From: Sporanaerobium hydrogeniformans
Lineage (GTDB): Bacteria; Bacillota; Clostridia; Lachnospirales; Cellulosilyticaceae
NCBI RefSeq assembly: GCF_002735925.1
Contig: NZ_PEDL01000021.1
Span: 1-46,513, forward strand
DNA: 46,513 bases
Reading direction: 5' to 3'
Shown here: positions 1 through 46,513 of the stretch, in pieces
Layout of the letters: every line of letters starts with the position of its first letter
Numbering within the stretch: position 1 is the stretch's first letter
Notes under the pieces: model-generated
The model's database searches: none
The model's input: only the letters and a program-made list of their open reading frames with translations
Told to the model about the DNA's origin: nothing
Program-made: the position numbers and the translations under genes

Positions 1-35
1 CTCATGTCTTTAAGAAGGAATATAAAAAATTTAAA

Positions 36-262
36 CTTTCGTGTTACAGTGGAGAGCAAGAAAGAAGGCTTTTCGCAGGTTTCCTCCACAGACTTTCGCA
101 AAGTCTTGGTGAAGGCCTGTAGGCTGTCTTTAGGGACGTTATCGCAAGCGTTCTTCTTGCGATAGGTAGGACCGTTAGTCTACAGGACTGAACCTAGAGT
201 TTGCCAAGGCGAGGACCCAGAAACCGGAGAAAAGCCTTCTTTCTTGCGGCCGCGTAGGCACC
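36..262 (+). ncRNA. Unidentified structured RNA candidate
   Basis: No plausible protein is encoded, but the sequence folds extensively. A perfect 19-bp stem pairs 56-74 with 229-247, and continues after a 3x3 internal loop with 78-83/220-225. Inside are a hairpin 90-96/100-106 around CGC, a 7-bp helix 116-122/180-186, and a 9-bp hairpin 140-148/156-164. Unpaired stretches are purine-rich on the plus strand, so I favour that strand. It does not match RNase P, tmRNA, SRP or 6S RNA as I know them. A raiA-motif-type clostridial RNA of about 200 nt is a possibility I cannot confirm. The RNA's 5' end may lie near or beyond the window edge. Confidence 0.5.
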
Positions 263-332
263 CCTTCTTTTTCTTGACTTTTAAATTCCTAAGGGCACCT
301 CAACAAACTGAAATTTCAGACACACCAATGAG

Positions 333-379
333 ATAAGCCCTAAAAGATTAAGTGAGATTCTTAACCTTTTAGGGCTTAT
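333..379. terminator. Long hairpin between RNA candidate and GH2 gene
   Basis: A 14-bp perfect stem (333-346 with 366-379) continues after one mismatch with 5 more pairs (348-352/360-364) around a 7-nt loop. It lies downstream of the minus-strand GH2 gene and downstream of the plus-strand RNA candidate. Neither side has a proper T-run, so it may work as an RNA-stabilising hairpin or a weak bidirectional terminator. Confidence 0.45.
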
Positions 380-452
380 ATTAACTGTTATATCCTTTAT
401 TTATTGAGTATTTGTGGTAAGGAATTAATTTTAAAATCAATTTTCGATAGCT

Positions 453-3400
453 TTACTTAATTATTGTAAATGTTGCTTCTTTTGTAACTGGATTAAAGTC
501 TACCTTTATACCTAAAATCTTTGCAATATGTGCAATTGGAAGAACAGTTCTGCTCTCTTTGAGTTGTGGAGCTACATCCATAACTACTTTCTCGCCATTT
601 ACAAGGGCATAATATTGACCAATTATCAGTTTTATTTCTTTATCTGCTGTTTTAATAGTGACTGTTTTACTACGTGCATCCCACATTATATTTTTACTCT
701 CTATATTAAATAGTGTTGCCATATCCCTAACACCTACCATAGTACGGTTATTTTGAATATATGGTTTTACAATTAACGGAATATTCACTCCGTCATTTGA
801 TGCTAAACCAGTATTTAAAGAGATTATTACTGACTGTGGGACCACTGGTGCTACTGGTGTCACTGGTGTCACTGGTGTCACTGGTGTTGATGGCTTACTG
901 CCACCACCTGAACTGCCTCCTGAACTGCCTCCTGAACTGCTTGTTTGAATAACATAAGTAAATGTTGCAACATTACTATTTGTCATACCCTCTTTTACAG
1001 CGATAGCTTTAATAGTTGTTGTGCTACTAACTGTAATTGATCCAGTATATAATGTGCTAAAAGTCGTTGGTGTACTGCCATCTACAGTGTAATAAATCTT
1101 TGCACCATTTGTAGCAGTAGTTAATGTCACAGTTCTTGTACTAGCGTATGTACCTGCTGCAGGTGATGCAGAAGGTGCTATTGCTTGTTCTACTGGATCT
1201 ACTGGATCTACTGGATCACCAAACACAATTGTGTAAGAAATATCCACACCATCAGAGTCAGTAATAACCCATTGGTCTCCATCAAGTACAAAGTAAGACT
1301 GTCCAATATTTCTGCTATTCCTATAGGTACCTATAACTTCAATATTGCCTTCAAATTCACTCCAATCAAGTTCATTTCCTGGTTTAGGTTCTGGCACATA
1401 GATTTTTCGTTGCTGTTGATCGATAGTATAAACCTCAGAACTTAGTTTCCATCCATTAATTACGATTTCACTAATTTCAATACATTGTCCCCAACCTATT
1501 CCACCTGTTACATTAATTTTCACATATCTTCCAGAAACTTGACCTAAATCACTTTTTATTTTTGCACGACGTATTTCTGTATCAACTGAAACTGTATTTC
1601 CACTTAAATCAGCTGCAACAGTATACTGTTCTCCATCTGTGCTTACCTGTACATTATATTTGTAAGTTCTAGGTGCAGGATTGTTATTATACCACTCTAT
1701 TTGAATATTGTTCAGATTGTATATCTGTCCTAAATCAACTTGTATCCAACCAGTTGTAGCACGGTCTGCAGACCAGTAGGTCGCACCATTCATATCTACG
1801 GCATTACTTGTAGGATAATCTTGCAATGCTGTAGATGCAGTAACATTTTTACCAAATGCAAGATTAGGGCTAGTAAAACGATATACATTAACTGTGTTCT
1901 TATCTTGAGATGTTGCCTTAACAACCATATCTAAACTAACTTCCGCAGTAGCATCTATAATAGGAGTAGTTTCATCAGACTGATACAGCTTCCATGTTGT
2001 TCCATTAATCCCATTAATTATACTTTGAAGTTCTTGCACTTTAATACTACCTAAAAGCGCAATAGACAAGTTAGCGTTATCAACTAAAACATTTTCAGAG
2101 CTAGATCCTAATAATGTTTTGGTACCTTTTACTCGTGTCCACCTAATTGTGTCAGTGTACTCTTGATTATCAAATGTACCCGTAGCAACTATATTGTTCT
2201 CACCGAGTATTAGCTGAACATTATCCCATACAAAAACACCTAGTCCATCATTTTGTTTTGTTTCCATTGTTTTTCCATTTACTTTAAGTGTTACCTCATC
2301 ACAATTAGAATAAATTTTCACAGAAACAAATTCATCTTCTCTTGGGTTAAATCGGCTACTGTTGATGTGTACAAAGTGATCTACTGAATTCCAGTTAGCT
2401 TTGTATAGATAGAAAGCATCTTTTTTCGTCTGCCTATCATGAGATATCAATCCCTTGTCATTCACACCTTTTTGTCCACCCTCATCTCTTCCATCAGAAC
2501 CGAAGTCAAACATATTCCAAACTGCAGTTGACCATAAATATTCTAAATCTTTTATGTCTCGTAATGCATCTTCATGCCATACACTTTGATATTCCTCGGG
2601 GTGCCACTGTCCTCTAGATTGCCCAATAGAAAATTGTGGTGGATCTTCATGTTGAACTAGGCTAGCACCAGCACCATATTCTGATATACCTACTGGTTTT
2701 CTATCCTCAGAATTATAATGTGTATCCATCATACCTTTAACAGTACCTTCATAATACCAATTAGGATAAATATTCCAACCAATTAAGTCCGCATTCCACA
2801 TTTCTGCAGCATCAGAGTTCGTTGCATAAGTAGTAAGTCGAGTACTATCCTCTTCATGAGCTAAATCATTTAACTTTTTAACCATTTCGACTACAAAACT
2901 ATTGCTATTAATCTCATTGGATAATCCCCAGAAAAAAACTGATGGCCTATTGTATTGTTGTCTGATCATCTCAGTTAGCTGTTGCTTTGCATTATCAACA
3001 AACTCATCACTTTGTGTAACTCCACCGACCATTGGAATTTCTGCCCATACAGCAATACCATAGCGATCACATAATTCGTAGAAATAAGGGTCATGAGGAT
3101 AATGTGCTAAACGAACATAGTTTACACCCATTTCATACATTAATCCTAAATCTTGATTGTGCTCTGCTTGTGTTAACGCATTCCCTAAATAGACATCAGG
3201 ATTAACAGCACTATAACTGTCTTGGTGACGACTAACGCCACGCAAAGCATAAGGCTGCCCATTAAGCAGGAATCCTTTATCATAGTCTACTTCAAAGTAA
3301 CGGAAGCCCACATACTGGCTAACTTCGTCTACTGGTACATTATCAACATACACTTCCAAATCCACAATATATCTAAATGGATCTGCTGTACCATTCCAAA

Positions 3401-6400
3401 GACGAGGATTCTCTACAACCATTTTTTCAGTATATTCTACATTACCCATAGCCTGAACAGTGAGAGTTGTTTCCTTGACTTCAACTATCTCATTTGTTGC
3501 CATATTTTCAACATCAAATAGTGGATTGGATACTGAATCAACCTCTTCAAAAGCATCTGGTGTTCTTAATGTTGCAATTATTTTTACTTCTTTTTCAACA
3601 TCCGAATCGTTTACAATCGTTGATTTAATATCTAAGTTAGCACTTTCAGAACTTACATCTGTTGGTGTTAGATAAAGTCCTGAAGATGCATTATCCAAAA
3701 TATCAATATGTACATCATCAGTAAGAATCAAATTAACATTTCTATAGATACCACCAAAAATTGTAAAGTCTCCACCACGTGGTGCTATGTTTGGATTTGA
3801 ACTATTATCTACTTTTACAGCAATAATATTACTAGTATTCTCATTTAGATAATCTGTAATATCAAATCTAAAAGCTGTATATCCACCCTCATGTACTCCT
3901 ATATAATTTCCATTGACATAAACCTCTGTCTTTAGACAAGAACCTAAAAATTCAATATAAATACGCTTATTTGCATATGCTTCGTTCCAAGGTAACGTTT
4001 TTCTATACCAGCTGACACCTCTTCTGTACGAACCTCCATCAGCACCATCTTCAGCGTTCCATGTGTGAGGAAGATTTATTGCTTCCCAATCACTATCATT
4101 CAAGCTGATGCTTGACGCTTCGTTGGCTTCAATACTACTTTCATTGTACTTCCAATCTCGATTAATATTTACAATTTTACGTACATCACCAGTAGTAGGA
4201 TCAACAGGATCAACTGGGCCACCTGGACCAACTGGAGTCTTAGGAGCAGCTTCTATATATTCGCTGTTATCATATGCAGTTAATTCTGCTGCAGTTACCT
4301 CATAATCACTGTTTGCAGAAGTAAAGGCTAAACGATCTCCCTGTCTATCCTCAAACCCTATATACTCAAATACACCTACTGTGATCTCATCTATATTAGA
4401 TGTCAATTGAATATTCTTCCAAAGAAAAACCCCTGGTTGAGTCATAATGGGTTTAACATCTGTAAGTTCACCATCAATTCTCAGTTCTAAACATTTGTCT
4501 AGTTGGTTCTTTAGCTCTTCCCAATAATATGGTTCACAGAATTGTACATTGGTATAAACCTTAATATCAATTCCATTCTCCAATGTAGAAGGATCTAAAG
4601 TCATCAAGTAATCTCCAGAAGTAATATGGACAAAGTCTTCTGTTTTGTTCCACTTTGCTTTGTAGTAAAAGAAAGTATCTTTCTTCGTCTCTCTATCGTA
4701 TGTTACAAGTCCTTTATTATTTTGTCCATAAACAATTGGATCTCCTTCTTTTTTAGAGTCTGATCCAAAATCAAACATATTCCATATCGCTGTACTCCAC
4801 AACCAGTTATTTGGCTCAATAGCAGTACGATAGTTCTGTTCGTGCACAATATTTTGCCATTCTTGAGGATGAGTTGGGAATGTAAACATACGTCCAGTGA
4901 TAACCGCATTTCCCAGCGTAAGCACACTTTCAGTGGTAACCTCATCTTCAATGTCAATCACACTTCCAGTGGTAACTTCATAATCTATAATAATCTGATG
5001 ATTTTTGGGAACACCACCTGCACCATATTCACTGATGCCGTATGGCATGTTTGGATAGTCAGTACTAACCGCATCAATCTTATCTCCAAGAGAAGCAGGA
5101 TTAGCCTGATACCATCCAAAATAATATGTTCCTGTAGGTGCATCTACAAGACCAGTAGCTCCACCCATATCATCAACTGTAATACCACTATCAAACCCCT
5201 GTGTTGCCAAAGTTGTAAGTGTTACCTCACGAGAAGGATCCAGTTCGTGTGCTACATTTTGCATATCTCGAATGAAAGAAACTACTTTCGTATCCGTTCC
5301 ATTTTTTGTACTTGTCTGGTTCTCCACACACCATACTGCAATAGATGCATGATTATATAGTTGAGTAATCATTTCAGTCAATTGCTGAATAGTATTCTCT
5401 TGGCCTGGTCCCCAAATTTTATTAGCTCCATCTTGATAATCTGTAGGTACACTATTTGTACAAGGAAGCTCAGCCCATGTCACTATACCTCGCATATCAG
5501 CTTGTGTATAGAAGTAATCATCATACTGATAATGTGCCGCCCTGATGAAATTAACACCCATCTGTTCCATCAATGCAAAGTTTGTATCCCAATCAGTATT
5601 GTCAATGGCATTACCTTTACCAGCAAAATCTTGGTGTGTATTTACACCACGCAGTAAATATTCTTCACCATTTAATTTAAAGCCTGCTCCAATGCCACCA
5701 TTTGCTTCGTTAGCTTTTGCCTCATTGTAGCTCAAAATTTCAAAGGTACGGAAACCTACACGATCCATCATGGTATCCATAGTGTACCCTTGAGCATCGG
5801 TTAATGTTAAATAAACTCTGTATAGATAAGCTGCATTCTCACCATTTTGAATACCATTCCATAGATTTGCATCATTAATGCTAATGGTATCCATTTCAAC
5901 TGCATTATTCCCCTCTATGGCAGTAAATGCTGTGGCAGATTCTTGAACAAAATTGCCCTGCATATCAAATACCCTTGCAGTAATCGCATAATCACTTGCC
6001 ACAGGAACAGTTACGTTTGTAGTAATATTTAAGATCGCATCACCTATTTTTCCTGTTACACCACCATTTTCAATATTATTTACACTCTGGTTGAAATAAA
6101 CACCTGATGATGCATTCGTGACACTGGATTCCAAAGAAAAATAGGCATCACTGGTGTTGATGATATGTACATCGCGATAAATTCCACCCCATTGTGTGTA
6201 ATCGGGGCTACCTAAAGGAATTATTGTTGTCGTATTTGCATTGTTTACATCAACCTTTAGTTCAACCGTATCTTTACCTGCAATATAATTAGTAATATCG
6301 AAAGTAAAAGCTGCATATCCTCCTTGATGTTGGCCTACCTCTACCTCATCAATATAGACAACTGTTTCTTTATTTGCACCATCGAACTTTAAAAATACTT

Positions 6401-6728
6401 TTCCATTTTGATAATCCGAAACATCCACTGTTTTCTCGTAGGTACTCGTACCACGATAATATGAGTTTCCTGACCCATCTTTATCATCAGGACCATTACT
6501 TCCATCCACTGTATTCCATGTGTGTGGTAAGTCTACTGTGGATGTACTCCCATCTTTTCCATATGTAAAGGTCCAGTCGCTATTAATAATCGTATCTGTT
6601 CTCTCTACACGTTCAGGAGTTATATGCTCTGCCGCTTTAAGCACCATTGTTGTGCCATTGAGCATTTGAGATATCGTAATTACTGTGCAGAGTACTCTAG
6701 CTAATAATTTTTTAGAATTGATTCTCAC
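453..6728 (-). CDS. Secreted double GH2 glycosidase with CBM32 and CuAO-N surface domain
   Basis: This 2091-residue exported glycoside hydrolase starts at GTG, with AAGGGGTG as ribosome binding site. The N-terminus is a signal peptide (about residues 1-33). Two complete GH2 units follow (sugar-binding, Ig-like and TIM-barrel parts), about 40-830 and 870-1540, joined by a PVDPVD-type linker. Next come an F5/8C (CBM32-like) domain near 1615-1765, a chitobiase-C-like Fn3 module near 1849-1928, a Gly/Ser and TPV-repeat linker, and a copper-amine-oxidase-N domain from about 1964 to the end, probably for cell-surface attachment. In repeat 2 the catalytic pair is intact (acid/base E1272 in LSNEI, nucleophile E1350 in ISEYG). 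In repeat 1 the nucleophile E567 is present but the acid/base position is Gln (Q471 in CVENQ). Beta-galactosidase-like activity is likely; the substrate is unknown. The upstream kinase, regulator and binding protein probably control it. Confidence 0.9.
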   Translation of the reverse strand: MRINSKKLLARVLCTVITISQMLNGTTMVLKAAEHITPERVERTDTIINSDWTFTYGKDGSTSTVDLPHTWNTVDGSNGPDDKDGSGNSYYRGTSTYEKTVDVSDYQNGKVFLKFDGANKETVVYIDEVEVGQHQGGYAAFTFDITNYIAGKDTVELKVDVNNANTTTIIPLGSPDYTQWGGIYRDVHIINTSDAYFSLESSVTNASSGVYFNQSVNNIENGGVTGKIGDAILNITTNVTVPVASDYAITARVFDMQGNFVQESATAFTAIEGNNAVEMDTISINDANLWNGIQNGENAAYLYRVYLTLTDAQGYTMDTMMDRVGFRTFEILSYNEAKANEANGGIGAGFKLNGEEYLLRGVNTHQDFAGKGNAIDNTDWDTNFALMEQMGVNFIRAAHYQYDDYFYTQADMRGIVTWAELPCTNSVPTDYQDGANKIWGPGQENTIQQLTEMITQLYNHASIAVWCVENQTSTKNGTDTKVVSFIRDMQNVAHELDPSREVTLTTLATQGFDSGITVDDMGGATGLVDAPTGTYYFGWYQANPASLGDKIDAVSTDYPNMPYGISEYGAGGVPKNHQIIIDYEVTTGSVIDIEDEVTTESVLTLGNAVITGRMFTFPTHPQEWQNIVHEQNYRTAIEPNNWLWSTAIWNMFDFGSDSKKEGDPIVYGQNNKGLVTYDRETKKDTFFYYKAKWNKTEDFVHITSGDYLMTLDPSTLENGIDIKVYTNVQFCEPYYWEELKNQLDKCLELRIDGELTDVKPIMTQPGVFLWKNIQLTSNIDEITVGVFEYIGFEDRQGDRLAFTSANSDYEVTAAELTAYDNSEYIEAAPKTPVGPGGPVDPVDPTTGDVRKIVNINRDWKYNESSIEANEASSISLNDSDWEAINLPHTWNAEDGADGGSYRRGVSWYRKTLPWNEAYANKRIYIEFLGSCLKTEVYVNGNYIGVHEGGYTAFRFDITDYLNENTSNIIAVKVDNSSNPNIAPRGGDFTIFGGIYRNVNLILTDDVHIDILDNASSGLYLTPTDVSSESANLDIKSTIVNDSDVEKEVKIIATLRTPDAFEEVDSVSNPLFDVENMATNEIVEVKETTLTVQAMGNVEYTEKMVVENPRLWNGTADPFRYIVDLEVYVDNVPVDEVSQYVGFRYFEVDYDKGFLLNGQPYALRGVSRHQDSYSAVNPDVYLGNALTQAEHNQDLGLMYEMGVNYVRLAHYPHDPYFYELCDRYGIAVWAEIPMVGGVTQSDEFVDNAKQQLTEMIRQQYNRPSVFFWGLSNEINSNSFVVEMVKKLNDLAHEEDSTRLTTYATNSDAAEMWNADLIGWNIYPNWYYEGTVKGMMDTHYNSEDRKPVGISEYGAGASLVQHEDPPQFSIGQSRGQWHPEEYQSVWHEDALRDIKDLEYLWSTAVWNMFDFGSDGRDEGGQKGVNDKGLISHDRQTKKDAFYLYKANWNSVDHFVHINSSRFNPREDEFVSVKIYSNCDEVTLKVNGKTMETKQNDGLGVFVWDNVQLILGENNIVATGTFDNQEYTDTIRWTRVKGTKTLLGSSSENVLVDNANLSIALLGSIKVQELQSIINGINGTTWKLYQSDETTPIIDATAEVSLDMVVKATSQDKNTVNVYRFTSPNLAFGKNVTASTALQDYPTSNAVDMNGATYWSADRATTGWIQVDLGQIYNLNNIQIEWYNNNPAPRTYKYNVQVSTDGEQYTVAADLSGNTVSVDTEIRRAKIKSDLGQVSGRYVKINVTGGIGWGQCIEISEIVINGWKLSSEVYTIDQQQRKIYVPEPKPGNELDWSEFEGNIEVIGTYRNSRNIGQSYFVLDGDQWVITDSDGVDISYTIVFGDPVDPVDPVEQAIAPSASPAAGTYASTRTVTLTTATNGAKIYYTVDGSTPTTFSTLYTGSITVSSTTTIKAIAVKEGMTNSNVATFTYVIQTSSSGGSSGGSSGGGSKPSTPVTPVTPVTPVAPVVPQSVIISLNTGLASNDGVNIPLIVKPYIQNNRTMVGVRDMATLFNIESKNIMWDARSKTVTIKTADKEIKLIIGQYYALVNGEKVVMDVAPQLKESRTVLPIAHIAKILGIKVDFNPVTKEATFTIIK

Positions 6729-7047
6729 TGTTTACACCCCTTTTTAAAATTTTTGTAACCTTTCTTTACTAGTAGGCACGTATATTGCTTCACAAATCAC
6801 TTATAACTTACAAATCACCCCCTATTATTATCTTTCCAAGTAAAAATACTGCAATTGATTACATAAATGTGATGTTTTGCAGTTTACTTAATCGACATCT
6901 CTAAATCCTCTCCTCATGAATAATGTTGATTTTAGTGTGATGTCATCTTACGATAAATTACACCTATAACGTTATCATTATTAGAATTTTATTAAAACAA
7001 CAAATCCTAGATGTTCTATCACTATTATGCTATAACTTTTTTAATTA
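6729..7047 (-). promoter_or_regulatory. Upstream region of the GH2 gene with inverted repeat
   Basis: This long untranslated region precedes the GTG start. It holds an inverted repeat, ACTGCAA (6848-6854) facing TTGCAGT (6877-6883), a plausible operator for the AraC-type response regulator encoded just upstream. One TTGCAG arm can serve as a -35 box, followed by a TAATAAT-like -10 about 16-18 bp away on the minus strand. The promoter call is weak and the operator assignment is inference. Confidence 0.35.
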
Positions 7048-7090
7048 ACAAAAAGAGACTAACGAAATATTATAATTTCTCTTAGCCTCT
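7048..7090 (-). terminator. Intrinsic terminator after solute-binding protein gene
   Basis: Read on the minus strand, AGAGGCTAA (plus positions 82-90 of the 7000s) pairs with TTAGTCTCT (7054-7062) through one G-U pair, with an inner GAAAT/ATTTC extension, followed by TTTTTG. It separates the binding-protein gene from the GH2 gene, so GH2 probably has its own promoter. Confidence 0.7.
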
Positions 7091-7106
7091 TAATCTTATT
7101 GCTATT

Positions 7107-8606
7107 TTATTGCTTGTTTTTAAGCTTCCACTTTTCAAATTGATGCTGTTTCTCAATAATAACACGCTTTAAACCAGCTGCATCTAATTCTTCTCGCATT
7201 TTTGGCAAATAAATTTTTGGGTCTACTAGACCATTCTCTAAAATGATACTATATTGAGTATAAATTTTTTCAACAGCTATATACTCCTTATAAACAGGAG
7301 ATATATCAAATCTAAATCCTATACCTTTTGACTTAATTGCTCCCTCTTGAAAGGCATGTAAATCATCCCACAATGTTAACGAGTTACCTTCCCATATATG
7401 TGTAATAAATTGATTGGGCATACTCCAACTATTACCCATTGTATACTTCTGACCTAAATTATCAGCACTTTTAATATGTCCATCCTCACTAAAAATATAA
7501 TGTCTTCCTTCCATACCATAACATAATAAGTTCATTATATCTGCATTTGTATATAGGAGATTTAAAAGTTGCATTGATTTTTCTTGTGAAATGGTATTTC
7601 GTGTTATAGTCCAAAGGCACTTTGAAATAGCTTCTGATCCTATGGCAGTTTCTCCAATTTGTATAAACTCCATTTCTACATCATAATAAGATTGTTCTTG
7701 TTGTTCAATTCCTGGTTTGCCAAATTGGGTATAGGCAAAGATTTTATTTTCTGAAATTTTCTGTTCAAGTGTCAGATTGTCCATAAAAATATCGGGCTGA
7801 AGATACCCTTTTAAATACCATCTACGTACCAATTCTAAGTTTTCCATATATTTTTGAGTTGCAAACAAGTCGACAATCTGATCATCTTGTCCATAATTAG
7901 GTAATACCCCAAAGACATTTCCACCTAACTTATCATATTCCCCATGATGATAAAGAAGTGTTCTTGTACCAGGTACTAAAACTATTAAATCAGGTTCATT
8001 GTTTTTAATAATTTCAAAAACAGCTTCCAAATCTTTAATCGTCTTAATAGACTTAACATCAATTTTATACTTATCTACTAGATCTTTTCTTAGTACATAA
8101 CCATCATATCCAGTAGCATACCCCCTAACGTTAGGAACACCATAAATGTTCCCATTTAGTTTGCAAGCCTCTATGGCATCCTTTCCAACAGCATCTATTA
8201 TCCCTTTTCCATTTTGTTTAATAATATCATTAAGAACAACTAATTGATCTTTAATATTAACCTCTGTATGAATATGATTAAGAGCAAGCATAAGGTCAAG
8301 TTGTTTATGATCAACTAACATTGTTTGTACTGCTTGTTTATATTCTTCAAACTTAAAAACTTTTAATTCTACTTCCACCTCTATTTGTGATCGAGTAATC
8401 TTATTAATTTCCTCTTGAACTAACAATAAATCTTCTGGAATATTGGTCATTGTAGGAAAAGCAATCACAAATTTCATATAATCTTTATTTACTCTTTTTT
8501 CATCTACTTGTTTTTTTTCAAAGTATATTGTATGTATTATGTATATTATAATTATCACAAGTAGCATCATTACACTTTTACTAAATGTTTTTCTCAATCC
8601 TATCAC
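7107..8606 (-). CDS. Membrane-anchored extracellular solute-binding protein
   Basis: About 499 residues, resembling the large carbohydrate ABC-transporter binding proteins (SBP family 1/LipO-like) of Lachnospiraceae. An N-terminal hydrophobic helix (about residues 10-28) is not followed by a lipobox cysteine, so the protein appears anchored by an uncleaved helix. No permease or ATPase gene is adjacent. Upstream are an AraC-type response regulator (18 bp gap) and a histidine kinase, so this may be the ligand-capturing partner of the kinase rather than a transporter part. The open frame begins with GTG at 8606, but a TTG three codons later is better spaced from the AGGTGA ribosome-binding sequence. 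Substrate unknown, presumably a glycan fragment released by the GH2 enzyme. Confidence 0.75.
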   Translation of the reverse strand: MIGLRKTFSKSVMMLLVIIIIYIIHTIYFEKKQVDEKRVNKDYMKFVIAFPTMTNIPEDLLLVQEEINKITRSQIEVEVELKVFKFEEYKQAVQTMLVDHKQLDLMLALNHIHTEVNIKDQLVVLNDIIKQNGKGIIDAVGKDAIEACKLNGNIYGVPNVRGYATGYDGYVLRKDLVDKYKIDVKSIKTIKDLEAVFEIIKNNEPDLIVLVPGTRTLLYHHGEYDKLGGNVFGVLPNYGQDDQIVDLFATQKYMENLELVRRWYLKGYLQPDIFMDNLTLEQKISENKIFAYTQFGKPGIEQQEQSYYDVEMEFIQIGETAIGSEAISKCLWTITRNTISQEKSMQLLNLLYTNADIMNLLCYGMEGRHYIFSEDGHIKSADNLGQKYTMGNSWSMPNQFITHIWEGNSLTLWDDLHAFQEGAIKSKGIGFRFDISPVYKEYIAVEKIYTQYSIILENGLVDPKIYLPKMREELDAAGLKRVIIEKQHQFEKWKLKNKQ

Positions 8607-8623
8607 CTACCCTATAAAGAATT

Positions 8624-10189
8624 TTATAAATTACGAAATTCCTTCGGTGTGTTGCCTGTTACCCTTTTAAATATTCTAGAGAAATACGCAATATTTCCAT
8701 AACCCACATCAATAGCTATATTGGTGATACTCTCATTTGTACTTTTTAATAATCTTTTTGCTGCTTGAATTCTAGTATTTATAATATAATCTGATATTGA
8801 AATGCCCATTTGCTGTTTAAAGATATGTGATAAATAATCAGGATGCAAAAAAACTTTATTTGCCATTTCAGTTCTATTAAGTTCTTTAGCCATATTCTCT
8901 TCTATATACCTTTTTATTTCATCTACTACAGATGGTGTTTTTTCTAATTCATAACTATAACTTGTAATATTTTGTAACAGTGTATCGATCCACATATACA
9001 TATCATCAAATGAGTTGGTTGCTTTATCAAATAGTTCAACCATTTGTTCATCTTTTAATATAGAATGTGCCTGAATCCCTTTTTTCCTTAACAAAATATA
9101 GAGTTCTTGCAAAAAGTCATTTTTAAATTGACTCAAACCAATAAAACCTATACAATCAATGCTTGATAAAAATGCTTTTACCTGTTCAATAGCAAAAGCA
9201 TAATTATCATTCAATATTTCATTCATCCATTTTTCCATATTAGGTTTTTCATAACTTGTGTTTTTAATATCCTGACTGAGTAAAGCTATAACTCTATTAG
9301 TTTTTAAAACATCGTTTTTTTCTGCTAATAAAAGTTCATGTACAGTTTTGGATAAATCATTAACCTCAACAATATCTTTTATATAACAAGTTGCTTTATA
9401 CTCCGGATAATAACTTACAAATACATTAATAAGCATCTGACATTTTTCTTGATAAACATTTATATTTTTTAAATTTGCTGTTTTTAAAACGAGTAAAGTA
9501 TTTTGATCTATGGAAAAAACATCTTTTGACTCAGTCACACCGAAGAAAATTTCAGCAACAATATTTTTTAGCACAAATTCAATGATGCTATTTCCTTTTG
9601 TCTCATTGCAAATTTTTAGTCGCTTCCATTTGACAATAATAGGACAATAATTTGTTTCATTAATGGAATAGCCTATTGTATTTGCCATTTTTTCAATAGC
9701 CTTCAATTCATTGCATTTGTGTTTAAAAATAATATCCTTCCAAAGATCCTGATACACTTTAACAGCATTTGAACTCCAATAGTCAGCAAATTTCTGATTA
9801 TCCTTGATTTTTTCTACCTCTTTTACTTGAACAACAGCTTTCATAATAACTGCTTCAAGCTCATTTTTAGGGGCTGGTTTTAGTAAATAATCTTTAACTT
9901 GCATTTTGATTGCCTTACTAGCATATTCAAAATTTGCATAGCTGGTCAAAAGTATAATAACAACACTATATGCTTCATTAATAATCCATTCAACCAAATC
10001 AAGCCCACTTCCTTTTGGCATTTCAATATCACAAATCATAATATCCACATGATTTGTTTTAAATATTTTTTGGGCTTGTTTCATATTATAGGCAGTATAT
10101 ATTTGACTAATATTCATACTTTTCCAATTAAGTATACTTTTTAAGCCTTCTACTGCAAGTACATCATCATCAACCATTAGGATATTCAT
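8624..10189 (-). CDS. YesN-type AraC-family response regulator
   Basis: Two-component response regulator with an N-terminal receiver domain (about 1-120) and a C-terminal AraC double helix-turn-helix (about 420-521). The acidic pocket D7-D9, the phosphoacceptor D54 in ICDIEMP, the Thr in LLTSYAN and the Lys in YLLKPAP are all present. The middle region is the variable linker typical of YesN proteins. I place the start at the ATG at 10189 because AAAGGGATGG sits about 8 nt before it; an in-frame GTG at 10210 lacks a good ribosome binding site. It pairs with the kinase gene encoded upstream (138 bp gap) and probably activates the binding-protein and GH2 genes. Confidence 0.9.
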   Translation of the reverse strand: MNILMVDDDVLAVEGLKSILNWKSMNISQIYTAYNMKQAQKIFKTNHVDIMICDIEMPKGSGLDLVEWIINEAYSVVIILLTSYANFEYASKAIKMQVKDYLLKPAPKNELEAVIMKAVVQVKEVEKIKDNQKFADYWSSNAVKVYQDLWKDIIFKHKCNELKAIEKMANTIGYSINETNYCPIIVKWKRLKICNETKGNSIIEFVLKNIVAEIFFGVTESKDVFSIDQNTLLVLKTANLKNINVYQEKCQMLINVFVSYYPEYKATCYIKDIVEVNDLSKTVHELLLAEKNDVLKTNRVIALLSQDIKNTSYEKPNMEKWMNEILNDNYAFAIEQVKAFLSSIDCIGFIGLSQFKNDFLQELYILLRKKGIQAHSILKDEQMVELFDKATNSFDDMYMWIDTLLQNITSYSYELEKTPSVVDEIKRYIEENMAKELNRTEMANKVFLHPDYLSHIFKQQMGISISDYIINTRIQAAKRLLKSTNESITNIAIDVGYGNIAYFSRIFKRVTGNTPKEFRNL

Positions 10190-10348
10190 TCTAATTACCA
10201 TCCCTTTCACTGTGCTTAAAGCACAAAATTTATTATTACCACCATTCTACTTTTAGCTTTAATAATGTTATCACTATCATATACTACATGCATTTGTTCT
10301 TTAATGTAGTCTATAGCATAAAGTTTTAGTCTTAATTTATTTTTCATA

Positions 10349-12091
10349 CTATGTTAATACGTACTCTATTGGAATACTTATTTTTATTTCAGCACCCCCA
10401 CACTTAGCATTTGAAAACTCTATTTTTGCTAAATCATTGTATAATATATTTAAGCGTTGTCTAATATTATAAATTCCTATATGCTCTCCATTTTGATCTA
10501 TTATTCTTTTATTACATCGAATTTTTTCAATAATATCCAAATCAAAACCATCCCCGCTATCTTGAATGACTATTTTTATTTTAGGAACAGCTACCTCATT
10601 TATTAAATTAACAGCTACATCTATAGTGAGTTTTTCACCTTGTACCATTTGATATTTTACTGCATTTTCAACAAATGTTTGAATGAGCATAGTTGGTATT
10701 AATGCATTTTCTAGTTTTAAATCTATTGATACATTATATATCAATCCATCTTGGTACCTAAGTTTTTGAAGTTTAATATAATTATTAACATGCTCCAATT
10801 CTTGTCTTAAAGTTACTCTTGTGGAATCATTCAATGTATAGCGAATATAATGACTAAGGGTTATTGTGACTTCTTGAATCAAATCTTCCTTACCAATAAT
10901 TGCTAAACTTCTTATTAAATTAAGGCAATTAACTAAAAAATGAGGACTAAGCTGTAATTGTAAGTATTGTAATTGCGCCTTTTGCTTAGTAATTTGTTCT
11001 TCATAAATATCGATTTTCAATTTTTTTATTTGTCTTGTCATATTATCAAAGGTATGATTAACCAGCTCAAATTCTTCACATACGTTTATGTTTTCTAATT
11101 TAACGTCCAGATTACCATCTTTTAATCCATTCATAGCATCTACAATAATATGTAATGGATTATATAAAAGTTTCTTTATTAATATAGAAAATAAAATAAT
11201 ACTAATAAGTACACTAAAGGCTACGATAATAAGTATCTTTTGAAAAGCATCTAAGCCTTCTAAAATACTATCATCACGAATCATTGCCACTAAGTAAAAT
11301 AGACCTTTATGACTCTCAACCCCAGTAGTAAAATATCTTTCTCCTTTATATATAAGATGACTATTTTCCGAAATGCCTTTCTCATTTATTGGAATGATTA
11401 AGTGATTAAGTTTATTGTCTAGAGGAACACCATTTAGATCACAAAGCATAATATTTTGAATGACTTTAGATGATTCTTCCTGTAAAGGTGATAAAATATT
11501 TTCTATATTAACCCAGCTACCCATATAAATATTTTTTATTTTAATAATACGTGCTAAATAAAACTTCCCATCTAAATCAATAGGAAACCACTTATCAACC
11601 TTGCTATTAGTTTCTTCGTAGAACTTTATTGTTTTAAGCTTTATATTTGTTTCAATATTTTTTAACTCTGAAAATGATATATGACTTTTTTCACTCTGTA
11701 TGTAAATATCTTCTTTAGGATAATACATAAATATCCCATCAACCATTTCATAACCCACTAAATTTTTATTAAATGTGTTCTTTATATTATATTCCGCTAA
11801 ATATCTATCAAATTCTGTTGTAGGATTTTCAATATTATTATACTCATACCAACTTAAACTTTGTGATATCAAAAAAGAATCAACAGCATTAAATGACGCT
11901 TCCATTTGATTTATATGAAGCTTTAACGTTCTTAAATTTGAATCTAACACTTGATTACGTACTATCTGAATAGCATATACATTATTAACAAACAGAATAA
12001 CAATTAATAAGAGTAGAATTGAAGAAGTCATTGTTACTAATCTAAATCTTAAAGAATTAAATCGCAAAAATGGTTTATGTTTTATCCACAT
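10349..12091 (-). CDS. YesM-type sensor histidine kinase
   Basis: 580-residue membrane histidine kinase of the YesM/LytS-like family. A transmembrane helix near residues 20-42, an extracellular sensor region, a second helix near 282-305, a HAMP linker, the His_kinase motif with phosphoacceptor H384 in LQLSPHFLVN, and a C-terminal GHKL ATPase (QDSGDGFDLD and HIGIYNIRQRL) appear in order. The ATG is preceded by CAGGAGA. It is first in the order kinase, regulator, binding protein, GH2, a common arrangement for sensing extracellular oligosaccharides. The ligand cannot be read from the sequence. Confidence 0.9.
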   Translation of the reverse strand: MWIKHKPFLRFNSLRFRLVTMTSSILLLLIVILFVNNVYAIQIVRNQVLDSNLRTLKLHINQMEASFNAVDSFLISQSLSWYEYNNIENPTTEFDRYLAEYNIKNTFNKNLVGYEMVDGIFMYYPKEDIYIQSEKSHISFSELKNIETNIKLKTIKFYEETNSKVDKWFPIDLDGKFYLARIIKIKNIYMGSWVNIENILSPLQEESSKVIQNIMLCDLNGVPLDNKLNHLIIPINEKGISENSHLIYKGERYFTTGVESHKGLFYLVAMIRDDSILEGLDAFQKILIIVAFSVLISIILFSILIKKLLYNPLHIIVDAMNGLKDGNLDVKLENINVCEEFELVNHTFDNMTRQIKKLKIDIYEEQITKQKAQLQYLQLQLSPHFLVNCLNLIRSLAIIGKEDLIQEVTITLSHYIRYTLNDSTRVTLRQELEHVNNYIKLQKLRYQDGLIYNVSIDLKLENALIPTMLIQTFVENAVKYQMVQGEKLTIDVAVNLINEVAVPKIKIVIQDSGDGFDLDIIEKIRCNKRIIDQNGEHIGIYNIRQRLNILYNDLAKIEFSNAKCGGAEIKISIPIEYVLT

Positions 12092-12401
12092 ATATTATTT
12101 CTCCTGTTCTAAAAAGCAATTATCATATTATAACATATTTAAAAATTATCTTATAACTATTATTATAGTATTATACAAAAATCTATGAATAGTTTAAAAA
12201 AACCTCATAATTATACTATATATTTTATTATTAAAATAATTAATTTTACTTGTACCATCTTACCTCAGATTGGATAGGCTACAATAAACTAGACAGATTT
12301 TTTAAGGCTATGTAAAATTAGGGCTGACACCCAACTAATCTAATTGATTAATTGCGCAACAGCCCCTTGCCACTTTTTTTTATTTACAGTTCTTCAAGAT
12401 A
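12092..12401. other. AT-rich intergenic region with a second hairpin
   Basis: I see no gene here. On the minus strand it contains a TATAAT box (about 12160-12175) with a poor -35, a candidate promoter for the kinase. A hairpin at 12321-12365 (GGGCTG/CAGCCC ends, with an imperfect inner AACTAATC/GATTAATT stem) is followed on the plus strand by a run of eight T. No plus-strand gene feeds it, so it may be a remnant element or back-up terminator. Confidence 0.4.
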
Positions 12402-12430
12402 AAGCCACCAATAAGACTGATTGGTGGCTT
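12402..12430 (-). terminator. Terminator of the chemoreceptor gene
   Basis: An 11-bp perfect stem AAGCCACCAAT/ATTGGTGGCTT surrounds a 7-nt loop. On the minus strand it is followed by a short T-rich stretch. It lies 40 bp past the chemoreceptor stop codon. Confidence 0.75.
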
Positions 12431-12469
12431 GAACACAAAAATATTTATATACTCATTAGTAAAATACTT

Positions 12470-14533
12470 TTAATTAGTTTTGAATTTTTCAACTACCTGA
12501 TTTAGATCATTCGCAATCTCTTCATGGTCTTTGGACATATTTGAAACTTCTTTCACAACCTGAGACACTTCATTTACTGATAACATAATTTTACTACTAT
12601 TATCAGCTGTGCTTTGAGCAGATTCACATATGCTTTGAATTGCATCACTTACTTCATGCATAATGGTTTTAATATTAATAGACATGTCGGAAATTTTCTT
12701 AGAATTTTCTTCTATGGATTCTGCATCCTTTCCATATTGTCTTGCAATTTCCACAAAGTTATTATAATCTGGGGTAACTGTCTCTTGAACAAAGTTTAAT
12801 AAAGTCTTGGATTCTTCCGTTAAACTGCCAAATGCATCTTGCACATCGGTGATAGTATTTTGGATTTCTGTCACCGATTTTGATGTTTCATGAGCTAATT
12901 TTCCAATTTCAGTCGCAACAACAGCAAATCCTTTTCCATTCTCACCTGCACGAGCTGCCTCGATAGAAGCATTTAAAGAAAGTAAGTTAATCTGTTCCGC
13001 AATTCCAGCAATGGCATCAGCCATTATTTGAATGTTCTTGACAATATTTGCATTTTGTATACTCTTCTGCAGTTCCTGCTCATACTGTATAGAAAGCTGT
13101 ATTGCATACTCATAAGCTTTTTGGCTTGATTCACCAATTTTATTTGCTCTAATCCGTATCTCATCAGACATTTCTTTACCTCTGTCTGTTTCATTAACTA
13201 AAATGGATACAGATGCATTTACTTCCTGCGTGGATGCATTTACTTCTTCAGTAGCAGCACTTGCAGACATCGTGGCTTCATTGACAATTCCCATATAATT
13301 TTCAATGTTTCTAAACTGACTTAATAATTTTGTAGCTGAATGAGATAATTTATTACTAGAAACACTTATATTTCTTGCATGAGATAAAATATTTTTAATT
13401 ACATTCTTATTACTTCCAAACATTTTATTTAAAGAATTCCCCATGTGACCAAGCTCGTCTTTTGTTTTTATTGGTAAAGATTCTATGGTAAAATCTCCTT
13501 CAGCTAAATTTTCTGCAAAAGCTTGAACTATTTTAATACTTTTAGAAATTGATTTAACCTGAATGACTACACTTAATATAGATAAAATAACAGCAATTAT
13601 ACAGATAACCGAAAGGATGGCTATCAAGTGTTTTACCGGCTGATTCAATTCAGACTGGGGCATCTGTATAATTAATTTCCACCCTACTCCATTAATAGTA
13701 TCATAATATAGATTGTAAGTTCCATCTACCGCTTCATAGGTTGTTGTTCCGCTCTCCGAATTTAAAATATATGCTCCTGCCTGGGCTAATGATTTATTAT
13801 TATCTTCTTTAATATTTAAAGAAGATGTAACTTTTGTATTATCCTGACTTCCCAGGTAAACACCAGTTCCGCTTATAAGAATAGCGCTCCCATTCTGTCC
13901 TACCTTTATATTTTTTACAAGATTTTGAATAGATGAAAGTTCAATATCTACAGTAACACACCCAATAAATGTATTAGAATCATCCATAATTGGTGTTGAA
14001 CAGCTTGCCATAATGAGCTTCGAAGTTTCATCATAATAAGGATCTGTAATAATAGCCGTATATGAATTTTTTGCCTTTGTGTAGTAATCTTTTGAAAAAT
14101 AATCATAGCTTTCATTACTGTAGTCATATGTAACAACAACATTATCGCCATCTTTATAAATATAGGGTCCAACATATTGCTCTGTAGAATCATAAGCATA
14201 GGGTTCAAACCAAAGGCCACTTCCTAATACAATGTCATTATCTAGTATAATCTGCTGCAACATCTTTTCATAATCTGATAATTTTAAATTCTTATATGTT
14301 GTTCCCACAGTTCTAGAGATATTTGTTGCCGTTGAAGCAACAATATGCAGAGATTGTTCAATTTTATTCTTTTGGGCAGATAATTCTGCTGTCATCTGTT
14401 CTTCAATCTTCTTTTCAATAATATTTGTACTAAAATTTGCACTAATAACAGTTAAAATTAACATAGCTAAAATGATTACTGGTAATATAAATACCAATAG
14501 CTTCGTTCCAATTGTCTTAAATTTCATATCCAT
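12470..14533 (-). CDS. Methyl-accepting chemotaxis protein with Cache sensor
   Basis: 687-residue transmembrane chemoreceptor. A first transmembrane helix (about 10-32) is followed by a periplasmic-type double-Cache sensor domain (about 40-300), a second helix (about 303-325), a HAMP domain, and a long cytoplasmic coiled-coil signalling region. The highly conserved hairpin tip is visible ([20 protein letters not shown] and VATEIGKLA). The C-terminus ends VVEKFKTN without a CheR-docking pentapeptide. Two ATGs lie six bases apart; GGAAGGAGAG precedes both, and the second (14527) has the better spacing. It stands alone, with no che genes nearby. Cache domains often bind amino acids, organic acids or sugars; its ligand is unknown. 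Confidence 0.92.
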
Positions 14534-14846
14534 TCTCTCTCCTTCCTAAATAGTACACTAATGAAAATTTATAATTTTTTAAGTATATATATTATAATGA
14601 GTTATATTCGCTAAATTTACAAGTAGAATAAACTCTAATTATGTAATATCTTTTCCCTAAAACTTAAGAAATTGGACAAACAGATATAAAAGGCATATTG
14701 GAACAATCTTTTCTCTGTTAATTAAGAATTAATTAATACATTCCGTTATTATAATGAAGTTAAAACCTAAAATCAACTCACTATGAAAAGGATCTATTTA
14801 ACGCTTACTACTATTTCTACACGAACACTTTATAAACGGTAAATTA
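14534..14846. other. AT-rich intergenic region, no gene seen
   Basis: No ORF with a ribosome binding site and no recognisable RNA was seen. On the minus strand CATTATAATATA near 14590-14600 could be a -10 box for the chemoreceptor gene, without a good -35 at standard spacing. I found no convincing sigma-28 motility promoter. Confidence 0.4.
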
Positions 14847-14885
14847 AAGGACTGCCATACAACAATCCATTGCATAGCAGTCCTT
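14847..14885 (-). terminator. Terminator of the GH31 gene
   Basis: A 16-bp stem with two G-U pairs on the minus strand (14847-14862 with 14870-14885) has a short loop and a TTTAATTT tail. It is 20 bp past the GH31 stop codon. Confidence 0.75.
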
Positions 14886-14904
14886 CAATTTACTCATACA
14901 GTAT

Positions 14905-17343
14905 TTAATCCCAACTAATGATTATACGTTTTCCTTCATATATAACAAGCTTTTCTTGCTCTTTAAGTTTTATTTTAAATTGTCTTACCTTTTCCATTCC
15001 TTCATATTCACCTTGTCTGTCACCTATTATTAAGCACTTATTCTCTTCTGACCATTTTATTGGAATCAGTGTATAGCTCCCTTGCTCAAAGTTGTAATTA
15101 TCACCTTCATCCTCATACAAGGTAAACTCACCATCTTGTCCTGAATAAACATTTAAAGTCATGGGCACAGCTACCTTTTGGCTAGCATATTGAAGTCCTT
15201 CTATTGTTGGGATAATAGCCCCACCTTTAACAAAGAGTGGCATTTTCTCTAAAGGTGCTTCGATGTCATACCAATTGCCACCCTCAAACACTTCTCCTGT
15301 CCAGTAATCATACCAAATTGTTCCTTGTGGTAAATAACAACCCCTCGTCTTTTCTTTAATAATCGCTTTGTTATCTGATTCATAATACATGGGTTCAGTC
15401 ACAGGACAAACTAAAAGAGAAGGTCCAAACATAAATTCATCTTCGATTTGACGTGCTGTCTCATCTTCTAAGAAATCGAATAATAAGCTTCTTAAAAGTG
15501 TTGAGTGTTCAAGATAGACTTTACCTGCAAGTGAGTAAATGTAGGGCATTAACTGATAACGAAGCTTAATAAACTTTTCAATGGTATCATAAAAAACATC
15601 TCCCTTTTCACCAAAGTTCCAGATTTCACGAGGAGTATCTGTACCATGAGAACGGAACATGGGAAGGAAAGTGCCGTATTGCAGCCATCTTACATAAAGT
15701 TCTCTATACCCTGCATCCTTCACACCCTCATTGTATTCACCTTGCCAAAACCAAAGAGGATTCGGATTATTATTGCAACCACATCCTCTATTTTGCCAAG
15801 CTGAACCTACCGTAAAAAAGGCACCAATATCAAGGGTCCAGTAAGGCATTCCACTTAAAGCAAAGTTAAGCCCTTCTCGAATTTGCTTTTTCAAAGTTTC
15901 CCATGTCGCACAAATGTCACCTGACCATAAAATAGTTCCATATTGTTGGCTAGAAGCATAGCCTGAACGTGTTAAATTAACCACTCTTTTTTCTTCTGTA
16001 GTTGCCCGTTGGTTTTCATATATCCCTTTAGCATGCATTAAAGCAAAGGCATTGGCCTGTGTTGCATCCAAATAATGTTTATGTTCCCCACCTACTAAGC
16101 TATAACGTTCCCATGGTTCTCTTTTAACAGGTCCGCCCCAATCAGGTCCACTAAAGGGCTCTGTGGAATCACACCACCATGCATCAAAACCACTTGAAAA
16201 AAGTTCTTCATTGGCCTGCTTCCAATACATCTGCCTTGCCTTCTCGTTAAAGGCATCATAAGTAGAATAGTCATTTAGTAAATAACCTGCTTGTAAAAAT
16301 TCGCTATGATTATCCCCACCTGCATTCATATTAGGCCATACAGAAACCATTGTATGTACATGATAATCGTGAATTTTGTTCATTGTTTCTTTCAAATTAG
16401 GGTAGCGTGTTTTATCTACCTTTTTCTCTCCCCAATAGCCAGGTTTCCATGTATTCCAATCTTGTACAATACAATCAAGAGGTATACCTCTTTTTCGATA
16501 TCTCTTAACAACATCTACAAGCTCGTCACCGGTTTTATAAGCCTCCTTAGATTGTATATAACCAAAAGCCCATTTAGGAAGTAAGCTAGCTCTTCCTGTT
16601 AAATAACGATAAGCTTCAATCACTTCATCTAATTTTTCGCCCCCCATAAAATAATAATCCATTTCTTCAATAGCATCCATAAAAATATAGGAACCATTAG
16701 GATCATCATTAAAGGTCATAAGAGAAGAACAGTTGAAAAGGATACCATAGCAATAAGAAGAAACAAAGAACGGAATAGGGATACGCATATTATGCTGATA
16801 TAAATATTGATTATATCCACGGTAATTATAAATACCTTCTTCACCTTGCCCTAAACCATAAATCCCCTCATCATCCTGCCAGTTAAAAAATAATTTACCA
16901 CGATAAGCTTGTCTGTCTATTACCTCTTTTAGATTACGAATGAAATTCCTCTCACCATCTACTGTTTTTACACGTTCAATAACAGGTGCTTCACCACCGG
17001 TTGTATAGCGAATAATATCTGTAGGAACAAGACTTTTCCCACCTTCTTCTAAATAAACTTCTCCGCTTCCTTGTTTCTTCCAAGTAAAGCGACCATTTTC
17101 TTTGCAAATACTTAAGCAAAGTCTTTGTGTTTCAATACAAATAGTCTCATCTGTTTCATCCACTGTATAATGCACCTCTAGAGGCGCCTTCTTCTCTATA
17201 ATAAGTGATGTATCCTTAAAGCTCTCACCTGTAGTATACATACACCTTACTATATCTTCCCGTTTTATTTCGATACACAGCTTACCTTGTTCTAAGTTAA
17301 ATAGAACCTTTTGTCCATCACATTTATAATTCTTAATATGCAT
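14905..17343 (-). CDS. GH31 alpha-glycosidase (alpha-xylosidase or alpha-glucosidase)
   Basis: Cytoplasmic glycoside hydrolase family 31 enzyme of 812 residues, no signal peptide. The catalytic nucleophile is D392 in WWCDSTEPF and the probable acid/base is D476 in WSGD. Flanking family blocks such as PYWTLDIGAF and the C-terminal all-beta domains are present. The WW(C/M)DSTEP form resembles alpha-xylosidases acting on xyloglucan fragments, but alpha-glucosidase activity cannot be excluded. I start at the ATG at 17343 because AAGGGGGAAG lies 8 nt upstream; the open frame extends 13 codons further without ribosome-binding support. It lies 142 bp downstream of the UROD-family gene and may be cotranscribed with it. 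Confidence 0.88.
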   Translation of the reverse strand: MHIKNYKCDGQKVLFNLEQGKLCIEIKREDIVRCMYTTGESFKDTSLIIEKKAPLEVHYTVDETDETICIETQRLCLSICKENGRFTWKKQGSGEVYLEEGGKSLVPTDIIRYTTGGEAPVIERVKTVDGERNFIRNLKEVIDRQAYRGKLFFNWQDDEGIYGLGQGEEGIYNYRGYNQYLYQHNMRIPIPFFVSSYCYGILFNCSSLMTFNDDPNGSYIFMDAIEEMDYYFMGGEKLDEVIEAYRYLTGRASLLPKWAFGYIQSKEAYKTGDELVDVVKRYRKRGIPLDCIVQDWNTWKPGYWGEKKVDKTRYPNLKETMNKIHDYHVHTMVSVWPNMNAGGDNHSEFLQAGYLLNDYSTYDAFNEKARQMYWKQANEELFSSGFDAWWCDSTEPFSGPDWGGPVKREPWERYSLVGGEHKHYLDATQANAFALMHAKGIYENQRATTEEKRVVNLTRSGYASSQQYGTILWSGDICATWETLKKQIREGLNFALSGMPYWTLDIGAFFTVGSAWQNRGCGCNNNPNPLWFWQGEYNEGVKDAGYRELYVRWLQYGTFLPMFRSHGTDTPREIWNFGEKGDVFYDTIEKFIKLRYQLMPYIYSLAGKVYLEHSTLLRSLLFDFLEDETARQIEDEFMFGPSLLVCPVTEPMYYESDNKAIIKEKTRGCYLPQGTIWYDYWTGEVFEGGNWYDIEAPLEKMPLFVKGGAIIPTIEGLQYASQKVAVPMTLNVYSGQDGEFTLYEDEGDNYNFEQGSYTLIPIKWSEENKCLIIGDRQGEYEGMEKVRQFKIKLKEQEKLVIYEGKRIIISWD

Positions 17344-17485
17344 CTTGTATCTTCCCCCTTTCTTATAGCTGCATATTAGCATTTTAAATGCAGAACTGTC
17401 TATAGCCTATTCCTTTTTAATTTTGTACTTATTTTCCCCGCTCTAGCCCATACCCCTCTTGTTTTTCTATTATAATATTAAATTT

Positions 17486-18544
17486 TTAGAGAGCCTTTAA
17501 AATACTTTTTTCTTCTTGCTTAACTCTAAGAGCTGCTCGAAAACAATCAACTAATTCTCCTATATCCGGTAGATAATGACTATATTTTACCTCACCCTCC
17601 ACATAAATGATTGGAATAGGAGTACTATCCTTCATTTTATGTTCAATGACTTTTACTTGCTTGCCTACAAGAGCTGCTGCTGTATAAACAGCTTCCATTG
17701 TATACTGACTCACTACACAACTCTCTGAATCAAAGGTGATACAGTCCACATTTACTGTTGTTAGTTCTCCTTTTAAGATATTCCTTCTATTTTCATATCC
17801 TTTATGAGTAGTCATTCCAAACTTGTAGGGTATTTCACCTTCTGATGTTTTATCCCCTTTAATAAGATTGACTCGTTTTCCTTGCTCTTTAATACACTCA
17901 AAAATAGGAGTAATATATGGCTCTACAAAGTTTTCGAAATGAGCTTTAGAAATATGAAAAGCCATAGGATCCACAAGAGCAATATTATCTACACCTAAAT
18001 TTATATACATTTGGGCAGTATGAAGGACAACTTTTTGACAAAATGTCATTAAGCATTCTACTTCTTCAGGCTCATCCAATAAATCATAAAAAACAGCTAC
18101 TCCTCGCAGGTGAAGCGCTAAGGTAAAGGGACCCGTCACAAGTCCATAAATCGCTTTTTCTTTACCAAAAGCTTTTACAATTTCCTTAGTAGCTTCTAAA
18201 ACTATAGGAAAACGCCCTTCCTTTTCTGTTGGGACTCTTAAATCTTCTAGTTTGGTTCCCTCTTCTAAAATATGATTAGATATCCGTGGAGGCTTATCTT
18301 TTGTATAAGTTAACTTACATCCCAGTGCTTCTGCCTCAAGCTGAAGGTCATATAAAATAGGCATTCTGTGAGAGCAGTAAAGACTACTTACCTTTATTGC
18401 TCCCTGCACGATATAGTCTGAGCATTTAAAATATTTTTCACTATCCACCTTAATAAGACTTGCTACGTGACAATTCATTAAAGAGAGCATTTCTTCTATT
18501 TCTTGATCCTGTTTTGGCTTTAGTACCTGCTGTCTTTCATACAT
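17486..18544 (-). CDS. UROD/MtaA-family protein lacking the HxC metal motif
   Basis: 352-residue member of the uroporphyrinogen-decarboxylase superfamily, closest in pattern to the MtaA/CmuA cobalamin:coenzyme methyltransferase branch (GLVTGPFTLALHLRG, VDPMAFHIS). In methyltransferases of this fold a zinc site is built from an HxCG motif after a beta strand. Here that segment reads NLIKGDKT, so the His is L227 and the Cys is K229. Both ligands are therefore absent, although a later cysteine pair (VDCITFDSESC) remains. AAAGGAGGGCT precedes the ATG. Neighbours are a MATE exporter upstream and a GH31 glycosidase downstream. It may be a divergent methyltransferase, a non-catalytic relative, or an enzyme with another chemistry. 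Confidence 0.75.
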   Translation of the reverse strand: MYERQQVLKPKQDQEIEEMLSLMNCHVASLIKVDSEKYFKCSDYIVQGAIKVSSLYCSHRMPILYDLQLEAEALGCKLTYTKDKPPRISNHILEEGTKLEDLRVPTEKEGRFPIVLEATKEIVKAFGKEKAIYGLVTGPFTLALHLRGVAVFYDLLDEPEEVECLMTFCQKVVLHTAQMYINLGVDNIALVDPMAFHISKAHFENFVEPYITPIFECIKEQGKRVNLIKGDKTSEGEIPYKFGMTTHKGYENRRNILKGELTTVNVDCITFDSESCVVSQYTMEAVYTAAALVGKQVKVIEHKMKDSTPIPIIYVEGEVKYSHYLPDIGELVDCFRAALRVKQEEKSILKAL

Positions 18545-18670
18545 ATATAGCCCTCCTTTCCATCATTTTCTCCCTCGTTCTATACTAAGCTTTTTAAAAG
18601 CATTCTTTTTGGTTACACAAAATTTCACCGTATTATTATACGTTTTATTTTGGATTTTCTATCTAAATAA

Positions 18671-19993
18671 TTACATACTATTGGTAATTTCTTTAGGAAT
18701 CAAAAGATATAAAACACCTCCTATTCCTGCTACAAGAAGCTCTGTTGTTGGAAACACACACCAAACACCTAATATGCCACCAAAAGAAGCTAACAAAAAG
18801 GCTAAGGGAATAATAATTAAAAATCCACGCAAAACAGAAATGATATGTGCAGGACGTGCATATTCGATTGAGGTAAAATAAACAGATATAATAATATTAA
18901 AGCCAACAAAAAGGCAGCTTGTAAAATAAATTTTTAATCCTATCATTGCAATACTTTGCAAAGCCTCATTTTGCTCACTGTTAAAAAGACTGATAATTTG
19001 TGAACCCCCTATAAATACAACCATATAAATCATTCCTGAAACAGCTACCACCAAGAGGAGAGCATATCGTAAAATAGTTTGAACATTGGAGTGATTCCCT
19101 ATTCCATAGTTACTACTAATGAGTGGCTGAATCCCCTGGGCAATACCTGTATATATGGAGACCATTACTAGTGAAAGGTTAGCAATAATACCATAGGCCG
19201 CAACTCCCATATTCCCCTGCAGTTTTAGCAGAATTGTATTAAAAACAATTATTACAATACCAGAAGATACCTCCGTAATAAGTGATGGCATACCGCTTGA
19301 AAAAATGTCACTACTAAGTTGCCTAAAAAGCCTAAAGTTAATTAGATGAAAGCCATTTCTCTTTTGAAGGAAAAAGGGACAAAGAATCAATAGACTTATT
19401 GCTGGTGCAAGACCCGTAGCAAGAACAGCTCCAAAAATCCCCATCTTAAGTGGAAACATAAAAATATAATCTAGGATAATGTTTGAAAAACTCCCCCCTA
19501 ACATGGCAATCATAGAAAGTTCGGGGGCTCCGTCATTTCGTACAAAACACAAAAGAACATTATTTATTATAAAAATAGGAGCAAATAATAGCACTACTTG
19601 TAAATAAGTTTTACTCATTTGAAAAACGGCCACATCAGCCCCTAATAATCGTACAAGGATTTCAGAAAAAAAGAAACCTATCACAAAAAATCCTCCCGCA
19701 AAGCTAAGTGCCAATAAAATGGTATTTGTAAATATTTGATTCATCTTATCCCTTTCACTTTGACTTTTAGCAATAGAATACCTAGTGGCACCTCCCATAC
19801 CAAGCATTAAACCACTTCCGTGAATAAAACTATAGATGGGAATTGCAAGATTAAGTGCAGTGAGCCCATTGGCTCCTAGCCCTTTTGAAACAAAATAAGT
19901 GTCTGCTAAGATATAGCAAGATAGCCCTATCATACCAAGAACATTTAATGATACGTATTTTATAAAATGACTAAGACAAGCTGTATTTTTCAT
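18671..19993 (-). CDS. MATE-family multidrug/guanidinium-type exporter (MepA-like)
   Basis: 440-residue inner-membrane transporter of the MATE family, with about twelve hydrophobic segments in two repeated halves. It would exchange Na+ or H+ for cationic compounds. AAAGGAG precedes the ATG by 7 nt. The 125-nt leader looks like a guanidine-IV (mepA-motif) riboswitch with a terminator, which links this pump to guanidinium or related toxic cations; that class is known to sit before mepA-type MATE genes. It has its own TTGACA promoter inside the spacer behind the ascorbate operon. Confidence 0.9.
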   Translation of the reverse strand: MKNTACLSHFIKYVSLNVLGMIGLSCYILADTYFVSKGLGANGLTALNLAIPIYSFIHGSGLMLGMGGATRYSIAKSQSERDKMNQIFTNTILLALSFAGGFFVIGFFFSEILVRLLGADVAVFQMSKTYLQVVLLFAPIFIINNVLLCFVRNDGAPELSMIAMLGGSFSNIILDYIFMFPLKMGIFGAVLATGLAPAISLLILCPFFLQKRNGFHLINFRLFRQLSSDIFSSGMPSLITEVSSGIVIIVFNTILLKLQGNMGVAAYGIIANLSLVMVSIYTGIAQGIQPLISSNYGIGNHSNVQTILRYALLLVVAVSGMIYMVVFIGGSQIISLFNSEQNEALQSIAMIGLKIYFTSCLFVGFNIIISVYFTSIEYARPAHIISVLRGFLIIIPLAFLLASFGGILGVWCVFPTTELLVAGIGGVLYLLIPKEITNSM

Positions 19994-20013
19994 AAAAACA
20001 CTCCTTTATACAA

Positions 20014-20120
20014 AAATAAAAAGCGTCAGAACTTCATATCTTCCGTGGCCTAACGATATGAAGTCTGACGCTTAACCCCTTTACCCGGCGGTAAAGGATA
20101 AGTCAGTAACGTATTCTATT
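20014..20120 (-). promoter_or_regulatory. Probable guanidine-IV (mepA motif) riboswitch, transcription-terminating
   Basis: On the minus strand the leader has a 7-bp hairpin (20078-20097) with loop CGCCGG. A long hairpin follows (20021-20073; 9+9 bp with one bulge, 14-nt loop containing GGCCACGG) and ends in a T-rich run (TTTTTATTTTT), which is an intrinsic terminator. The first loop (CGCC, CCGG) can pair with the second loop (GGC, CGG). An alternative stem, CTGAC 20102-20106 with GTCAG 20065-20069 (minus-strand sense), encloses the first hairpin and would break the terminator base. Position before a MATE gene fits the guanidine-IV class; family assignment is from memory of that class, not a search. 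Confidence 0.7.
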
Positions 20121-20129
20121 TTCTAAATG

Positions 20130-20158
20130 AGTTTAACACATGCCTTACTCCTTGTCAA
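20130..20158 (-). promoter_or_regulatory. Sigma-A promoter of the MATE leader
   Basis: TTGACA (20153-20158), a 17-bp spacer, then TAAACT (20130-20135), read on the minus strand. Transcription would start near 20120, at the 5' end of the riboswitch candidate. Confidence 0.65.
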
Positions 20159-20184
20159 TCTACACTACCATTCTGTAAAATCAC

Positions 20185-20874
20185 CTATTTTTGTCCATAA
20201 TAAGCATTTTCACCATGTTTTCTATAATAGTGCTTATCTTGTAATTCTTGAGGAGCTGGAATATTTTGAGGATTAAGCATTTCGCATCTTGCTGCCATTT
20301 TTGCAACTTCTTCTAAAACAACTGCATGATGAACCGCCTCTAATCCATCTTTACCCCAAGTAAACGGACCATGATTTTTACATAGCACTGCTGGCATTGC
20401 CATATAATCTTTATCCTTAAAATAGTCTGCAATTAGTAAACCTGTATTTTTTTCATAAGCTTCTTCAATCTCTTCTTGAGTTAAATTTCTTACACATGGG
20501 ATTTCTCCATACATATAGTCTGCATGTGTTGTTCCATAGCAAGGAATGCCTCTGCCAGCTTGTGCCCAACTTGTTGCCCATGGTGAATGTGTATGTACAA
20601 TACCTCTAATGTCAGGAAAGCTTTTATAGAGTTCGATATGAGTGGATGTATCTGAGGAAGGGTTATACTTACCTTCTATCTTTTTGCCATCTAAATCTAC
20701 TACCACCATATCCTCAGCTGTCAACTTATCATAATCTACACCACTTGGCTTAATAACTACTAACTTGGTTTCTGGATCTATTTCACTTACATTTCCCCAA
20801 GTAAAGGTTACTAAACCATATTTAGGTAATTCCATATTTGCTTTATATACCTTTTTCTTTAATTCTTCTAACAT
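20185..20874 (-). CDS. ulaF: L-ribulose-5-phosphate 4-epimerase (AraD/UlaF)
   Basis: Class II aldolase-family epimerase that converts L-ribulose-5-phosphate to D-xylulose-5-phosphate, the last step joining ascorbate catabolism to the pentose phosphate pathway. Family landmarks are [11 protein letters not shown] and KPSGVDY near the N-terminus and the zinc-binding HTHSPWA plus GTTHADY segment. I start at the ATG at 20874, one base past the UlaE stop codon, with GGAGG six bases upstream inside the end of ulaE; the open frame extends five codons more. Context with UlaE, UlaG and UlaABC favours UlaF over an arabinose-operon AraD, although the two are hardly distinguishable by sequence. Confidence 0.92.
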
Positions 20875-20875
20875 C

Positions 20876-21736
20876 TTAGGCCTCCACACATACTTTATCT
20901 GCTTTATCTAAAATTGCTCGCATTTTCCTATTGGCATTTATTAAATCTTCTTTCCAATCAGGACTTCCTTTATACCAAAATTCTGTCACATATTTTCTAA
21001 TCCCAATAGCCCATGCTGCATGAATAATTTTCTCGAAATCAACATGCCCCTCGCCATAAGGTATTTCCCTATATTTTCCTGGTACACTTTCCTTTAAATG
21101 AAGTGAGGTAATATGTCCTTTACCTGCCATTAAATCTTGCGCTTCATCTACGCCTAATAACACAGCTGCATTCTTCATATTACCACTATCTGGATAGATC
21201 CCTAAATAGGCTGAGTCAATTTGTTTAACATAGAACATAGCCTTCCATACTGTATTCATAAAGCTATTTTCCATAGTTTCTAATTCAATCAAAATCCCAT
21301 ATTTAGCTGCAATCTTTGTTGCTTTTTTAAGATTTTTTATAAACCTTTGTGTGGTTTCTGCAGTAGACTCCTCATAATAAACATCATATCCTGGAATCAT
21401 AACAATTCTAATGCCTAAGTCATCTGCCAGTTCTAGTGCCTTTTCTAAAATCTCCATTCCCCTGTTACAAAGCTTTTCGTCACTATTACCAAGAGAATAG
21501 CGTGTTAAAGCACTTACACACATAGAACGAATAGGGATACCTACTTCAAACATATGCTCAATCATTTTTAATCTTTCTTCTTTAGGCATATAAATTCTTT
21601 GAATTTTTTCCTCTGTTTCATCAATACTGATTTCCACAAAATCATAGCCTGCTTCCTTCGCTGCTTGTAGCTTTTCTTTCCAAGTTAAATCTGCCGGCAT
21701 TGCCTTTTCATATAATCCAATTGTATAAGCTTTCAT
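20876..21736 (-). CDS. ulaE: L-ribulose-5-phosphate 3-epimerase (UlaE/SgbU)
   Basis: 286-residue TIM-barrel xylose-isomerase-like epimerase converting L-xylulose-5-phosphate to L-ribulose-5-phosphate. Typical features are the starting block [11 protein letters not shown], the metal-binding acidic residues in ELETMENSF and YPDSGNM, and [22 protein letters not shown] (quoted in parts: HLKES, then GEGHVDF). The ATG at 21736 has GGAGG five bases upstream; an in-frame ATG four codons earlier overlaps that sequence and is unlikely. It follows the propeller-protein gene by 14 bp and is tightly coupled to ulaF. The enzyme that should supply its substrate, UlaD, is not in the window. Confidence 0.92.
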
Positions 21737-21749
21737 ATATTCCTCCATG

Positions 21750-22793
21750 CTAATCCAAGGTATACATGGCTATTTCATCGGTTTCACGATTTGCTGCTAC
21801 TAAAATATCCTCTTGATTTTTTCTGTATACCATTACATTTGCTGCACCATATCCGCTATCTAATTCTTCTACTTCATACTTTCCCTTCTCATCTACACTA
21901 AAAGAAAGTAATTTTTTTTCGCCTTGTCGATTACCTACTATCACTCTTGATTTTCCCCAAAGTTTTCCACCATAAAGTGCATGGAGAAAGTCTAGTTTTT
22001 CAGGGTACTCATAGTCTAACTGATAACTATCCTTATGTTTTTTGTATATACTGCAGGTATCACCATGGAATGGTGCAAATACAAATAATTCTTCTTCTCC
22101 ATCATTATCTAAATCCAACATAACAGCATCGCTTGCTGGCGTATCTATTAACTGTTTTATTTCCCACTCTCCATCTGATTCCATAGGAGGAATAAATTGA
22201 TAAACTCCCTGCTCACAAGACACAATGGCACTTTCTCCTACTTCATCTTGATGCTTATAATAACCATGATTTTTTAGCATTCCTGATTTTAATTCTTTTA
22301 AAGGAAGTTGCTTCTTTTCATCATAATCATCTAAGTTCTCTGGAAGTACTGCAAAAAATACTTTTCCTGGCATTGACCAGTCATCTTTGCAATTATGCCC
22401 TGATTTTAATGCACATACAAAGAGGTATTTCACTCCATTCTTTTGTAAAATATCAAAACGATGCACAAAAGGAACTTCTACCAATGTTTTGATTTCCCAA
22501 TTGTCCTTACCTTTTGGGATGGCTCTAATAATTTTTGCTTCTTTAGAATCGTTAGGGGAATAAAATTCATGAGTCGCTAAAAATTCACCATTTCTATCTT
22601 CTAGTGGGACAATAGACATGGTACCACCTGGTCCTTCCCACACTGTTTCTTCTAAGTTTCCATCCTTATCAAAAAGCAAGCATTTATTTACTTTTTCAGC
22701 TGCAACTAAAAAATGTTGCTTATCGTTATAATAAAGCTCAGAAAGTGAATAACACTTTTCCAATGAGCCAATTACCTTTTTAGTTATCTTCAT
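21750..22793 (-). CDS. Cytosolic beta-propeller-like protein of unknown function in ula operon
   Basis: 347 residues, not assigned to a named enzyme. It lacks a signal peptide and hydrophobic segments. The sequence is rich in short beta-strand repeats, and contains one DLDNDGEEELFVFAP segment of the FG-GAP/VCBS calcium-binding type, suggesting a beta-propeller of about six or seven blades. GGGAGAAAAG precedes the ATG. It lies between ulaG and ulaE, exactly where the decarboxylase UlaD would be expected. Possible roles are a lactonase-like or mutarotase-like enzyme, or a sugar-phosphate-binding accessory protein; none is shown by the sequence. Confidence 0.7.
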   Translation of the reverse strand: MKITKKVIGSLEKCYSLSELYYNDKQHFLVAAEKVNKCLLFDKDGNLEETVWEGPGGTMSIVPLEDRNGEFLATHEFYSPNDSKEAKIIRAIPKGKDNWEIKTLVEVPFVHRFDILQKNGVKYLFVCALKSGHNCKDDWSMPGKVFFAVLPENLDDYDEKKQLPLKELKSGMLKNHGYYKHQDEVGESAIVSCEQGVYQFIPPMESDGEWEIKQLIDTPASDAVMLDLDNDGEEELFVFAPFHGDTCSIYKKHKDSYQLDYEYPEKLDFLHALYGGKLWGKSRVIVGNRQGEKKLLSFSVDEKGKYEVEELDSGYGAANVMVYRKNQEDILVAANRETDEIAMYTLD

Positions 22794-22843
22794 TTTCTTT
22801 TCTCCCGTCTTCTACTAAGCTGTTATAATCTCTTGGGATTTTC

Positions 22844-23947
22844 TTATAAACATGAACGGAATGGTATGTTTTGTGGTGCTTCAAAGCAATCTTCAAATCC
22901 TCTTGGGTGGTGATAAGCTTTACGCTCTTTATCACGTGGGTAAACGTATTTGCCTCCAACTTCCCAAAAGAATGGATGGAATTTATAATCCAATCTATCT
23001 TTTTTCATATCATATAATACTTTAATTTCATTGACATCTGCCATAAAGTTTGTCCATACATCATAGTGAATTGGAATAACAACCTCACAACGAAGTGCTT
23101 CAGCCATTCTTAAAATATCACAAGATGTCATTTTATCAGCCATACCTACAGGATTTTCTCCATAAGAACCAAAAGCAACATCAATATCATAATCTTTACC
23201 GTGTTTAGCAAAATAGATAGAATAATGAGAATCTCCACTATGATAAATGTTTCCACCTGGTGTTTTAATTAAGAAGTTAACCGCTTTATCATCCATATCT
23301 GTTGGACAAACTCCTGTTAGTTCTTCTCTATCTGGACCCGTAGAATCTGTTGTTACTAAACATGTTCTATCAAAAGAGTCTAAAGCTACAATCTCAATAT
23401 CTTTTATTTTAATAACATCTCCTGGTTTAACAGTTACACAGCGTTCTGCTGGCACTCCCCATTTAATCCATGTTTCTACTGATTTTTTAGGTCCAATAAA
23501 TGGAACAGGAATTTCTTTTCCATTTTCGTCCACTGTTGTAATACCACTATTAATAACATGTGCCGCATATTCAGCACTCATATGATCTTGATGATAATGG
23601 GTAGCTAATACCGCATCTACTGTTTTAATAGCAAAAGGATCAATAACAAATGGTACTGCTCTTAGATTTGGCTGCATTTTTCTTCCACCACACATATTTG
23701 CCATTTGGTGTCCTACTGCCATCTTTCCATCTCCATGTGTACGTTTTCCATTGCCACACCAAAGATCTATACTGATGTTACAGCCTGCAGGCGTTTTAAC
23801 CCAAATACCTGTACAACCTAACCACCACATAGCTACTGTGCCAGGTTCTACTACTTCATCTTCAATTTCTTCATTTAACCAAGTTCCCCATTCTGGGAAA
23901 GTACTCATAATCCAACTCTCTCTTGTTATTTGATTAATTTTACTCAT
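22844..23947 (-). CDS. ulaG: L-ascorbate-6-phosphate lactonase (UlaG)
   Basis: 367-residue metallo-beta-lactamase-fold lactonase that opens L-ascorbate-6-phosphate to 3-keto-L-gulonate-6-phosphate in the cytoplasm. The metal-binding motif THYHQDH (H117, H119, D121, H122) is intact, and the overall length and blocks such as [18 protein letters not shown] match UlaG. GAGGAGAAAG precedes the ATG. It follows the Enzyme I gene by 30 bp and precedes the propeller gene. Together with UlaABC it identifies the pathway as ascorbate rather than another pentose or ketogluconate route. Confidence 0.95.
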
Positions 23948-23977
23948 TCTTTCTCCTCTTTTCTTCTTTAAATTTAT

Positions 23978-25660
23978 TTATTTTACATCTTCTATTAATG
24001 CCATTACTTCATTTAAACCTTTTGCTCTTATTACTTTTTCTGCCAATTCTTCACAGGCTTTGTAATCCCACTGACGAATAGCTGCTTTAATCTTTGCTAC
24101 TTCACCAGCGCACACACTATACTCATCAAGTCCCATGCCCAAAAGAACTGGAACTGCCTTTATATCACTTGCAAATTCACCACACATTCCTACTGGAATT
24201 CCAGCTTTATGCCCTGCTTTGATTACTTTTGCAATAGCTCTCATAACTGCTGGATGGAAAGAATTATACATACTACTAATGTGTTGGTTCCCTCTATCTA
24301 CTGCTAAAAGATATTGAGTTAAATCATTCGTACCAATACTAAAAAAATCTACTTCTTCAGCAAACGCTTCTACACACATAACAGAAGCAGGCGTTTCAAT
24401 CATCATTCCTACTTTTACATGCTCATCGTAAGCTTTTCCCTCTTGCAAAAGTTCTTTTTTACATGTTTCTAAGAGAGCTTTAGCACTGTGTAATTCCTCA
24501 AGAGATACAATCATTGGATACATAATCCATATTTCACCAAAAGCACTCGCTCTTAATAAGGCGCGTAATTGCGTTTTAAATAAATCCTGCTTTTCTAAAG
24601 AAATACGAATCGCTCGCCATCCTAAAAAGGGATTTTCTTCTTGTTCAAATGGATAGTAGGGAAGTGCTTTATCTCCACCTATATCAAGTGTCCTGATAAT
24701 AACTTCTCCTTCACATAATCTAGCAGCTTCTTTATAAGCTTCAAACTGTTCCTCTTCTGTAGGAAATTGTGTGTTTTCCATATATAAAAATTCACTTCGA
24801 AATAAACCAATGCCATCAATATATTTTGTTACTGCATTTTTTACATCCTCAATACATCCTACATTGGCACAAACTTTTACTTTTCTTCCATCCTTTGTTT
24901 CTGCTGGAAGGTTAGCTATCTTTTCTAAAAGCTCTTTTTCTTGCTGCTCTTTATGTTCTAATTCCTGATAATGCTTACGCGTTTCTTCATCTGGATTGAT
25001 TATAATTATACCTTTTTGGGCATCCATTATAATCTGATCTTCATCATCAATGATTTCCATAATCCCTTGAACCCCTACTAATGCAGGTAAACCCATATTT
25101 TTAGCCATAATGGATACATGACTTGTTACACCACCTAATTCGGTAATAAAGCCCTTTATGTATTTTAAGTCTAATTTTGCAGTATCTGATGGTGCTAAAT
25201 CCTTTGTTACTAAAATAGCTTCTTCATTTAGATCTCCAAAATCACGCTCTTTAAGTCCCTTTAAATGGGTCATTAAACGATTACGAATATCATTAATATC
25301 TGCCACTCTTTCACGCATGTACTCATTATCCATACTTTCAAAAATCATAATGAACTCTTGGGCAGTTTTGTCTAATGCTAGTTCAGCATTATCCTCATTC
25401 ATTGTGATTTTATTAATAACACCCTCCATAAGTCCTACATCATTTACTAACTCAAGATGTGCTGCAAATATCTCATTGTCCTTTGCGAGTGTTTCTATCT
25501 TTGCAGAAACAAATTGTACAGCTTCTTTATATTTTTGAATTTCATCTTCTACATTAGAAATCCTATAAGTTGAAGGCACTAATTCTACTGTCTCTACCTT
25601 ATATACTTTAGCAATAGCAATGCCGCTAGAAGTCGTTTTAGCTACTTCAATTGTCTTCAT
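23978..25660 (-). CDS. ptsI: PTS Enzyme I, operon-encoded copy
   Basis: 560-residue phosphoenolpyruvate:HPr phosphotransferase, the first enzyme of the sugar phosphotransferase chain. The swivelling His domain carries the phosphorylated H181 in GGVTSHVSIM, and the C-terminal PEP-binding barrel has EIWIMYPMI, ETPASV, SIGTNDLTQY and the active cysteine in VGMCGEFASD. Full length and intact. It overlaps in operon structure with an HPr gene (3-bp gap, GAGGAG before the ATG) and precedes ulaG, so the ascorbate system seems to carry its own phosphate-relay proteins. A housekeeping ptsHI pair may exist elsewhere, or this may be the only one. Confidence 0.95.
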   Translation of the reverse strand: MKTIEVAKTTSSGIAIAKVYKVETVELVPSTYRISNVEDEIQKYKEAVQFVSAKIETLAKDNEIFAAHLELVNDVGLMEGVINKITMNEDNAELALDKTAQEFIMIFESMDNEYMRERVADINDIRNRLMTHLKGLKERDFGDLNEEAILVTKDLAPSDTAKLDLKYIKGFITELGGVTSHVSIMAKNMGLPALVGVQGIMEIIDDEDQIIMDAQKGIIIINPDEETRKHYQELEHKEQQEKELLEKIANLPAETKDGRKVKVCANVGCIEDVKNAVTKYIDGIGLFRSEFLYMENTQFPTEEEQFEAYKEAARLCEGEVIIRTLDIGGDKALPYYPFEQEENPFLGWRAIRISLEKQDLFKTQLRALLRASAFGEIWIMYPMIVSLEELHSAKALLETCKKELLQEGKAYDEHVKVGMMIETPASVMCVEAFAEEVDFFSIGTNDLTQYLLAVDRGNQHISSMYNSFHPAVMRAIAKVIKAGHKAGIPVGMCGEFASDIKAVPVLLGMGLDEYSVCAGEVAKIKAAIRQWDYKACEELAEKVIRAKGLNEVMALIEDVK

Positions 25661-25663
25661 AGT

Positions 25664-25933
25664 TTACTCCTCGTTTAAACCACTTTTAATGGCTTCAATA
25701 ATTGCTTTTAAGTCTTCTTCTTCTGTCATTCCGCTACACTCTACTGTAATCTCCATACCACATGTAATATTCGCTCCCATTAAAAAGAGAACACTTTTTG
25801 GATTGACTCTTGTTCCATCTTCTTTAATCAAAAAAACTTCTGATTTACAACCACGTGCTACCTCTGTTAATACCCCAGCTGGTCTTAAATGTAACCCTGA
25901 TTTGTTAATAACTTTTACTTTTTCTTTTACCAT
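25664..25933 (-). CDS. ptsH: HPr phosphocarrier protein
   Basis: 89-residue HPr that shuttles phosphate from Enzyme I to the PTS EIIA. The catalytic histidine H15 in SGLHLRPAG is present, and the regulatory-serine position is Ser (S47 in NPKSVLFLM). It therefore could be a substrate of HPr kinase and contribute to CcpA-type catabolite control, although the surrounding residues differ from the usual SIMGVMSLG form. AAGGAG lies inside the end of the upstream membrane-protein gene, which overlaps this one by 7 bp, suggesting translational coupling. Confidence 0.93.
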   Translation of the reverse strand: MVKEKVKVINKSGLHLRPAGVLTEVARGCKSEVFLIKEDGTRVNPKSVLFLMGANITCGMEITVECSGMTEEEDLKAIIEAIKSGLNEE

Positions 25934-26442
25934 TTCTCTCTTCTCCTTTTTAAGTTCTTTTTTTTTAATTTCAATACTTTATCTAAACTTTCCTGAATAT
26001 AAATGGCTTCAACATGGTTTTGTAATGCTCTTAAAACCTCTCCAATCAAATATTTATTAAAAAGCAATTTTAGCTTTCCTTTATGCGTGTAAATAATAAC
26101 GGTCATCTGTGAACTTAAATGTTCTTCTATTTCTATTTTTATAATCTGCTCCCAAGTGATTGTAAAACCAAACTTCTCAATTCCTTTTGATGAAATACCA
26201 CGTTTAACTCCTACACTTCCAAAGAGTACTACATAAAGGAGTACATTTCGTAAGCTTTCTAAGAGTGATGCATCCTCTCTTACAGGACAAAACAAAAAGA
26301 CACCAAATACAATTAATGCATATGTAAAAAAATCATCTTTACCTCTAACATGAATCGTACGGTTGCGCCTTACGATAAATAGTATTTCTAGAATTATCAT
26401 CCCAACCAACAATAAACATAAAGCTCCATTTAAAACATTCAT
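25927..26442 (-). CDS. Small membrane protein with PH-like cytoplasmic domain (DUF5673-like)
   Basis: 171 residues, no assigned function. Three hydrophobic segments (about 4-23, 40-52 and 68-80) are followed by a soluble part of about 75 residues with alternating strands (FTITWEQIIKIEIEE, MTVIIYTHKG) and a very basic tail ending KRRREKW. The topology resembles DUF5673 or bacterial PH-like membrane proteins. It is first in the operon leading to HPr, EI and UlaG, has a GGAGGG ribosome binding site, and overlaps HPr by 7 bp. A link to the PTS is implied only by position. Confidence 0.6.
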   Translation of the reverse strand: MNVLNGALCLLLVGMIILEILFIVRRNRTIHVRGKDDFFTYALIVFGVFLFCPVREDASLLESLRNVLLYVVLFGSVGVKRGISSKGIEKFGFTITWEQIIKIEIEEHLSSQMTVIIYTHKGKLKLLFNKYLIGEVLRALQNHVEAIYIQESLDKVLKLKKKNLKRRREKW

Positions 26443-26471
26443 ATTTGTTGTCCCTCCTTCCTTTTATGAAA

Positions 26472-26500
26472 ATTTTATCACTGTTTTTGTTCGTTGTCAA
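26472..26500 (-). promoter_or_regulatory. Promoter of the HPr-EI-ulaG-ulaE-ulaF operon
   Basis: Minus strand TTGACA (26495-26500), 17-bp spacer, TAAAAT (26472-26477). It lies just upstream of the small membrane-protein gene and should drive the seven-gene operon down to ulaF. Confidence 0.7.
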
Positions 26501-26521
26501 TCGTATTTTCCTTTATTTTAT

Positions 26522-26545
26522 GTTCATTTTGCACATTATATGAAC
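26522..26545. promoter_or_regulatory. Putative UlaR-type operator, inverted GTTCA/TGAAC
   Basis: GTTCA (26522-26526) faces TGAAC (26541-26545), the starts being 19 bp apart. The right arm is part of TTATATGAAC (26536-26545), an exact 10-mer also found before the DeoR-family regulator and ulaA. It lies upstream of the -35 box. Confidence 0.55.
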
Positions 26546-26564
26546 TTTATTTTAAGTAAAAATA

Positions 26565-26605
26565 AAAAAAGATGAAAAAAGAACTTATCTTTTTTCATCT
26601 TTTTT
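26565..26605 (-). terminator. Terminator of the DeoR-family regulator gene
   Basis: An 18-bp perfect stem (26565-26582 with 26588-26605) with a 5-nt loop and A/T-runs at both feet. It lies 30 bp past the regulator stop codon and separates it from the following operon. Confidence 0.85.
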
Positions 26606-26635
26606 CTCTATTTTCACTTGGACTTTAACTCTCCT

Positions 26636-27403
26636 TTAGGATACACACATAACATTTATCCCTGCTGAATGTAATCCTCTTACTATCTCTTCTGGTGCTT
26701 TTTCATCTGTAATTACATTTTGTATTTTATTAAGGGGGCAACTGGTAAAACTACTATTTACCCCCAGTTTAGTATGATCTGCTAAAATATAACTTTCTTG
26801 GGTTACCCTTGTAAACATCAATTCATTAATATTTACCTCACTGAGTATTTCTGTGGTCATCCCACTTTCTAGACTAAGCCCACTGCATCCAATGAAGCTT
26901 TTTTTAGCCGTTACCATATTTAAATTACTCTTAGCAAATTCACCTACTAGAGCATGCTTAACAGCGCCAACCTCTCCTCCTGTCACAATGATTGTCACAT
27001 TAGGAGAGTGTTCCATCCCAATAGCTTGTCCATTATTCGTGATAACCGTCACACGCTTATCACCTAAATATTTAATAAGTTGGAGTGCTGTTGCACTTGT
27101 GTTTATAAAAATAGTGTCCCCATGTTCTACAAGACTTGCTGCATATTTTGCAATTTTTTCCCGATAACCCTGTATCTTATCTTCTTGAACTCGCTCTTTA
27201 CTACTTTCTCTCACAACAGCTGCTCCGCCATAAAAACGTTCTAAAAAATGATTGTCTTCTAAGTACTGTAAGTCTCTTCTTATTGTGAGTGGTGAAACAT
27301 CAAACTTTTTTGCTAAATCATTTACCTTCACTGTGCCATCATTCTTTAGTGCTTCTAATACTTTGTTTCTTCGTCCATCAACTACACTCTTATTTCTTTT
27401 CAT
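26636..27403 (-). CDS. DeoR/GlpR-family transcription regulator (UlaR-like)
   Basis: About 255 residues. The N-terminal winged helix-turn-helix shows the DeoR signature (VNDLAKKFDVSPLTIRRDL), and the C-terminal DeoRC sensor domain has the family blocks DTIFINTSATAL, VTGGEV and ADHTKLG. It would bind a sugar-phosphate effector, plausibly L-ascorbate-6-phosphate as for UlaR, and control the flanking ula promoters. I start at the ATG at 27403, preceded by GTGAGGTG; the open frame continues 19 codons upstream into promoter sequence. Its own promoter carries a TTATATGAAC element over the -10 box, suggesting autoregulation. Confidence 0.88.
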   Translation of the reverse strand: MKRNKSVVDGRRNKVLEALKNDGTVKVNDLAKKFDVSPLTIRRDLQYLEDNHFLERFYGGAAVVRESSKERVQEDKIQGYREKIAKYAASLVEHGDTIFINTSATALQLIKYLGDKRVTVITNNGQAIGMEHSPNVTIIVTGGEVGAVKHALVGEFAKSNLNMVTAKKSFIGCSGLSLESGMTTEILSEVNINELMFTRVTQESYILADHTKLGVNSSFTSCPLNKIQNVITDEKAPEEIVRGLHSAGINVMCVS

Positions 27404-27431
27404 ACTCTTTTTCACCTCACTTATTTGATAT

Positions 27432-27460
27432 ATTATATGAACCATTTGATTATTTGTCAA
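27432..27460 (-). promoter_or_regulatory. Promoter of the DeoR-family regulator with overlapping operator
   Basis: Consensus sigma-A promoter on the minus strand: TTGACA (27455-27460), 17-bp spacer, TATAAT (27432-27437). TTATATGAAC (27433-27442) overlaps the -10 box, a position suited to autorepression. Confidence 0.8.
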
Positions 27461-27463
27461 TAT

Positions 27464-27508
27464 ACGACTATTAGCGGATCATGAAATATCATGTCCGCTA
27501 ATAGTCGT
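27464..27508. repeat. Long perfect hairpin between UROD-family gene and regulator promoter
   Basis: Arms 27464-27478 and 27494-27508 are perfectly complementary over 15 bp and extend with five more pairs (27480-27484/27489-27493) after one bulged base, leaving a 4-nt AATA loop. It lies 9 bp past the stop codon of the UROD-family gene. No T-run follows on either strand, so it may be an RNA 3'-end stabiliser, a factor-assisted terminator or a palindromic protein site rather than a standard terminator. Confidence 0.6.
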
Positions 27509-27516
27509 TACTTCTA

Positions 27517-28545
27517 TTATTTATGAAAGGTTCCGTATTTTTCAAAGCATTCCAATGCAAAAAGCATAGATTCTTCAGTTGTCCCAATTGATTTCAAATA
27601 ACCATATTCCACGCCAATTAATCCGCCTGAAGGAGTAGCCCATTTTTCAACCAGTTCTTTTACTTCCTCTTCTATTAACTTTTTATCACCTGTTGGCAAT
27701 GTTGCTTGGATATCTACTGCAGCTTCAAAACAAATCCTTCCTCGGGCAATTTTAGATACTTCATCGATATCAACTAATCTAGGTTGATGAATATTTAATA
27801 TATCCACACCCATCTCAATAAAGTCTTCTAAAATATCATTTATCTTTCCATCAGTGTGTAAACGAACATCCATTTTACATGCATGCGCTTTATCAAAAAC
27901 TCTTTTGTACTGTGGTTTAAAAATTTCCCTAAAGATTGTTGGGGAAATCATCAGACTTTGCTGAGTTCCCCAATCGTCTGTGGTATCATAACAATGAATT
28001 CTTCCTTCACCTAGACGATAAGCTTCTTCAATAATTCCAATCTGATAATCTGCAAGTTTAATAGCCAATGCTTCTATTTCTTCTGGATCTGTGATACAAT
28101 CCATTAATGTATTTTCAAATCCACGAAGAAAATGCATTCTTTCAAAAATACATTGAGGACTATTAAGCTGGACATAGAGCCCCTTTTCTTCTGCAGCATC
28201 TAATGCTTCTTTTAATCCATCAAAACGTCCTTCTGCCTTCGCATCTGGAAATTCATAGGTCTCTAAATCTTCCCATTCTTCAATAGGAATATTAACAACC
28301 TGTCCCATATCAGAGCCTGTAGCATCATCACTTTCCCACAAGCATCCCCATTCGTCATGTTCACCGGAAACAGGACGTATTTTTTTAGAAACAGTACATG
28401 GTACACTGTTATCTCTTTTATCTCTTGGAGGTAATACAAAGATTCTACATACGTCACCTTTTCCTCCAATTCTATCAAATCTAAGGCCTATACGCTCTGG
28501 ATTTTCAAAGCGAATATTCTTCTTAATTATCTCATATCCTGTCAT
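27517..28545 (-). CDS. UROD-superfamily protein in the ulaAB operon (HTDG variant)
   Basis: 342-residue uroporphyrinogen-decarboxylase-fold protein. At the metal-ligand position it has RLHTDGKIND, so the histidine (H230) is retained while the cysteine of the methyltransferase HxCG motif is Asp (D232). Such HTDG forms occur in uncharacterised UROD-like proteins of sugar loci. The ATG begins 2 bp after the ulaB stop codon with AGGAG inside the end of ulaB, so it is translated with the ascorbate PTS genes. It might be a methyltransferase, or a decarboxylase replacing the absent UlaD; both are inference. A true haem-pathway HemE is unlikely from context. Confidence 0.8.
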   Translation of the reverse strand: MTGYEIIKKNIRFENPERIGLRFDRIGGKGDVCRIFVLPPRDKRDNSVPCTVSKKIRPVSGEHDEWGCLWESDDATGSDMGQVVNIPIEEWEDLETYEFPDAKAEGRFDGLKEALDAAEEKGLYVQLNSPQCIFERMHFLRGFENTLMDCITDPEEIEALAIKLADYQIGIIEEAYRLGEGRIHCYDTTDDWGTQQSLMISPTIFREIFKPQYKRVFDKAHACKMDVRLHTDGKINDILEDFIEMGVDILNIHQPRLVDIDEVSKIARGRICFEAAVDIQATLPTGDKKLIEEEVKELVEKWATPSGGLIGVEYGYLKSIGTTEESMLFALECFEKYGTFHK

Positions 28546-28547
28546 AA

Positions 28548-28850
28548 CTATGCTCCTATTTCATTAGGGAAATGTTCTTTTATTGCATTAACTAATGTGT
28601 CTGTAACTTGTTTTGTGTCAATTAAATTTTTTGTTTCTGCAATAACCGCATTACTTGGAGGAAGCATCCCTGCCCATTCAGGACTTGTTAAAACAATGTC
28701 TGTGTTGTTAATATATGCCATTGCTTCTCCGAAAGAACATGACTCTACATTTGCTTCAATCTTATTTTGTTGGCAAATATTTTTTACATTAATTTTTAAG
28801 ATTGTACTTGTTCCCATTCCATTTCCACATACACATAATATATTTAACAT
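28548..28850 (-). CDS. ulaB: Ascorbate-type PTS EIIB (UlaB)
   Basis: 100-residue PTS EIIB of the lactose/ascorbate (SgaB) type, which passes phosphate from EIIA to the incoming sugar. The phosphocysteine is C8 in CVCGNGMGTS at the end of the first strand. AAGGAAGAG precedes the ATG. It is encoded 72 bp after ulaA and directly before the UROD-family gene. Length and architecture match UlaB. Confidence 0.93.
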   Translation of the reverse strand: MLNILCVCGNGMGTSTILKINVKNICQQNKIEANVESCSFGEAMAYINNTDIVLTSPEWAGMLPPSNAVIAETKNLIDTKQVTDTLVNAIKEHFPNEIGA

Positions 28851-28922
28851 TTTATCTCTTCCTTTCTAGTTGAGTAGGATAATTATCTAGTATACCCTAC
28901 TTTTTATTTGTCATTTCATCAT

Positions 28923-30275
28923 TTAACCTGCAATTGGAATTCCTAATGCTGCCCCTATTGCTTTAAGGATTGCAATAATTACTACCCATAATGTTGAATA
29001 GTCAAAACTTCCTTGCCACCATGTAAGCTCCATCATTTTTACTGCTAAAACAGCTCCAAAAATTTGGATAATACCACTTAGTGTACAAATAACTGCTGCT
29101 GCTTTCCAGCCACCACGTTTATTAGCATATACTGCCATTGTAGCATTATCAAAGAATAATGGAATAAAGCCAGGTACAATAAAAATAGGAGATTTGAAAA
29201 TAATAAGTCCTGATAAAGCTAATACTTGACCTAACATACCAAAAAGTAATCCTAGTACAACTGATTTAGGTGCAAAAGCAAAGATTGCCGCACAATCCAC
29301 ACCTGCTACTGCTCCAGGTAATAACTTATCAGAGATACCTTTAAAGGATACCATTAATTCTCCAACGAACATTCTAACACCTGAAAGCAATACAACAATA
29401 TTAGCTGTAAGGGTTAAAGTAATCCAAAGTAAGAAGATAACTGTATTTTTTAGACCTCCTTGGTTAAATCCTTCTGCACTCCTTAACCAATCAATCTGCT
29501 CTCCACCTATAAGGAAGAAAATAGCTACTACAGATATAAACATAACTAATGCTGTTGCAATAATGTTGTCTTGTAAAATATTTAATGAATCTGGTAACTT
29601 TTTCTTTTCAATATCATCTTTTTCAGCATTACCTAACTTAGGTGCAATTTTATAAGCAATGTAGCTTCCTAACATTTGTTGATGTGCTACTGTAAAATCT
29701 GCATTCGTCACTTCTTTTGTCGGTTTAATGAGTAAGGTTGAGCTAATTCCCCAGTACAAAGCTGTAATTACAGCTGCTATAATTACTGTAGGAATCATTC
29801 CTAAGCCTAGGAATCTCCAAACAATATATGTACTCACCCCAGCTTGAACAATCATTACATTACCTGTTAAAAATACAGCACGAATTTTAGTGTATTTTTT
29901 CAAAGCAACTAATACTAGGTTTAGTATAAAAGCAACTAACAGTGTGTAAATCCCCCATGAGGCACCTGTTCCTGCTCCTAGGATAGCATCCATTTTTTCA
30001 TATCCTGCAGTCATGGTTGGATAAGTATTTAATCCTGCACCTTGCATACCTGTTACAGTTTGTACAGATACTAACAACTTATTGAAGTTAGTAATTAATC
30101 CACCTGAGCCAAATCCCATAATAAGAATACCAATACTCGCTTTAACTGCCCCACCTAATGCTTTTGAAAACTTCTGCTTCATGGCAATATAACCTACAAA
30201 TACTATAACTGCCATTAGAATAAAAGGTTGTCCAAAAATCTGTTTTAAGAATAAATCTAAAAAATAATTTAACAT
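28923..30275 (-). CDS. ulaA: L-ascorbate-specific PTS EIIC (UlaA/SgaT)
   Basis: 450-residue membrane permease of the ascorbate PTS family, with about eleven hydrophobic segments and the family block GGLITNFNKLL. It imports L-ascorbate while UlaB and UlaC phosphorylate it. GGAGGGAG precedes the ATG. The 5' region holds a consensus promoter, an inverted TTCAT/ATGAA site and three TTAACGTT copies, so it is probably tightly regulated. Related SgaT proteins of unknown specificity exist, but the neighbouring ulaG, ulaE and ulaF support ascorbate. Confidence 0.94.
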   Translation of the reverse strand: MLNYFLDLFLKQIFGQPFILMAVIVFVGYIAMKQKFSKALGGAVKASIGILIMGFGSGGLITNFNKLLVSVQTVTGMQGAGLNTYPTMTAGYEKMDAILGAGTGASWGIYTLLVAFILNLVLVALKKYTKIRAVFLTGNVMIVQAGVSTYIVWRFLGLGMIPTVIIAAVITALYWGISSTLLIKPTKEVTNADFTVAHQQMLGSYIAYKIAPKLGNAEKDDIEKKKLPDSLNILQDNIIATALVMFISVVAIFFLIGGEQIDWLRSAEGFNQGGLKNTVIFLLWITLTLTANIVVLLSGVRMFVGELMVSFKGISDKLLPGAVAGVDCAAIFAFAPKSVVLGLLFGMLGQVLALSGLIIFKSPIFIVPGFIPLFFDNATMAVYANKRGGWKAAAVICTLSGIIQIFGAVLAVKMMELTWWQGSFDYSTLWVVIIAILKAIGAALGIPIAG

Positions 30276-30315
30276 TTACCTTCTCCCTCCGTAAACATTT
30301 TTAAAATACTTGATT

Positions 30316-30391
30316 TTAACGTTATTAACCGGCTTTATTAACGTTTTATTAACTCTCTTACATTTTACGAATTTTTTTAACGTTTGTCAAC
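30316..30391. repeat. Three TTAACGTT-containing repeats before ulaA
   Basis: TTAACGTTATTAAC (30316-30329), TTAACGTTTTATTAAC (30338-30353) and TTAACGTTTGTCAAC (30377-30391) share TTAACGTT followed by a TTAAC-like end. The third covers the -35 box and spacer. They look like operators for a second regulator (CcpA or other) and differ from the TTATATGAAC element. Confidence 0.5.
30362..30390 (-). promoter_or_regulatory. Promoter of ulaA-ulaB-UROD operon
   Basis: Minus strand TTGACA (30385-30390), 17-bp spacer, TAAAAT (30362-30367). It leaves a leader of about 80 nt before the ulaA ATG. Confidence 0.75.
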
Positions 30392-30395
30392 GAAT

Positions 30396-30425
30396 TTATA
30401 TGATTTATTCATAATTTATATGAAC
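30396..30425. promoter_or_regulatory. Putative UlaR-type operator upstream of ulaA
   Basis: TTATATGAAC (30416-30425) forms an inverted repeat with TTCAT (30408-30412), and a near copy TTATATGATT lies at 30396-30405. The whole sits directly upstream of the -35 box. Confidence 0.55.
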
Positions 30426-30488
30426 TTTTGTAGAGTTATAGTTATTAGTTCTAATATTTTTACCGTTTTATGATTGTTTTGTTTGTGT

Positions 30489-31316
30489 TTATATGTTTTT
30501 TTGTTTTATGTAGTGAGCTATTCCATCTTCATTGTTCGACAAAATAATTTCTGTCGCTTTAAGTTTCACTTCTTCTTGCGCATTGGCAACAGCTATTTTA
30601 TTATCTCCACAACTAAACATACTTAAATCATTACTATAATCACCAAATATATAAGTGTTTTTCTTTTCAATCTTATAAAATTCTCTAACGGATTCTACTG
30701 CTATTTCTTTACTCACATTATAGGCTGCTACATTTAGTAAACCATAACCTGTACTTTCACATGCTACCTTCTCTGCAAATTCACTCTCTAACATAGACTG
30801 AAATAATGTCATTTTATCTTTATCTTTTTCATAAGCTACAAGCTTTACAATATTTTCAGGTAATTCTTCCTTGTATTCTTCTAAATTAATACACTCCAAC
30901 TTTTCTTCTTTTCCCATGAGGTGACATATGTTTTCATATGCTCTAAAACGCTTTTTAAACTCCTCTGTATAAGAAGAACAATACATCTTCTCGGCTGAAT
31001 ACATCATATAGTTTATCTTGTTATACTTTAAAAACTTTACTATGTCATATAAAGTTTTAGGCTCTAATGTTATATGCCTAGTAAGCTGCTGACTATCCCA
31101 CTTTTTTACCACAGCACCATTAGAAGAAATAACATAATCGCTTTTCAAAAGATCAGCGTAAATTTTCATCATTTGTTCGCAACGACCTGACGCTAAACAA
31201 ATTTTTACTTTGCTCCTATCTAAATGACTAAATATATTTAGTGTATAGTCACTAATCGTTTTATCATCCCTTAATAAGGTACCATCTAAATCCATGACTA
31301 ATAATTTCTTTTCCAT
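30489..31316 (-). CDS. Cof-type HAD-IIB phosphatase
   Basis: About 275 residues. A haloacid-dehalogenase-superfamily phosphatase of the Cof/YidA type, with catalytic Asp motif I (VMDLDGTLL), motif II SSNGA/CLASGR region, and motif IV GDYSNDLSMF. It would dephosphorylate sugar phosphates, perhaps relieving sugar-phosphate stress in the ascorbate system. The first well-formed start is the ATG at 31316. A strong AAAGGAGG lies 36 nt upstream and is separated from it by a 6-bp hairpin (31327-31332/31352-31357). The open frame continues upstream and overlaps the ulaC end by 23 bp. Cotranscribed with ulaC. Confidence 0.85.
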   Translation of the reverse strand: MEKKLLVMDLDGTLLRDDKTISDYTLNIFSHLDRSKVKICLASGRCEQMMKIYADLLKSDYVISSNGAVVKKWDSQQLTRHITLEPKTLYDIVKFLKYNKINYMMYSAEKMYCSSYTEEFKKRFRAYENICHLMGKEEKLECINLEEYKEELPENIVKLVAYEKDKDKMTLFQSMLESEFAEKVACESTGYGLLNVAAYNVSKEIAVESVREFYKIEKKNTYIFGDYSNDLSMFSCGDNKIAVANAQEEVKLKATEIILSNNEDGIAHYIKQKNI

Positions 31317-31371
31317 ATTAAAATAAGGGACTATCGCTTTCTCTTCACAACAGTCCCATCCTCCTTTTAAA

Positions 31372-31830
31372 TTATTTACTATATTTTGCATCAATAGCTA
31401 ACAAATCCTCTATATTCTTTGCTTCTAATAATTCATCCATAATTCCATTCGTTAAAAGCATTTGAGCTAGCTTTTCCATGTTTTTCATATGTACTTCATG
31501 ATCTTTTGATGCTAAGACAAAAAATAACTTTGCATCTTTTTCTGGATTACCTTCTTCAAAACTAACCGCTTTTTCTACCTTCATAAAGCTTATAGCTGTA
31601 TCATTCACACCTACAGCTCCTTCTTGAGAATGTGGCATTGCAATATTAGGTGCAAAAACAATATAAGGACCATATTTTTTCACACAGTTAATGACTGCTT
31701 CAACATATGACTTCTCAATAGAACCATCTTCCAACAAAGGTTCACAAGAAGCTTCAATGGCATCTTCCCAGTTATCAAAACCTTCACATAATTTCACACG
31801 TTTTAAATCTATTAATTCTTTTATTAACAT
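31372..31830 (-). CDS. ulaC: Ascorbate-type PTS EIIA (UlaC)
   Basis: 152-residue PTS EIIA of the mannitol/fructose/ascorbate type, which accepts phosphate from HPr and passes it to UlaB. The active histidine is H67 in IAMPHSQEG. The ATG at 31830 has GGAGG 8 nt upstream; an upstream ATG five codons earlier overlaps this and is less likely. It has its own promoter, separate from ulaAB, and is followed by the HAD phosphatase gene. Confidence 0.93.
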   Translation of the reverse strand: MLIKELIDLKRVKLCEGFDNWEDAIEASCEPLLEDGSIEKSYVEAVINCVKKYGPYIVFAPNIAMPHSQEGAVGVNDTAISFMKVEKAVSFEEGNPEKDAKLFFVLASKDHEVHMKNMEKLAQMLLTNGIMDELLEAKNIEDLLAIDAKYSK

Positions 31831-31875
31831 AAACTTATCCTCCATTTATTTTTAATTCTTAATTGTTTTATGGTC

Positions 31876-31904
31876 ATTATAATATATTTATATGAAATTT
31901 TCAA
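31876..31904 (-). promoter_or_regulatory. Promoter of ulaC-HAD operon with operator half-sites
   Basis: Minus strand TTGAAA (31899-31904), 17-bp spacer, TATAAT (31876-31881). TTATATGAAA (31888-31897, nine of ten bases of the shared element) lies in the spacer, and a GTTCA half-site is at 31916-31920. Confidence 0.65.
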
Positions 31905-32018
31905 GCTTTTTTTATGTTCACTTTTGTATTGTATATGATTATTTTATATCATAAAATATTTTAATTTTATATTTAATTTTAATAATTTATTCTATTTATT
32001 ATTACACAAATAAAAAAA

Positions 32019-32051
32019 TACTCTAAAATGAATAGTTCTCACTTTAGAGTA
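32019..32051. terminator. Bidirectional terminator after rhamnose-mutarotase-family gene
   Basis: TACTCTAAA (32019-32027) pairs with TTTAGAGTA (32043-32051), with seven T on the minus side and seven on the plus side. It marks the end of the corrinoid/sugar cluster. Confidence 0.85.
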
Positions 32052-32073
32052 ATTTTTTTATTTGTTGCCTTTG

Positions 32074-32397
32074 TTAATCTAGTCGATAGACTTCTTCCAT
32101 ACTAGACCACCATTCACCTTCTTTACGGTCTTCTAAAGGTTGTTGGCAAGGCTTAACCACATCCCACCATTCTTTTGTTTTAGGGTCAGCAGCCATTTTC
32201 GCCATATCTTTTTCAAAATCATTTCCTACATATTCATAATAGGCAAATAGGTAATCACCTCTATGAAAGATCGTATAGTTTTGAATGTTGCATTCCTTAA
32301 TCATCGCATTGATTTCTGGCCAAGCATGAGCATGATGATACTTGTACTCTTCTAATTTTTCGGGTCTTACCTTTATCATTTCCCCTATACGTTTCAT
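32074..32397 (-). CDS. rhaM: L-rhamnose-mutarotase-family protein
   Basis: 107-residue ferredoxin-fold protein of the YiiL/RhaU family. These enzymes interconvert alpha and beta anomers of L-rhamnose and related sugars. Conserved residues are the active-site His in YHHAHAWPE, the YTIFHRGDYLFAYYEY strand pair and the WWDVVKPCQQPL block. It is the last gene of the ABC-transporter/UROD cluster, 36 bp after the UROD gene, with AAGGAG upstream. No other rhamnose gene is present, so the substrate may be a modified or related sugar, such as an O-methylated 6-deoxysugar; that is inference. Confidence 0.88.
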   Translation of the reverse strand: MKRIGEMIKVRPEKLEEYKYHHAHAWPEINAMIKECNIQNYTIFHRGDYLFAYYEYVGNDFEKDMAKMAADPKTKEWWDVVKPCQQPLEDRKEGEWWSSMEEVYRLD

Positions 32398-32432
32398 AAT
32401 CCCTTAAACTCCTTTCTACTCTTTATTCTTCC

Positions 32433-33473
32433 TTAATCATTTAGTTTAGTTGCTTCATCAAATAAGGCTTTAATATTGGCAGGTGGTATATCTTTAAGTA
32501 TTGCTTCGTGACTTGGAGAAATAATAAGCCCTGTAGGGAAAATTTCACGTAATTCTTTTACCTTTGCTTGTACCTGAGTAGTTGTACCATTTACTAATAA
32601 ATCTTGTGTATCTACCCCTCCACAAAAAGATACCTTTTCTCCAAATTTATTTTTTAAGCTTGTAGGGTCCATACCTGCTGCAAGGGCTTGAATAGGATGC
32701 ACGATATCTACACCTGCTTCAATTAAATCTGGAATAATATCTACAATGGAACCACAAGAGTGATAAATTACTTTAAGACCATAACTATGTGCTTGCTCCA
32801 CTAATTTTTTGCATCCTGGGATAATAAAGCGTCTTACCATTTCAGGTGAAAGCATAAGTCCCCTTTGGCTACCCATATCATTTCCGATAAGCACAGCATG
32901 AATTTTACCTTTAGTTGCTTCATAGAAAATTTCATTAGCTTTTAGGTAAAAATCCATAACTTTTTCATTAACTGCTTCATAAATCTCTGGGTTAGCAATC
33001 ATGTTCATAAGAGCTGTTTCCATTCCGAAAGCAGCACATGTATCTTGAAAATGGGCTGACCACAGCATACCTAATACGACCTTATCCTTTGGTGCTGCTT
33101 CTACACGTCTTTTACATTCTTCTACATCAATATATTTTGCTGGGTCTGGCCATTCAAAGAACTCTAAGTCCTCTAATTCTTCGGCCTCGTTAAAACAACC
33201 ATTTGTTGTAAGAGTTCTTTCTTCCGCATCTACATCTCCATCACCATACCAATCAAAGGCTGCATAGATTGCTTCTGCTGTAGGTGATTTGTAGGGTACT
33301 TCTACTGCATAAAAATCATCTCCAACTGCCAGTTTAAGTTCATGTAAATTTTTAACTCCATAATATTCAAAGAGAGCTGGTTGTGCATACATATCCGGCA
33401 TACCTAACCACGCAGCAGGACGGTCAACAGGCTTTCTTTCTACAGTTGCATAAAAACGTTCAATACTATTCAT
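32433..33473 (-). CDS. UROD-family methyltransferase with intact HSCG motif
   Basis: 346-residue uroporphyrinogen-decarboxylase-superfamily protein. The metal-binding motif is complete (H238 and C240 in VIYHSCGS), and a further cysteine lies in VSFCGGVDTQ, as in MtaA/CmuA-type corrinoid methyltransferases. A GGAGGG ribosome binding site precedes the ATG. It lies downstream of an RbsABC-type importer and upstream of a rhamnose-mutarotase-family gene, in a cluster that also encodes a corrinoid protein and its activator. I propose that it moves a methyl group between an imported methoxylated sugar and the corrinoid protein. HemE function is unlikely because no haem genes are near. Confidence 0.82.
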   Translation of the reverse strand: MNSIERFYATVERKPVDRPAAWLGMPDMYAQPALFEYYGVKNLHELKLAVGDDFYAVEVPYKSPTAEAIYAAFDWYGDGDVDAEERTLTTNGCFNEAEELEDLEFFEWPDPAKYIDVEECKRRVEAAPKDKVVLGMLWSAHFQDTCAAFGMETALMNMIANPEIYEAVNEKVMDFYLKANEIFYEATKGKIHAVLIGNDMGSQRGLMLSPEMVRRFIIPGCKKLVEQAHSYGLKVIYHSCGSIVDIIPDLIEAGVDIVHPIQALAAGMDPTSLKNKFGEKVSFCGGVDTQDLLVNGTTTQVQAKVKELREIFPTGLIISPSHEAILKDIPPANIKALFDEATKLND

Positions 33474-33496
33474 ATTTATTCCCTCCTCATATCTGT

Positions 33497-34450
33497 TTAA
33501 GCAGTAGCTTTACTACGTTTTTGAATACTATTAATAATAACGGCTCCAAAGATAACAAGTCCTTTTACAACGCTTTGCATATAAGGATTGACGTTAAGAA
33601 GTACCATACCATTACTTAAAATCCCTACAAAAAGTAAACCGACGATCGTTCCACCTAAATTACCTTCACCACCAGCCATATTGGTTCCACCAATAATTGC
33701 ACCAGCAATGGTATCCATTTCCCAAGCATTTGCACAAGTGGGGTCACCTGAACGAACTTTTGATGCAAGTAAGATACCTGCTACACCACAAAGCATAGAA
33801 GATATAACAAATACAGTTGTTTTTACTTTTTCTACATTAATACCTGATAATCTAGCAGACTCTTCATTCCCTCCAATAGCATAGATAGAACGGCCAAAAA
33901 CAGTATATTTCATAATATAAATAAAGATTGCATAAAAAATAATCATATAAATAACTAAGTAAGGAATACCAACAATAGATCCTGATGAAATTTTACCAAA
34001 TGCATCTGGAAGTCCCGCAATTGGATAACCTCCGGTGAGGGTTTGAGCAAGTCCTCTAAAAGCTTGCATAAGTGCTAAAGTTACTAAGAAAGAGTGAAGT
34101 TTAAGTTTAGCAGTTACCCCACCTGAAATAAGTCCAAGTACTCCACTTATAAGTACTGTTAAAATTAAAGCAATGGGCATGGGCAAAGACTTAAGCATCA
34201 TAGCTGCTACAACAGATGAAAAGGCTACGATAGAACCTACACTTAAATCAATATTTCCTGTAATAATAATCATAGTCATACCAATGGCTACAATAGATTG
34301 AATAGAAATCTGTTTTACAATAGTCATTAAATTACTTGGTGTTAAAAATTTATCATTTAATAAGGCAATAGCAATACACATAATTACTAATACAAAATAC
34401 ATAATATACTTCATTAAAAATGCTTTTAAAGTTTGTTTATTTACACTCAT
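33497..34450 (-). CDS. RbsC-type sugar ABC transporter permease
   Basis: 317-residue inner-membrane permease of the ribose/xylose/galactoside family (BPD_transp_2), with about eight to ten hydrophobic segments and the family blocks GMTMIIITGNIDLSVGS and AGAIIGGTNMAGGEG. It dimerises to form the import channel. GGGGGAG precedes the ATG. It is encoded between the ATPase and UROD genes. Substrate not determined; context suggests a monosaccharide or methylated sugar. Confidence 0.93.
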   Translation of the reverse strand: MSVNKQTLKAFLMKYIMYFVLVIMCIAIALLNDKFLTPSNLMTIVKQISIQSIVAIGMTMIIITGNIDLSVGSIVAFSSVVAAMMLKSLPMPIALILTVLISGVLGLISGGVTAKLKLHSFLVTLALMQAFRGLAQTLTGGYPIAGLPDAFGKISSGSIVGIPYLVIYMIIFYAIFIYIMKYTVFGRSIYAIGGNEESARLSGINVEKVKTTVFVISSMLCGVAGILLASKVRSGDPTCANAWEMDTIAGAIIGGTNMAGGEGNLGGTIVGLLFVGILSNGMVLLNVNPYMQSVVKGLVIFGAVIINSIQKRSKATA

Positions 34451-34467
34451 TTTTTCTCCCCCTTAGG

Positions 34468-35970
34468 TTAAATAGCTTTTTGACTTGTTGCATAATCAAG
34501 TAATATTTCTTGAGTCAAATCTTTATTTTCAAGCTCAGCTGTTACCTTTCCTGCTGCAAATACAACAATACGGTTAGCCACTTGCAGAACCTCTGGTAAT
34601 TCTGAAGAAATCATAATAATTCCTATACCTTGCTCAGCCAGTTCATTAATGAGCTTATAAATTTGATTTTTAGACCCTATGTCAATACCTCTTGTAGGCT
34701 CATCCATAATTAAAATTTTAGGTGTTGTAGCTAACCATTTTGCAATAACCACTTTTTGTTGGTTACCACCACTTAGATCTTTAGCTGCTTGATTACCATC
34801 TTTACACTTAATACTAAGAGATTTAATATAGCCATCCATTAGTTCTTCTTCTTTATGTAAATCTAAGCCAAACTTTTTAACTAATTTATTCAAAATGGTC
34901 ATTCCCACATTGTTATGTAAACTCATATTGAGAATAAGACCTTCTTCTTTTCTATCCTCAGTAATAAAACCAATTCCTGCCCGTTTAGCATCTAAGGGGG
35001 AATCTATTTTTACTTGTTTTCCTTCAACTAATATTTCTCCCTTGTCCTTTGGATCTGCTCCAAAGAGTGCTCTTACAAATTCTGTTCTTCCTGCACCTGC
35101 TAAACCTGCAATTCCTAAGATTTCTCCTTTATGGAGTTTCATATTTATATTTTCAAACTTCTTACCTGAAGAAAAGTTTTTTACTTCTAGGAGAGCCTCT
35201 GGTTGAGTATAGTTTACTCTTTTAGTTAATGTCATATTTTTTCCTACCATATTTTCAATAATGACATTTTTAGGTGCTTCTTCAATGGGTAATGTCTTAA
35301 TATACTTGCCATCTCTATAAACAGAGATTCTATCACAAATAATAGGTAATTCTTCTAAACGGTGAGAGACATAAATAACACTAATACCTTTTTCCTTAAG
35401 CCCTCTTACAATATTAAACATCTTCTCAATATCATTATCTGATAGAGAAGCTGTTGGTTCGTCCATGATAAGTACTTTAATCTCATTGGATAAAGCCTTG
35501 GCAATTTCTACAAGTTGCTTTTGTGCTACACTTAGGTCACCTACAATAGTCTCTGGCTTGATATCTGATTCTAAGAGATCTAAAATCTCCTGTGCCTTAC
35601 TATTAATATCCTTCCAATCAATTTTAGGAACTCCTGCCATTTTCTTACAAGGAAATTTACCCATATAAATATTTTCTGCTACAGATACTGTATTAATTAA
35701 ACTAAATTCTTGATATACAGCACTAATCCCTAGTTTTCTTGCCTCAAATGTTGATTTAATGTGAATTTCTTTACCATCTAAGTAGATTTTCCCCTCATCA
35801 TTTCCATAGGCACCAGTAATAATTTTAATTAATGTACTCTTTCCCGCACCATTGGCACCTACAAGGGCATGAACTTCACCTTTTTTTACTTCTAGGCTGG
35901 CATTATCTAAAGCTGTAATACCACAAAACTTTTTCGTAATTCCTTCTGCTTTTAATACAGTGTCACTCAC
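34468..35970 (-). CDS. RbsA-type sugar ABC transporter ATPase
   Basis: 500-residue protein with two ABC domains. The first has Walker A GANGAGKST and signature LSVAQKQ; the second has a degenerate Walker A (GLAGAGRTE) and signature LSGGNQQK, the usual asymmetry of the family. Starts at GTG with GGAAGGTGG upstream. It powers the importer formed with the RbsC- and RbsB-type proteins. Confidence 0.94.
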   Translation of the reverse strand: MSDTVLKAEGITKKFCGITALDNASLEVKKGEVHALVGANGAGKSTLIKIITGAYGNDEGKIYLDGKEIHIKSTFEARKLGISAVYQEFSLINTVSVAENIYMGKFPCKKMAGVPKIDWKDINSKAQEILDLLESDIKPETIVGDLSVAQKQLVEIAKALSNEIKVLIMDEPTASLSDNDIEKMFNIVRGLKEKGISVIYVSHRLEELPIICDRISVYRDGKYIKTLPIEEAPKNVIIENMVGKNMTLTKRVNYTQPEALLEVKNFSSGKKFENINMKLHKGEILGIAGLAGAGRTEFVRALFGADPKDKGEILVEGKQVKIDSPLDAKRAGIGFITEDRKEEGLILNMSLHNNVGMTILNKLVKKFGLDLHKEEELMDGYIKSLSIKCKDGNQAAKDLSGGNQQKVVIAKWLATTPKILIMDEPTRGIDIGSKNQIYKLINELAEQGIGIIMISSELPEVLQVANRIVVFAAGKVTAELENKDLTQEILLDYATSQKAI

Positions 35971-36002
35971 TTAAACCACCTTCCTTTCTCCATTTGTTTC
36001 AT

Positions 36003-36044
36003 AAAGAAAGAGACTTTAGAAACTAGTCATCCGCCTCTTTCTTT
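36003..36044 (-). terminator. Intercistronic hairpin between binding protein and ATPase genes
   Basis: A 10-bp stem AAAGAAAGAG/CTCTTTCTTT (36003-36012 with 36035-36044) lies between the binding-protein stop codon and the ATPase start, with a weak T-rich tail on the minus strand. It probably gives partial termination or 3'-end protection, so that binding protein is made in excess. Confidence 0.6.
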
Positions 36045-36060
36045 TGTTTTTGAATTTAAC

Positions 36061-37074
36061 TTATTTTACTAAATCTTTGTGATCTTCTATATATTGCTCT
36101 ATTTCTGCTGCATCATCTTTTATGTATGTTTTAAGTGGAACTAATACTTTCTTTTCAATACTTTCACCTTTAGCAGCCTTCACTGCATTTTCTACAGCTT
36201 TATAACCGATATCATATGGCATTTGAGTTGTAATTGCTTGAAGTTTTACTGCATCACTTTGCATATCTTTTGCAAGGTCAACACTCATATCTGTTCCCAT
36301 TACTATAATTTTGTTGTTATTAGCATTTTGAAGAGCTGCTACACAACCTAATAATGAAGTTTGATTCCATGCCCAAATCATATCTATATCAGGATTAGCT
36401 GTTAAAATTTGTTCGGTTACGTCTAAACCTTGTTCTTGTAATTCAGCATCTTGTTCTGCTACAATCTCAATACCTGGTGCATCTTTAATAGCATCTTTAA
36501 AACCATTACATCTTTCTACACCTACTTCATAGCTACTATTTCCTAAAATAGCTAATTTACAACCATTTGGGAAGTTTTCTTTTACGTACTCTACTACATA
36601 TTTACCAGTACTTCCACCTAAATCATAGTTTGATACACCTACGAAACCAGCTGTTTCTGTATTAACTGTTGTATTCCAGTTAACAACAGGAATGTTAGCT
36701 CCCTTAGCTGCCTCAACTGCTGCTACAGAAGCATCTGTTGAAAGTGGAGAGATACAAAGTGCATCTACTTGCTGTGCAACATATGTAGCAACATTATCTG
36801 ATTCTTTAGATACCTCATTTTCAGAACTTACAATACTAAACTTAACTCCTAAATCTTTAGCTGCATCTTGTTGTCCTTTAATAACCTCTGCAAACCATTC
36901 GCCTGAAGTATTCATGATAACAGAACCAATGGTAATATCTGTTTTTTGACTATCTTCTTGTGCTGGTGCACCTTCAGCTGCCCCTTGGCTTGCTGTTTCT
37001 TTACTTTGACAGCCTACTCCTAAGCTCGCTACTAACATTGCACTTAACACAAGGCCCCACATTTTTCTTTTCAT
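36061..37074 (-). CDS. RbsB-type sugar-binding lipoprotein
   Basis: 337-residue lipoprotein of the Peripla_BP_4 family, the substrate-capture part of the importer. The signal peptide ends in a lipobox, LGVGC, with lipidated C22. Conserved family segments include IGSVIMNTSGEWF and VNWNTTVNTETAGFVGVSN. GAGGAGG lies upstream of the ATG. A strong hairpin (37128-37166) separates it from the preceding sensory genes, so importer genes probably have a separate promoter, controlled by the response regulator upstream. Confidence 0.93.
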   Translation of the reverse strand: MKRKMWGLVLSAMLVASLGVGCQSKETASQGAAEGAPAQEDSQKTDITIGSVIMNTSGEWFAEVIKGQQDAAKDLGVKFSIVSSENEVSKESDNVATYVAQQVDALCISPLSTDASVAAVEAAKGANIPVVNWNTTVNTETAGFVGVSNYDLGGSTGKYVVEYVKENFPNGCKLAILGNSSYEVGVERCNGFKDAIKDAPGIEIVAEQDAELQEQGLDVTEQILTANPDIDMIWAWNQTSLLGCVAALQNANNNKIIVMGTDMSVDLAKDMQSDAVKLQAITTQMPYDIGYKAVENAVKAAKGESIEKKVLVPLKTYIKDDAAEIEQYIEDHKDLVK

Positions 37075-37127
37075 TTTTTAAATCCTCCTCTTTTTAACTA
37101 GGTGTGTTGATAACTCTATCATAAAAG

Positions 37128-37166
37128 AATCCCATGAAAATATACATTCAATATTTTCATGGGATT
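37128..37166. terminator. Terminator between sensory triad and transporter genes
   Basis: A 16-bp perfect stem (37128-37143 with 37151-37166) with a 7-nt loop. It has a T-rich tail on the minus strand and a nine-T run on the plus strand, 30 bp past the stop codon of the sensory binding protein. Confidence 0.75.
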
Positions 37167-37197
37167 GGTCTTTTTTTTTCATTTTTTAGTTTGCTTT

Positions 37198-38187
37198 TTA
37201 TTCCATGGTTCGCTTAAAGGAAGTTACATCTTCTTTTTTTAAGATCTGAATAGGATCCTTATACCAAGGACGTAGGCGAATACCTTGAGCTGCCATTATC
37301 GCACAGTAAACACTGTATTTTCCTTCATAGTCAGGTGGTTGTGTAATGATTCCATACAGTTTCCCCTTATGTAATGCCTCTAAATACTCTTCACTTTCAC
37401 TGACACCTACTACATAAATCTCTTCTTTTATTTCTAATTCCTCTATAGCCTCAAGTATCCCCATAGCCATATTACTGTCATGAGCAAAAATACCCTTTAG
37501 CTGAGGATTTTTATGAATGAGGTCTTTGGCAACTAATTTAGCTTTCCTTCTCTCCCAATTGCCATTTCCAATACCTACAATCTCAATTTGAGGATAAGCT
37601 GCTAGCTTCTCAACAAAGGTTTGTGTTCTAAAAATTTGTGCATCACTCCCTGGTGCACCTTCTATAATAGCAATCTCTCCTCCTTTTTCACCTAGCGCTT
37701 CAATAAAAAGCTCTGCTGCTAAAGCTGCTTCCTCTGAGCTACTGGCACCTACATAAGTCGTAATATATTGCAAAGAAATCGCATCAACTTGCATATTCAA
37801 ATTAATAACTGGTATATCTGCTTCTCTAACGCGTTTAAGGGGTGTTAATAATGACTTTGCATTGGTTGGACATAAGATAATAGCATCTACCTTTTGTGCA
37901 ATAAATTCATCGAGCTGCTTAGTTTGTACCTGTACATCCCAATCTGCATACTTCAAAATAAGCTCTATATCTTTTTCTGTTGCTGCTTCTTTCATATAAT
38001 GTGTAACACTTTTAAGGTATTCTGAATCTTCAGATGCAAGTGTTGCTCCTATAACAATTCTTTTGTTTTCTTTTTTTTCTTGTTGCGTAATTGCTATTTC
38101 TTTGTCTTTTGTTTCATAACTCCACACTCCTAAGGTAAAGCATATGGCTATTATTAAATAGATTACTATTCTCCTGTGTCTCATCAC
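37198..38187 (-). CDS. Membrane-anchored sugar-binding sensor protein (XylFII-like)
   Basis: 329-residue Peripla_BP_4 protein with an N-terminal uncleaved helix (about 6-23) and no lipobox. The ligand-binding fold covers the rest (IGATLASEDSEYLKS, DAIILCPTNAKSLL, GIFAHDSNMAMG). It is encoded 10 bp before the kinase stop/after the kinase gene in the same operon. The arrangement resembles the XylFII-LytS-YesN xylose sensors of clostridia, where an anchored binding protein presents the sugar to the kinase. GTG at 38187 and ATG at 38184 are both possible starts after AGGAG. It is distinct from the lipoprotein used for transport. Confidence 0.82.
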   Translation of the reverse strand: MMRHRRIVIYLIIAICFTLGVWSYETKDKEIAITQQEKKENKRIVIGATLASEDSEYLKSVTHYMKEAATEKDIELILKYADWDVQVQTKQLDEFIAQKVDAIILCPTNAKSLLTPLKRVREADIPVINLNMQVDAISLQYITTYVGASSSEEAALAAELFIEALGEKGGEIAIIEGAPGSDAQIFRTQTFVEKLAAYPQIEIVGIGNGNWERRKAKLVAKDLIHKNPQLKGIFAHDSNMAMGILEAIEELEIKEEIYVVGVSESEEYLEALHKGKLYGIITQPPDYEGKYSVYCAIMAAQGIRLRPWYKDPIQILKKEDVTSFKRTME

Positions 38188-38196
38188 CTTTATCTC

Positions 38197-40047
38197 CTAT
38201 CCCAGACTTTGTTCTATAATAGGAAGTGTAAGTATTGCGGTTGTACCTACACCTAATTCACTTGTATATGTAATACCATATTCCTCACCAAAGTATAACT
38301 TAATACGCTCATTTACATTTTTAACTCCAATGCCTGACCCACTGCTATTATCAAATCTAGAAGCTTTCACCAAAATGTCTTTACACATGTTTTCGTTCAT
38401 ACCATTACCGTCATCTGTAATCTTAACCTTAAGATAATCTGCCTTTTTATAAGCTATAATACTCACATGTCCCTTCCCTCTTTTTTTCTTAATACCATGA
38501 TAAATACAGTTTTCTACAATAGGTTGTAAAATCAATTTAATGGTTTTGCAGTATCTCACTTCATCACTTAATGTAATGGTATATTCAAATTTGTCCACAT
38601 AGCGCATGCTTTGAATAATTAAATAATTTCTTACATGCTCTAACTCATCTTGTATACCAATAAACTCACTTCCTCGATTAAGCGAAATACGAAAAAGCTT
38701 AGCTAATGCCTCTGTCATAGGAACAATGTTTTTATTTTGTGCCTCTGCCATCCATATAATTGAATCCAGTGTGTTATACAAAAAGTGAGGATTGATTTGG
38801 GCTTGTAATGCTTGCAATTCATATTTACGTTTATCTTCTTGCTCATTTACTACTTCTGCCATCAAATTTTTAATACGCTTTAACATGCCATTAAAACTCT
38901 TTGCTAACATGCCTGTTTCATCATTTCTAAAAATTTCTACTGTTACATCTAAATTTCCTTCATCTGCTAAATCCATATGTTCCTTTAGATGGATAATAGG
39001 CTTTACAATTTCTATAAGGAGGCTATTAAGTACTAGTATAATAATAATAAGTAGTAGCATTACCAATAATACAATAAAGAAAGTAGTCTTATACATGGAA
39101 TTTGTCAAGGCTGGAATAGATGTCATGTGCACAAGCTTCCACTCTGTTCCTAGTATAGGCCGATAAACCGCTTGATACTTGACACCATTTCTCCAAATGG
39201 TAAAATCATCTCTTTTAGTCTTTTCTAAAGCACTGTTGATGGCTGTAATGAGTTTAGGTTCTCTTAGGTCATTCATACCTCTATACAACTCTCCTTGTGT
39301 ATAAACAACTTCACCCTTTTCATTTAAAATCCATAAGTCTCCTCCATTGCTATTATAAACAGCATTACATATTTCTGTAATACGATTAAGATTAATATCT
39401 ATCAAGATAACACCTAAAAAAGTCCCATCCTCATAGCTGCTAATCACTTTGCTTAGTGAAATATTGGGTTCTGTATTTCCTACTAAGAAATCATGCTCAG
39501 AAGGCCCTAAAATAACGAGTTGTTGAGGGTTAGCTACAGCTTTTTGATACCATTCATACTGGCTATAGTCCTTAATCAAGTTTAAAGAAGAGTAAATACT
39601 CTTCTTTAATAATAATCTTTCTTTACCAAAAATCATAACTGTTGAAACATCTGAACGACTATTTAAGGGATAACTAAATAGTTTTAAACTCATTTCGAAA
39701 TTTTTCATATACTCTTTTGAAAGTTGATAACGGTAATCACCAGCTTGTTCATTCTGTTTTTCAGCAATAAGATAATTTTGTAAATAGTAATTATAATTAG
39801 CCTCATTAGCGATGGCTCCTAGCTCATCAAAATAATTATTTAATTGGCTATTGGTATGATTAAGTAGTTTTTGAGTATAGATAATATGCTCTTTTCTAAT
39901 ATTTTTACCAAACACCCCAATAAAAATCCCACTCGCTACTAAAAGACAAAGAACAATAAGTCCTGAAACCATTAACAAAATCCTATTTTTGATACCTATA
40001 TGCTGCTGTTTTTCCCTCCATTTTTCTAGCAACACTTTAGTCTGCAT
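38197..40047 (-). CDS. YesM/LytS-type sensor histidine kinase
   Basis: 616-residue membrane kinase. A helix near 25-47, an extracellular sensor region (about 50-310), a second helix near 322-345, a HAMP domain, the His_kinase motif with phosphoacceptor H421 in QINPHFLYNTL, and a GHKL ATPase with ITDDGNGM and GSGIGVKNVNERI are in order. GAGGTGA lies 6 bp before the ATG. It is encoded between its response regulator and the membrane-anchored binding protein, and presumably detects the sugar bound by that protein. Confidence 0.92.
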   Translation of the reverse strand: MQTKVLLEKWREKQQHIGIKNRILLMVSGLIVLCLLVASGIFIGVFGKNIRKEHIIYTQKLLNHTNSQLNNYFDELGAIANEANYNYYLQNYLIAEKQNEQAGDYRYQLSKEYMKNFEMSLKLFSYPLNSRSDVSTVMIFGKERLLLKKSIYSSLNLIKDYSQYEWYQKAVANPQQLVILGPSEHDFLVGNTEPNISLSKVISSYEDGTFLGVILIDINLNRITEICNAVYNSNGGDLWILNEKGEVVYTQGELYRGMNDLREPKLITAINSALEKTKRDDFTIWRNGVKYQAVYRPILGTEWKLVHMTSIPALTNSMYKTTFFIVLLVMLLLIIIILVLNSLLIEIVKPIIHLKEHMDLADEGNLDVTVEIFRNDETGMLAKSFNGMLKRIKNLMAEVVNEQEDKRKYELQALQAQINPHFLYNTLDSIIWMAEAQNKNIVPMTEALAKLFRISLNRGSEFIGIQDELEHVRNYLIIQSMRYVDKFEYTITLSDEVRYCKTIKLILQPIVENCIYHGIKKKRGKGHVSIIAYKKADYLKVKITDDGNGMNENMCKDILVKASRFDNSSGSGIGVKNVNERIKLYFGEEYGITYTSELGVGTTAILTLPIIEQSLG

Positions 40048-40074
40048 GGAATCACCTCTCTTTACTTCTTTTCC

Positions 40075-41667
40075 TTAGCGTATCAGTCTAAAATCAGATG
40101 GTGACATCCCTGAATACTTTTTGAAAGAAATACTAAAATAATGTGGGTTAGAAAAACCAATTTCATATGCGATTTCATAAGTACGTTTATCTGTTGTTTT
40201 TAGAAGCTGCATAGCTTTTTTCATACGTACATCTGTTAAATAATCCGTAAAATTAATGCTCGTTTCTTTTTTGAACAAAGCACTTAAATAACCTGTACTT
40301 ACGCCTACATGTCCTGCTACCGTTGCTAAACAAAGCTGCGTATCCGTATAATTTTCTTCGATAAAATCCTTAACCGTTTCAATGAGTATTTGGCCACTAT
40401 GAGATTGCAAACGATGTAGCTCCTTGGCAATCTTCAGCGAAAAAACCAATATCCCTTCTTGTAGTTTTTCTAATGAGCTTACATGCTCTAAGCTATTATA
40501 AAGCCTAATTCCCTCATTCCATACTTCAAGTGGTAATTCCTTTATACTGGATAGCTCCTTAAGTAAACAAGTGATTACTTCAATAAAAATCATCTTAATA
40601 TTAGAACTTGATAGATTCTTTGAATGAATAAGTATATCAAAAATACCCTGTAGGGATTCTTCAATATCTTTAGTTTGTAAAAATTTAATACTATAAATAA
40701 GTGTTTTTATTTCATCAAATGGATAAAAGAAAGATTTTTCAATGTAATTTAAATCACTAATATCATAAACACGATTACTGCCTAAAGAGTATTTACAGTC
40801 AAGTGCTATATCTGCCTCTTTATAGGACTGGTAGATATCCTTTATATCCGAAACAATTGTACCAATAGCACATGTTATATCTACCTTAAGAATACTATAA
40901 ACAGCTTTTTGAATCACCTGAAGTGTCCTATATATAATATCCCGGGCATCATCTTGAATATCATCTACATTAAAAACTACAATAATATGATGGTTATAAT
41001 CTCCAAAAATGCAGTGCTGATTGCCCACACTATCTTGGGTAACATTTTTCATAGTAAATTCAAAGAGCTCCCTGTCCCCATAGGAAACTTGAGTTAAATC
41101 TGCTTCTATAATCCCTACTACATAGTTATCTCCCTTTAAAGGTAGCTCAAGGTTCCGTATACCTTCTTCAATGTTTTTGCCTTTTCCATAGGGTGTACAC
41201 ACTAAAGAATATAAAAATTTCTCTCTTAAAGCAGGCATACTTTGAAGGACTTGTTCACGCATTTTAGCTATGTATTTTTTCTGAGTTTCTTCTATACGAA
41301 GTTTCTTACAGATTTCCTTCATTTTAGTATACAGGGTTGATGCTCCTACTGGCTTTAGAATATAGTTTTTAACACCTAAGTCCACTGACTCCTTAGCATA
41401 TTCAAAATCCTCATGCCCTGTTAGTACAACAATATGGGTCTTAGGATAATCTCTTGTTACAATACGTGAAAGCTCTAATCCATCCATAAAAGGCATCACA
41501 ATATCTGTCAGTATTAAATCTACCTTGCAATTTTTACAAATTTCAAGTGCTTCGATACCATCTTCTGCTTGATAGATACGTGTAAAACCTAATGACCCCC
41601 AATCAATAATAGTGGCAATGGACTGTCTAACAAGTGCCTCATCATCTACAATAAGTAGTGTATACAT
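40075..41667 (-). CDS. YesN-type AraC-family response regulator
   Basis: 530-residue response regulator. The receiver domain (1-120) has D8/D9, phosphoacceptor D55 in LILTDIVMP, T in VLTGHED and K in YILKPVG. The AraC DNA-binding domain occupies about the last 100 residues (VAGHVGVSTGYLSALFKKE, then IAYEIGFSNPHYFSISF). AGGGGGAAAGGT precedes the ATG, 10 bp after the activator gene. It probably drives transcription of the RbsBAC-UROD-RhaM genes that follow. Confidence 0.92.
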   Translation of the reverse strand: MYTLLIVDDEALVRQSIATIIDWGSLGFTRIYQAEDGIEALEICKNCKVDLILTDIVMPFMDGLELSRIVTRDYPKTHIVVLTGHEDFEYAKESVDLGVKNYILKPVGASTLYTKMKEICKKLRIEETQKKYIAKMREQVLQSMPALREKFLYSLVCTPYGKGKNIEEGIRNLELPLKGDNYVVGIIEADLTQVSYGDRELFEFTMKNVTQDSVGNQHCIFGDYNHHIIVVFNVDDIQDDARDIIYRTLQVIQKAVYSILKVDITCAIGTIVSDIKDIYQSYKEADIALDCKYSLGSNRVYDISDLNYIEKSFFYPFDEIKTLIYSIKFLQTKDIEESLQGIFDILIHSKNLSSSNIKMIFIEVITCLLKELSSIKELPLEVWNEGIRLYNSLEHVSSLEKLQEGILVFSLKIAKELHRLQSHSGQILIETVKDFIEENYTDTQLCLATVAGHVGVSTGYLSALFKKETSINFTDYLTDVRMKKAMQLLKTTDKRTYEIAYEIGFSNPHYFSISFKKYSGMSPSDFRLIR

Positions 41668-41677
41668 ACCTTTCCCC

Positions 41678-43882
41678 CTAAAAAATCATATGTTCCATAT
41701 AAAACTCATTAAAGTTCTTATTTGTAGAAAGATTTACTTCCTCCGCTACTTTACCAATATGCTCTACATTCTCTTCAGCCTCTTTATGAGTGCCATAATA
41801 AATCGCACCACCTAAGGAACTATTACCAACAATCTTTATTTTATTTTTAAAAGCTTCTGGGAATAAACCTATCGTAATGGCTTTATCTTTGTCTAAATTA
41901 AATCCAAATCCCCCTGCTAAGTAGACTGTTTCAACTTGGTCATAGGTCACACCATAGCTTTCTAAAAGGATTTCTATCCCTGTACGAATAGCTGATTTAG
42001 CCAGTTGAATTTCTCTTATATCCTTTTGTGTTAAAACAATCGACTCTCCATCTAAGGTAGTAGCAATAGGGTATCCTTCCTCAAAGTAGTCCTCTTCTAA
42101 TAAACCGGTTTCATCAATAAGCTCCTGTTTAACTAACTCTGCTACTAGTTCAATAACACCTGTTCCACATAAACCAGCAGGTGGTTTCTGACCGATTGTT
42201 TCATACTGCATAGTACCTTCTTTAAAATGAACACGGGAAATAGCCCCTTCTATACTTCCTGTGCCCCATAAAATATTACCACCTTCAAAAGCAGGTCCTG
42301 CCGCTGTCGCTGCACAAATAATTTTATCCTTGTTCCCAAGTGCCATTTCACCATTTGTACCAAGATCTACAAATAATGCTACCTCTTGACGTGTTTCAAA
42401 ATGACATGCTAAAAGTCCCGCTACAATATCACCTCCTACATAGGTAGAAATACCTGGTAGCAGGATTACTTCACACTCTAGATCTTCTCTCCCTAAAATT
42501 TCCTTAAAAGATCCTCTAATAGTACCAATATTAACAGGTGTAAAAGGAAAAACACCTAATGTTTCACAGGAATATCCCATGAGTAAATGTCCCATGGTAG
42601 TATTGCATCCTATCACAACTCGCTTAATGCGCTCTTTTGAAATATTTCCTTTTTTAATAACTACTTCTATGCCTTGCCATAGATCCTGCCTGATAAGCTC
42701 TTGAAGGACTTTTCCTTTTCCCTCATTTGATGCTTGGATACGTGAAATAACATCTGCACCATACGCTCTTTGCCTATTTACTGCACTTGTAATGTCCGTC
42801 ATTTTACCAGTAGCTTCCTCTACTATTCCTACTGCTAGGGTAGTGGTTCCTATATCTATAGCAATTATATAGTCTTTTTCTATTCTATTATCTACTTCAC
42901 TTTGTTCTAGAGCTACCTTATTCTCTTCTTCATAGTGTGTTAACACTTCAAAATGGGCATCTGCACGTAATACTTCTACTGTTAAAGGCTGTTGAACTTG
43001 TGCCATACATGCTAACCGATAGCCTTGATTTATTTCCGATTCCATTAACTTTTTAGAATCTGCTTCTGTTAAAGGAAGCTCACCAGAAACTACCCTTACT
43101 TTACATTTCCCACACACTCCTTTACCTGAGCAAATGGCATTAGGAAATATCTTATTTCTACGTAATACTTCTAATAAATTTTCACCTTTTTTACAGCTTA
43201 TTTTATGAGACCCCTCTTCATTCAGCACTTCTATCTGAACAGTTGGAATCCTCCTGTTCTTGCAATTTATGCTTGGACATTTACTACAATCATGCTGTAT
43301 TTCAAATAATTTTTCATCCTCGCTTAAAACCAATACATAGCCAATGGTCTTTACAGGATTAAACATATAACCATCAGATAAGTCAATGTTTAATCTTTCT
43401 TTAAGTTGCAAGCTTTCCCATATTTTCTTTTGAAATGTCATAGGGATATCATGAGGTGCTTCTAAACGTTTTTCTATGCCTCTCTTATGTTTTGCACACA
43501 CTTGCCTGATAGATTCTTCCATCCCTTTTTCCATAGAAAAAAGATAAGCATCTGCTATGGCATCTACTAACATCCCTTTTAGATAATCCCCTTCTTTAAA
43601 TAGAGCATTGCTGTACTGTGTAACCTTATTTCCTATAGTAAGTGCTACATAAATACATTCTTTTTTCCCTTGTAATGCTTCAATATCTCTTTCCTCACAT
43701 GTTTTCTCTACTCCAAAAACCCCATAAGGCTCAAGGAGTGATAAAACGTTTTGTTTTACTTCCTCGTATTCTTCTACAACTTCTTCATAAATATCACTTT
43801 CTTTATAACAATCAATCAGTTTAAAAACTTCTTCTTGTTTAATAACATTCTCAAACTGCTTTACAATAGTTATATCACTCAT
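41678..43882 (-). CDS. Corrinoid-activating Fe-S ATPase fused to a MetH-activation-like domain
   Basis: 734 residues. From about 216 to 305 a [2Fe-2S] ferredoxin domain carries the cysteines of ICSGKGVCGKCK and RLACMAQ. From about 340 to 700 follows a RACE/RamA-type ASKHA ATPase domain (DUF4445), with DIGTTTLAVG, DLGTNGE, AAGPAFEGG and LAGGFGF. These proteins use ATP and low-potential electrons to reduce inactive Co(II) corrinoid proteins. Unusually, residues 1-195 resemble the cobalamin-dependent methionine synthase activation domain (LNIDLSDGYMFNPVKTIGY), ending in a cysteine cluster CSKCPSINCKNRR. AGGAGGT precedes the ATG. It is encoded 83 bp after the corrinoid-protein gene, its probable client. 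Confidence 0.9.
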   Translation of the reverse strand: MSDITIVKQFENVIKQEEVFKLIDCYKESDIYEEVVEEYEEVKQNVLSLLEPYGVFGVEKTCEERDIEALQGKKECIYVALTIGNKVTQYSNALFKEGDYLKGMLVDAIADAYLFSMEKGMEESIRQVCAKHKRGIEKRLEAPHDIPMTFQKKIWESLQLKERLNIDLSDGYMFNPVKTIGYVLVLSEDEKLFEIQHDCSKCPSINCKNRRIPTVQIEVLNEEGSHKISCKKGENLLEVLRRNKIFPNAICSGKGVCGKCKVRVVSGELPLTEADSKKLMESEINQGYRLACMAQVQQPLTVEVLRADAHFEVLTHYEEENKVALEQSEVDNRIEKDYIIAIDIGTTTLAVGIVEEATGKMTDITSAVNRQRAYGADVISRIQASNEGKGKVLQELIRQDLWQGIEVVIKKGNISKERIKRVVIGCNTTMGHLLMGYSCETLGVFPFTPVNIGTIRGSFKEILGREDLECEVILLPGISTYVGGDIVAGLLACHFETRQEVALFVDLGTNGEMALGNKDKIICAATAAGPAFEGGNILWGTGSIEGAISRVHFKEGTMQYETIGQKPPAGLCGTGVIELVAELVKQELIDETGLLEEDYFEEGYPIATTLDGESIVLTQKDIREIQLAKSAIRTGIEILLESYGVTYDQVETVYLAGGFGFNLDKDKAITIGLFPEAFKNKIKIVGNSSLGGAIYYGTHKEAEENVEHIGKVAEEVNLSTNKNFNEFYMEHMIF

Positions 43883-43917
43883 ATCTATTACCTCCTAAGC
43901 TAAAATCAATAAGCCAC

Positions 43918-43950
43918 AAATGGGCACTACAGAATCTGTAGTACCCATTT
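43918..43950 (-). terminator. Strong hairpin between corrinoid protein and activator genes
   Basis: On the minus strand AAATGGG plus ACTACAG pairs through one G-U pair with CTGTAGT plus CCCATTT, a stem of about 15 bp with a 3-nt loop. There is no T-run. It probably protects or processes the message 3' end, or attenuates transcription, so the activator is made at a lower level than the corrinoid protein. Confidence 0.6.
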
Positions 43951-43964
43951 ACTTTCACTATTTC

Positions 43965-44609
43965 TTATCCTACTTTTTCTATTACAGCTTTTTTAGCCAC
44001 TTCTGCACAAGTCGTTGCATCAGGTGTATAATAATCTGCACCAATTTGCTCAGCAAAACTTTCACTTACTGGTGCACCACCTACCATGACAATATATTTA
44101 TCCCTTAAACCTTTTTCATTTAATGCCTCAATAACTGTTTTCATACTTGGCATTGTTGTTGTAAGTAGTGCTGACATACAAATAATGTCTGCTTCCACTT
44201 CTTCTGCTTTGCTAATAAAGTCTTCTGCTTCTACATCAACACCGATATCATGGATCTCAAGACCAGCACCTTTTAACATCATAACAACTAAGTTTTTACC
44301 GATATCATGAAGGTCACCTTTTACTGTACCAACGATCGCTTTTCCAATAGGTTTATTACCAACTTCTATAAGCTTAGGCTCTAAGATAGCTACACCTGCA
44401 TTCATTGCTCGTGCTGCTACTAAAACCTCTGGTACGAAAACATCATTATTTTTAAACTTTTCACCGATAATCATCATACCAGATAATAGACCCTCGTTTA
44501 GAATCTTTTTAGGATCTATACCTTCATCTAAAGCCTGTTGTACTAAAACCTTTACATTCTTTGCTCTTCCTTTTTGTAGTAATTCAGATATTTCTCCTAA
44601 AATCTCCAT
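43965..44609 (-). CDS. Cobalamin-binding corrinoid methyltransfer protein (MtaC/MttC-like)
   Basis: 214-residue methyl-carrier protein. The N-terminal helical cap (about 1-85, MetH-cap type) is followed by a Rossmann-like cobalamin-binding domain with GDLHDIGKN, where H101 is the lower axial cobalt ligand, and further family blocks SALLTTTMPSM and VGGAPVSESFAEQIGAD. It carries a methyl group on cobalt between methyltransferases. AGGAGG lies 9 bp before the ATG. It is the first gene of the cluster, followed by its activator, and is transcribed divergently from the PocR-type regulator. Sequence alone does not tell which methyl donor it serves. Confidence 0.94.
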   Translation of the reverse strand: MEILGEISELLQKGRAKNVKVLVQQALDEGIDPKKILNEGLLSGMMIIGEKFKNNDVFVPEVLVAARAMNAGVAILEPKLIEVGNKPIGKAIVGTVKGDLHDIGKNLVVMMLKGAGLEIHDIGVDVEAEDFISKAEEVEADIICMSALLTTTMPSMKTVIEALNEKGLRDKYIVMVGGAPVSESFAEQIGADYYTPDATTCAEVAKKAVIEKVG

Positions 44610-44657
44610 ATTATGTACCTCCTATAGAATCATTTATAAATTATTACTTTTATACTA

Positions 44658-44663
44658 ATTATA
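44658..44663 (-). promoter_or_regulatory. Candidate -10 box of corrinoid cluster
   Basis: A perfect TATAAT on the minus strand lies 49 bp before the corrinoid-protein ATG. I see no acceptable -35 box at 16-18 bp, which suits a promoter that needs an activator. Confidence 0.45.
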
Positions 44664-44706
44664 CAGAATAAATAAAATGATTTTTTGTATTTTTTTTAGA
44701 AATATG

Positions 44707-44736
44707 TTACTTTTTTTATATTTTCCATGGTATAAT
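44707..44736 (+). promoter_or_regulatory. Promoter of the PocR/AraC regulator gene
   Basis: TTACTT (44707-44712), an 18-bp spacer and a perfect TATAAT (44731-44736) lie about 40 bp before the plus-strand ATG. Confidence 0.55.
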
Positions 44737-44776
44737 TTTATAAATAACTTTTTATTACACAAAGGAGCTGCTTGCA

Positions 44777-46027
44777 ATGAAACCCTATCTTTATACAATT
44801 GTAGAAAAGAAAAAACTAAGAGAAATGCTAGAAGCTTTTGAAGCCTGTTTAAACTTACCTATTCAGGTTATTGATGAGCATGGTGATATTTTAGAGGCCT
44901 GTGGTAATACTACTCCTTTTTGTAGTATTGTAAAAGGCTTTTTACCTAAAAATGACTCCTGTGAAAAAATACATATCGCAGCTAGTAAAAAGGCTATTGA
45001 ACTAGGTGAAACTTATATTTTTTCCTGCCATGCCAATCTTAATCATATTGTTTTTCCTCTACTTAATAAAGGAGTATTTTTTGCCTCTATTTTAGTTGGA
45101 CCTTTTCTTATGGACAAACCCGACTCACTTCTTATAGCCGATGTTGCACATAGATATGCAATAGGAACCGATGACCTTCTAGAACTATATGATACGTCTT
45201 ATTCCATTCGTGTCATTGCTCCAGCTTTAGTTACACATATCAGTAAACTACTTTATTTCTTATTTTATAATCTTATTTCAGACAGTCAAAAGCAATTTAT
45301 GGATAATCAAGATAAATTCCATCAGCAATCTAAAATCAATGAATCCATTCAAATGTACAAAACCTTTGATATTACTAATAAAACTTCTTATCCTTACGAA
45401 AAAGAAAAAGAACTTATTAGTAAAGTCAAGGTAGGGAATATTCAAGAAGCCAAAAGTATTCTCAATGATTTATTAGGTTATGTTCTGTTCTCTGAAGGTA
45501 ATAGTCTTGATATTTTAAAGACAAGAGCTGTGGAGCTCTGCTCTCTTCTTTCACGTGCTGCTATAGAAGGTGGGGGGGCTACTGATACCATCTTAAAAAT
45601 TAGTAATCAATTTTTAAAATCCCTTCAAGAAATTACAGATTTTGAAATCTTATGTTCTAAACTCCAAGAAGCAGTAGAGGTTTTTGTTGAAAGTAGTTTT
45701 AACTATACTCCTACTAAAAGTAATGATCGTGTTAAAAAAGCCGTTGCCTATATCTCTAAAAATTTTTCTCATGCTATTTCTTTAGAAGAAGTAGCAGAAC
45801 ATGTAAATCTTAATCCTACTTATTTTTCAAGTATTTTTAAGCAGTATAGTGGTTCTTCCTTTAGGGAATACCTCAATATGGTACGTATAGAGGAAAGTAA
45901 ACGACTCCTTTCCAATACGGACTATACAATTATTGATATTGCTATAGCAGTAGGTTTTGAAGATCAAAGTTATTTTTCTAAAGTCTTCAAAAAATATACT
46001 GGTCTTACTCCCAAACAATATCGTTAA
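44777..46027 (+). CDS. AraC-family regulator with PocR sensor domain
   Basis: 416 residues, the only substantial plus-strand gene. Residues about 10-170 match the PocR ligand-binding domain, with the typical cysteine layout (FCSIVK, DSCEKIH, YIFSCHANL) and the HIVFPLL and GVFFASILVGPF strands. PocR domains are predicted to sense small hydrocarbon-type molecules and occur in regulators of corrinoid-dependent pathways such as propanediol use. The C-terminal AraC double helix-turn-helix covers about 315-416 (LEEVAEHVNLNPTYFSSIF, then IDIAIAVGFEDQSYFSK). AAAGGAG lies 9 bp before the ATG. Divergent from the corrinoid-protein gene, it is the natural candidate activator of that cluster. Confidence 0.92.
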   Translation: MKPYLYTIVEKKKLREMLEAFEACLNLPIQVIDEHGDILEACGNTTPFCSIVKGFLPKNDSCEKIHIAASKKAIELGETYIFSCHANLNHIVFPLLNKGVFFASILVGPFLMDKPDSLLIADVAHRYAIGTDDLLELYDTSYSIRVIAPALVTHISKLLYFLFYNLISDSQKQFMDNQDKFHQQSKINESIQMYKTFDITNKTSYPYEKEKELISKVKVGNIQEAKSILNDLLGYVLFSEGNSLDILKTRAVELCSLLSRAAIEGGGATDTILKISNQFLKSLQEITDFEILCSKLQEAVEVFVESSFNYTPTKSNDRVKKAVAYISKNFSHAISLEEVAEHVNLNPTYFSSIFKQYSGSSFREYLNMVRIEESKRLLSNTDYTIIDIAIAVGFEDQSYFSKVFKKYTGLTPKQYR

Positions 46028-46050
46028 ACCTGATCATTTTTATACAAAAA

Positions 46051-46091
46051 AGCTGTGCTCAAGACTTTATGACTTAAGCACAGCTCTTTTT
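46051..46091 (+). terminator. Terminator of the PocR/AraC regulator gene
   Basis: AGCTGTGCT (46051-46059) pairs with AGCACAGCT (46077-46085), with a further AAG/CTT pairing after a mismatch, followed by CTTTTT on the plus strand. A run of A on the other side allows function in both directions. Confidence 0.8.
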
Positions 46092-46112
46092 ACTTTAAGA
46101 AAAATATACTAA

Positions 46113-46136
46113 CAAAAAAACACCCTCAAGGGTGTT
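46113..46136 (-). terminator. rRNA operon terminator
   Basis: On the minus strand AACACCCT and AGGGTGTT form an 8-bp stem with a 2-nt loop (46119-46136), followed by seven or eight T. It lies about 80 bp past the 23S 3' end and closes the rRNA operon. Confidence 0.8.
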
Positions 46137-46212
46137 ATGTTTTCTTATACTCTCAAAAACAAATACTACGACATATTCTGTTTTAACCGTTGTGATGGTC
46201 ATACCATCTTAT

Positions 46213-46513
46213 TTTAGGTCAAACCCTCGAACCGTTAGTACTTAGTACCTACATGCATTACTGCACTTACAGCCTAAGCCTATCTACCTCATAGTCTCTA
46301 AGGGGTCTTACTTCCTTTCGGAATGGGAAGTCTTATCTTGAGGGGGGCTTCACGCTTAGATGCCTTCAGCGTTTATCCCTTCCAGACTTGGCTTCTCTGC
46401 TATGCCATTGGTATGACAACAGATGCACCAGTGGTCCGTTCATCCCGGTCCTCTCGTACTAAGGACAACTCCTCTCAAACTTCCTGCGCCCACGACGGAT
46501 AGGGACCGAACTG
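46213..46513 (-). rRNA. 23S rRNA, 3' end (partial)
   Basis: The reverse complement contains highly conserved 23S domain VI sequence: the sarcin-ricin loop (TAGTACGAGAGGACCG), the GGTCCCTATCCGTCGTGGGC region, and a 3' terminal segment ending near GGGTTTGACCTAAAAT. The gene runs off the right edge, so only about the last 300 nt are present. The exact 3' end (about 46213) is estimated. No 5S gene follows before the terminator. Confidence 0.95.

Follow-up and report, generated by a model that had tools for sequence, protein, structure and literature searches.

A RACE-type corrinoid activator of Sporanaerobium hydrogeniformans fused to a methionine synthase reactivation-like domain without the SAM loop

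Introduction

B12-dependent methyltransferases are rescued in two ways, with SAM and an electron in methionine synthase (MetH), and with ATP and an electron by the RACE activators. In the window analysed here, the 46,513 nucleotides of contig NZ_PEDL01000021.1 of Sporanaerobium hydrogeniformans, a single gene encodes a protein (P0001) that carries a MetH-like domain ahead of an ATP-driven activator, raising the question of what such a domain does in an enzyme that draws on ATP.

Results

The fused activator and its gene neighbourhood

P0001 has 734 aa and an ATG start, is encoded at 41678..43882 on the minus strand (as are all of its features given below), and consists of a MetH-reactivation-like N-domain, a 2Fe-2S ferredoxin domain and an ASKHA ATPase. 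The N-domain covers residues 1-212 (43247..43882) and has the MetH reactivation-domain fold without the SAM loop. Pfam placed a Fer2 [2Fe-2S] domain at residues 223-296 (42995..43216; E 2.2e-12, 47.1 bits against a cut-off of 21), and this domain is complete, with all four ferredoxin cysteines present (C251, C257, C260 and C292). The first half of the ASKHA ATPase was matched by Raco_middle at residues 338-496 (42395..42871; E 5.3e-42, 143.7 bits, cut-off 26.8) and the second by RACo_C_ter at residues 500-733 (41684..42385; E 4.4e-73, 246 bits, cut-off 27), the latter also seen in the full-length model. When this model (pLDDT 84.4, pTM 0.65) was compared with known structures using VIA-align, RACo (3zyy) fell on residues 313-734 (Z 47.7), 1J6R on residues 2-187 (Z 17.7) and Na+-NQR subunit F on residues 212-308 (Z 15.1); because of the pTM of 0.65, the placement of the domains relative to each other is unsure. 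With its ASKHA ATPase, its ferredoxin domain and its link to a corrinoid protein gene, P0001 belongs to the RACE/DUF4445 activators, and it was the sole RACo_C_ter protein found in its own genome.

Upstream lies the gene of an MtbC/MtgC-like corrinoid protein of 214 aa (43965..44609, minus strand; B12-binding and B12-binding_2 by Pfam), the likely substrate of the activator, and beyond it a divergent gene for an AraC-type regulator with a PocR domain (44777..46027, plus strand; Pfam). Genes of this PocR-AraC type were also present near the fused orthologues L100, L102 and L103. The window further encodes a two-component system (38197-41667; Pfam), a sugar-type ABC importer (33497-37074; binding protein by Pfam, ATPase and permease by ORF reading), two URO-D family methyltransferase candidates, UroD1 (32433..33473) and UroD2 (27517..28545), both on the minus strand, and a further URO-D protein (17486-18544); PTS genes and a gene for a protein resembling rhamnose mutarotase also belong to the cluster. 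The genome contains a second corrinoid protein gene, beside a 459-aa gene (L182) whose product we take to be MtaB-like, and the single activase may serve both corrinoid proteins.

UroD1 keeps H-x-C and has Glu in place of the third Cys of MtaA in our alignment, and UroD2 has H-x-D, as read by eye. His-Cys-Cys is found in nearly all Mlps of type 1 mlp clusters (PMC10418091), so we do not claim that the window contains a gene cluster of this type. The same paper states that carboxylate ligands in Mlps point to O-methyl substrates, and from the carboxylates of UroD1 and UroD2 it is a reasonable guess that a sugar or polyol bearing an O-methyl group is demethylated by the cluster.

The N-domain shares ancestry with MetH reactivation domains

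The original prediction had compared the N-terminal region to the MetH activation domain and had pointed to a YMFNPVKTIGY block and a terminal Cys cluster. Both elements are present: YMFNPVKT begins at residue 172 and HDCSKCPSINCKNR at residue 197, and the complete block, at residues 172-182 (43337..43369), is the P-x-K-S/T block common to MetH activation domains. The predicted likeness proved to be homology. A profile of the N-domain (n=18) aligned with 15 stand-alone MetH-type proteins over 202 columns (hhalign 99.7%, E 2.6e-26), so that residues 1-195 are clearly related to the MetH domain, and its top match among structures was 1J6R (TM0269; E 4.6e-15). When residues 1-214 were modelled with AF2 (pLDDT 91.2, pTM 0.86), Foldseek likewise retrieved 1J6R first (E 1.7e-10, TM 0.71), and all 19 matches at E<=1e-3 were MetH activation domains or MetH chains containing one. 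The profile-profile, 1J6R profile and Foldseek matches exclude a chance resemblance, and the homology is secure.

The ASKHA ATPase and Fer2 scored above their Pfam cut-offs. The MetH activation domain profile did not: with residues 1-200 scanned alone, PF02965 reached 21.6 bits on residues 79-196 (E 1.7e-4), below its gathering cut-off of 25. It matched six of the 18 members of the N-domain class at E<=0.01, so the domain is easily missed and, being mostly below the Pfam cut-off, is probably unannotated in many anaerobe genomes.

The SAM loop is lost and a cysteine motif is kept

We aligned 60 domains, comprising 15 SAM-loop (MetH-type) proteins and 45 others (the window class), a division assigned by eye first and then recovered by a tree without the motif columns; alignment and tree leave out the window copies L002, L003 and L034, the 118-aa fragment L033, and L010, a near-copy of L009 that contains X. 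The R-x-S-P-G-Y-G SAM loop, which corresponds to RPAPGY in E. coli MetH in the alignment, was present in all 15 stand-alone MetH-type proteins, as was a conserved Asp. In the window class, the loop Tyr was found in 0/45 and the Asp in 3/45. Most members of the clade of P0001 have an E-A-P motif where the loop would be; P0001 itself has RLEAPHDIP at this position (residues 139-147, 43442..43468), the Gly-Tyr being lost. With the SAM-loop columns left out, the resulting tree split the two classes with support of 100/99; the trees contain flagged long branches. Thirty-five of the 45 window-class domains (window included) are linked to an ATPase: 15 fused to an activase with ferredoxin, 10 fused to one without, and 10 encoded by an adjacent gene.

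These results do not support the proposal that the N-domain binds SAM, nor the idea that the fusion joins ATP-driven reduction to methylation, and we reject the SAM-binding reading on the loop and Asp columns. SAM might still be bound in an altered way, with ATP-driven reduction coupled to methylation, given the clear homology to a SAM-binding domain and the P-x-K-S/T block, which is mostly kept in the window class (P in 42/45, K in 39/45, S or T in 43/45). Against this stand the loop Tyr and Asp counts and the human enzyme MTR, whose proline-rich loop is presumably the same motif as R-x-S-P-G-Y-G. A change in that loop, which is flanked by SAM-contacting residues, raised the KM for SAM ~40-fold (PMC12272874), and we regard altered SAM binding as very improbable. 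Judged by its sequence, the N-domain appears to be a MetH reactivation domain that gave up SAM.

The motif C-x2-C-x4/5-C was conserved in both classes (45/45 and 15/15), while a His two residues ahead of it was present in 38/45 of the window class as compared with 0/15 of the SAM-loop class. In P0001 it reads H197-x-C199-x2-C202-x4-C207-x2-R210 (43253..43294), a candidate metal or Fe-S cluster site. An extra Fe-S electron entry site, also suggested in the original prediction, is possible at this candidate cluster, which may also be structural, as the three cysteines are shared by all 15 SAM-loop proteins.

The genome of the window also encodes a SAM-loop protein, of 223 aa, whose gene overlaps metH (L096), so SAM-loop and SAM-less versions coexist in it. 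In the product of this metH, Pfam shows S-methyl_trans, Pterin_bind and the two B12 domains, but no PF02965. A MetH neighbour was present for both of the SAM-loop proteins checked, L001 (at L096) and L058 (at L188).

The fusion recurs as a minority form

Among the best 80 of 588 confirmed loci, some of which end near the match, the N-domain was joined to Fer2 and ASKHA in ten and to ASKHA without Fer2 in three, and it was encoded by a separate gene adjoining or ~2 kb from an activase in four; at L170, in the same set, no activase ORF was found. The closest relatives in this set of 80 belong to Lachnospiraceae (45-49% identity), namely Anaerocolumna sp. MB42-C2, Lachnoclostridium sp. An138 and a related MAG, a roe-deer MAG, a Blautia MAG and a C. 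symbiosum MAG. In the class sample, RACo_C_ter was present in 164/391 genomes and the fusion in at least nine; in the order sample, the corresponding numbers were 182/392 and at least 22 (21 genomes, the window's own included, by same contig and adjoining coordinates, and G025 by ORF; in G532 and G476 the frames were reported with unequal lengths). The fusion is therefore recurrent, and far from universal among activators. An assembly or frameshift artefact is rejected because the fusion is present in at least 22 of the 182 activase-bearing order-sample genomes, besides the ferredoxin-containing fusions in ten of the best 80 of 588 loci. We conclude that the fusion is real and that P0001 is a variant of the RACE activators that recurs across sampled clostridial genomes. 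A search of viral_contigs with P0001 gave no match, and we found no description of the fusion in the open-licence literature searched.

The domain and the activase are also neighbouring genes in L006, L008, L009, L044-L046, L050, L122, L124 and L160, and L091 has the gene order corrinoid protein, URO-D, CobW, N-domain, activase, so the two parts probably act together, as had been predicted for the fusion. On the domain tree, the label 'fused with ferredoxin' required at least five gains or losses, indicating that linkage to an activase recurs or persists.

We also built a tree of the ATPase part from 53 hand-picked rows, of which 25 domain-free rows were chosen from more, leaving out L124, L141, L169 and L095. 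In this tree P0001 paired with L104, which has no N-domain (support 91/88); another domain-free sister, L105, shows 59% identity. The label 'no N-domain' changed 16 times on the tree, with 10 changes forced by starred branches. In the genomes of ten sister activases, we found only the SAM-loop type in four, a relative of 196 aa in one and no match in five; nine of the ten genomes, nine of ten being MAGs, yielded no window-class domain, and the class member of 196 aa, in the genome of L112, lacks the Cys cluster. The existence of close sister activases without the N-domain indicates that it is optional rather than required. Such an absence could suit a near-neutral passenger, kept by history with no role in activation, but a passenger would not be expected to keep Cys3 in 45/45, to carry E-A-P at the SAM-loop position in most of the window's clade, or to show a linkage to activases that recurs or persists over at least five gains or losses, and we consider this reading very improbable.

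Ferredoxin-less forms and corrinoid partners

Eleven fusions had no ferredoxin Cys pattern after the N-domain, and Cys3 was present in all of them (11/11); in two, Fer2 was not found by Pfam. In L084 the N-domain is fused to CobA/BtuR (PF02572, E 2e-54), and the same fusion was recognized by homology in L183-L186, giving five genomes of one genus code (g13). CobA also requires cob(I).

Neighbourhoods were scanned with few query proteins. A corrinoid protein or MetH was encoded nearby in 11 of the 15 fetched loci (window excluded) of ferredoxin-containing fusions, a corrinoid protein in L072, L080, L098, L100-L103 and L110, and a MetH in L081, L092 and L113. At L081 and L113 the MetH is PF02965-free by Pfam and the fused activator lies in the same gene run. 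No corrinoid protein or methyltransferase gene was found near the other four of these 15 fusions (L079, L099, L106 and L145). For stand-alone proteins, the expectation that they often lie near corrinoid methyltransferase genes held in four of 11 cases (L064, L065, L069 and L086) and failed in seven, as no such gene was found near L066, L067, L068, L070, L071, L087 and L088.

Only one of the 11 ferredoxin-less fusions had a corrinoid gene nearby (L082, a MetH). For seven of the other ten (family code f34, 92-99% complete), a search of the whole genome gave, in each, one RACo_C_ter protein and one B12-binding_2 protein, the latter being MetH-like and ending just past the B12 domain. A MetH lacking the activation domain was thus the sole corrinoid protein found in each of the seven. 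The SAM-loop domain profile matched none of the seven, while the control L085, outside its alignment, was matched at 4e-71. With no SAM-loop match and a single RACo_C_ter protein, no candidate other than the fusion was found for reactivating MetH in these genomes, and the electron would then have to come either from the N-domain or from some separate protein.

CobW genes lie beside the domain, or one gene off, in L065, L069, L080, L086, L089-L091, L122 and L160. Together with the CobA fusion, this would agree with an adaptor for cofactor loading, the N-domain helping to deliver or process cobamide with a neighbouring CobW-type GTPase. There was, however, no CobW among the Pfam-scanned genes of the window (453-10210 being outside the scan) or among the ORFs of L098-L103, which makes this reading improbable.

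Another conceivable role is that of an adaptor for docking only, in which the N-domain positions or selects the corrinoid protein and the Cys3-His motif holds a structural, non-redox Zn or Fe. In MetH, the corrinoid is covered by the reactivation domain as by a cap, which is in line with such a role, as are the cysteines of the SAM-loop proteins, the full 2Fe-2S domain already present in P0001 and the sister activases without an N-domain. The 11 fusions without a ferredoxin pattern after the N-domain, and the seven genomes in which no MetH reactivator besides such a fusion was found, argue against it, and we hold docking alone to be rather unlikely.

Discussion

Our analysis suggests that the N-domain is probably a SAM-less module for corrinoid docking, and possibly for Fe-S electron entry, that does not methylate; what the computation shows is its fold, the absence of a SAM loop, the conservation of (His)Cys3 and the repeated pairing with activases. 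The strongest hints of electron entry through the N-domain are the ferredoxin-less MetH reactivators and the CobA fusion, which are hints and not proof because a separate electron carrier could serve. Points against are the 7/45 domains without the His, the sharing of Cys3 with the SAM-loop class, the complete 2Fe-2S domain of P0001 and the domain-free state of the closest sister activases.

In the mechanism that we propose, P0001 would be the ATP-driven reductive activator of the neighbouring corrinoid methyltransferase protein (43965-44609). Its N-domain would grip the Co(II) corrinoid protein in the way that the corrinoid of MetH is capped by the MetH domain, and the H-x-C-x2-C-x4-C motif would hold an Fe-S cluster feeding the electron, which would travel via the 2Fe-2S domain, or directly in relatives without one. 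The ASKHA ATPase would next drive Co(II) to Co(I), ATP replacing the methylation step that serves MetH as a thermodynamic sink, and the N-domain would be an optional rather than essential module. For this combination of a docking SAM-less domain, a candidate Fe-S site that feeds the electron and an ASKHA ATPase that drives the reduction, we see the case as about evenly balanced.

A broader idea, somewhat short of even likelihood, is that the SAM-less branch of the MetH fold is a general His-Cys3 Fe-S docking and electron-entry module for Co(I) formation in anaerobes, with ATP replacing SAM, and the sole MetH reactivator in some lineages. If true, the module would plug into unrelated engines (ASKHA with or without ferredoxin, or CobA) or stand free. 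By joining a MetH-rescue domain to a RACE engine with the SAM loop gone, P0001 would make the SAM-free role of the MetH domain visible, and the ferredoxin-less and CobA forms permit a direct test of whether cobalt can receive an electron from a domain with this fold.

As compared with the MetH domain (PF02965/1J6R), the N-domain shares fold and homology over its whole length, but lacks the SAM loop and the conserved Asp, is fused to an ATPase and lies below the Pfam cut-off; its Cys3 cluster, also present in stand-alone clostridial SAM-loop proteins, is usually preceded by His. RACo drives the reduction of Co(II) to Co(I) with ATP. P0001 and RACo/AcsV (3zyy, 4c1n) have a similar ASKHA part (Z 47.7, 34% identity over 414 residues) and both have a 2Fe-2S domain, which is N-terminal in RACo, while P0001 has the extra N-domain ahead of it. 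The RACo linker was absent from the Pfam matches of P0001 at E up to 1, and with 368.8 bits against the NCBIfam NF040756 cut-off of 800, P0001 falls outside RACo/AcsV proper. In our own reading of the alignment, Ala527 of P0001 takes the place of RACo Ser398, which binds cobalt (PMC4934906). With ATP present, AE of Acetobacterium dehalogenans, an activator of this family, brings the potential of the Co(II)/Co(I) couple up to -250 mV from -530 mV, a rise put at 250-300 mV (PMC6739815).

P0001 scored 121 bits against RamA (TIGR04270), below the cut-off of 500. It resembles RamA, RamQ and OdmC in having a corrinoid protein and methyltransferase candidates in its context, and in the layout of RamQ and OdmC, a ferredoxin plus a DUF4445-type ATPase. 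To our knowledge, no activator of the RamA/RamQ/OdmC type has a MetH-like domain. Neither 'methionine synthase' nor 'activation domain' appears as a term in the main texts of the RamQ papers PMC12155760 and PMC8604678. MecGH of the dichloromethane cassette was considered as a precedent and set aside, no MetH-like domain being seen in the passages covered. DUF4445 proteins reactivate MetH in Phaeobacter and Desulfovibrio (PMC5764234), ATPase-type activators that serve a PF02965-free MetH; at L113 and L081 the fused activator lies in one gene run with such a MetH, and the f34 genomes gave no other candidate. As compared with the Phaeobacter protein described there, which combines a ferredoxin and DUF4445, the activators studied here have a MetH-like domain added to the ferredoxin or replacing it.

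URO-D family proteins and the second corrinoid protein

The window encodes three proteins of the URO-D family (17486-18544, 27517-28545 and 32433-33473), the latter two candidate methyltransferases, and because the metal-ligand motifs of these two depart from His-Cys-Cys, their sequences suggest that the region may be an O-demethylase system acting on methylated sugars or polyols. The region also carries sugar importers of the ABC and PTS types, a class II aldolase and a gene resembling rhamnose mutarotase.

A second corrinoid protein of the same genome (locus L182, G000:C15, 6508-9203) adjoins a gene for a 459-aa protein that is probably an MtaB-like methyltransferase. Also beside it are a PocR-type regulator and a gene that matches CobW weakly. 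Only one activase was found in the genome.

Other contexts of the SAM-less MetH-like domain

The MetH-like domain type that has lost its SAM loop, as at the N-terminus of the window activator, recurs next to or one gene from a CobW-family GTPase gene (L065, L069, L080, L086, L089-L091, L122 and L160). At L080, a 450-aa URO-D protein (10629-11978, reverse strand) ends in a C-terminal thioredoxin-like domain (PF13192), and its homologues lie close to the SAM-less domain in other loci too. A 196-aa relative of the SAM-less domain (L223, 1483-2070, reverse strand, in the genome of L112) lacks the SAM loop and stops ahead of the Cys cluster.

In five genomes sharing one genus code, the domain and the CobA/BtuR corrinoid adenosyltransferase form one polypeptide of 372-396 aa (L084, 5432-6577, reverse strand, genome G223; L183, L184, L185 and L186). 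In seven others (L073-L078 and L097, with L229-L235), the sole activator found was a SAM-less fusion of the domain to the ASKHA ATPase without the ferredoxin, and the sole corrinoid-binding protein found was a MetH without its activation domain.
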